NCBI GenBank assembly: GCA_023954745.1
Contig: JAGSHC010000032.1
Coordinates: 1-36,770 of the forward strand
Source of the DNA: Deltaproteobacteria bacterium
Lineage (GTDB): Bacteria > Myxococcota_A > UBA796 > UBA9615
DNA length: 36,770 nt
Direction: 5' to 3'
Part shown: piece by piece, positions 1 through 36,770 of the stretch
Layout of the letters: the number at the start of each line of letters is the position of its first letter
Position numbering within the stretch: position 1 is the stretch's first letter
The notes under the pieces: generated by a model
Databases searched by the model: none
Told to the model about the DNA's origin: nothing
What the model saw: the letters and a program-made list of their open reading frames with translations, nothing else
Translations under genes and position numbers: made by a program

Positions 1-1116
1 CAGGCCTACCGCGCCGTCGCCCACCTCTCGGTGGGTCAGTTCAGGGAGTGGCTGCTCGACACCACCACCACCGGCCCCGTCATCCGCTCCATCTCCCCCG
101 GCCTCACCCCCGAGATGGTGGCCGCCGTCGTGAAGCTCATGTCCAACATGGACCTCATGGTGGTCGGCGCGAAGTGCCAGGTGGTGGTCCGCGCCAACAA
201 CACCTTCGGGCTGCCCGGCCGCTTCAGCTCCCGCGTGCAACCGAATCACCCCACCGACGACGTGCAGGGCATCCTCCTCTCGGCCCGCGAGGGCCTCTCC
301 TACGGATGCGGCGACGCCGTCATCGGCGTGAACCCCGCCACGGACACGCCGGAGTCCACCGCCGAGATTCTCAAGCACCTGCACGCCCTGCGCACCACCA
401 ACCGCATCCCCACCCAACACTGCGTGCTCAGCCACGTGACGGTGCAGATGAAGGCCCTCGGCCTCGGGTGCCCCATGGACCTGATGTTCCAGTCGCTTGC
501 GGGCTCCGAGGCGGGCAACACAGCCTTCGGCATCTCGCTGTCCCTGATGGACGAAGCGTATGCCCTCATGCAGGCCCGCGGCACCGCCGCCGGCCCCAAC
601 TGCATGTACTTCGAGACGGGCCAGGGCAGCGAACTGAGCTCCGACGCCCACGAGGGCGCCGACCAGGTGACCATGGAGGCGCGTTGCTACGCCTTCGCTC
701 GGCGATACAAACCGTTCCTCGTCAACACGGTGGTCGGCTTCATCGGGCCCGAGTACCTCGAAGACGGCCCCCAGATCAGCCGCGCCGCCCTCGAGGACCA
801 CTGCATGGGCAAGCTCCTCGGCCTCCCCATGGGATGCGACGCCTGCTTCACCTATCACGCGTCCATGAGTCAGGACGAGCTCGAGAGCCTCAAGGTGATG
901 CTCGGGGCGGCCGGCTGCTCGTACCTCATGTCCATGCCCGTGGGCGACGACATCATGCTGAACTACCAGTCGACCTCGTATCACGACGTGCCCAGCGTCC
1001 GGATGCTGCTCGGCAAGCGCCCCACCCCGGAGTTCGACGCGTGGCTCCAAGAGACCGGCATCATGGACGGCCCCAACCCTGGGCCCCGCTTCGGCGACGT
1101 CACGGTGCTGCGATGA
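1..1116 (+). CDS. eutB: Ethanolamine ammonia-lyase large subunit EutB, 5'-truncated by window edge
   Basis: This is the C-terminal ~371 residues of the catalytic subunit of the adenosylcobalamin-dependent lyase that splits ethanolamine into acetaldehyde and ammonia. The frame is open from base 1, so the start lies outside the window; the family is usually about 450-470 residues. Family-typical blocks are visible, including RANNTFGLPGR, LQ-rich barrel segments, YFETGQGSELSSDAH, GFIGPEYL and PMGCDACFTYHA near the end. The next gene, 22 bases downstream, encodes the small subunit, and EutL overlaps that one, so this is the tail of an ethanolamine-utilisation operon. Identification is by family motifs and by the EutC and EutL neighbours. 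Nothing looks broken in the visible part. Confidence 0.97.
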   Translation, partial: QAYRAVAHLSVGQFREWLLDTTTTGPVIRSISPGLTPEMVAAVVKLMSNMDLMVVGAKCQVVVRANNTFGLPGRFSSRVQPNHPTDDVQGILLSAREGLSYGCGDAVIGVNPATDTPESTAEILKHLHALRTTNRIPTQHCVLSHVTVQMKALGLGCPMDLMFQSLAGSEAGNTAFGISLSLMDEAYALMQARGTAAGPNCMYFETGQGSELSSDAHEGADQVTMEARCYAFARRYKPFLVNTVVGFIGPEYLEDGPQISRAALEDHCMGKLLGLPMGCDACFTYHASMSQDELESLKVMLGAAGCSYLMSMPVGDDIMLNYQSTSYHDVPSVRMLLGKRPTPEFDAWLQETGIMDGPNPGPRFGDVTVLR

Positions 1117-1138
1117 GCCGCAGCCTCGAGCGCCGCGC

Positions 1139-2050
1139 ATGAGCCGTACCCGCGAGCTCATCGCCGGCCTGCGACGCGACTTGGGGGAGGCGGACCCCGC
1201 GCCGCCAGCGATCCACGTGGAACGCATCCCCGACCCGCCCGTACGCGTCTTCCCCTCCCCTACCGACCGCCCGCGCGTCGCGCACCAGGCCGCCGCGCAC
1301 ACCACCGCCCTCGTGGGCATCGGTCGTGTCGGAACCCGCTACGCGACCAGCGTCGTCCTCCAGTTCCAGGCGGAGCTCGCCGTCGCGCACGCTGCCGTGG
1401 CGGAGGTTCTCCCCGACTCCTGGGCCGAAGAGAACGGCCTCATCGGCGTCACGTCGCGGGTCACCGACCACCGCCAGTTCCTGCTGCGCCCGGACCTCGG
1501 TCGGCGCCTCGACGAGCCCTCTCTGGCGCGCCTCGCCGAGGACGACGTCCCCAAGGACATCGACGTACAGCCCATCCTCGCCGACGGCCTCTCCGCCGTG
1601 GCCTGCATGGGCGCCGGCGTAGAGCTGCTCTCGGCCTTCTCGGCCGCGTGCCGTGAGCGGGGCTTCTCCGTGGGGGCCCCTCTCTGCGCGAAGTTCGCCA
1701 GGGTGTGGCTTCAGGACGAGATCGGCGCCGCGGTGCGCGCCAAGGTCGCCGTCATTCTCCTCGGCGAGCGACCTGGACTCGGCACCGGCGACGGCCTCTC
1801 CGCCTACCTCGTGCACGGCCCGCAGCTCGGCCGAACCGACGGGGACCGGAACATGATGAGCAACATCCACGAGCGCGGCGTCCCCCCGGTCGAAGCAGCC
1901 AGCCGGCTCGCTTCCCTCGTCGCAGCGATGCTCGAGCAAGGCCGCTCCGGTGTGACCCTCGATCTGGCCGACGTGGCCGGGGTCGAGTCGGGTCTGCGTC
2001 CGCCTCAGGTGCGGGTCCCCCTCGTCGAGACAGGAGGCGACCTCGCATGA
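1139..2050 (+). CDS. eutC: Ethanolamine ammonia-lyase small subunit EutC
   Basis: A 303-residue protein, close to the usual EutC length, which completes the B12-dependent ethanolamine ammonia-lyase with EutB. Typical blocks are RYATSVVLQFQAELAVA, LLRPDLGRRLD, QPILADGLSA, LLGERPGLGT, SAYLVHGPQ and SNIHERGVPPVEA. The first ~55 residues are a loosely conserved leader; in other organisms the EutC N-terminus can direct the enzyme into the microcompartment, and whether it does so here cannot be told. The start ATG at 1139 is the first good one after the eutB stop. The stop codon overlaps the eutL start by four bases (ATGA), indicating translational coupling. Confidence 0.96.
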   Translation: MSRTRELIAGLRRDLGEADPAPPAIHVERIPDPPVRVFPSPTDRPRVAHQAAAHTTALVGIGRVGTRYATSVVLQFQAELAVAHAAVAEVLPDSWAEENGLIGVTSRVTDHRQFLLRPDLGRRLDEPSLARLAEDDVPKDIDVQPILADGLSAVACMGAGVELLSAFSAACRERGFSVGAPLCAKFARVWLQDEIGAAVRAKVAVILLGERPGLGTGDGLSAYLVHGPQLGRTDGDRNMMSNIHERGVPPVEAASRLASLVAAMLEQGRSGVTLDLADVAGVESGLRPPQVRVPLVETGGDLA

Positions 2051-2706
2051 GCGGAATCCTCGAGCCCCTGCTGCCCACGGTGCTGTCGGTCCGGCGCATC
2101 CCCAACGCCGCCGCGGCCCTGTTGGAGGCCTACGGCGCAGACCCTGACAAGCACGTCTCCCTCGGGCTCATCACCTGTGACCAGGACGACGCCCTCTACG
2201 TCGCCCTCGACGAAGCCACCAAGCACGCTGCCGTGGATGTGATCTTCGCCCGCTCCTTCTACGCCGGCGCGGGAGTAGCCAGCGGGCCCATCAGCGGGGA
2301 GATCCTCGGGGTCATCGCCGCCGCCGACCCTGACGAGATCGAAGAGGGGCTGCGCGTCGCCCTGCGCTGCCTGGAGCACGACGCGTGCTTCTACGCCGCC
2401 GACGACGCTGGTGCCACCGCCGTCTTCCCCCACGTCATCACGTCCTTGGGGCGCTACCTCTCCGCCGAAGCGGGCCTCTCCGAGGGCGTGCCCATGGCCT
2501 ACCTCGTCGCTCCGCCCATGGAGGCCACCATCGCCCTCGACGCGGCCCTCAAAGCCGCGAATGTGCGCGCGGTGAAGGTCTTCCCGCCGCCGAGCGAGAC
2601 GAACTTCGCTGCCGCCTGGCTCACGGGCTCGCTGCCCGACTGTGAGGTGGCGGCGCTGGCCTATGCCGAGGCGGTGGTCGAGGTGGCGCGCGAGCCAAAG
2701 GGCTGA
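2047..2706 (+). CDS. eutL: Ethanolamine-type bacterial microcompartment shell protein EutL (BMC-T)
   Basis: A 219-residue tandem-BMC shell protein that forms trimers in the facets of the ethanolamine microcompartment and is thought to provide a gated pore. Diagnostic EutL blocks are SLGLITCDQDDALYVALDEA, FARSFYAGAGVASGPISGE, PMAYLVAPPMEATIALDAAL and PPPSETNFAAAWLTGS. The ATG at 2047 overlaps the eutC stop, so I chose it over the much longer upstream extension, which is a shadow of eutC. This is the only shell gene visible, and the operon ends here against a convergent gene 16 bases away. Hexameric shell proteins and the aldehyde and alcohol dehydrogenases would have to lie upstream of the window. 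Confidence 0.95.
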   Translation: MSGILEPLLPTVLSVRRIPNAAAALLEAYGADPDKHVSLGLITCDQDDALYVALDEATKHAAVDVIFARSFYAGAGVASGPISGEILGVIAAADPDEIEEGLRVALRCLEHDACFYAADDAGATAVFPHVITSLGRYLSAEAGLSEGVPMAYLVAPPMEATIALDAALKAANVRAVKVFPPPSETNFAAAWLTGSLPDCEVAALAYAEAVVEVAREPKG

Positions 2707-2722
2707 GCGCTCGGCCTCTGGG

Positions 2723-5700
2723 CTACTCCGTCAACGCCGCGAGCCTCTTGGCAAAGACCTCGTTGGGCACCCGGCCCTCTCCATCCACCGAGAGCTCGGG
2801 TCGAATCCCATCGACGAAGTACATGGGCACCCTCCCCAGCCCCTTCGCGGCCACCTCGCCACGGTCGGTCCACTCGAACAGCGGCTCGGTAGCGGCGTAC
2901 GTCGCCTGGGACACGTTCACCCTGCCCGGAACGCCCGACGACTCCATCCGGGACGCCGTGTTGACCGTCTCCCCCCACACGTCGTAGGCGAACTTGCGGG
3001 TCCCGATGACCCCCGCCACCAGCGGCCCGCTGTGGATGCCTACCCGCAAGGTCCACGGCGTGTCCCCGACGTCGGTGCGGCTCGCTTGTCTGGAGTCGAT
3101 GTAGTCCTGGAACGCCAGCCCCGCGAGGATGCAGTCGGCGGCATGGGTCGTGGAGAGTCGGGGGACGCCGCCGGCACACATGTAGGCGTCGCCAATGGTC
3201 TTGAGCTTCTCGAGCCCACGCTCCTCGATGATGGCGTCAAACGCCGAGAAGGCCTCGTCCAACTCCGCCACCAACCGCGATGCCGACATCTGCTCGGCGA
3301 TGTGCGTGAAGCCCACGAAGTCGGTGAACAGCACCGACGTCGACTCGAACGCCACCGGCTCGGCGTGGCCCACCGCCTTGAGCTCCGTGGCGATGGCCGC
3401 AGGCAGGATGTTGCCGAGCAGCTCATCGGACCTCCGCCGGGCGTCAGCGAGCTCCTGGGTCCGCTCGATGACCTTCTCCTCCAGGCTCCCGTACAGCGCT
3501 GCGTTCTCGATGGAAATGGCGGCCTGGGCTCCGAGGGTCTGCATGAGCTCCACTCGCTGCAGAGTGAAGACGCTCGCCGTCTCGGCGTTCTCCAGATAGA
3601 GCAGCGCACGGAGCCGACCCTGATGCTCAAGGGGCACGCAGAGCACCGACTTGATGCCTTCCGACGCAATCATGTCCTCGTTGACGAAGGGCCCCTCCGC
3701 CGCCGCGTCGGCGAGCACCACCGGCTCGCGGGTGCGCTGCACGTAGAGCAGGACCCCCGCGGGACAGACGCCCGACTCGAGGGCGGGCACGCCCAATCCC
3801 CGCACGCGAATGGCGTTCCCAGCGATGCCCTCGGCGTGGGCCACCAGACCGTGCTCCTCCACGAGCACCAGCACACCCTTCCGCGCGCCGGACGTCTCCA
3901 GGGAGATGCGCAACAAGGCCTCGATCACCGCGCCGAGCTCCAGGTCCTGGGTGAGGACTCGGGAGGCGCGCACCACGGCGAGGGAGTCGATGGCCAGGGA
4001 GCCCGTCGTCCCCTGGTTCGTCGCCGTCGAGACCCTCCCGTCGCGGGCCCGCTCCAGCAGGGCCGGCCACTCGACCTCCATCGCCGCGACCTTGGCGTTG
4101 GCCCCCCAGCGCTCGTACAGATGACGCGCCTCGGCCAGATAGGCCCGCGCAACCGTGATGTTTCCCAGGGAGTGCGCGTAGCGCCCCGCGAGCTCGTTCC
4201 CGAGAGCCCGGTCGCCGATCCACCCGCCCTCGAGCGTCGCGGCGATGGCCTTGGGGTACAGCTCGTAGGGCGAGTCCCCACCGAAGACCCGCGCCCACTC
4301 GGCGTCCAGGAGGGCCACTCGGTGCATGAGATTCATGGGCCCCACTTCGGCCCAGCTCACGAGGGTCGCCCGGTTGCTCGCGAGGCGAGGCTTCACCCGC
4401 TCCTGACGCTCGGCGTCCAGACGGTCCCACGCCGCCAGATGCGCCAAGGTGTCGAGGAAGAGGTACATGGGTGCATAGAGCGACGACGCCGCCCCGGCCA
4501 GCCACTGCTGGTTCGCCTCGGCAGCGTCGGCGGCGGCGAGGGCATCCCCGAGCATGAAGGTTTGCAGCGTCTTGAGCACGCTGAACACGTAGAGGTTGCT
4601 GGTGTCGCCTCCCTCCACGAGAACCGGAACCTGCGTCCGTTCGTCGAAGTACTCGCCCGACAGCTCGTTGGGGGTGTCCGTGCCCTCCCGCAAAGCGACG
4701 ACTGGCTCGAGCTGCAGGTCCTGGAGCAGCTGGGGAATCGCCTGCCCCAGTCGGGTAATGGCCGCGTGGGATTCCCTCATGTCGTCGAGCACGGGCCCCA
4801 GCTCGTCCTGCCCGAAGAACGCCGACGTGCCGGACATCTGCGCGCCGAACCCGGCGAACAGGAAGTCCCCTAGGTTGTACCCAGCCTTGAAGACAGCCTT
4901 CTCGGGCTCTCGCAGCTCCCGCCAGTGGTGGTACCAGAACCGGATGTGCGCGAGGTAGATGTGTCGGGTGAGGTTGGCGATGCGGGGATTCGGGACCCGG
5001 TCGATCAGCCCAATGGCCGTCTCGCCGGCGGTGATGCCGCCCCGGAGATCACCAACGCTGCAGAGAATCAGGCCGTAGACGGAGAAGCCGTAGGGAGTCT
5101 CCGGCGCGAGGCCGTGCTCCAGGCCGTTGCGTACCAGGCCAAAGGCGAGCATCGGAAGCAAAGACGGGCGCGCAAAGTAGGCCGGCGACGTCAGGGTGTT
5201 GAGGATGCGGGAGATGGCCAGGGTCCGACCATCGCGGTCCGCGGGCAGCGCGTAGATCTCCTCAGCCTTCGTCTCGGCGAGAGCGGCCTGAGTGGCACCC
5301 AACCCCCCGATGACATCTTCCTGCGTTGGCTCCGCTGGGAGGTGCACTCCGAGAATCGCCAGGACCTCCAGGCCGCGCTCGATGGTCGAGCTGAGTTCGC
5401 CGGCGGAAAAGCGCGCGTAGATATCCACCTCGTACGCTCGCACCTTGTCGAGCTCCGAGCGGCCCTCCCGCAGGACGACATCCACGAGGGCGTCCATGGC
5501 GCTGCGCTCCTGGCTGAGATAGGCCGCCCGCGCCGCCTCAAGGTGCAGGTCGAGGGCGTCGTCGTAGAGCCGGGTCCACGCGTCGTCCGGGAGCAACTCC
5601 AGGCCCACCTGCAGGAACCCCCAGGCCGGCTGGTAGGCGGCCGCCCCCAGAGCGCGACGCCCCGCCTCGAGGTTCAACGCCCGCAGGGCATCTCGCTCCT

Positions 5701-7861
5701 CGGCGTCGTCGATGGCCGACCTCCCCGCGTTGAGGGAGTTCACGACGTCGAACACGCTCGCGCCGCCGTCCTCGAGTCGGCTGTGGAGCAAGCGCCCCAC
5801 GTCGCGATGGATGGTGGGGCGGTCGGCGCTGTCCGAGAGGGAGAAGGCCGCTTGCTGCACGCGGTCGTGCACGAAGCGAAAGGTCCCCGCGAAGTGGTCC
5901 GTCACCGAGATCAGCTCGGACTCCAGGGCGGCTTCGAGGGCCTGCTCAGCCGCGCTGCGCTCCTGCCCCAGCACCGTCGCGAGACCGCCGACATCGAACT
6001 GGGTCCCGAAGAAGGCAGCCCGAGAGAGAGCAAAGGTGGTGGTGTCGGGCAGGCGCCGGATGCGGCCGGCCATGAAGTCGACGACGTTGGCCGTGATCTC
6101 GCGGGCCTCGATCTCCGCCTGGGACCAGGTCCACTCGCCCGCCTCCAGGTCGAAGCAGACGAGCTCGTCGCGGTACAGCGCCTCCAGGAACTGGGTGCCG
6201 AAGAAGGGATTGCCTCGGGTCTTCGCGAAGACCAACCCGGCGAGCCCTTCGACCCTGGCGACGGGCACCCCCAGGGAGTCGGCGACGATCTCGCCGACCG
6301 TTCCCTCCTCCAGCGGCGCCAGACGAATCGTGGACAGGCTGCGCGCCGCCTCGATGCGCCCAATGGTGAACCTCAGCGGGTGGCCCGCCTGCACCTCGTT
6401 GTCCCGATAGGCCCCCACGACCAGCAGGTGCCCGGTGGCGTCGTCGGTGGCGAGGGCCTCGAGCAAGGTGAGGGTTGGCAGATCTGCCCACTGAAGGTCG
6501 TCGAAGAAGAGGACCACCGGGTGCTCGACGCTGGCCAGGGCCCGCACGAACCGCTGAAACACGAGGGTGAAGCGGTTGGCGGCCTCGGTGGGCGGCAGCT
6601 CCACCACGCCGGGCTGCTCCCCGATGATGAGCGACAGCTCGGGGAGGACCTCCGTGAGAATGCGGCCGTCGCCTTGCAGGGCATGGAGCAGCCGGCTTCG
6701 CCAAGCGGCCACATGCTCTTCTCGCCCACTCAGGAGCTGGCGCACGAAGCTCCCCAGCGCCTGCAGTAGCGACGCGTAGGGGCGCCCCCGGCTGAACTGC
6801 TCGAACTTGCCGGCGATGAACGCGCCGCGAGCCTGGACTACCGGCGGAACCAGCTCACGAATCAGGGACGTCTTGCCCACCCCCGAGTACCCGGCGACAA
6901 GCACGACCTCCAGACCTCCCGCGCGGGCGCCGGCAAAGGCCTCGAGCAGAAGCTGACGCTCCGTCCCACGCCCATACAGGCGCCCGGGGATGCGCAGAAT
7001 CTCCTGACGGTCCTCGGCGCCGAGGGGGAACGACGTCAGCGGTTCGTCACTGGCCAGACCCTCCAAGCAGCGGGTGAGGTCGGCTGCGAGCCCCGCGGCC
7101 GTCTGGTACCGGTCCTCAGCGGCCTTGGCGAGGAGTCGGTCCACGATCTGCGACACGACGAGGGGCACGTGCGGCGCGACATCCGCCACCTTCGGCGGCG
7201 TGCGAGCCACGTGGGCGTGCACCGAGGCGAGCGCGTCGTCCGTCTCGAACGGCGGCCTGCCTGCCAAGAGCTCGAAGAGCGTCGCTCCGAGGGAGTAGAG
7301 GTCCGCCCTCGTGTCCACGGGACGGTTCATTCGGCCGGTCTGCTCCGGCGCGATGTAGGTGAGAGTGCCCTCGAGACGTGCCGTGCTCGCCAGCGACGGT
7401 GCCTCGCGGGTGAATCGGCTGGCGATGCCGAAGTCGATCAACTGCACCGCGCCCGTGGCGTGGTTCCACACGATGTTGGCGGGGTTGACGTCCTTGTGGA
7501 TGACGCCAGATCGATGCACCCGACTCAGAGCATTGGCGGTGGCGAGGGCGATGTTCAGCGCCTGCTTGAGGGACGGAGTCCGGCCCTGGCGCAGGTGGAA
7601 GGCGACGGACTCTCCGCCGACATCCTCCTCGATGATCGCGGGAAGCCCGTCGATGGACTGCAAGCCAAGGACCCGCACCACCCCGGGACCCGCCAGGGCC
7701 GTGATGGTCTCGTACTCCTTGCGGAGCCGATGGATGCTCTCCTGGCTCGGGTGGGGGCCCGCCAGTTGCTTGATGACCACGGGCCGGCCTTCATGCCGAG
7801 CCCGACTCACCAGCGTGACCCGGCCGGTGAAGATGGTCTTCTTCGCCTCGAACTGCGCCAT
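2723..7861 (-). CDS. Protein kinase-AAA ATPase-GAF-adenylate cyclase giant signalling protein
   Basis: A 1712-residue multidomain regulator. Residues ~10-270 are a Ser/Thr kinase: VVIK lysine at about 31, IHKDVNPAN catalytic loop at about 124 and LIDFG at about 140. Residues ~300-600 are a STAND/AAA_16-type ATPase with Walker A GYSGVGKTS at about 328 and Walker B VVLFFDDLQWAD at about 450. A long helical region follows, probably TPR-like. A GAF domain lies at ~1300-1455, then a short coiled segment. A class III cyclase occupies ~1500-1700. The cyclase keeps both metal aspartates (LFTDFVGFT, TIGDAYM), the adenine-selecting Lys and Asp (EKLKTIGD, YDVWG) and the transition-state Asn/Arg (VNTASRM), so I infer active ATP cyclisation. 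I chose ATG 7861, preceded by GGGGAG, over an in-frame GTG at 7891. It is convergent with eutL. Confidence 0.93.
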   Translation of the reverse strand: MAQFEAKKTIFTGRVTLVSRARHEGRPVVIKQLAGPHPSQESIHRLRKEYETITALAGPGVVRVLGLQSIDGLPAIIEEDVGGESVAFHLRQGRTPSLKQALNIALATANALSRVHRSGVIHKDVNPANIVWNHATGAVQLIDFGIASRFTREAPSLASTARLEGTLTYIAPEQTGRMNRPVDTRADLYSLGATLFELLAGRPPFETDDALASVHAHVARTPPKVADVAPHVPLVVSQIVDRLLAKAAEDRYQTAAGLAADLTRCLEGLASDEPLTSFPLGAEDRQEILRIPGRLYGRGTERQLLLEAFAGARAGGLEVVLVAGYSGVGKTSLIRELVPPVVQARGAFIAGKFEQFSRGRPYASLLQALGSFVRQLLSGREEHVAAWRSRLLHALQGDGRILTEVLPELSLIIGEQPGVVELPPTEAANRFTLVFQRFVRALASVEHPVVLFFDDLQWADLPTLTLLEALATDDATGHLLVVGAYRDNEVQAGHPLRFTIGRIEAARSLSTIRLAPLEEGTVGEIVADSLGVPVARVEGLAGLVFAKTRGNPFFGTQFLEALYRDELVCFDLEAGEWTWSQAEIEAREITANVVDFMAGRIRRLPDTTTFALSRAAFFGTQFDVGGLATVLGQERSAAEQALEAALESELISVTDHFAGTFRFVHDRVQQAAFSLSDSADRPTIHRDVGRLLHSRLEDGGASVFDVVNSLNAGRSAIDDAEERDALRALNLEAGRRALGAAAYQPAWGFLQVGLELLPDDAWTRLYDDALDLHLEAARAAYLSQERSAMDALVDVVLREGRSELDKVRAYEVDIYARFSAGELSSTIERGLEVLAILGVHLPAEPTQEDVIGGLGATQAALAETKAEEIYALPADRDGRTLAISRILNTLTSPAYFARPSLLPMLAFGLVRNGLEHGLAPETPYGFSVYGLILCSVGDLRGGITAGETAIGLIDRVPNPRIANLTRHIYLAHIRFWYHHWRELREPEKAVFKAGYNLGDFLFAGFGAQMSGTSAFFGQDELGPVLDDMRESHAAITRLGQAIPQLLQDLQLEPVVALREGTDTPNELSGEYFDERTQVPVLVEGGDTSNLYVFSVLKTLQTFMLGDALAAADAAEANQQWLAGAASSLYAPMYLFLDTLAHLAAWDRLDAERQERVKPRLASNRATLVSWAEVGPMNLMHRVALLDAEWARVFGGDSPYELYPKAIAATLEGGWIGDRALGNELAGRYAHSLGNITVARAYLAEARHLYERWGANAKVAAMEVEWPALLERARDGRVSTATNQGTTGSLAIDSLAVVRASRVLTQDLELGAVIEALLRISLETSGARKGVLVLVEEHGLVAHAEGIAGNAIRVRGLGVPALESGVCPAGVLLYVQRTREPVVLADAAAEGPFVNEDMIASEGIKSVLCVPLEHQGRLRALLYLENAETASVFTLQRVELMQTLGAQAAISIENAALYGSLEEKVIERTQELADARRRSDELLGNILPAAIATELKAVGHAEPVAFESTSVLFTDFVGFTHIAEQMSASRLVAELDEAFSAFDAIIEERGLEKLKTIGDAYMCAGGVPRLSTTHAADCILAGLAFQDYIDSRQASRTDVGDTPWTLRVGIHSGPLVAGVIGTRKFAYDVWGETVNTASRMESSGVPGRVNVSQATYAATEPLFEWTDRGEVAAKGLGRVPMYFVDGIRPELSVDGEGRVPNEVFAKRLAALTE

Positions 7862-7933
7862 GCTCCCCTGGCCCTCGTACCCCGTTGCCACCCTACCGCG
7901 TGGCGCCGACCCTGTGGGTATCCGCGGTCTCCG

Positions 7934-8440
7934 TCAGAGGCCCCGAATCCGCTCGACGAGGGCATCCAAGCTGGAGAGGAGGGGGACCCCATAGCGGTCG
8001 CAGACCACCTCGACGTTGCCGCGACGGCGGTAGTCCTCCGTGCACACCACGACCAGCTCGCCACCCCGACGACTGCCGTCGGCTCGCGGCGCGAACAGCC
8101 CGAGCTCCAGCAGGCTGATGGGGGCCTCGCTCACGGCACCGAAGTACATCACCACGAGGTCGGCGCGCTCCTGGGCACTGAGCTCCCACCGCACTTGCTC
8201 GGCGAACCGCGCATCCTCGATGGACTCTCGCCAGGAGGAGTCCCAGTCGGGTCGCTCGGGGTCGAGGAGGGTGCCAGGACGATCAGCCACGGCCTCGGCC
8301 ACCTGGCGCCGCCAGGGCCCGTCGAGCCCATCCTTGACGCAGCCGGCGAGGAAGACCCACGGCCGCGGGCCAGTGATTGCGCTGGGGCGTCGATGGTCTG
8401 CATGCCTAGCGCCTTCGGGTGATCCAGCGGTCCAGGGCAT
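7934..8440 (-). CDS. Nucleoside 2-deoxyribosyltransferase-like protein
   Basis: A 168-residue protein resembling the Nuc_deoxyri_tr2 family, which shares the fold of enzymes exchanging bases on 2'-deoxyribonucleosides. The sequence shows WVFLAGCV near the N-terminus, an RPDWDSSW segment, FAEQVRWEL, RADLVVMYF and SPISLLELGLF. In the family the Glu in the LLELG segment is the nucleophile and the Asp in the preceding strand binds substrate; both are present. The only in-frame ATG before the conserved region is at 8440, inside the end of the upstream yaiI-like gene, giving a 35-base overlap. The first ~25 residues are not conserved-looking, so the true start may be non-standard. The substrate is unknown. 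Confidence 0.72.
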   Translation of the reverse strand: MPWTAGSPEGARHADHRRPSAITGPRPWVFLAGCVKDGLDGPWRRQVAEAVADRPGTLLDPERPDWDSSWRESIEDARFAEQVRWELSAQERADLVVMYFGAVSEAPISLLELGLFAPRADGSRRGGELVVVCTEDYRRRGNVEVVCDRYGVPLLSSLDALVERIRGL

Positions 8441-8855
8441 TGCTGAAGGACTGCTTGTGCTTCGGGCTGAAGGGGGGCGGGCCACCGGTCTGAAAGCCCG
8501 AGTCCCGCAGGCCCTCGGCGAAGTCCCGCATGGCGAGAGCCTCGTCAATGGACTCCTGGTCGAGCACGCGGCCGTTGGTCTGGATGACGGCGGAGCCCTT
8601 GGGCACGACCCGCGCAGCGAGGGGGATGTCCTGGGTGACGACGAGGTCTCCGTCCCCTGCGTGCTCGGCGATCCAGTTGTCCGCTTCGTCGGGGCCCTGG
8701 GAGACCTGGACGAAGGAAATGTCGCCGTAGCCGGGCACCTTCATCCAGCTGTTTGCCACGAACGTGATGGCCACGTTCCGCTTCTCCGCGGCGCGGTAGA
8801 GAACATCCTTGATGGCGCGGGGGACAGCGTCGGCGTCGACGTAGATCTTGGACAT
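8406..8855 (-). CDS. yaiI: YaiI/YqxD family (UPF0178) protein
   Basis: A 149-residue protein matching the UPF0178 family in length (about 150) and pattern: an N-terminal KIYVDADAVPRAIKDVL, then FVANSWMKVPG, a DEADNWI acidic motif, GDLVVTQDIPLAARV, NGRVLD and a C-terminal FSNALDR. The family has a PIN-like nuclease fold and no settled function. The start ATG at 8855 has no clear Shine-Dalgarno sequence, but a TACCCT hexamer lies exactly seven bases upstream (8863-8868), as expected for a leaderless message. The downstream deoxyribosyltransferase-like gene overlaps its end. Confidence 0.93.
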   Translation of the reverse strand: MSKIYVDADAVPRAIKDVLYRAAEKRNVAITFVANSWMKVPGYGDISFVQVSQGPDEADNWIAEHAGDGDLVVTQDIPLAARVVPKGSAVIQTNGRVLDQESIDEALAMRDFAEGLRDSGFQTGGPPPFSPKHKQSFSNALDRWITRRR

Positions 8856-8862
8856 GCGGCGC

Positions 8863-8868
8863 AGGGTA
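8863..8868 (-). promoter_or_regulatory. Candidate -10 element of a leaderless message (yaiI-like gene)
   Basis: TACCCT reads on the minus strand and is separated from the ATG at 8855 by exactly seven bases. The same spacing occurs upstream of two other genes in the window (10406-10411 and 30907-30912). A -10 hexamer seven bases before the start codon would put transcription initiation at or near the start codon. No convincing -35 was found. Confidence 0.4.
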
Positions 8869-8896
8869 CCGATTCTCTGCCCCCTCGACGCGCGGT

Positions 8897-8968
8897 CACC
8901 GAGAGCGTCCAGGAGTTGAGGACTCCGGCGTCGCCGGTCACGGGGGACCCATCGAGAATCGAGAGCTG
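8897..8968 (-). pseudogene. Possible remnant of a P/Homo-B domain protein C-terminus
   Basis: Within the ~210-base gap between the yaiI-like gene and the DoxX gene, one minus-strand frame reads LSILDGSPVTGDAGVLNSWT followed by LSV. This resembles the end of proprotein-convertase P domains, where W-T-L-x-V-x-D is followed by GDxGxLNSWxLxV. There is no start codon or upstream domain, and the frame continues into yaiI. I read it as a degraded fragment, but the match is short and chance resemblance is possible. The rest of 8874-9067 shows nothing I can identify. Confidence 0.3.
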
Positions 8969-9067
8969 CGACTGGGCGGCAGTCTCCTCGGCCGGGGTGT
9001 CGAGGCCGGCGCCGCACCCTCCACCCCATTCGACCCCAGGTGGCTGCCTACGAGGGAGCCGGCTCGG

Positions 9068-9463
9068 TCAAGACGCCGTCCGCTCCCCATCGGATGACGC
9101 CCCAGGGGCAACACAGGTCCACCACGCCCACGCGGCGAAGACGAGCTGGAACGGCAGGCGGATCCAGAGCCCCGCTTCAGGCATGTCCGCCCAGTCCTCG
9201 GGGTGCAGCGCCATCTGGAGGTTGGCGGGAAAGACGGCCACCAGGAGCGCCAGGTATGCGAGGCCCGAGAGTCGACGGGTGCGCGGGACGAGCATCCCGA
9301 GGCCGATGAGCACCTCGAGGACCCCCGAGAGCTGCACGAGGAAGACGTGGGCCGGCAGGTAGTCCGGCATCATCTTGACGAACAGGTCCTGCATGACGAA
9401 GTGGTTCACGCCTTGTGCTGCGGTCGAGAGACCGAGCAGCCAGCGCAGGATGGTGCGAGTCAC
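9068..9463 (-). CDS. DoxX-like small integral membrane protein
   Basis: A 131-residue protein with four predicted membrane segments, matching the DoxX/DoxD-like family in length and layout. It has an N-terminal RTILRWLLGLSTAAQGVNHF helix, a LVQLSGVLEVLIGLGMLV helix preceded by a conserved polar turn, LSGLAYLALLVAVFPANLQM and a last helix rich in Trp. The pattern of P-A-N with MAL(H) and a D-W segment after the third helix is common in this family. Its GTG start at 9463 overlaps the stop of the upstream zinc-ribbon gene by four bases (GTGA), so the two are translationally coupled. The function of these proteins is unsettled; some associate with redox or sulphur metabolism. Confidence 0.85.
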   Translation of the reverse strand: MTRTILRWLLGLSTAAQGVNHFVMQDLFVKMMPDYLPAHVFLVQLSGVLEVLIGLGMLVPRTRRLSGLAYLALLVAVFPANLQMALHPEDWADMPEAGLWIRLPFQLVFAAWAWWTCVAPGASSDGERTAS

Positions 9464-10398
9464 TCGGCCACTCGCCCTTCTACGTGCATCTCGAAGCGAG
9501 CCGGCTCCTGGTCGAACTGCACGCTGGCGTGCTTGAAGCGAGCTGACTCCCCAGGAGCCAGGGTGTCGCCCTTGGCGTACGCATCGCCGATGCCGATGAG
9601 CTTGTCGTCCGCGCTCCAACCCTGAAGCTCGACATGGACGTGCTTCACGGGAGTGTCGCCCTCGTTGTGGACCTTGCCCTCGGCTTGCCAACCTCCCCAA
9701 TCATTCTGCGTCGGGGTCGAAGCCTCGACCCGCAAGTCCGACGCGAGATCGGGGACCCAGCGCGCCTTGTCGACGTCGAGTTCCCAGCTGATGGACGCAA
9801 ACTCGGGTGTGTCCTTCACCAGGATGACCACCGGACTGCTGTCTCCCGGGGCGAGCACCTCGCGCTTCGCGAACCCGTTCTTCGTCCCGAGCTCGGCGCC
9901 GTCGGCGTCCTTCAGGACACCGATGACCTCGACCTTGTCCACGAGGAAGGGCGAGGTGTTGGTCACCATCCCGTAGATCCAGAGGGCGCCGCCGCTGTCC
10001 TTCCGGTGATGCTCGACGAACTCGGCTGTCGCGGCGACCGCGGGGGCCGCAGCAGGCCTGGGTGACGGGACCAGGGTCGTGGCGGGGTTGGACGCCGGCG
10101 CCTCGAGGGGGGTCGGCGCCGTCGGCGGGGTCGGCGTACGAGGCGGAGCGAGCGGCTCGGGGGCCGGCGACACGACCAAGTACCCTGCGAGCGCACCTAC
10201 GAATACGATCAGCAAGAGCGCCGCCACGGCTGCGCCACGCACAGGGCCTGCGCTCCCGGCCGCGGGGAGGACGTGCCCCACCCCGCCCTTCAGGCGGTAG
10301 CGGGTCCCGCAGTAGACGCAGGTGTGCACCCCAGCCGCGTTGGCCGGAGATGGATCGCCCGCTCCGCAGGCAGGACATCGAATGGGCTCAGTGGACAT
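9460..10398 (-). CDS. Zinc-ribbon, single-pass membrane protein with two FxLYD-like domains
   Basis: A 312-residue protein. Residues ~8-33 form a CPACG...CVYCG zinc ribbon. Residues ~55-77 are one hydrophobic membrane helix, and residues ~80-120 are a Pro/Thr/Ala-rich linker. The rest contains two similar beta-rich units: one with GALWIYGMVTNTSPFLVDKV and L-A-P-G-D, the second with GGWQAEGKVHNEGDTPVKHV and L-A-P-G-E. These resemble the FxLYD repeat, in which a covalently attached or exported beta domain shows N-T/S...V...L.D..G pattern. The likely topology is ribbon in the cytoplasm and repeats outside. The ATG at 10398 is preceded by AAGG and by a TACCAT hexamer seven bases upstream. Function unknown. 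Confidence 0.8.
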   Translation of the reverse strand: MSTEPIRCPACGAGDPSPANAAGVHTCVYCGTRYRLKGGVGHVLPAAGSAGPVRGAAVAALLLIVFVGALAGYLVVSPAPEPLAPPRTPTPPTAPTPLEAPASNPATTLVPSPRPAAAPAVAATAEFVEHHRKDSGGALWIYGMVTNTSPFLVDKVEVIGVLKDADGAELGTKNGFAKREVLAPGDSSPVVILVKDTPEFASISWELDVDKARWVPDLASDLRVEASTPTQNDWGGWQAEGKVHNEGDTPVKHVHVELQGWSADDKLIGIGDAYAKGDTLAPGESARFKHASVQFDQEPARFEMHVEGRVAE

Positions 10399-10405
10399 CC
10401 TTGCG

Positions 10406-10411
10406 ATGGTA
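10406..10411 (-). promoter_or_regulatory. Candidate -10 element of a leaderless message (zinc-ribbon gene)
   Basis: TACCAT on the minus strand, exactly seven bases before the ATG at 10398. It matches the spacing seen before the yaiI-like gene and the pentapeptide gene. An AAGG also sits in the seven-base spacer, so translation with a very short leader cannot be excluded. Confidence 0.4.
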
Positions 10412-10442
10412 CGGGGCCGGAGGCGCGGGCGAGGCGCTTCCT

Positions 10443-10485
10443 ACGAAGTTGGTGGGCCCGCTGGGACTTGCCCCGCGGGCCGGCC
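10443..10485 (+). repeat. tRNA 3'-end direct repeat, left copy (candidate att site)
   Basis: Bases 10443-10470 are identical over 28 bases to 28789-28816, which comprise the last 21 bases of the CAT-anticodon tRNA plus seven flanking bases. Bases 10457-10485 are identical over 29 bases to 28708-28736. The copy is in the same orientation as the intact tRNA and holds only the 3' T-arm strand, the acceptor strand and CCA; no full tRNA can be folded here. It lies between the minus-strand zinc-ribbon gene and the long plus-strand cluster, at the place where a left-hand attachment site would be expected. Confidence 0.85.
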
Positions 10486-10551
10486 CGGGACCGCAGGCCT
10501 CCCCCTGACCGCATTCGGAGTCGCGCGTCCGGCCACCGTCGGCGCCCCTCT

Positions 10552-10593
10552 CCATCAGGACGCCAGTGACCGCCATCAGGACGCCAGTGACCG
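10552..10593 (+). repeat. Perfect 21-bp tandem duplication upstream of amt
   Basis: Two abutting identical copies of a 21-base unit beginning CCATCAGGACGCC, at 10552-10572 and 10573-10593. They end seven bases before the best -10-like hexamer of the amt promoter region. The 21-base period is two helical turns, so the copies present the same DNA face. They could be a tandem operator or a recent slippage duplication. Confidence 0.9.
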
Positions 10594-10600
10594 CCCCCGC

Positions 10601-10606
10601 TATCAT
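10601..10606 (+). promoter_or_regulatory. Weak candidate -10 hexamer for the amt-led cluster
   Basis: TATCAT lies 44 bases upstream of the amt ATG, directly after the 21-bp tandem repeat, in the only non-coding gap large enough for a promoter before the long cluster. No good -35 is seen at 17 bases upstream, and no sigma-54 signature was found. An activator bound at the repeat could compensate. The assignment is tentative. Confidence 0.25.
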
Positions 10607-10649
10607 CATTTCTTCATCGGTGCATTGGACCTGGATCAAGGAGGAGTAC

Positions 10650-11990
10650 ATGGAGCGCGTGGCAAGGCTCGTGAGCTGTCTTCCAGCCGGCCTACTGCTG
10701 GTTCCCTCGGCCGTGCTCGCGGCGAGCGAAGACGCGGAGCAGGTCACCTCCTTCAACGCGCTGGACACCTTGTGGGTGCTGATGGCCGCCATCCTGGTGT
10801 TCTTCATGCAGACGGGCTTCGGCATGATCGAGTCGGGCTTGGTCCGCGCGAAGAACGCGTCCAACGTGCTGATGAAGAACCTGGTCGACTTCAGCTTCGC
10901 CGCCCTGGGCTTCTTCGCGTTCGGCTACGCCATCATGTTCGGCGGGTCGGGGGCCTTCGTGGGAACCACGGGGTGGTTCCTGGTGGGGGCAGAGTCTGCC
11001 GCCGACGGCGTCCCTGTCGAGGCCTTCTGGTTGTTCCAGGCGGTGTTCGCGGGCACGGCGGCGACCATCGTCTCAGGGTCCGTGGCCGAGCGCTTCAAGT
11101 TCACGTCCTACATGCTCGTGAGCTTCCTGGTGACCGCGTTCCTCTACCCGGTGGTCGGCCACTGGGTCTGGGGAGGCGGCTGGCTCGGGGACTACGGCTT
11201 CCACGACTTCGCCGGCTCCACCGTGGTCCACGCCGTCGGCGGCAGCTGCGCGCTGGTGGCCGCGTACCTCGTGGGCCCGCGACTGGGCAGGTTCCGCGAA
11301 GACGGCACCGTGGCCCCCATCCTCGGGCACAACCTGCCCATCGCGACGCTCGGCATGTTCATCCTCTGGGTCGGTTGGTACGGGTTCAACGCCGGCTCGA
11401 CCCTGGGCATGGGCGACCCGGCCCTCGTGGCGCGGATCGCCCTGAACACGACCCTGGCGCCGGCCGCGGGTGTGCTGACCGCGATGACCGTCGCCTGGGT
11501 CCGCTTCGGTAAGCCGGACCTCTCCATCGCCCTGAACGGGGCGCTCGGGGGGCTCGTCGGCATCACCGCGCCATGCGCTGTGGTGGGGGCGGGCTCGTCC
11601 ATCGCGATCGGCGTCGTGGCGGGCTTCATCGTGGTCTGGGGGATCGACCTCCTGAACAAGGTGCGCATCGACGACCCCGTGGGCGCCATCCCCGTCCACG
11701 GCTTCAATGGCGTCTGGGGCACCCTCGCGGTGGGCCTCTTCGGCCAGCAAGCCCTGGGCTCCCCCTCCGACGGGCTCTTCCTCGGCGGAGGCTTCGCCCA
11801 GCTCGGCTCCCAGGCCCTGGGTGTGGTCGCCTGTGTCTCCTTCACCCTCGCCGCCGCCTGGGTCATGCTCAAGGCTGTCGACTCGGTCATGGGCCTGCGG
11901 GTCTCCCACGAGACCGAACTCAAGGGCCTCGACCTCGATGAACACGGGGTCGAGTCGTACGGCGGCTTCCAGATCTTCCTGACCGACTAG
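10650..11990 (+). CDS. amt: Ammonium transporter Amt
   Basis: A 446-residue Amt/MEP/Rh family channel that conducts ammonia across the inner membrane. An N-terminal hydrophobic segment ending AVLAAS looks like a signal peptide, as in AmtB. The family signature FMQTGFGMIESGLVRAKN follows. The twin pore histidines are visible at about H194 (TVVHAVGG) and H350 (PVHGFNGVWG). I chose ATG 10650 because AAGGAGGAG ends three bases before it; the longer upstream frame is non-conserved. The PII gene starts 13 bases after the stop, the classic amtB-glnK pairing, so gating by PII is expected. This is the first gene of a 15-gene co-directional cluster. Confidence 0.97.
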   Translation: MERVARLVSCLPAGLLLVPSAVLAASEDAEQVTSFNALDTLWVLMAAILVFFMQTGFGMIESGLVRAKNASNVLMKNLVDFSFAALGFFAFGYAIMFGGSGAFVGTTGWFLVGAESAADGVPVEAFWLFQAVFAGTAATIVSGSVAERFKFTSYMLVSFLVTAFLYPVVGHWVWGGGWLGDYGFHDFAGSTVVHAVGGSCALVAAYLVGPRLGRFREDGTVAPILGHNLPIATLGMFILWVGWYGFNAGSTLGMGDPALVARIALNTTLAPAAGVLTAMTVAWVRFGKPDLSIALNGALGGLVGITAPCAVVGAGSSIAIGVVAGFIVVWGIDLLNKVRIDDPVGAIPVHGFNGVWGTLAVGLFGQQALGSPSDGLFLGGGFAQLGSQALGVVACVSFTLAAAWVMLKAVDSVMGLRVSHETELKGLDLDEHGVESYGGFQIFLTD

Positions 11991-12003
11991 CGAGGCCACG
12001 CAC

Positions 12004-12336
12004 ATGAAGTTCGTCGTCGCCATCTTGCGCCCCGAGCAGCTTCCGGCTGTCAAAGAGGAGCTGATGCACGCCCAGATCCAGCAGTTCACGGTCACCAATG
12101 CCCTGGGCACCGTGCCCCGGGCGGAGCAGCGGATGTACCGGGGCGTGGAACAGCGCGTCTCTCTCAAGCAGCGGATTCGCCTCGAGCTTGCCGTGCGGGA
12201 CGCGGACCTGGAGATCGCCCTTGAGGCCCTCCGTCGAGGTGCCCTCGAGCAGGGTGGCCACGGCAAGGTCTTCGTGACCGAGCTCGTGGAGGTAATGACC
12301 CTCTGGAACGGCGAGCGCGGCTCGCGGGCTCTGTAG
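12004..12336 (+). CDS. glnK: PII signal protein, GlnK-like, with altered T-loop
   Basis: A 110-residue PII family protein; the usual length is 112. It starts KFVVAILRPEQLPAVKEEL and ends in the beta-strand GGHGKVFVTELVEVM. It lies between amt and glnA, where GlnK normally plugs Amt and reports nitrogen and energy status. The T-loop is unusual. The block that reads YRGAEY in E. coli GlnB reads YRGVEQ here, so the uridylylated Tyr51 is replaced by Gln, and the loop is one residue shorter. The conserved TGxxGDGKIF segment is also reduced to GGHGKVF. Regulation by uridylylation is therefore unlikely, and nucleotide or 2-oxoglutarate binding may be altered. Family membership is secure; the ligand response is uncertain. 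Confidence 0.9.
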   Translation: MKFVVAILRPEQLPAVKEELMHAQIQQFTVTNALGTVPRAEQRMYRGVEQRVSLKQRIRLELAVRDADLEIALEALRRGALEQGGHGKVFVTELVEVMTLWNGERGSRAL

Positions 12337-12344
12337 AGGACTCC

Positions 12345-13784
12345 ATGACGAAGACACGGCCGCCAACAGCTCGGGACGTTCTCCGCCGCATCCAGGCCGA
12401 AGAGATCCTCTTCGTGGACCTCAAGTTCACGGACCTCTTCGGCGGACTGCAGCACCTCACCCTGCTCGCAGACACTCTCGACGAGGGCAGCTTCACGCGG
12501 GGGCTCAACTTCGATGGCTCCTCAGTGCGGGGGTTCCAGGCCATCAGCCAGAGTGATCTCCTGCTACGGCCGGATCCCGCCTCCATCTTCCGCGACCCCT
12601 TCTTCGACGACCCGACCCTGTCGATGTTCTGCGACGTGGTCAACCCGAAGACCCAGGGGCCCTACAGCCGGGACCCCCGCGGGGTGGCGAAGCGGGCCGA
12701 GATCGCGGCGCGCTCACTCGGTATCGCGGATGCCGCCTACTACGGACTGGAGAGCGAATTCTACGTCTTCGACGACGTGCGCTACGACCAGGCGACCCAG
12801 CACGGCTTCTACTTCATCAACAGCGATGCAGCGTTCTGGAACTCCGGGGCCGAGGCCGGTCGCCCCAACCTCGGGCACCGCGCGACCAAGAAGCGCGCCT
12901 ACTTCGCGTCTCCCCCCAAGGACGGCTTCCACAACCTGCGGGGCAAGATCAGCCTGGTGTTGCGGGAGATGGGCATGACCATCGAGCTCCACCATCACGA
13001 AGTGGGGGCCGCTGGTCAAAACGAGATCGGTGTCCGCTTCGACACCCTGAGCCGGTCGGCTGACAACGTCATCAAGTTCAAATACACCGTCAAGAACGTG
13101 GCCCAGCGATACGGCAAGACGGCCACCTTCATGCCCAAGCCGCTCTTCGAGGAGGCGGGCTCGGGCATGCACACCAATGTGAGCCTGTTCAAGAACGGCA
13201 AGAACGCCTTCTTCGAGCCCGGCTGCTACGCCGACATGTCCCAGGTGGGGCACTGGTTCATCGGAGGCCTGCTGAAGCACGCCCCGGCCGTGTGTGCGTT
13301 CGGCAACCCGAGCACGAACTCCTACCGGCGGCTGGTCCCGGGCTACGAAGCCCCCACGAACCTGGTCTTCTCATCGCGCAATCGGAGCGCATGCATCCGG
13401 ATCCCCTACACGGGCGACAACCCGAAGACCAAGCGGCTCGAATTCCGCACGCCGGATCCCTCGGCCAACCCGTACCTGTCCTGCGCGGCGGTCCTCATGG
13501 CGGGACTCGACGGCATCATCAACCGGATCGATCCACCTGATCCGGTGGACCAGGACATCTACGAGTACGCCAACAGCGAGACCGGCAAGCTCCTGCGCAG
13601 CGTGCCGACCTCCCTCGGGGAGGCCCTCGACGCCCTCGAGGAGGACCACGAGTTCCTGCTGCGGAACGGGGTCTTCACAAGGGACCTGATCGATACTTGG
13701 CTGCGAATGAAACGCGAGCACGAGATCAACTACCTGAGTCTGCGGCCGCACCCGACCGAATTCTCCCTCTACTTCGACGTGTGA
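12345..13784 (+). CDS. glnA: Glutamine synthetase type I (GlnA)
   Basis: A 479-residue GSI enzyme making glutamine from glutamate, ammonia and ATP in the cytosol. The sequence shows FDGSSVRGFQAISQSDLLL, the metal-site YGLESEFYVF, HHHEVGAAGQNEIG, the ATP/glutamate-site GSGMHTNVSLF, NRSACIRIPY and LEFRTPDPSANPYL. A tyrosine at about 406 in DIYEYAN sits where the adenylylated tyrosine of GSI-beta enzymes lies, so adenylylation control is possible, though the surrounding loop is not canonical. The start ATG is eight bases after the PII stop, preceded by AGAGGA. It forms an ammonium uptake, sensing and assimilation unit with amt and the PII gene. Confidence 0.97.
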   Translation: MTKTRPPTARDVLRRIQAEEILFVDLKFTDLFGGLQHLTLLADTLDEGSFTRGLNFDGSSVRGFQAISQSDLLLRPDPASIFRDPFFDDPTLSMFCDVVNPKTQGPYSRDPRGVAKRAEIAARSLGIADAAYYGLESEFYVFDDVRYDQATQHGFYFINSDAAFWNSGAEAGRPNLGHRATKKRAYFASPPKDGFHNLRGKISLVLREMGMTIELHHHEVGAAGQNEIGVRFDTLSRSADNVIKFKYTVKNVAQRYGKTATFMPKPLFEEAGSGMHTNVSLFKNGKNAFFEPGCYADMSQVGHWFIGGLLKHAPAVCAFGNPSTNSYRRLVPGYEAPTNLVFSSRNRSACIRIPYTGDNPKTKRLEFRTPDPSANPYLSCAAVLMAGLDGIINRIDPPDPVDQDIYEYANSETGKLLRSVPTSLGEALDALEEDHEFLLRNGVFTRDLIDTWLRMKREHEINYLSLRPHPTEFSLYFDV

Positions 13785-13797
13785 ACAGGACGGAAAC

Positions 13798-15090
13798 ATG
13801 GACCCAGCACAGATCCTCGGATTGAGCCTCGGCGGCGTTGCCGTCGTCATCGGGCTCCTCATCTGGTTCATCAAGGCCAACATGGTCCTCGCGCAGCCCA
13901 ACGAACTGGTGGTCATCGCGGGTCGACAGCGAGGGACCGCCGAGGGCGGGAAGGTCGGCTACCGCGTCATCCGGGGCGGCCGGGGCTTCAAGATGCCCCT
14001 GGTGGAGTCCATGGCGCGCCTGCCCCTCACGGGCATCCCCATGGAGGTCCGCCTCGCCAAGGCGATGGCTCAGGGCATGATCCCCGTCACCGTGGAGGGC
14101 CGGGCCACCGTCAAGCTGGCGGGCCGCCCGGAGGACGGCATGGAGGCCGCCATCGAGCGCTTCCTCGGGCGGGGCCGCGATCCAGTGATCAAGACCGCCC
14201 AGCAGGCGATCGAGGGCAGCCTGCGCGGCGTGCTCGCCACCATGTCCCCCGAGGAGGCCAACGCCAAGCGCCTCGAGCTGGGGCGGGAGGTGGCCGCCCA
14301 TGCCCGCGAGGAGCTCCGTCCCCTGGGGATCGTGCTCGACCTCTTCCAGATTCGCGACATCGCCGACGAGACCGGGTACCTCACTGCGATCGGCCGGAAG
14401 CGCAACGCCCTAGTCCAGCGGGACGCCCTCATGGCCGAAGCCCGGGCCGAGGCCGAGGCGCGCCAGGTGGCCGCCGAACAGAAGCGGGTGGGACGAGAGG
14501 CCGAGATCGCCGCGGACCTCCACATCATCGAGCAGGAGAACGCCCTCGCCGTGAAGCGGGCGGGCCTCGAGGCCAAGGCCCGCGACGCGCAGGAGCGGGC
14601 CCAGATGGCCGGGCCTATCGCGCGGGCGGAGGAAGAGGTCGCGCTGCACACCAAGCGCGTCGAGCTGTCCGAGCGCAAGCAGCAGGCCGAGGTCGTCGTG
14701 CCGGCTCGCGCGAGGCGGGAGGCGCTGGAGCTCGAGGCCCGCGGCAAGGCGGCTCGCATCCTCGCCGACGGAGAGGCCACCGCGGAGGCGGTCGAGCGCA
14801 TGCGTGCCCAGTGGGACAATGGCGACGCCAGGGACCTGTTCCTCATTCGTCTGCTGCCCGAGCTCACCGACATGGTGACCCGGACCATCTCCGAGAACCT
14901 GCACGTCGACAAGCTCACCATCCTGGATGGGGGCGGGGGCGAGGGCCTGCCGAACTACGTCAAGAACCTCACGAACAGCGCGGTCGTGATGATGGAGCAG
15001 GTCAAGAACGTCACCGGCGTCGACGTGGCCAAGCTCGCCGAGGGGGGAAGCAAGAGCGGGGGCGCGGAGGTCCCCAAGCAGCTGAGCTGA
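13798..15090 (+). CDS. Flotillin/SPFH-domain membrane scaffold protein
   Basis: A 430-residue protein. Residues ~7-27 are a membrane helix (ILGLSLGGVAVVIGLLIWFI). An SPFH domain follows (GRGFKMPLVESMARLPLTGI; IPVTVEGRATVKLAG; SLRGVLATMSPEE), then a long Ala/Glu/Arg-rich coiled coil at ~205-335 and a C-terminal segment with a Gly-rich tail. This is the flotillin layout; such proteins oligomerise on the inner membrane and organise other membrane proteins. The ATG is 13 bases after the glnA stop with AGGACGGAA before it. Its position between amt/glnA and an ion channel suggests it scaffolds these membrane proteins, which is inference. No NfeD partner is present. Confidence 0.92.
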   Translation: MDPAQILGLSLGGVAVVIGLLIWFIKANMVLAQPNELVVIAGRQRGTAEGGKVGYRVIRGGRGFKMPLVESMARLPLTGIPMEVRLAKAMAQGMIPVTVEGRATVKLAGRPEDGMEAAIERFLGRGRDPVIKTAQQAIEGSLRGVLATMSPEEANAKRLELGREVAAHAREELRPLGIVLDLFQIRDIADETGYLTAIGRKRNALVQRDALMAEARAEAEARQVAAEQKRVGREAEIAADLHIIEQENALAVKRAGLEAKARDAQERAQMAGPIARAEEEVALHTKRVELSERKQQAEVVVPARARREALELEARGKAARILADGEATAEAVERMRAQWDNGDARDLFLIRLLPELTDMVTRTISENLHVDKLTILDGGGGEGLPNYVKNLTNSAVVMMEQVKNVTGVDVAKLAEGGSKSGGAEVPKQLS

Positions 15091-15142
15091 GTGGCCCGAC
15101 TCCTGCCCGAGCGCCCTGACCTCTTGGACACTGCTCGCCCAA

Positions 15143-16474
15143 ATGCCCCGAACCTCGGTCTCCTCCACTCTGCTCCGACTCGCGACGTTCGCGGGTGCCA
15201 TCGCCACGGGGGTGGTCGAGCCCTTCCAACTGTCCTTCGGGGCCCTGAGCGGCACGGGCCTGACGGCGCTGGTGGCGCTGGACCTGCTGTTCTGGGGTCT
15301 GCTGTGGCACGAGTGGCGAGAGAGTCGCGAGGGCGAGCCCAGCCGCCGCCCCGGCTTGGCCAGCGTGCTCGTCGAGTTGCCAGTGGACTGGGTGGTCCTC
15401 CTGCTGCTGGGACCGGTTTCCATCGGGCCATTCAGCCTCTTCTCCCTCTTGCGCATTCCGCGCCTGCTGCGCCTCCGGCGCGCTTGGTACCACCTGCGGT
15501 CCATGGGGTCCCGCGGCTCTTCGCGCTCCGTACTGCGGCGTCTGGCGCTGCTGACGACCGCACTTGTGGTGCTGAACCATCAGGTGGGTTGCCTGTGGTT
15601 CGCCCAATCTGCGCTGGCCGGCCATCCGCCGGACTCCTGGGTCGCACGGCAGGGCCTCGTCGACGCGAGCACGGCCGAGCAATACCTGCGTGCGTTGTAC
15701 TGGTCGGTGACCACCATGACGACGGTGGGGTACGGCGACATCACCCCCGTCGGAGGCCAGGAGTACGCCACCACGGTCTTCGTGATGCTGCTCGGCACGG
15801 TGGTCCACGCCCTCCTCATCGGGGCCTTCGCCGCGGCCATCGCCGGCCTGGACATCGCCAGGACTCGCTTCTTCCAGAGCGCGGACGTGCTCCACGCGTT
15901 CCTACGGGCGCGGGGGGCCTCGCACCGTGTGCTGGAGCGGATCGCGGACTACCACGACCACCTCTGGTCACGGCACGGCGGCTACCTGCACGACAAGCTC
16001 CTCGCCCGCTTGCCTTCGTCCATGAGAACAGAGGTCATGGCCAGTCTGGCCGGCCCGCTGCTGGACGATGTGCCGCTTTTCTCGCAGGCCTCGGAGCCGG
16101 TGCAGCAGGCCCTGCTCTCGGTGCTTCAGTTCGAGGTGCATCCCCCGGGGGCCGTCCTGGTACGCGCGGGGTCGCCGCCGCGGGAGGTCTTCGTCCTGGC
16201 GCAGGGGCGCCTGGAGATCGTCTCGGCCGACGGGACGCGGATCCACGGTCGGTACGAGGCGGGCGATCTCTTCGGGCTCCTGTCCCTGATGCTCGACGAG
16301 GAGCGCTCGGCCTCGGTTCGTGCTCTGGGGTACTGCGATGTCTTCGTCCTCCGGCGGAGCGATCTCGACGGTATCCGCGCGGGCTTCCCCGAGTTCGACG
16401 CCCTCCTGGGCGAGGTGGGGAGCACCCAGTCCGACCGTCTCTCCGAGCTCGTGATGGACGGAGTGGTCATTTGA
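15143..16474 (+). CDS. Potassium-channel-like protein with C-terminal cyclic-nucleotide-binding fold
   Basis: A 443-residue six-helix channel related to EAG/CNG-type channels. An S4/S5-like Arg-rich helix (LLRIPRLLRLRRAWYHLR) lies at ~110-130, and the selectivity filter TMTTVGYGDITP starts at ~191, diagnostic of K+ selectivity. A C-linker follows, then a cyclic-nucleotide-binding fold at ~305-430. The phosphate-binding cassette reads GDLFGLLSLMLDEERSASV: the ribose-binding Glu expected after F-G is Leu, while the phosphate-binding Arg before S-A is kept. Nucleotide binding is therefore doubtful or altered. The S4 helix is not a regular voltage sensor. The gap to the flotillin gene is 52 bases and to the next gene 21. 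A large adenylate cyclase lies 7 kb to the left, outside this cluster. Confidence 0.93.
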   Translation: MPRTSVSSTLLRLATFAGAIATGVVEPFQLSFGALSGTGLTALVALDLLFWGLLWHEWRESREGEPSRRPGLASVLVELPVDWVVLLLLGPVSIGPFSLFSLLRIPRLLRLRRAWYHLRSMGSRGSSRSVLRRLALLTTALVVLNHQVGCLWFAQSALAGHPPDSWVARQGLVDASTAEQYLRALYWSVTTMTTVGYGDITPVGGQEYATTVFVMLLGTVVHALLIGAFAAAIAGLDIARTRFFQSADVLHAFLRARGASHRVLERIADYHDHLWSRHGGYLHDKLLARLPSSMRTEVMASLAGPLLDDVPLFSQASEPVQQALLSVLQFEVHPPGAVLVRAGSPPREVFVLAQGRLEIVSADGTRIHGRYEAGDLFGLLSLMLDEERSASVRALGYCDVFVLRRSDLDGIRAGFPEFDALLGEVGSTQSDRLSELVMDGVVI

Positions 16475-16495
16475 GAAAACTACGAGGAGATCGCC

Positions 16496-17407
16496 GTGAG
16501 TGAGCTGTCACTGGAGTGCCTCCGCCGTGCCCGCGAGGGTGTACCCCCGGGGGAGGGGCTGTCCGCCGCGAGTATCGAGGGCTGGCACCGTCTCTGCCTC
16601 GAGTTGGCCCTGGAAGCCGGCGCCCGGGTGCGGGCGGCCCGACACGTGACCCTGGGCGACCAACTCTCCTTCAAGGACGACCGCTCGCCCACCACCACCA
16701 CCGAACTCCAGATCGAGGAGACGATGACTCGCCACCTTGAAGCCTTCGACCCGACCGCTGTCCTGGCGGGCGAGGAGACCGGGGGCGAGGTACCAGCGGT
16801 GGGACATGCCATCGCGGTAGACCCCATCGACGGCACCTGGGCCTTCGTGGGTCGCACCGAGTCGATCGCCACCAGCGTGACGGTGTTCCGGGACCACGAG
16901 GTCATCGCGGCGGTGGTGCTGAACCCTGCGACCGGCGAGGTCGTGCACGCGTCCACGGAGCGGCCCACGGAACTGCTCAGGCTCGGCTTCCTGGACGAGG
17001 GGGACGAGGTCGTGAGTCTGCCGCTCCAGCGCCGCGAGGGGGCCCGCCCCCTCGTCAACCTGCAGCCCACCCGGGATGGCGCGCTCTCCGAGGCCATGCG
17101 CCAAGCGTGGGCTGACCGGACCGTGGGGGTGGTCCGCTCGCCCGGTGGCTCTCCGGCCTGGTCCCTCGCCAACGCCACGCTCGGCAGCTTCACCTACGTC
17201 AACGCCTGGAGCCACAAGGGCACCGCGCCCCACGACCTGGCGGGCGGCGTCTTCCTGGTGCGGGCTGCAGGGGGAGAGGTGATCGACCCCGCCGGGGCGC
17301 CCGTGCAGCCCATGACCCACCTCGGCCCCTTCATCGCCGGCACGGACCGCCATGCCCTCGAGTTGGTGCGGTCGATCCTCCCCCACCCCGAGCTCTCAAG
17401 GGCCTGA
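16496..17407 (+). CDS. Inositol monophosphatase-family phosphatase
   Basis: A 303-residue Mg2+-dependent phosphatase of the IMPase/CysQ/FBPase fold. The three metal motifs are visible: GEETGG at ~92, VDPIDGTWAF at ~106-115 and APHDLAGGVFLV at ~245, the last in place of the usual WDxAAG. The N-terminal ~25 residues precede the fold. The substrate cannot be fixed; inositol phosphate, 3'-phosphoadenosine 5'-phosphate and sugar bisphosphates are all possible in the family. The start is GTG 16496 with GAGGAGA five to six bases upstream, better than any ATG nearby. It follows the channel gene by 21 bases and precedes the NUDT9-like fusion by 37, so co-transcription is likely. Confidence 0.9.
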   Translation: MSELSLECLRRAREGVPPGEGLSAASIEGWHRLCLELALEAGARVRAARHVTLGDQLSFKDDRSPTTTTELQIEETMTRHLEAFDPTAVLAGEETGGEVPAVGHAIAVDPIDGTWAFVGRTESIATSVTVFRDHEVIAAVVLNPATGEVVHASTERPTELLRLGFLDEGDEVVSLPLQRREGARPLVNLQPTRDGALSEAMRQAWADRTVGVVRSPGGSPAWSLANATLGSFTYVNAWSHKGTAPHDLAGGVFLVRAAGGEVIDPAGAPVQPMTHLGPFIAGTDRHALELVRSILPHPELSRA

Positions 17408-17444
17408 AACACCCGCTCCCTCCCACCGAGGTCCACCAATCCAG

Positions 17445-19991
17445 ATGCCGAGTCTCATCATCGCCACAGGCCTGACCCGAGAGGTCATCAGCCCCAAGAA
17501 CCGCTTCCTCGGTGGCCGCAAGCATGTGGGGGTCAGCGAGAGCAACCGCCTCCTGGGACGGGGGAGGGAATACGGCAAGGGGCCTCTGCCCGCGTTCCTG
17601 GCCGCGGCCCTGGCGGACGCGGCCCAGCCCGTCGGACTCGTCGTCGTGGTGGATGAGGGCGAGGGGACAGACGCCCTGGTCGAGCCCATCGCGGAGCTTG
17701 CCCGGTCGGCCGCCATCGTCAGCTCTCGCGGAGGCCATGTGTCCATCGCCGATCTTCGGGAGGCCGTGCGGCAGGCCGGAGGAGTCGACTTCCTCGCCGA
17801 GGGCGACGATGCATCTCCCCTACGGGTCGTGGTAGTGGGTTGCGACACCGACGACATGGTCCTTGGTCTCGCCAGCCTGCTGCACCGCTTCGCCGGCGGC
17901 GCCGACGTCGCCGTCTGCCCTCACCTCGTGGGCAGTCCAGTGAAGGAGGCGCACCTGGGCGTGCTGCGGCACACCCTGCCCGGGGTGGGCGTGCACGTGG
18001 TGCTCGACCTCGCCGACGCAGCGCGCTTCATCGGCGTCTCTCCGGACTCCCTCGAGCCCTTCGAGGCGCGGCCCTGCGCCATCGAGCCGGCAGAGGCGCG
18101 CGAGGTGCTGGGGGTTGACGCCCGCCAGATCGTCGAACTGCTGTGCCTGCACTGGACCCGCGCCAGCCTGCGGCCGCTGACCGGCGGATTCAGCGGGAGC
18201 CTGCTCTTCCTCGCGGACGGCTGGCGGGGGTCGGCCAAGACCGAGCCCGCAGTGCTCAAGATCGACAACTTCGCCCAGATGCGTCGGGAGCTCCGCGGGT
18301 ACTACCTGGTGAAGGACCTCCTCGGGAAGCACGTCCCCGGCTTCGGCTACCCCATCGCGCGTGGCGACTGGATGGGCGTGAGCATGGAGCTCGCCGCGAT
18401 GGAGGGACGACCCGAGACCCTCCAGGATACCTTCGAGGAGGCTGAGACCGAGCACGACCTCGAGCGGTTCCTCCGGCGGCTCGACAAGGCCACCTCGCTG
18501 CTCGTGGAGAAGCTCTACTCCAACACCCTGCAGCCCGACGCGGTCGTCCCCTACCGGCAGTTCGGCCTGCAGATGAGCCTGCAGCTCACCTGGCTGGAGG
18601 AGAACGGCGACCTCATCCTGGGCTACCTCGAGGAGGAGGGGTGCCCCGACGACGGCCTCGACACCTTCGAGCTCGTCGCGATGCTCAGCATGGTGAGCGG
18701 CAACCCCGACGGTGTGCCCAGCGCCACCACGCTTCAGCACGGGGATCTCAACTTCGCCAACATCATCTGCGACGAGGGCGACAACGCCTGGTTCATCGAC
18801 TGGACCCACGCCGCCCGGGTGCCCGTGGAGCTGGACTTCGCCAAGCTCGAGAACGACGTCAAGTTCGTCATGAGCAAGGAGTTCGACCTCGAGGACCTGC
18901 CCCGGCTCCGACGCTTCGAGGAGTACCTGCTCGCGCACCCCATCCCGGGCGCGGCCGAGAACCTCCCCGAGAGCCTCCGCTACGCGAAGTGGGACCTCCG
19001 GTACCGCAAGATCCTGGAGACGGTCCGGCGTATCCGCGCGGCCTACTTCCAGCTGCGCGGCGACGAGGAGATGCTGGTCTACAAGGTGGCCCTGCTCCGA
19101 TATGCCCTGCACACCCTCAGCTTCGATCAGAAGCGCGAGCGAGGCGAGTGCACCGTGCAGCAGCTCGCCCACGCCCTGCACTCGGTGGACCTGCTCCTCC
19201 TCCAGCTCGTCAGCGACGACTACCACCTGCGCACCCGGTCGGAGCGTCCCGACAGCTACCCGGAGCGCCACCGGGTCTCGATCGACGAGGCGCCCTGGAT
19301 GTTTGACTGCGAGGGATACGCCCCCACCTATTACGTGGCCCCGCAGGTCCTCGCGGCCGATCGGACCCGCGTGGAGGGAGCCTGGGCCGACCCCGAGGAC
19401 TTCTCCCTCGTCCGCGCCGAGGTCGAGGGTGCCGAGCGCGACGAGCTCGGTCGTCCGCTCAACCCCGAGGGCCGCACCGGCGTCGCCGGTCGGGGCCTGC
19501 TCGGGCGCTGGGGGGCGAACCCCGACGTCACCCTGTGCCTGGTGCGTCCCGGCGACCCCGATGGCTTCGAGATCGCGTTGGGGCGGCGGGAGCAGGGGGG
19601 CGCCCTGGAGCTTCCCCGTGCCTTCGTTCGACGTGGCGAGCTGGTGGAGGTCTGCCTGGCCCGTCTCCTCGAGACCGAGTGCTCCCTTCAGCTCCCCGAG
19701 GGAGTTCCCCTGGAGCGCGTCACCGAGGGCTACACCTACGACATCCGCCAGACCGACCACGCCTGGGTGGAGACCGTGGGGCTCCTCGTACTCTCGGACA
19801 GTCCCGCCCTGGACCAGCTGGCACCCCTCGGAGACTTCGACGAGCTCGGGTGGTGGCCCCTGGACGCGCCCACCACCAATCAGGTGGTCGCGGCCCACGC
19901 TGCCGTCATCCGGAGCGCCGTCGAGAGGCTCGAGCGTTCCGGTAAGCTGGCGTCCTCTGCGGCATCGGACTTCCTTGCCAAGACAGGCTGA
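17445..19991 (+). CDS. Fusion: degenerate isochorismatase fold + APH-like kinase fold + inactive NUDT9-type Nudix domain
   Basis: An 848-residue protein. Residues ~1-205 look like an isochorismatase fold (RVVVVGCDTDDMVLGLAS; HVVLDLADAARF), but the catalytic Cys position appears to be Met and the N-terminal Asp is absent. Residues ~210-570 resemble an aminoglycoside-phosphotransferase-like kinase: RPLTGGFSGSLLFL (~243), a VLKID lysine, LQHGDLNFANI (~430) and WFIDWTH (~448). Pfam's TCAD9 may be the nearest family; I cannot check. Residues ~600-848 match the human NUDT9/TRPM2 Nudix region: DSYPERHRV, GYAPTYYVAPQVL, WADPEDFS, NPEGRTGVAGRGLLGRWGAN. The Nudix box (~721-745) reads PRAFVRRGELVEV...LLETEC, so the catalytic REFGEE glutamates are largely lost. 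I infer ADP-ribose binding without hydrolysis. It lies immediately before the stressosome genes. Confidence 0.75.
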   Translation: MPSLIIATGLTREVISPKNRFLGGRKHVGVSESNRLLGRGREYGKGPLPAFLAAALADAAQPVGLVVVVDEGEGTDALVEPIAELARSAAIVSSRGGHVSIADLREAVRQAGGVDFLAEGDDASPLRVVVVGCDTDDMVLGLASLLHRFAGGADVAVCPHLVGSPVKEAHLGVLRHTLPGVGVHVVLDLADAARFIGVSPDSLEPFEARPCAIEPAEAREVLGVDARQIVELLCLHWTRASLRPLTGGFSGSLLFLADGWRGSAKTEPAVLKIDNFAQMRRELRGYYLVKDLLGKHVPGFGYPIARGDWMGVSMELAAMEGRPETLQDTFEEAETEHDLERFLRRLDKATSLLVEKLYSNTLQPDAVVPYRQFGLQMSLQLTWLEENGDLILGYLEEEGCPDDGLDTFELVAMLSMVSGNPDGVPSATTLQHGDLNFANIICDEGDNAWFIDWTHAARVPVELDFAKLENDVKFVMSKEFDLEDLPRLRRFEEYLLAHPIPGAAENLPESLRYAKWDLRYRKILETVRRIRAAYFQLRGDEEMLVYKVALLRYALHTLSFDQKRERGECTVQQLAHALHSVDLLLLQLVSDDYHLRTRSERPDSYPERHRVSIDEAPWMFDCEGYAPTYYVAPQVLAADRTRVEGAWADPEDFSLVRAEVEGAERDELGRPLNPEGRTGVAGRGLLGRWGANPDVTLCLVRPGDPDGFEIALGRREQGGALELPRAFVRRGELVEVCLARLLETECSLQLPEGVPLERVTEGYTYDIRQTDHAWVETVGLLVLSDSPALDQLAPLGDFDELGWWPLDAPTTNQVVAAHAAVIRSAVERLERSGKLASSAASDFLAKTG

Positions 19992-20046
19992 GCGTCATGA
20001 AGCCAGATCATCCCACTCCTCACGACCCCCACCTCCCGAGGCGCAC

Positions 20047-20952
20047 ATGAGCTTCACCGCGATGGATCTCCACTCCCCCGACACCGCCAGCCTCCTCAAG
20101 GTCTATGGCATCGGTGATGCCGAGATCGAGACCCTGCACGCCTGGAAGGCACACTTGGAGGGCGGCGGCTTCGAGCGGGTGGTCGCCGACTTCTACACTT
20201 GGCTCCAGCGCCAGCCCGAGTATGAGGAGTTCATCGACAACCCCGAGACGGAGCGCCGACTCCGCCGACTCCAGACCACCCACCTCGTAAGCCTGGTGAG
20301 CGGGGAGTTCGACGACCGCTACTTCTCGAACCGGACACGGGTGGGGGAGGTGCACGCCCGAATAGGGCTCCCTCTCCACTCGTACCACGGCGCCATGAAC
20401 CACCTGTGCCTCTGCATGCTCCGGCAGCTCCCCCCGGACGTCGACCCGTTGGGCGCGACGGTCACGCTGCTGCGGGTGCTCCACCTGGACACCGCCCTCG
20501 TCGCCCTGGCCTACAGCCGCTACGCCAACGACCGGGTCGCCGCCCAGAGCAAGGCGCTGCTCGAGATGTCCACCCCAGTGACCGAGATCTGGAGGGGCGT
20601 CCTGTTGCTGCCCATCGTCGGGATCATCGACTCCGGGCGGGCCCAGGACATCATGACCGGCGCACTCACGAAGATCTCCTCGTCTCGAGCTCGCGTCTTC
20701 ATCATGGACATCAGCGGCGTGGCCGTCGTCGACACGGCCGTGGCGAACTACCTCATCAAGGTGACGCGCGCGACGCGACTGATGGGCTGCGAGTGCATCG
20801 TTTCCGGGGTTTCCCCGGCGATCGCCGAGACCATCGTGGAGCTGGGCATCGACGTCGGCACCATCGTGACCACGGGCACCCTGATGCAGGCGCTCGTGCT
20901 CGCCTTCGATCGGGTGGGGCTGAGCGTCGAACAGAGTGGACGCGCCGGGTGA
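20047..20952 (+). CDS. rsbR: RsbR-type stressosome protein with globin sensor domain and STAS domain
   Basis: A 301-residue globin-coupled sensor fused to a STAS domain, the architecture of stressosome RsbR paralogues. The N-terminal globin (~10-165) keeps the proximal haem histidine at H103 in the family block VGEVHARIGLPLHSY, so haem binding and sensing of O2 or another gas are expected. The C-terminal STAS domain (~175-297) contains VFIMDISGVAVVDTAVANYL; T230 in VVDT aligns with the RsbT-phosphorylated threonine of RsbR (T205 in B. subtilis RsbRA). The start ATG at 20047 is 55 bases after the preceding stop. The stop overlaps the rsbS GTG by four bases, beginning a run of ATGA/GTGA overlaps through six genes. 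Confidence 0.93.
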   Translation: MSFTAMDLHSPDTASLLKVYGIGDAEIETLHAWKAHLEGGGFERVVADFYTWLQRQPEYEEFIDNPETERRLRRLQTTHLVSLVSGEFDDRYFSNRTRVGEVHARIGLPLHSYHGAMNHLCLCMLRQLPPDVDPLGATVTLLRVLHLDTALVALAYSRYANDRVAAQSKALLEMSTPVTEIWRGVLLLPIVGIIDSGRAQDIMTGALTKISSSRARVFIMDISGVAVVDTAVANYLIKVTRATRLMGCECIVSGVSPAIAETIVELGIDVGTIVTTGTLMQALVLAFDRVGLSVEQSGRAG

Positions 20953-21332
20953 TTGCAGATGCCACCAGTCGCTACCCCATGCAGGTCTCCCGGGGCTGCG
21001 TGCAGGTCTCGTTTCCGTCGGAGGTGACGGACGCCATGCTCCGGGAGTTCCGCTCGGAGCTCCTGAGATACGTGCGGGATCAATCCGCAGACAGCGTCGT
21101 GGTGGACTTGTCGGGCCTGCGTGTGCTCGACCGTGAGGAGTTCCGATCCCTACGGGCGACGCTGGACATGACACGTCTGTTGGGGGTCCACGTGGTGGTC
21201 ACGGGACTCCGACCCGGGGTCGTGGCCGTCATCACCGAGCTGGATCTCCACCTGCCGTATCCGGCCGGCCTCGATCTCGATCACGGCTTCGACATCGTCC
21301 GAACCCTTCGAAGGGAGGAGATCACATCGTGA
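20949..21332 (+). CDS. rsbS: RsbS-like STAS protein lacking the phosphorylatable serine
   Basis: A 127-residue single-domain STAS protein that should form the stressosome core with RsbR. It aligns along its length with B. subtilis RsbS: SVVVDLSGLRVLD..., TRLLGVHVVVTGLRPGVVAV, ITELDLHLP and DHGFDIVRTL. At the position of Ser59 (IDSFI in B. subtilis) the sequence is LDREEF, so the target of the RsbT kinase is Arg at ~62, followed by two Glu. Release of RsbT by RsbS phosphorylation may therefore not occur as in the model system. The GTG at 20949 overlaps the rsbR stop and is followed by an internal ATG at 20979, which could be an alternative start. The stop overlaps rsbT. Confidence 0.88.
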   Translation: MIADATSRYPMQVSRGCVQVSFPSEVTDAMLREFRSELLRYVRDQSADSVVVDLSGLRVLDREEFRSLRATLDMTRLLGVHVVVTGLRPGVVAVITELDLHLPYPAGLDLDHGFDIVRTLRREEITS

Positions 21333-21727
21333 AGCGGAGCCGCTGGCGCGTCGCCACCGAGGCTGACGTGCACCTCATCGTCGCCGAGTCCTACAAGGCC
21401 TTGGAGGCTCTCGGGGCGCGGCCCGTCCAGGCTGCGAAGTTCACGACCGCGGTGTCCGAGCTCGCGCGGAACATCCTCAAGTACGCCGACCGGGGCTACA
21501 TCGAGTTCGTCGAGCTCGTCGAGGACAACCGGGTCGGCATGCGCGCCGAGGTGACCGACAAGGGCCCGGGGATCGCCGACATCGAGCTGGCGCTGGCGGA
21601 CTCCTACTCCTCGTCCGGAACGCTGGGGCTCGGGCTTCCAGGGGTGCGTCGGCTCGCACACCGCTTCGAGATCGAGAGCGAGGTCGGCAAGGGCACGCGG
21701 GTCTTGATCGAGATGTGGGTCCGATGA
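21329..21727 (+). CDS. rsbT: RsbT-type serine/threonine kinase (HATPase fold)
   Basis: A 132-residue switch kinase of the GHKL fold. It has the full RsbT pattern: FTTAVSELARNILKYADRG (N box), DKGPGI (G1 box), SGTLGLGLPGVRRLAHRFEI and GKGT. In known stressosomes RsbT is held by RsbR/RsbS, phosphorylates them on stress, then leaves to activate the RsbU phosphatase. GTG 21329 is preceded by a strong AGGGAGGAG and overlaps the rsbS stop by four bases; its own stop overlaps the next gene. All catalytic boxes look intact. In this locus the RsbR target Thr is kept while the RsbS target Ser is not. Confidence 0.95.
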   Translation: MKRSRWRVATEADVHLIVAESYKALEALGARPVQAAKFTTAVSELARNILKYADRGYIEFVELVEDNRVGMRAEVTDKGPGIADIELALADSYSSSGTLGLGLPGVRRLAHRFEIESEVGKGTRVLIEMWVR

Positions 21728-22323
21728 GCGTCGGGACCCTCGGACGCCTGGAGTGGGCGGCAGCCGGGCAGCGGTGCGCCGGAGAGCGGGTCAGCGGAGA
21801 TCTCGCCCTGCTGATGCCCATCGAGACGGGCCTGCTCGTGGCGATCTTCGACGGGCTCGGGCATGGCGAGCGAGCCCACGAGGCCGCCGAGGTCACCCGA
21901 GAGACCCTCGCGGCCGCGCCCGATGAACCGATGAGCAGGCAGTTCGAGCGGGTCCACGCCGCGCTGCGAGTGACCGTGGGCGGCGCCCTCGGTCTCGCCC
22001 TGTTCTCGGCCGATGGGAGCCAGGTCGTGTTCGGGGGCATCGGCAACACCGTGGCGCGCCGTCTCCACCCCTCGAGCCGAACCCTGTCGAGCTCCGCGGG
22101 GGTCCTGGGGCAGCGCTACTCCAGGCCCGGGATGTACGAGTCCTCCCTGGCCGAGGGGGACGTGTGGATCCTCCATACCGACGGGATCTCCCGCTCCTTC
22201 GGCGCCGAGGAGCTCCCCCAGACGAGCTACCAGAGTGCCCGGACACTGGCCCGCACGGTGGTCCGGCGATTCTCCAGCTTCTTCGACGACGCGACCTGCG
22301 TCATCGTCCGGGTGACGCCATGA
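21724..22323 (+). CDS. rsbX: RsbX-like SpoIIE/PP2C phosphatase
   Basis: A 199-residue stand-alone PP2C-type phosphatase with the RsbX pattern: GERVSGDLALL, VAIFDGLGHGERAHEAAEV, VVFGGIGNTVARRL, GDVWILHTDGISRSF and a terminal DDATCVIVRV. The metal-binding aspartates of the four motifs are present. RsbX resets stressosomes by dephosphorylating RsbR and RsbS. The ATG at 21724 overlaps the rsbT stop (ATGA), and the gene ends in another ATGA overlap. The order R-S-T-X is the common stressosome arrangement outside Bacillus. Confidence 0.92.
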   Translation: MSVGTLGRLEWAAAGQRCAGERVSGDLALLMPIETGLLVAIFDGLGHGERAHEAAEVTRETLAAAPDEPMSRQFERVHAALRVTVGGALGLALFSADGSQVVFGGIGNTVARRLHPSSRTLSSSAGVLGQRYSRPGMYESSLAEGDVWILHTDGISRSFGAEELPQTSYQSARTLARTVVRRFSSFFDDATCVIVRVTP

Positions 22324-24011
22324 TCGAGCTGGGCCGCATGTCCGTGCATACCCAGTCCGCCGGGCGCGAGGCACGGCGACGGGTGTTCGCGGTCGTGGGG
22401 CTGCTCGGCGGAGACGACATCGTCGCCTCCCTGACGGCCACGGGCACCTCCGAGATCGCCCGCCACATGGTCGCCACGGCGGCCTTCCCGGACCCACACA
22501 TCGTCTTCTTCGTCTGCGAGTCCACCCTGGGAGTCGTCCTCCGCCTGGACTTCCGGGCGGAAGGGATCAGCGAGCTCCTGGAACAGGTCGGCGGGCTCTT
22601 CGGACGAGTGGAGCGGGCAGCTGCCGGCTCGGGGTTGACGGCGCAGACCAAGATCCTCAGCCGGAGCGCTCCATCTGCCGGTGACGCGTTGAGGTGTCGT
22701 CAGCTCGTGGCCGAACAGGGCCGCGAGGAGCTGATGGCGGCCCTGTCGGAGAAGAACCGGGAGCTGGAGACCTCGTTCGAGCGCCTCCGCAGGGAGAAGT
22801 CTGCAAAGCAGCGGATGGAGAGCGAGCTCAACATCGGCCGCGACATCCAGATGAACCTGTTGCCGCTGGTGTTCCCCCCGTTCCCGGAGCGCAACGAGTT
22901 CGACCTCTACGCCCGCCTGCGACCGGCGCGCGAGGTGGGTGGCGACTTCTACGACTTCTTCCTCATCGACCAGGACCATCTGTGCTTCGTGGTGGGCGAT
23001 GTCTCGGGCAAGGGAGTGCCTGCAGCCCTCTTCGCCGCCGTGACCAAGACCCTCATCAAGTCGCGCGGTTCGATCGACCACTCCCCCGGCACCGTCGTCA
23101 CCCACGCCAACGAGGAGCTCGAGCACGGCAACGAGAACGCCATGTTCGTCACCCTCTGGCTGGGGATTCTCCACATCCCCAGCGGACGGGTGGTCTACAC
23201 CAACGGCGGGCACAACCCACCGCTGCTGCGGCGCGCGAACGGCGAGCTGGAGCTATTGGAGGAGATCCATGGACCCATCGTGGGGGCGATGGATGACCTG
23301 GCCTACGGCGACGACGAGGTCGAGCTGCGGCCAGGCGACAGCCTGATCCTGTTCACCGATGGGGTGACCGAGGCCATGGACGTGTCGGGCGCCTTGTACG
23401 GGGACGAGCGTCTCGAGGATCTCGCGCGGGAGATGCCCGCCATCGCTCCCCAAGCCGTGGTGGAGTTGCTCCTGGACGAGGTGGACCGGTACGCAGGTGA
23501 GGCCGAGCAGGCCGATGACATCACCATCCTGGCCTTGAGCTACGCGGGCCCCAGCCGGGACCGCAACGCCAGCCTCGACGTTCAAATCGACAGCGAGCTG
23601 GCAGCAATCGACGGCGCGCAGGAGGAGGTGGGCACCTTCCTGCTGGAGCGAGGCGTGGAGGAGGAGATCGTCTTCCACATCAACATGGTGCTCGACGAGC
23701 TCGTCAACAACATCGTCAGCTACGGCTTTGACGACGAGGACGACAAGCCCAGCATCCAGCTGCGGGTGGACCACAACCCCACCGCCGTGTGCCTCACCCT
23801 CATCGACCGTGGCAAGCCGTTCAATCCATTTGACACCGAGGAGCCCGACACCAGCCTCGGCATCGACGAGCGTGAGATCGGGGGGCTGGGCATCCACCTC
23901 GTCCGCTCGGTGATGGACGAAGCCAAGTACCGGCGGCACATGGGCGGCAACGAGGTCCGCCTGGTGAAGCAGCTCCGGGCATCCGAACCGGAAGAGGGAA
24001 GCCAGCAATGA
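22320..24011 (+). CDS. Fused RsbU-type SpoIIE phosphatase and RsbW-type HATPase kinase
   Basis: A 563-residue three-part protein. Residues ~20-125 look like a degenerate RsbT-type HATPase: TATGTSEIARHMVATA lines up with the N box of the neighbouring RsbT, but the Asn is lost and the ATP-lid glycines are absent. Residues ~130-185 are a coiled coil. Residues ~190-425 are a SpoIIE PP2C phosphatase with REVGGDFYDFF (~205), VVGDVSGKGVPAALF (~225), ILFTDGVTEA and ADDITILAL. Residues ~430-555 are a complete RsbW-like HATPase: MVLDELVNNIVSYGF (~455), LIDRGKPFNPF and IGGLGIHLVRSV. Phosphatase and kinase acting on the same anti-anti-sigma class would sit in one chain. Four-base overlaps join it to both neighbours. 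Confidence 0.92.
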   Translation: MIELGRMSVHTQSAGREARRRVFAVVGLLGGDDIVASLTATGTSEIARHMVATAAFPDPHIVFFVCESTLGVVLRLDFRAEGISELLEQVGGLFGRVERAAAGSGLTAQTKILSRSAPSAGDALRCRQLVAEQGREELMAALSEKNRELETSFERLRREKSAKQRMESELNIGRDIQMNLLPLVFPPFPERNEFDLYARLRPAREVGGDFYDFFLIDQDHLCFVVGDVSGKGVPAALFAAVTKTLIKSRGSIDHSPGTVVTHANEELEHGNENAMFVTLWLGILHIPSGRVVYTNGGHNPPLLRRANGELELLEEIHGPIVGAMDDLAYGDDEVELRPGDSLILFTDGVTEAMDVSGALYGDERLEDLAREMPAIAPQAVVELLLDEVDRYAGEAEQADDITILALSYAGPSRDRNASLDVQIDSELAAIDGAQEEVGTFLLERGVEEEIVFHINMVLDELVNNIVSYGFDDEDDKPSIQLRVDHNPTAVCLTLIDRGKPFNPFDTEEPDTSLGIDEREIGGLGIHLVRSVMDEAKYRRHMGGNEVRLVKQLRASEPEEGSQQ

Positions 24012-25867
24012 GTGGAATACTCGGACTCCGGGACACCATCCTGCTTCTGTTCGCGGGCGCGGGGGTCGTCTGCCCGGTGATCGTGGTGCTGATCTCCTAC
24101 GTGGGCGCCCGGACCATGCTCGCCGAGCAGGCCTTCGACCACCTCACCACCTCGGCAGAGCAGAAGGCCCAGCAGCTCGACGTCTACTTCCAGGGGATCG
24201 AGGACCACATCGCCTCGCTGGCTGCCGACCCGTCGATGGCCGACACCATTCTCGAGATGAGCGCTGCGGCCGAGGAGGTGGGCGCAACGGACGCACCCCT
24301 CGACGACACCGCCCTGCGCTCCTACTACTCCGGTGAGTTCCTGTCCGGGTTCGAGGCGAACGGGAACGAGCCACCTCCATTCACGGAGGTGTGGCCATCG
24401 GAGCCCGCGCGACAGCTGCAGACACGCTGGATCGCCGACAGCCCGCAGCCCACCGGAAGCAAGATGCTGGTGGACTCCCTGGGCGACTCCACCGCGTATG
24501 ACCGCGTCCATGCCCGGCATCACCCGCACCTCCGCCTGGTCCACGAGCGCTTCGGCTACTACGACCTGTTCCTGATCTCGCCCGAGGGCCGCGTCGTCTA
24601 CTCCGTCTTCAAGGAGGTCGACTTCGGCACGTCGCTCCACACCGGACCGTGGCGGGAGACGGGGCTCGCGGAGGTCTTTCGAGCGGCCGTCGAGACCCCC
24701 GGCCCGGGGGCTGTCCAGTTCGTCGACTTCGCGCCCTACGGCCCGTCGTACGGAGCGTGGGCCTCGTTCATGGGGGTGCCCGTGCTCGACGGGGACGAGC
24801 TGGTCGGCGTGCTGGCGGTGCAGATGCCGGTGGGGCGCATCAACGAGATCATGACCAACGACGAGTCCTGGGAGGACGTCGGCATGGGCAGGTCGGGGGA
24901 GACCTACCTGGTGGGCCAGGACCAGCGTCTCCGAAGCCAGAGTCGCTTCCTGATACAGAACCGCGCCGCCTACCTCGAGGCCCTCTCCGGAGCGGGGGTC
25001 CCGGCGGAGACCCTGCGCCAGATCGACCGGCAGGGCACCGGCGTGGGACTCCAGGAGGTCACCACGAAGGGGGCGCTCGCGGCCCTCGACGGGCGGTCCG
25101 GGGTGGACCGGTTCTCCGACTATCGAGGGATCGCCGTGCTCTCGTCGTTTCGGTCGGTCGACGTCGGCGGGGTCACCTGGGCCCTGATGAGCGAGATCGA
25201 CCGGGAAGAGGCCTTCGCGCCGGCCCAAGAGCTCGGGCGACGCACCGTCACGATCACCCTCGTCGGGTTGGCAGCCATCCTGCTGATGGCGCTCTGGCTT
25301 GCCCGCAACCTCCTCGGTCCGGTCCGCGCCCTCGCTTCCCGAGCCGAGCAGATCGCGGCTGGCGATCTGGACACGCCCATCGACCTGGGTCGCGGAGACG
25401 AGCTGGGCGACCTCGCTGTTCAGATCGAGCGGATGCGGGTCTCCCTGCGGGACCTCGTCCATCGCCAGGAGGCAGCCATCGATGCCCTCAAGGTGCCCAT
25501 CATCCCCCTCAACGAGTCGACCCTGGTGCTCCCCCTGGTGGGCGTGCTCGACGCCCACCGCCTTGAGCTGACGCGCCACGACCTGGTCGAGGCAGCGCAC
25601 CGTTTGCGCGCCACCACCGCCATCATCGACATCACCGGGGTCCCCAGCCTGGCCCGCGAAGACGCTGCCCAGCTGGCCCGGATGGCCGACGCGGTGCGAC
25701 TGATCGGGACCCGATTGATCCTCACCGGGATGCGTCCACAGGTCGCGTCCGTCATCGCCGACCTGGACGAGCCCCTCAAGGGAGTGCGCACCGAGCGCAC
25801 CCTGCAGAGCGGCATCCACCTCGCCGAGCAGCTCCAGGGACGCACGGGATCCACCCCCAAGTCCTGA
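24008..25867 (+). CDS. Membrane Cache-HAMP-STAS sensor (membrane RsbR paralogue)
   Basis: A 619-residue sensor. TM1 lies at ~9-32 and is followed by a ~370-residue periplasmic region with a double-Cache look (YYDLFLISPEGRVVYSV; WASFMGVPVLDGDELVGVLA; GRSGETYLVGQDQ). TM2 lies at ~410-433, then a HAMP domain (LARNLLGPVRALASRAEQIA; LGDLAVQIERMR), a linker and a STAS domain (~490-605). The STAS domain has the RsbR-type opening VPIIPLNESTLVLPLVGVLD. At the usual phosphorylated Thr position the sequence reads SLAREDAAQLA, that is Glu instead of Thr, possibly a fixed phosphomimic. It lacks kinase, cyclase and methyl-accepting domains, so output must go through STAS contacts. ATG 24008 overlaps the previous stop. 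Confidence 0.9.
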   Translation: MSGILGLRDTILLLFAGAGVVCPVIVVLISYVGARTMLAEQAFDHLTTSAEQKAQQLDVYFQGIEDHIASLAADPSMADTILEMSAAAEEVGATDAPLDDTALRSYYSGEFLSGFEANGNEPPPFTEVWPSEPARQLQTRWIADSPQPTGSKMLVDSLGDSTAYDRVHARHHPHLRLVHERFGYYDLFLISPEGRVVYSVFKEVDFGTSLHTGPWRETGLAEVFRAAVETPGPGAVQFVDFAPYGPSYGAWASFMGVPVLDGDELVGVLAVQMPVGRINEIMTNDESWEDVGMGRSGETYLVGQDQRLRSQSRFLIQNRAAYLEALSGAGVPAETLRQIDRQGTGVGLQEVTTKGALAALDGRSGVDRFSDYRGIAVLSSFRSVDVGGVTWALMSEIDREEAFAPAQELGRRTVTITLVGLAAILLMALWLARNLLGPVRALASRAEQIAAGDLDTPIDLGRGDELGDLAVQIERMRVSLRDLVHRQEAAIDALKVPIIPLNESTLVLPLVGVLDAHRLELTRHDLVEAAHRLRATTAIIDITGVPSLAREDAAQLARMADAVRLIGTRLILTGMRPQVASVIADLDEPLKGVRTERTLQSGIHLAEQLQGRTGSTPKS

Positions 25868-25921
25868 GGCGCCCCCCCGCGCCCCCTTCCACGAGACACC
25901 ACGGACCCATCAGGAGACACG

Positions 25922-26272
25922 ATGAACATCACCATCCAGGAGCACCCCAACGGCATCGTCGTCGAGCTCGACGGCAAGCTCGACACCGGCACTTCGCTGG
26001 GGGTCGACCAGGCCCTCAAGGAGGTCGCGGGCGACCAGCTCCAGGCGCTCCCCGAGGGGGCCCGCCTGCTCGTCGTGGACTGCACCAAGGTCCCATTCAT
26101 CAGCAGCGCCGGCCTCCGGGTCCTGCTCGCCACGGGCAAGGCCCTGCGGCGTTCCCGCGGGGAGCTCCGAATCAGCGGCCTGAACGAGGCCCCTCGCAAG
26201 GTGTTCCAGATCTCGGGCTTTGACCGGTTCTTCAAGGTCTTCCCCGACTCGGAGACCGCCCTCAGCGCCTGA
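25922..26272 (+). CDS. RsbV/SpoIIAA-like anti-anti-sigma STAS protein
   Basis: A 116-residue single STAS domain. The phospho-site block reads LLVVDCTKVPFISSAGLRVLL; S62 aligns with the phosphoserine of RsbV and SpoIIAA (DSTG/DSSG). It is therefore the probable substrate of the RsbW-type kinase and SpoIIE phosphatase fused in the protein encoded at 22320. A good ribosome site (CAGGAGA) precedes the ATG. The gene is separated by 54 bases from the membrane sensor and 28 from the flavoprotein. No anti-sigma/sigma pair lies nearby, so its final partner is unknown. Confidence 0.92.
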   Translation: MNITIQEHPNGIVVELDGKLDTGTSLGVDQALKEVAGDQLQALPEGARLLVVDCTKVPFISSAGLRVLLATGKALRRSRGELRISGLNEAPRKVFQISGFDRFFKVFPDSETALSA

Positions 26273-26300
26273 GGCGTCCGGCCGAGCAGGGAGACGCAGG

Positions 26301-27710
26301 ATGGCCGAGCACTACGACCTCATCGTGATCGGAAGCGGTCCGGGCGGCCTCGCGGCTGCCTGCGCGGCGGCGGCCGACGGTGCTCGGGTGGCCGTGGTGG
26401 AGCGCCAGCTCCAGCCTGGGGGGACCAGCCTGCTCTACGGGACCATCCCCACCAAGACCCTGCGCGAGGCCGTGCTCTACCTGCGAGGCGTGCGACAACG
26501 TGCCTTCTACGGCGAGGACTTCACGGAGCGCGAGACCATCACTCCCTCCGAGCTGCTCACGCGGGTCGACAAGGTGGTGGCCGATCGGGTCCAGGTGGTC
26601 CGGCGACAGCTCGAAGACGCCGGTGTGACCCTCCACGTGGGCTACCACGCCACCGTGGCCTCCCCGACCCAGGTCGAGGCCTGGCAGCTGGACGATCCCC
26701 TTGAGACCCTGGGCTTGAGCGCGGATCGAATCATCCTGGCGACGGGGTCGCGCCCCCGACAGGTGCCCGGGCTGACCGTGGACAACGAGGTCATCTTCGA
26801 CAGCGACAGCGTCACGAGCCTGCTGTTCCGACGAGCGGAGCTGCCTCGGTCCATGATCGTGCTGGGTGCCGGGGTCATCGGAACCGAGGTCGCCTCGATG
26901 TTCGGCGCCCTGGGCAGCGCGGTGCACCTGGTCCACCGGGGAGCCGAGCTGTTCTCGACGGTCGACCGCGACCTGGTCGCCGTCCTCGAGGAGCGCCTCG
27001 CCACCGATGGCGTCACGTTCCATCCACACTGCGACGTGGAAGAGGCCCGGCGCCTGGACGAGGGCGGAGCCCGGGTCTCGATGCGCGACGGGCGACGCCT
27101 CGACGCCGACTGCGTGGTCGTGGCCCTCGGACGCGAGGTGGCCTCCGAGGTCCTGGGCCTCGACGACGTCGGTGTCGAGTTGAAGCGCTACGGTCTGGTC
27201 GCCGTCAACGAGCTGTTCCAGACCAACGTCCCCTCCATCTACGCCGTGGGCGACGTCATCGGCTCACCCTCCCTGGCCTCGACGGCCTTCGAGGAGGGAC
27301 GCAAGGCGGCCGCCTACGCCCTCGGGCGAGCGCCTCGGAACCCCGGGCTGCCTGTTCCGATGTGCATCTACACCATCCCCGCGATCGCGTCGGTGGGCTT
27401 CTCCGAGTTCCAGCTCCGCGAGATGGGGGTGCCGCACGCGGTGGGGAGAGCTCGGTACGAGCAGCTGACCAAGGCCGGCATCGTGGGCGACGAGCAGGGC
27501 ATGTTGAAGCTGCTCTTCGAGCCGAACACCCGTCAGCTGCTCGGCGCCCACATCGTGGGCGACCTCGCCTCGGAGCTCATCCACGTCGCCCAGGCGGTGC
27601 TCGCTCACAACGGAAGCATCGAGTACTTCGTCGACGGAGTCGTCAACTTCCCGACCCTGGCCGAGGCCTACAAGCAGGCGGCCCTGGACGGCCTGAGCCG
27701 GGGCAGTTGA
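26301..27710 (+). CDS. sthA: Soluble pyridine nucleotide transhydrogenase-like flavoprotein
   Basis: A 469-residue flavoprotein of the pyridine nucleotide-disulphide oxidoreductase family. The FAD site is IVIGSGPGGLAAACAAA at the N-terminus, the NAD(P) site IVLGAGVIGTEVASMFG at ~190, and the second FAD motif IYAVGDVIGSPSLAS. The redox-disulphide position reads GGTSLLYGTIPTKTLREA with no cysteines, and the C-terminus lacks the HPT active-site His, having NFPTLAEAYKQAALDGL as in soluble transhydrogenase. That enzyme moves hydride between NADPH and NAD. E. coli SthA keeps one Cys here; this one has none. It may be a transhydrogenase or another non-disulphide flavin reductase. AGGGAGACGCAGG precedes ATG 26301. 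Confidence 0.85.
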   Translation: MAEHYDLIVIGSGPGGLAAACAAAADGARVAVVERQLQPGGTSLLYGTIPTKTLREAVLYLRGVRQRAFYGEDFTERETITPSELLTRVDKVVADRVQVVRRQLEDAGVTLHVGYHATVASPTQVEAWQLDDPLETLGLSADRIILATGSRPRQVPGLTVDNEVIFDSDSVTSLLFRRAELPRSMIVLGAGVIGTEVASMFGALGSAVHLVHRGAELFSTVDRDLVAVLEERLATDGVTFHPHCDVEEARRLDEGGARVSMRDGRRLDADCVVVALGREVASEVLGLDDVGVELKRYGLVAVNELFQTNVPSIYAVGDVIGSPSLASTAFEEGRKAAAYALGRAPRNPGLPVPMCIYTIPAIASVGFSEFQLREMGVPHAVGRARYEQLTKAGIVGDEQGMLKLLFEPNTRQLLGAHIVGDLASELIHVAQAVLAHNGSIEYFVDGVVNFPTLAEAYKQAALDGLSRGS

Positions 27711-27711
27711 G

Positions 27712-27730
27712 CGGGACCCGGGAGGTCCCG
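27712..27730 (+). terminator. Hairpin between transhydrogenase-like and bestrophin genes
   Basis: CGGGACC and GGTCCCG form a perfect seven-base stem around the five-base loop CGGGA, starting one base after the sthA-like stop. There is no T-run after it, so it is not a classical intrinsic terminator. It could stabilise the upstream message or partly attenuate transcription into the bestrophin gene. Confidence 0.45.
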
Positions 27731-27779
27731 GCGCGCTCCTCCTGCAAGCTCCCCCAATCCCCGAATCCTGGAGACCCAG

Positions 27780-28703
27780 ATGATCATTCGATTCCCCGAG
27801 AGCACGATGCGGCAGGTGAAGTCCGTCGTCGTAAACAACCGGACCGACCTGCTCTACACGACGGCCTGGGCCACGATCGTGTACGTGCTCCACAACTACG
27901 CAGGCATCGAGGGAGTCGAGGTCCCCACGACCGCTGTGGCCCTTCAGGGCTCGGCCCTGGCCATCATCCTGGGCTTCCGGAACAACTCGGCCTACGACCG
28001 GTGGTGGGAGGCGCGAAAGATCTGGGGTGGCGTCGTCAACGTGTCCCGGAGCTTCAGCGCGACGTTCCTGGCGGCCACGCCCGACCTGAGCGCGGATGAG
28101 CGGCGTCGCGTCGTCTACCGGCACCTGGCCTACATCAACGCGGTCCGGATCCAGCTGCGGGAGCGTCCGGATGAGTGGGTCGACATCGAGCCCTTCCTCG
28201 AGGCCGATGAGCTGGAGACCATCGAGCGCGCAAAGAACCGCGCGACCCAGCTGGCGAGTACCCAGGCAGTGGCGATGTCGGACCTCAAGCGCCGGGGTGT
28301 GGTCGACGCCTTCGATCACAAGAAGCTCGTGGAATACATCGAGCGGATGTACGACCTGCAGGGCATGGCCGAGCGCATCAAGAAGACCGTGTTCCCGGCC
28401 TTCTACGACTACTTCACCCACGTCTTCCTGCTGCTCTTCGTGGTGACCCTACCCCTGGGCCTGGTCAAGGACATGGGCTGGCACGCCATCCCGCTCTGCG
28501 TGGCCATCTCCTTCGTGTTCGCCATCCTCGAGAAGACCGCCCGGGCCAGCGAGGACCCCCTGGACGCGAGGAGCTCGGGTACCCCCATGGGTGCCCTGTG
28601 CCGGGTCATTGAGATCGATCTCCGTCAGATGCTGGGAGAGACTGAGCTCCCCCTTCCCTGGGCAGTCAAGACGACTCGCCACGGCTCGACCTTCCTTGAC
28701 TGA
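27780..28703 (+). CDS. Bestrophin-like channel (RFP-TM/UPF0187 family)
   Basis: A 307-residue membrane protein of the bacterial bestrophin family; homologues form pentameric ion channels. The family hallmark is FRNNSAYDRWWEARKIWGGV at ~73-92, after a membrane segment AVALQGSALAIILG. The N-terminus RFPESTMRQVKSVV and a late pair of helices (VFLLLFVVTLPLGLV; AIPLCVAISFVFAILE) complete the layout. The C-terminal region after EDP contains the cytoplasmic helices. The ATG at 27780 follows a 69-base gap containing a hairpin. It is the last gene of the cluster and stops five bases before a large inverted repeat and the tRNA-derived repeats. Confidence 0.92.
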   Translation: MIIRFPESTMRQVKSVVVNNRTDLLYTTAWATIVYVLHNYAGIEGVEVPTTAVALQGSALAIILGFRNNSAYDRWWEARKIWGGVVNVSRSFSATFLAATPDLSADERRRVVYRHLAYINAVRIQLRERPDEWVDIEPFLEADELETIERAKNRATQLASTQAVAMSDLKRRGVVDAFDHKKLVEYIERMYDLQGMAERIKKTVFPAFYDYFTHVFLLLFVVTLPLGLVKDMGWHAIPLCVAISFVFAILEKTARASEDPLDARSSGTPMGALCRVIEIDLRQMLGETELPLPWAVKTTRHGSTFLD

Positions 28704-28707
28704 ACAC

Positions 28708-28736
28708 CCGCTGGGACTTGCCCCGCGGGCCGGCCG
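28708..28736 (+). repeat. Second tRNA 3'-end-derived repeat copy
   Basis: All 29 bases are identical to 10457-10485. The first 14 (CCCGCTGGGACTTG) are also the T-arm/acceptor strand of the neighbouring tRNA in opposite-strand sense. The left copy at 10443-10485 thus looks like a join of this copy and the tRNA-embedded one. Confidence 0.85.
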
Positions 28737-28771
28737 CGCCAGCGGACGGGCAAGGACCAAGTCCCACCGGG
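28708..28771 (+). terminator. Large imperfect inverted repeat at cluster end
   Basis: Arms 28708-28721 (CCCGCTGGGACTTG) and 28758-28771 (CAAGTCCCACCGGG) pair over 14 positions with one mismatch, enclosing 36 GC-rich bases that contain further short complementary runs. It begins four bases after the bestrophin stop, which suits a terminator, though no T-run follows. The left arm is also the tRNA 3'-end sequence, so the structure may instead be part of a recombination site. Confidence 0.5.
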
Positions 28772-28788
28772 CGCACAACGAGTCGAAG

Positions 28789-28816
28789 ACGAAGTTGGTG
28801 GGCCCGCTGGGACTTG
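28789..28816 (+). repeat. tRNA-embedded direct repeat, right copy (candidate att site)
   Basis: All 28 bases are identical to 10443-10470. It covers the final 21 bases of the tRNA (CCA, acceptor strand, part of the T arm) plus seven bases beyond its 3' end. Orientation is the same as the left copy, so the two are direct repeats 18.35 kb apart. Confidence 0.85.
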
Positions 28817-28871
28817 AACCCAGGACCGATCGGTTATGAGCCGAGTGCTCTGACCATTGAGCTACGGGCCC
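28796..28871 (-). tRNA. tRNA with CAT anticodon (tRNA-Ile2 or elongator tRNA-Met)
   Basis: Seventy-six bases fold into a complete cloverleaf. It has a GGGCCCG/CGGGCCC acceptor stem, a GCTC/GAGC D stem with AATGGTCA loop, an anticodon arm with loop CTCATAA, a five-base CGGTC variable region, a CTGGG/CCCAG T arm with loop TTCAAGT, discriminator A and an encoded CCA. The first anticodon-stem pair (27-43) is a C-T mismatch. The CTCATAA loop and flanks resemble E. coli tRNA-Ile2, whose C34 is modified to lysidine, more than elongator Met, but sequence alone does not decide. The 3' end points into the long plus-strand cluster. Confidence 0.95.
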
Positions 28872-28903
28872 GCACACGGAGAGTGCCACAGCCCACGGTC
28901 CGC

Positions 28904-28909
28904 TAGTCT
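28904..28909 (+). promoter_or_regulatory. Candidate -10 hexamer for the secreted-protein gene
   Basis: TAGTCT lies ten bases before the GTG at 28920, giving a very short or absent leader. It resembles the TAnnnT hexamers before three other genes, but the spacing is ten rather than seven. The divergent tRNA starts at 28871, so both promoters share about 50 bases. Confidence 0.3.
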
Positions 28910-28919
28910 CTGGGGCTTC

Positions 28920-30245
28920 GTGCCTCGGAACATCTTCCTCCTCGTCGTCCTGTTCTTCCTCGGATCCGCCCCCGTGGGTGCAGCGGAGCCGTCGGTGTAC
29001 GGCCTGCACTCCTCGCCGTTGACTGCCCTCGCCGACGAGGAGGCGTCGCGCGCCCTCTCCCAGCAGCTCACCCAGGCCCGCCCCTCCGATGTGGTTGCCT
29101 TCGCCCTCACCATCGATGTCGTCACCATCCGCCGAGGCGAACCCAACCCGCCCGTCCGCCTCGCCCTCGTGCTCTCCGACACCAGCCTTTTGTTCGCCGG
29201 CGCCTCCCTCGCTCCGATCGCGCTCCCCGCAGCCCGCAGCACCCCCGAAGTGCGCGAGGTCGCGGAGCAGTTCGCCCGAGGACTGGCCAGCGGGAAGCTC
29301 ACCGGGGGCAACCGCTGGGGCTACCGCGCCTGCGAAGCGGTGCTCGGCACCGACTGCCTCAACGAAGCCGGGGTCTGGGTCCCCCCCGCCATGCCCAAGA
29401 TGGTGCGCGACGCCGCCAACGGGACGCTCGAGGCTGCGGTGCTCACCTCGACCTCCGTGATCCTTCGTCAGGACGACGGGCAGCTCGTGAGCCTCGCCGC
29501 GAACTGGCTCGCTCCAAAGCGACGCAAGAAGCCAATGGAACCCGGAGCCCTCTCGGTCCAGCCCACCGGTCGCTGGTCCGAGGCGCCTCCGACAGACCAT
29601 CCCCCGGACCACCTCGACCCCGGCTGGTCGCGCTGGTGCGCCCACGACTGGACGCGCCTGGTGGAGCCGGCCCGTGACGTCTCGGGGCGTTGCCTGCTCC
29701 AGTTGCTGTCCGACGCCTACGACTCCCCCATCCGCGGCGGCCGTATCGCCGACATGATGATGCTGGACTTCGACCCCATGCCCCCGCCGGACGAGTCCCG
29801 CCTCAGCGTGGGAAAGCTCCGGTCCATGAAGAGCCATCTCGCCCATCGCTGTGCGGGCCCCGACACCACCCCGTGCGGCCGCGTGATGGAGTCCATAGAG
29901 ATGGGCATCGAGCGCAAGTCCTCGCTCTTCGAGAACGTGGCCCTCGGGAGCTTCGAGGAGCTTCTTGCGGCGGCCCTCGCGGGCGAGGCTCTCCCAGCCG
30001 ACATGAGTGCTCCGGGGCGGGCGCGCTGGTCCGAACTCACGCTCGACAAGCTCGAGGCGGCCGTGTGGGCCGGAAACGGCTACCTCGTCATCGACCCGCT
30101 GCTGAGCGACTTCTTCTACGCCGAGCGCGCCGCTGGGGAGCCGGGGGAAGCGGTTCTCCCGCTGCCTTGGCCCGGTTCTCGCTTGTCCGGTCTCTCGGAG
30201 ACCGACCGGGCCAACCTCGAGCTGATTCGGAGCAAGCGACGATGA
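28920..30245 (+). CDS. Secreted protein of unknown function
   Basis: A 441-residue protein. From GTG 28920 it begins with a clear signal peptide: PRN, a hydrophobic core IFLLVVLFFLGSAPVGA and a probable cleavage before AEPS. Upstream in-frame ATGs would overlap the tRNA and spoil the signal peptide, so I rejected them. The mature part has no motif I recognise. Visible features are CEAVLGTDCLNEAG with two cysteines, a Trp/His-rich stretch around SRWCAHDWTRLVEP, a short RGGRIADMMMLDFDPMPPPD segment and a HRCAGPDTTPCGRVMESIEM block. It appears soluble and periplasmic or extracellular. Its stop overlaps the start of the following lipoprotein gene by four bases (ATGA), so the two may act together. 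Confidence 0.75.
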   Translation: MPRNIFLLVVLFFLGSAPVGAAEPSVYGLHSSPLTALADEEASRALSQQLTQARPSDVVAFALTIDVVTIRRGEPNPPVRLALVLSDTSLLFAGASLAPIALPAARSTPEVREVAEQFARGLASGKLTGGNRWGYRACEAVLGTDCLNEAGVWVPPAMPKMVRDAANGTLEAAVLTSTSVILRQDDGQLVSLAANWLAPKRRKKPMEPGALSVQPTGRWSEAPPTDHPPDHLDPGWSRWCAHDWTRLVEPARDVSGRCLLQLLSDAYDSPIRGGRIADMMMLDFDPMPPPDESRLSVGKLRSMKSHLAHRCAGPDTTPCGRVMESIEMGIERKSSLFENVALGSFEELLAAALAGEALPADMSAPGRARWSELTLDKLEAAVWAGNGYLVIDPLLSDFFYAERAAGEPGEAVLPLPWPGSRLSGLSETDRANLELIRSKRR

Positions 30246-30874
30246 GACAAGCACTCCTGCCCCTCCTGGCCCTCCTGCTGGCTGGCTGCCCTCCCACCTT
30301 GGGCGCCGACGACGACGACGCCGTGGCCGATGACGACGACGCCACCATGGACGACGACGACGCAGCCAACGACGACGACGACGTGGACGACGACGACGCC
30401 GTGGACGACGACGACGACAACACCACCGACCCGGTGGACGACGACGACTCCACGACCGACCCCGGCGATGACGACGACGCCACGAGCAGCGACGACGACG
30501 ACGTCGTGGGCGACGACGACGACACGACCGGCCCCCTGCCGGTGGAGATCTGCAACAACACGTCGAGCAACGCGTTTGTCGTAGACGCCTGGTCCATCAA
30601 TGGCGACGAGCTCGAGGCCACCGTCTCCTACGGCGGCGGCTGCGCCGTGCACGACTTCCACGCGTGTTGGGATGGCCTGTTCCTCGAGTCGTGGCCGGTG
30701 CAGGTGAACCTGGTGCTAGAAGACTGGGGCCCGCCCGATCCCTGCCTCGCCTACATCACCGAGACCCACACGTTCGACCTGAGCCCGCTCCAGACCGCGT
30801 GGCTGCAGAGCTACATGGCTCCGGGCGAGATCATCGTGAACGTGGACGGCGGCAGCGACACCTACAGCTTCTGA
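30242..30874 (+). CDS. Lipoprotein with poly-aspartate linker
   Basis: A 210-residue lipoprotein. The N-terminus has a short signal and lipobox (LLALLLAGC, Cys16). Residues ~22-97 are almost entirely Asp with Ala, Val, Thr and Ser: runs of four or five Asp separated by short spacers. A ~110-residue C-terminal domain follows with four or five cysteines (VEICNNTSSNAF; YGGGCAVHDFHACWDGLF; PDPCLAYITE), which could form disulphides. The acidic linker probably holds the domain away from the outer membrane and may bind cations. Such DDDDx linkers are common in lipoproteins from delta-proteobacteria-like genomes. The ATG overlaps the preceding stop. The C-terminal domain is not recognised. Confidence 0.85.
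   Translation: MRQALLPLLALLLAGCPPTLGADDDDAVADDDDATMDDDDAANDDDDVDDDDAVDDDDDNTTDPVDDDDSTTDPGDDDDATSSDDDDVVGDDDDTTGPLPVEICNNTSSNAFVVDAWSINGDELEATVSYGGGCAVHDFHACWDGLFLESWPVQVNLVLEDWGPPDPCLAYITETHTFDLSPLQTAWLQSYMAPGEIIVNVDGGSDTYSF
30309..30533 (+). repeat. GAC/GAT-rich low-complexity tract encoding the Asp linker
   Basis: About 225 bases of near-continuous GAC codons interrupted every four or five codons. There is no fixed repeat unit or spacer structure of the CRISPR kind. It is prone to slippage, so length variation between strains is likely. Confidence 0.85.
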
Positions 30875-30906
30875 CTGGCGCGCACGAGGGGCAGGCCCAG
30901 GGGGCG

Positions 30907-30912
30907 TAGACT
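30907..30912 (+). promoter_or_regulatory. Candidate -10 element of a leaderless message (pentapeptide gene)
   Basis: TAGACT ends exactly seven bases before the ATG at 30920, and no Shine-Dalgarno sequence is present between them. It has the same arrangement as the hexamers at 8863 and 10406. No clear -35 was seen. Confidence 0.42.
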
Positions 30913-30919
30913 CCCCCGC

Positions 30920-31498
30920 ATGGGTCTGCCCCTCGATGCCGAAGACGAGGATTTTGTCGATCTCGACCTCTCTGAGGAGCGCCTCGAGCGGCACTCCTTC
31001 GTGGGCTGCACGTTCAAGCGCTGCCGATTCTCGGGCACCCGTCTCGTGCGGTGGACCCTCGACGACTGCCGCTTCGAGGACTGCGATCTGAGCGTCGCCA
31101 AGCTCGGGGACAGCACCCTGCGGGACGTGCACTTCGTCGGCTGCAAGCTCACCGGCATCAACTGGGCCGAGGCTCACGGGCTCACCCTCAGCATCCGATT
31201 CACTCAGTGCACCCTGAACTACGGCTCCTTCCTCGACCTGCCGCTGCGCCGGTTGACCGTGGAGGGAGGTACAGCGGCGGACGTGCAGTTCGGTGACTGC
31301 GACCTGCGGGACGCGCGGTTCGACAAGGCCAACCTCGCCGGTGCGAGCTTCGTCCGTTGCGACCTGCGGGGGGCCGACTTCTCGGGCTCGGAGGGGGTGG
31401 CTCTCGACCCGACTTGCCGGTTCGCGAAGACGAAGCTGGGCCTCGACGACGCTCTGGGGCACCTGCATCGACTGGGGATCGCAGTCGCCCTGCGCTGA
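30920..31498 (+). CDS. Pentapeptide-repeat protein
   Basis: A 192-residue cytosolic protein made of A(D/N)Lxx-type pentapeptide repeats, for example FVGCTFKRCRFSGTRL, DCRFEDCDLSVAKL and later FGDCDLRDARFDKANLAGAS followed by FVRCDLRGADFSG. These repeats form a right-handed square beta-helix. The repeats are rich in Cys at the i-1/i+2 positions, and the C-terminal ~30 residues form a helix-like cap. Some relatives mimic DNA and protect gyrase (Qnr, MfpA), but this general repeat does not predict function. It is convergent with the rhodanese gene, with two hairpins between. Confidence 0.88.
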   Translation: MGLPLDAEDEDFVDLDLSEERLERHSFVGCTFKRCRFSGTRLVRWTLDDCRFEDCDLSVAKLGDSTLRDVHFVGCKLTGINWAEAHGLTLSIRFTQCTLNYGSFLDLPLRRLTVEGGTAADVQFGDCDLRDARFDKANLAGASFVRCDLRGADFSGSEGVALDPTCRFAKTKLGLDDALGHLHRLGIAVALR

Positions 31499-31547
31499 GC
31501 CCCTTTCCGTGGCCAGACCGGTGTTCGACATCCTCGTACCCCCCAGA

Positions 31548-31568
31548 GCCAGTGGGCGAGCCACTGGC
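31548..31568. terminator. Hairpin between convergent pentapeptide and rhodanese genes
   Basis: GCCAGTGG and CCACTGGC form a perfect eight-base stem with loop GCGAG. A second small hairpin (CTGACG/CGTCAG, 31573-31587) follows and contains the rhodanese stop. There are no T-runs, but the location between two convergent ends fits a bidirectional terminator. Confidence 0.55.
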
Positions 31569-31583
31569 CTGGCTGACGACCCG

Positions 31584-31910
31584 TCAGTTCTCGAGAGCTC
31601 CCATGGGGAACTTGCCGATGGAGCCCACGTCGATGACCTCGGAGAAGCCCGCGGAGCGGAGGACACGCGCCGCCATGCCGCTGCGCGCCCCACTGCGGCA
31701 GTAGAGGACCACTGGGCGGTTCTTGGGGCCGACCTCGCCCGTGCGCGCGGCGATCTGGTCGTGGGGGATGTTGACGGCTCCCGGAATGTGTCGTCCGGCG
31801 AACTCGTGACGGGAGCGCACATCAACGATGGGAGCACCCTTCGCGAGGGCGGCCTTCACCGCCTCGGTGTGGTCGACGGGAGCGCCAAAGAGGGACTGGA
31901 GGAAGCTCAT
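31584..31910 (-). CDS. Single-domain rhodanese
   Basis: A 108-residue sulfurtransferase-type domain. Visible motifs are IVDVRSRHEFAGRHIPGAVN (CH2A-like region), a VVLYCRSGARSGMAARVL active-site loop with the catalytic Cys in CRSGARS, and a C-terminal SIGKFPMGAL. The six-residue loop after Cys fits sulphur rather than phosphate chemistry. The N-terminal FLQSLFGA precedes the domain. AAAGG lies upstream of the ATG at a usable distance. It stands alone on the minus strand; the gap to the acyl-CoA dehydrogenase end (31911-32143) shows nothing identifiable beyond a probable promoter. Confidence 0.93.
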   Translation of the reverse strand: MSFLQSLFGAPVDHTEAVKAALAKGAPIVDVRSRHEFAGRHIPGAVNIPHDQIAARTGEVGPKNRPVVLYCRSGARSGMAARVLRSAGFSEVIDVGSIGKFPMGALEN

Positions 31911-32143
31911 GGATTCAACCTTTCGTGGGCCACGTCATGCAGCCGCACCGAGAACAAAGCACTGACCGTGCCAGGGACCGACGATCCCTGCGTCTGCTTG
32001 CTCTCCGGGGGGGCGACCTGCCCTCGCACCGACGTTTCGGGCCTCTCGGTCGCAGGCTGTCGCGACAAGACGAAACATCACCGAGCCTCCTCACAGCCTC
32101 ACCGGTCCCCGCCGTTGGCGCGGCCACCGGCTCATCTGCTCGT

Positions 32144-33337
32144 CTAGCCGATGCGGTCGAGGCGGGTCAGGTCCCGCGTCATGTTCTTCTGGTGCGCCTC
32201 GTTGGTGCCGCCGCCGATCTCCAGCAGCTTCGCGTCGCGCCACAGGCGCTCGACCACGTACTCACCAACGTAGCCGTAGCCGCCCAGCACCTGGATGGCC
32301 CGGTCGGCGACATTCTTCGCCATGGTGCTGCAATAGAGCTTCACCCCATCGCTGTCGAGGCGCGTGCCGCTCGATTCGAGGCCCATGCGGTTGGCGAAGT
32401 CGTACACGTAGGAGCGGCCGGCCATGAACTCGGCGTAGCTCTCGGCGATGTGGCGCTGGATCTGGCCGAAGTGGTTCAGCGGCTTGCCGAAGCTCATGCG
32501 CTCCTGGGCGTACCGGTTCATCACTTCGACGCAGCGTCGGGCGATGCCGAGGCTCATGGCCGCCAGGGTCAGCCGCTCGATCTCGAGGTTGCGCATCATG
32601 GAACCCACCGCGCCGCCGGGCTTGCTCACCCGGTTCGCCTCGGGGACGCGGACCCCTTCGAAGACGAGCTCCGCCGTGGTCGACGCGCGCATCCCGAGCT
32701 TGCCCTTGATCTTCTGCCCGAGGCTGAAGCCCTCCATGCCCTTCTCCACCAAGAACAGGGACAGGCGCGGCTTCCCACCGTCCACCTCCAGCTCGGCGTC
32801 GTAGGCGTACACCAGGAAGATGTCGCCCAGCTCCGTCGGACTGATGCCGCCGTTGGTGATCCACATCTTGCTGCCGTCGAGGATGTAGTCGCTCCCGTCG
32901 CGGCGCGCGCGGGACTTCATGCCCATCACGTCGGTGCCTGCGTAGGCCTCGCTCATGCACATGCCGCCCACCAGCTCGCCGCTGCACGCGCCCGGGAGGA
33001 AGCGGCGCTTCTGCTCGTCGTTGCCGTTATGGTTGAGGTTGTTCACGAACAGCATCGAGTGGGCGAGGTACGCCAGCGCGAAGCCGGGATCCGATGCCGC
33101 GAGCTCCTCGTGCACGATGACCGCCGCCGCCGCGTCCATGCCGGATCCGCCGTACTCGGGGTCCGCCGTGATGCCCAGGAGGCCGAGCTCGCCGCACTTG
33201 CGGAAGAGGGGCAGGTTGAACGCTTCCGTGCGGTCGTATTCCTCGGCCTGAGGCTCGACCTCGCGCTCCACGAAGTCGCGGACCATGGCGCGCAGCTGAC
33301 GGTGTTCATCGGTGGGGTTGAAGAGATCGAAGCTCAT
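32144..33337 (-). CDS. Acyl-CoA dehydrogenase, isovaleryl-CoA-dehydrogenase-like
   Basis: A 397-residue flavoenzyme oxidising an acyl-CoA to the enoyl-CoA and passing electrons to ETF. Family motifs are DPEYGGSGMD, GGMCMSEAYAGTDVMGMKS, WITNGG, MRASTTAELVFEGVRVPEAN, IQVLGGYGYVGEYVVERLWRD and IGGGTNEAHQ. The catalytic base is not at the usual Y-E-G-T site, which reads IGGGT. Instead Glu254 in LEIERLTLA matches the base position of isovaleryl-CoA dehydrogenase, so a branched-chain substrate from leucine breakdown is likely. GGAGGT precedes ATG 33337 by four bases; the longer upstream frame has no support. It stands alone, without other leucine-degradation genes in the window. Confidence 0.93.
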   Translation of the reverse strand: MSFDLFNPTDEHRQLRAMVRDFVEREVEPQAEEYDRTEAFNLPLFRKCGELGLLGITADPEYGGSGMDAAAAVIVHEELAASDPGFALAYLAHSMLFVNNLNHNGNDEQKRRFLPGACSGELVGGMCMSEAYAGTDVMGMKSRARRDGSDYILDGSKMWITNGGISPTELGDIFLVYAYDAELEVDGGKPRLSLFLVEKGMEGFSLGQKIKGKLGMRASTTAELVFEGVRVPEANRVSKPGGAVGSMMRNLEIERLTLAAMSLGIARRCVEVMNRYAQERMSFGKPLNHFGQIQRHIAESYAEFMAGRSYVYDFANRMGLESSGTRLDSDGVKLYCSTMAKNVADRAIQVLGGYGYVGEYVVERLWRDAKLLEIGGGTNEAHQKNMTRDLTRLDRIG

Positions 33338-33437
33338 GGGACCTCCATCGCCAGGGAGCCCACACCCTTGGTTGGGGGGCTCCGGCGGGGGTGGATCTCT
33401 AGCAACTGCGAGGGGGTGAAAGCCAGCGCCGCGCGGA

Positions 33438-33454
33438 CGGAGCCTCAGGCTCCG
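33438..33454 (-). terminator. Hairpin after the EAL gene
   Basis: CGGAGCC and GGCTCCG pair over seven bases around a three-base loop, 17 bases beyond the EAL gene stop on the minus strand and upstream of the acyl-CoA dehydrogenase gene. There is no T-run. It is placed as a terminator for the EAL transcript. Confidence 0.5.
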
Positions 33455-33470
33455 GCGCCCCCATGGGAGA

Positions 33471-35384
33471 TCACTTGCCGCGAACGAGCGGGAAGGTCGG
33501 GTCCGTGAGAATGAGCCGGCTCGCGTCGGACGCCACCATCGGCCGCCCATAGAGGTAGCCCTGCCCCCGATGACAGCCCAACTCTCTCATGATCTTCGCC
33601 TGGGCCTCGGTCTCGACGCCCTCCGCGACCAGCTCGAGATCGAGGTGCTGGGCCAGGGTGCGAATGGTCTGCATGATCCGCAGGTCCGCGTCCCTGCCGG
33701 GCAGGCGCCGCACGAAGTAGCGGTCCGCCTTCAGCACGTCGAAGGGCAACCGGTGCAGCTGCTCGATGGAGGCGTAGCCGGTACCGAAGTCGTCCAGAGC
33801 CACCCGCACCCCCAGCGACCTCAACGCCGTGATGGTGCGCGCCGCTTGGTCTGGCGCCTCGATGAGCAGGCTCTCGGTCACCTCCACCTCGAGCAGGTCC
33901 CCGGGCAAATCGAAGTGCCGCAGCAACGCCTCGATGCGGGGCGCCAGCCCCCGAGCGCCGAGTTGCCGAGGAGAGATGTTCAGGGCGATGCGGATGGGGG
34001 CCTGGCGACCGGATCGCCAGGAGGCGAGCTGCGAGATTCCCGCCTGAAGCACCCACAGTCCGAGAGCCTTGATGTCGCCCGTCTCTTCGGCGACGCCTAC
34101 GAACTGTGACGGCATCAGCAAGCCACTGGGCCGACGCCAGCGGAGCAGGGCCTCGAAGCCCCAGAGCCGATCGGTCGAGAGATCGATCACCGGCTGGTAG
34201 TGCAGCTCGAGTTCGCCACGCTGGGCGGCACCGGGCAGGGCGCTCTCGAGGTCGAGGCGGGCCCTGCTCTCGCTATGCATGGACGCCACGAACGCAGTCG
34301 CGGGGCGGGTGCGGAACGCGTTGGAGCGTCGCCGGGCGATGGCGGCGTCCCGCAGGATGTCGTCGGCAGTGACGTGCCGCTCGCGCGCGATGGCGAAGCC
34401 CACCTTCACGACGGGCTGCACGGTGCGGTCGCCGAGCCGCACGGGGGTGCTGATGGCCGCGGCCAGCTGGTTGGCCTCCACCTGAGCGGCCTCGTTGTCC
34501 TTGCCGGACGCGTCGAGGATGACGGCGAACACGGGGCCGTCGAGGCGCGCGAGGCGGTCCACCTCGTCCAGGGCCTCGGCCAGGCGGTGCTCGATCCTGA
34601 ACATCAGGGCCTCGGCCGCCGAAGGGCCCAGAGAGTCGTGCACGAGGGCGTGGTTCGAGATCTCCAGGGTCACCACAAAGGGGCGTCGGTACGGATCCGT
34701 CGCGCGCAGGGCGAGCTCTCGGTCCAGTCGCTCGCGCAACGCGGCGCGATTGGTGCTGCGCGGCGCGACGCTGGGTGCTGGGGGCAACAGGCGAAACACG
34801 AGGACGTCGCCGTCCCCCGTGGAGTGGCGCGTGCCTGTGAGGCGGGGGGCGTCTGGGTCGGGGCCGAGAGGGACTTCGGCGGCCACGACGAGGGCCTCGC
34901 TCCCAGGCGGCAGGGTCGCGGGCTCCCACCCCAACGCCTCGAAACCGTCGCCGACTCCCGCGTCGCGGAGCTCCCCCGCCGAACGCGTCCACTCGTCCGG
35001 CAGAGGCGCGAAGCGGCCAGTCTCCACGAAGGAGGCGCCGTTGGGCGAGATGGTTGGCGCGTACCCCCCCGTGTCGGCGTCCCCACGAGGGAGCGGAGCG
35101 AATCCGCCGGTCTCTCCGGCGAGGTCCGGCGCGTCGTCGTCGTCCGGTGCGCCCTCGACGAGGTAGCTCACCAGTGCAAAGGCGGCTTCCGATCCGGCCG
35201 ATCCGAGCAACCCGGGCGAACGCCCCCACAGGACCTCGGCGGGCTGAATCCCGAGGATGCGGCGCGCGTCTCGGGTGGCGAAGAGGAGCTCGCCGGCGAG
35301 CGTGGCCACGACAACTCCTCCACCGCCCTCTGCGAGAGCGGCGAGCACAGCTGCGGCCTGGGTCTGCTCGCTCTTCGGGTCCAT
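33471..35384 (-). CDS. Degenerate GGDEF + EAL cyclic-di-GMP phosphodiesterase with N-terminal PAS-like region
   Basis: A 637-residue cytosolic protein. Residues ~10-75 look PAS-like (LFATRDARRILGIQPAEVLW). Residues ~75-150 are a low-complexity linker with three similar blocks (GGFAPLP, GGYAPTI, GRFAPLP). Residues ~215-365 are a GGDEF-fold domain whose signature reads LDGPVF instead of GGDEF, so cyclase activity is lost. Residues ~385-630 are an EAL domain with GFEALLRW (~410), NISPRQL, EVTESLLIE, DDFGTGYAS (~530), LKADRYFV, VAEGVET and GQGYLYGRPM, keeping the metal and catalytic residues of active phosphodiesterases. No membrane segment is seen. I chose ATG 35384 with GAGG just upstream. The GGDEF remnant may act as an allosteric GTP site. 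Confidence 0.92.
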   Translation of the reverse strand: MDPKSEQTQAAAVLAALAEGGGGVVVATLAGELLFATRDARRILGIQPAEVLWGRSPGLLGSAGSEAAFALVSYLVEGAPDDDDAPDLAGETGGFAPLPRGDADTGGYAPTISPNGASFVETGRFAPLPDEWTRSAGELRDAGVGDGFEALGWEPATLPPGSEALVVAAEVPLGPDPDAPRLTGTRHSTGDGDVLVFRLLPPAPSVAPRSTNRAALRERLDRELALRATDPYRRPFVVTLEISNHALVHDSLGPSAAEALMFRIEHRLAEALDEVDRLARLDGPVFAVILDASGKDNEAAQVEANQLAAAISTPVRLGDRTVQPVVKVGFAIARERHVTADDILRDAAIARRRSNAFRTRPATAFVASMHSESRARLDLESALPGAAQRGELELHYQPVIDLSTDRLWGFEALLRWRRPSGLLMPSQFVGVAEETGDIKALGLWVLQAGISQLASWRSGRQAPIRIALNISPRQLGARGLAPRIEALLRHFDLPGDLLEVEVTESLLIEAPDQAARTITALRSLGVRVALDDFGTGYASIEQLHRLPFDVLKADRYFVRRLPGRDADLRIMQTIRTLAQHLDLELVAEGVETEAQAKIMRELGCHRGQGYLYGRPMVASDASRLILTDPTFPLVRGK

Positions 35385-35471
35385 CCTCGGTCCTGCCCTC
35401 TTCGCATCATGCACGAGGGGAGCAGAAAGCAAATACGCAGGCCGGGTCGGGCCCAGACACGGTCCTGACGC

Positions 35472-36152
35472 TCAGGTGCGCTGCTCTCCCGTGGAATACG
35501 CGAGAACTCGACTGAGGTCCGTCAACGAAAGACCGGTTTCCTCCCGCCATCGAAGGAAGGCTTCCTGAGCGGCGAGCATGCGTTTCTTGGTCGTGGGAGG
35601 TCGATCGATGATCTTCGCGTCCACCAGCGCCTCGCCCACGTCCTTCGTGAACAGGAACGTGTCCACGCCCATCGCGCGCAGGAGATAAGGCCCCGTCATC
35701 CCCCCGAGGCGACCGCCGTGTGTCTTGAGCCAGAGGAAGAGCCCGACCCGGTCGTCCTCGGGCCAGTCCGCGACGAAGTCTCCGAAGCTCCCGTGGTCGG
35801 CGACGACGTCCAACATCATGCGCGCGTTGTCCCGGATGGCCGCGAGCTTGGGGCGGTGCCCGATGACGCCCTTCGTGTCGGCGATGCGGTCGATGTCCGT
35901 GTCAGACATGAAGGCCACCGGCTCGGGCTGAAAGCCGAAGAGATGCTCCTCGTGGGCGGGCCACATGGCCTCCACCACCCGCCACTGGAAGCCCGCCGCC
36001 ATCACGTGCTTCGCCATGCGGGACAGCCAGCGGTCGTCCGGCCAGGCCCGCGGGTCCCCCTCCGTGCGGTATCCATCGAGGAGCTCCTGGAGGGCGTCGG
36101 GGCCACCCTTGCGGTTCTGGGCGCGGGCGAGAATGGGGGCGAAGTCAGACAA
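35472..36152 (-). CDS. DNA-3-methyladenine glycosylase I-like protein
   Basis: A 226-residue protein resembling the Tag family of HhH-GPD base-excision glycosylases. The central MSDTDIDRIADTKGVIGHRPK followed by LAAIRDNARMM matches Tag, in which MxxxDVERLxxDxGIIRHRxKIxAxIxNA occurs, and FQWRVVEAMWPAH takes the place of the GLSWxTVL block. The cysteines and histidines of the Tag zinc site are not evident, so it may be a diverged subfamily with another base specificity. The start is probably TTG 36152: GGAG lies seven bases upstream and the N-terminus then reads SDFAPILARAQN. Extension to ATG 36296 would cover the divergent gene's promoter and adds unconserved sequence. Confidence 0.75.
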   Translation of the reverse strand: MSDFAPILARAQNRKGGPDALQELLDGYRTEGDPRAWPDDRWLSRMAKHVMAAGFQWRVVEAMWPAHEEHLFGFQPEPVAFMSDTDIDRIADTKGVIGHRPKLAAIRDNARMMLDVVADHGSFGDFVADWPEDDRVGLFLWLKTHGGRLGGMTGPYLLRAMGVDTFLFTKDVGEALVDAKIIDRPPTTKKRMLAAQEAFLRWREETGLSLTDLSRVLAYSTGEQRT

Positions 36153-36162
36153 AGGAGCACTC

Positions 36163-36225
36163 CAGGGAACAGGGCGGTGAGGCCGAGTGATCTTTAACGG
36201 GTTCCCTGCTACTCCACCAGGGACC
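36163..36225. promoter_or_regulatory. Three inverted CAGGGAAC-type half-sites in a divergent promoter
   Basis: CAGGGAAC (36163-36170), its exact reverse complement GTTCCCTG (36201-36208) and a near copy CAGGGACC (36218-36225) lie in the space between the glycosylase-like and sulfotransferase genes. The arrangement looks like an operator for a dimeric regulator, but the sites are short and unsupported by other copies in the window. Confidence 0.3.
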
Positions 36226-36252
36226 ACCAGATGGTCCGCAACGGAGAAGACC

Positions 36253-36770
36253 CTGAGCGACGCGCCCACCACCGCCCTGGTCCGCAAGGACGTCACGATT
36301 CAGCGCCTCGAGCACCACACGCTCGAGAAGCTCGCGAACCTCGGCCTCACGGTGTCGGAGTGGCTCAACCTCCCCTTCACCCGGATCGACGCCGAGTCGG
36401 TGATTCGCGAGGCGAAGCGCAAGACGGGGCTCGACGACGTCGGTGACACCCGATTCCTCGAGCCCATGAAGAAGGTCATGGAGCAGGTGGCGGACTTCGA
36501 CCGCTACACACCGCTGGCGCGTGGGTTCATCCACACGGTGTGCGTGCGCCAGCTGGTGCATCGGCTGCAAATCGAGCAGTGGTTCAAGGACCACCCCGAG
36601 ACCGCGGACATCCCCATCGAGCGGCCCATCTTCGTGCTCGGCTTCCCGCGTACGGGCACGACCGTGCTGCAGAACATGCTCGAGCAGGCGCCGCATCGAC
36701 GGGCGCTGCAGTTCTGGGAGACCACGTCGCCGATCCCGTGGCACGACGACCTCGAGAAGGACCGGGCGGC
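36253..36770 (+). CDS. Sulfotransferase family protein, 3'-truncated by window edge
   Basis: At least 172 residues of a Sulfotransfer_3-type protein. The 5'-phosphosulphate-binding loop of PAPS enzymes is visible as IFVLGFPRTGTTVLQNML at ~126-143, followed by HRRALQFWETTSPIP. The helical N-terminal part (VTIQRLEHHTLEKLANLGL; WFKDHPETADIPIERP) fits this family in large bacterial genomes, where substrates are usually unknown. The frame is open to the window end. No ATG precedes the conserved part. Candidates are CTG 36253, with GGAGAAGA just upstream giving an SDAPTTALV start, or GTG 36187, which would make a 22-residue extension. I mark CTG with reservation. It is divergent from the glycosylase-like gene. 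Confidence 0.82.
   Translation, partial: MSDAPTTALVRKDVTIQRLEHHTLEKLANLGLTVSEWLNLPFTRIDAESVIREAKRKTGLDDVGDTRFLEPMKKVMEQVADFDRYTPLARGFIHTVCVRQLVHRLQIEQWFKDHPETADIPIERPIFVLGFPRTGTTVLQNMLEQAPHRRALQFWETTSPIPWHDDLEKDRA

Follow-up and report, generated by a model that had tools for sequence, protein, structure and literature searches.

A bacterial fusion protein joins a NUDT9-homology domain with a degenerate Nudix box to a TCAD9/APH-like kinase beside stress-signalling genes

We analysed a window (the whole stretch of DNA under study) of 36,770 nucleotides, in which a forward-strand gene (17445..19991, +) encodes an 848-amino acid protein with a pseudo-nicotinamidase-like domain, a TCAD9/APH-like kinase and a catalytically degenerate NUDT9-homology (NUDT9-H) domain. 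The reading frame is open from 17352 to 19991 (+), the ATG at 17445 gives the 848 residues with a start that agrees with the homologues, and the gene is present as a single copy in its host genome. The NUDT9-H domain occupies residues 600-830 (19242..19934, +), as assigned from sequence and profile matches and alignment. When the single sequence was compared with PDB sequences by phmmer, residues 598-827 matched human NUDT9 (1q33, E 2e-13), and the remaining significant matches were exclusively TRPM2 proteins from several animal species (E 1e-7 to 0.01). A profile built from three homologues matched NUDT9 at E 1.4e-17, choanoflagellate TRPM2 at 2e-14 and human TRPM2 at 5e-14, and the 848-residue protein scored 24.4 bits against the Pfam NUDIX cut-off of 21.1. 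The motifs GYAPTYYVAPQVL, WADP and NPEGRTGVAGRGLLGRWGAN can be read in the protein, as can the conserved NUDT9 cap motif GRTGVAGRGLLGRWG (residues 676-690; 19470..19514, +) and the segment YDIRQTDHAWVET (residues 765-777; 19737..19775, +), in which R768 is equivalent to NUDT9 Arg273 and TRPM2 Arg1433, and D766 to TRPM2 Asp1431. Similarity to the NUDT9/NUDT9-H family covers both cap and core, and both the GRTGxxGRGxLGxWGxN and the DxR[QN]TDxAW motifs are present. Pfam detected neither an ion-channel domain in the 848-residue protein, the K+ channel of this locus being a separate gene, nor a DNA-binding domain C-terminal to the Nudix domain. The best fold match of the Nudix model was the TRPM2 chanzyme with ADP-ribose (E 3e-4; TMq 0.32, rmsd over 12); because the AlphaFold2 models, made with three-row alignments, are of low confidence (mean pLDDT 49.4 and 44.9), such matches serve as supporting evidence and add little beyond sequence.

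The central part of the protein (residues 230-565; 18132..19139, +) scored 86.2 bits against TCAD9 (PF19974; cut-off 40), the Pfam match to APH being weak, and keeps VLK (K272), HGDLNxxN (D434, N439) and FIDW (D452). K272, H432-N439 and D452 do not vary among the three full-length relatives that were aligned, and the kinase motifs are legible in two others (G843 and G145). The N-terminal part (residues 1-215; 17445..18089, +) appears, from a low-confidence AlphaFold2 model, Foldseek and alignment, to be an isochorismatase/nicotinamidase-like alpha/beta domain that lacks the catalytic Cys and Asp. Its best Foldseek match, obtained with a partly confident model, was nicotinamidase 3s2s (E 0.08, prob 0.97, TMt 0.58). 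It reads GCDTDDM where G.(A)TD.C is expected, and the nicotinamidase Asp-Lys-Cys triad is incomplete, with the N-terminal Asp gone and Met, Arg, Gln or Lys at the Cys site. Sister TCAD9 proteins of the same phylum match PF00857 (E 1.5e-7) and Mycobacterium tuberculosis PncA (E 1.7e-5); they keep the PncA DxH and HC motifs and also lack the Cys. Most of them have a C-terminal DSP phosphatase where NUDT9-H would be. Seven (L068, L070, L072, L074, L075, L076 and L077) carry pseudo-nicotinamidase, TCAD9/APH-like kinase and DSP phosphatase (HCxGGxGRS) on one chain, and in the pseudo-nicotinamidase of this family the metal-ligand-like DWH and HC are kept and the Cys is lost. The first-pass annotation had proposed a NUDT9/TRPM2-type C-terminus fused to an APH-like kinase and a degenerate isochorismatase fold: the first is borne out by the search results and by the presence of every motif it quoted, the second agrees with the TCAD9 score and the intact Lys, HGDxxxxN and [ILF]D[WF] motifs of the predicted kinase, and the third is consistent with the 3s2s match of the low-confidence model, the sister matches to PF00857 and PncA and the replaced catalytic Cys.

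This protein is rare, and five further relatives were found in four other metagenome-assembled genomes (MAGs) from two bacterial lineages; those that are whole show 37-74% identity. MAGs or assemblies are the source of all six homologues. The relative L002 (genome G007) is 74% identical, and L003, from a Desulfobacteraceae MAG, is 46% identical and has a second copy, L079, in the same bin. The G145 relative (52-54% identical) is broken between the ends of two contigs, which share a 348-base overlap at 98%, and the most divergent member, G843 (37% identical), shares its class with the Desulfobacteraceae MAG and, of the fusion family, is closest to NUDT9 (E 3.4e-29 against the human protein). 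In L079:360-1394 (G379:C850), the pseudo-nicotinamidase and kinase are mostly missing through an in-frame deletion and the NUDT9-H domain is left, with synteny otherwise unchanged; this internal deletion may be either real or an assembly artefact. In a tree without G843, the four NUDT9-bearing proteins formed one clade with support of 100/100 and a long stem, the branch separating them from the DSP-bearing sisters being very long (5.2), which points to a single origin of the NUDT9-bearing clade on these four members. The position inside the clade of L003, which is assigned to another phylum, implies an ancient gene that was lost many times, or else horizontal transfer. No relatives were found in viral contigs and phage records, and a plasmid search returned free-standing NUDT9-like proteins only; for two of these with intact boxes (L064 and L067, actinobacterial plasmid proteins), we noted GGDEF-domain genes nearby.

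Directly upstream of the fusion gene lies a gene for an inositol-monophosphatase-family (IMPase) phosphatase (PF00459; 16496..17407, +) with GEE, DPIDGT and PHDLAGG motifs, and beyond it one for a cyclic-nucleotide-domain K+ channel with a TTVGYGD filter (15143..16474, +). The IMPase gene adjoins the fusion gene in the window, L002, L003, L079 and G145 (four of the five host genomes), and the channel is near it in the window, L002 and G145 (three of the five). Among 17 hand-picked genomes, an IMPase at >=42% identity occurred only in the four syntenic genomes, three of which were also the only ones with the channel; the same-genus genome G001 has neither such an IMPase nor the channel. At the channel's place L003 encodes a SulP transporter that carries STAS and cNMP domains and is in two pieces (L003:12918-15200, stop near 13631); the L079 copy reads through, which indicates that the break in L003 is a frameshift or an assembly error. 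Downstream of the fusion gene follow genes for a Protoglobin-STAS protein (RsbR-like; 20047..20952, +), a STAS protein (RsbS-like; near 20956-21332, judged by eye), an HATPase (RsbT-like; 21329..21727, +) and a small SpoIIE/PP2C phosphatase (RsbX-like; 21715..22323, +). We note that these genes (20047-22323), whose Rsb labels are given by Pfam domains and gene order, resemble a haem-sensor stressosome RsbR-S-T-X set. A SpoIIE phosphatase-HATPase protein (RsbU-like; 22320..24011, +; start uncertain, as the reading frame opens at 22164) comes next, and its orthologues adjoin the fusion gene in L003 and G145; a SpoIIE-type phosphatase, with or without HATPase, is found in the window, L002, L003 and G145. 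The gene for a STAS protein of the anti-sigma-antagonist type (25922..26272, +) is farther away in the window; its orthologues immediately precede the fusion gene in L003, L079 and G145.

In G843 the neighbourhood is quite different: the fusion gene is flanked by aldehyde:ferredoxin oxidoreductase and MoxR-type AAA genes, and IMPase, STAS, SpoIIE and channel genes are absent, so that channels are not an obligate partner and the partner-switching link is not universal. Overall, gene order in two lineages shows a recurrent linkage of the fusion gene to genes for a predicted IMPase-type phosphatase and predicted STAS/SpoIIE partner-switching proteins. Of the neighbours to which the first-pass annotation had drawn attention, the K+ channel recurs, with the IMPase gene, which that annotation did not name, lying between it and the fusion gene, and the stressosome-type genes are found in the window, with SpoIIE-type genes again in L002, L003 and G145. 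The bestrophin (27780) and transhydrogenase (26298; NCBIfam PRK05249, above cut-off) genes do lie 6-8 kb downstream in the window; as fixed partners they were dropped for want of recurrence, being absent from the retrieved L003 and G145 contigs, with the L002 contig ending earlier. Elsewhere in the window, genes for an AmtB ammonium transporter and a divergent PII protein (10566..12336, +) are syntenic in G145; the PII protein (12004-12336) is 69% identical to that of L056:3004-3333. A few genes upstream, the window also encodes a 1721-amino acid fusion of protein kinase, AAA_16, GAF and nucleotide cyclase domains (2729-7891, -).

The Nudix box of the fusion protein (R725-S747, RAFVRRGELVEVCLARLLETECS; 19617..19685, +) reads R725-AFVRRG-E-LVEVCLA-RLLETEC against the consensus G-x5-E-x7-REUxEE; the first two catalytic glutamates are replaced by Leu and Thr, and the third, E745, is kept. 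It aligns without gaps, as LPRAFVRRGELVEVCLARLLETECS, with IPGGMTDPGETAPDTLVRELREETG in actinobacterial NUDT9-like proteins. The corresponding stretches are RLLETE (window), RLVRTE (L002), WVIHRE (L003), RVIHQE (L079), RVLSAE (G145) and RAVRMK (G843), compared with RILRQE in human TRPM2. The first two box glutamates are gone in all six fusion homologues and in none of the four free-standing actinobacterial plasmid NUDT9-like proteins that served as the intact-box control (RELREE). The first position is hydrophobic or Ala and the second is never Glu, and the third Glu is retained in five of the six; G843 has lost all three. The loss of the catalytic box that had been claimed from the window alone is upheld, and no intact box was found among the six homologues. 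In NUDT9, the first box Glu coordinates Mg2+ and, with the third, forms stabilising salt bridges; the RILGEE and REFGKK mutants of NUDT9 are inactive, as is human TRPM2, and box mutants of nvTRPM2 leave the Km for ADPR unchanged (PMC6461439). Between the window protein and L002, dN is 0.24 and dS 0.99 over NUDT9-H (dN/dS ~0.24), and by this estimate the domain is under purifying selection. An isolated sequencing error does not account for the loss, given that five other homologues share it and that dN/dS is ~0.24; random degeneration of the box was likewise rejected on dN/dS and on the pattern common to the six homologues. The domain is very probably not a normal ADP-ribose hydrolase.

We then compared the ligand pocket with the NUDT9 residues listed as contacting ribose-5-phosphate (PMC5473349) and with the adenine-stacking TRPM2 residue Asp1431 (PMC6759353). 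Equivalents of Arg273 (TRPM2 Arg1433) and of Asp1431 are retained in all six homologues, that of Glu234 (TRPM2 Glu1409) in five (Lys in G843) and that of His324 in four of the five that are readable; an Arg204 equivalent aligns in three, its position being ambiguous. The window protein has Arg273, Glu234, His324 and probably Arg204, but neither Asp172 nor Tyr321. A purely structural role, with the domain a remnant that binds no small molecule and serves in dimerisation or partner docking, is unlikely but is the alternative to be taken most seriously: five of the six have lost the Asp172 equivalent, none keeps Tyr321 (Phe in G843), and between the window protein and L003 the Nudix core is 31% identical, against 54% for the cap. 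However, the Arg273 and Asp1431 equivalents, R[QN]TD.AW and the cap motif GRTGxxGRGxLGxWGxN are the same in every member, even at 37% identity, and G843 keeps every listed contact residue, Asp172 and Arg204 included, except Glu234 and Tyr321. This nearly full contact set in a protein without the three catalytic glutamates is, as judged from alignment, the clearest sign of putative non-hydrolytic binding. In the window clade, the drift of the pocket, together with an Arg in place of the first Gly of its PGG, makes the ligand less certain, and it may differ or be absent there. That the ligand is ADP-ribose itself is plausible, at somewhat below an even chance.

A role in conflict or immunity, in which the fusion would sense NAD breakdown during phage attack, seems improbable. 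TCAD9 was described with, and takes its name from, vWA-MoxR-VMAP ternary systems (PMC10910872), and the PF19974 score and the MoxR-type AAA_3 gene that follows the fusion gene in G843 could be read in this way. Against this, the fusion protein has no PADLOC match, its neighbours in the window, L002, L003 and G145 belong to stress signalling and transport and not to defence, and the vWA-MoxR-VMAP association is absent among the scanned window genes and the L002, L003 and G145 loci, the MoxR-type gene being beside G843 only. Least probable of all is that the domain remains a Nudix-type hydrolase of ADP-ribose or another diphosphate through non-canonical residues, which the retained third Glu and the few atypical Nudix enzymes that are active with non-canonical boxes (e.g. 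NUDT22) would allow, but which the replaced metal-binding first Glu, the second position, the loss of all three in G843 and the inactivity of equivalent NUDT9 mutants and human TRPM2 speak against.

Our preferred reading, to which we would give an even chance, is that the fusion protein is a kinase regulated by an ADP-ribose-like ligand through a non-hydrolysing NUDT9-H domain and coupled to a stress-signalling module. NUDT9-H would bind, but not cleave, ADP-ribose or a similar nucleotide derived from NAD, and once occupied it would alter the activity of the attached kinase, which may phosphorylate a small molecule or a protein. The adjoining IMPase-type phosphatase could reverse this phosphorylation (in the sister family a phosphatase is on the same chain), and the output would pass to the STAS/SpoIIE module and also, where a host has one, to the cNMP-domain channel or transporter. 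Nicotinamide and ADP-ribose are the two products of NAD+ glycohydrolysis, and a more specific version, which we consider a long shot, is a sensor kinase of NAD+ breakdown in which the dead nicotinamidase-like and dead ADP-ribose-pyrophosphatase-like domains flanking the live kinase would read these two products and switch the stress module and ion transport.

In a literature search largely outside subscription papers, we found no published NUDT9-H/TCAD9 fusion and no bacterial NUDT9-H without its box. Among known systems, the ADP-ribose-responsive repressor NrtR, which is among the fold matches of the low-confidence Nudix model, likewise uses a bacterial Nudix fold as an ADP-ribose sensor; unlike NrtR, the fusion protein has no DNA-binding domain, belongs to another Nudix subfamily and would have a kinase as output. 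The TCAD9-DSP proteins of the same phylum share the pseudo-nicotinamidase-like domain and the APH-like kinase but carry the HCxGGxGRS phosphatase instead of NUDT9-H, and no IMPase/STAS neighbourhood was noticed in the loci read. With human NUDT9 the protein shares the cap motif GRTGxxGRGLLGRWGxN, DxRxTDxAW and the overall two-part layout, whereas REFGEE has become RLLETE and Asp172 and Tyr321 are absent. In vertebrate TRPM2, the loss of NUDT9-H catalysis accompanied its use as an ADP-ribose sensor. The TRPM2 domain is homologous to that described here and has lost the first two box glutamates and kept the third (RILRQE, compared with RLLETE, RLVRTE and RVLSAE); in both, the Arg1433, Asp1431 and Glu1409 equivalents are kept and the domain is under selection after the loss of catalysis. 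The fusion protein differs in being bacterial, in having NUDT9-H joined to a kinase and not to a channel, and in missing the Tyr1485 and Tyr1349 equivalents in the window protein; its ADPR binding is putative. If ADP-ribose binding is true, the protein would offer a soluble, tractable model of a NUDT9 domain becoming a sensor, and bacterial partner-switching stress systems would gain ADP-ribose as an input. Further, as invertebrate TRPM2 boxes are canonical (PMC6461439), loss of the same two glutamates in the bacterial lineage appears to have been an independent event, in a protein still under selection and with a kinase as output. By these features, the fusion protein seems to be a bacterial equivalent of the animal TRPM2 ADP-ribose sensor.
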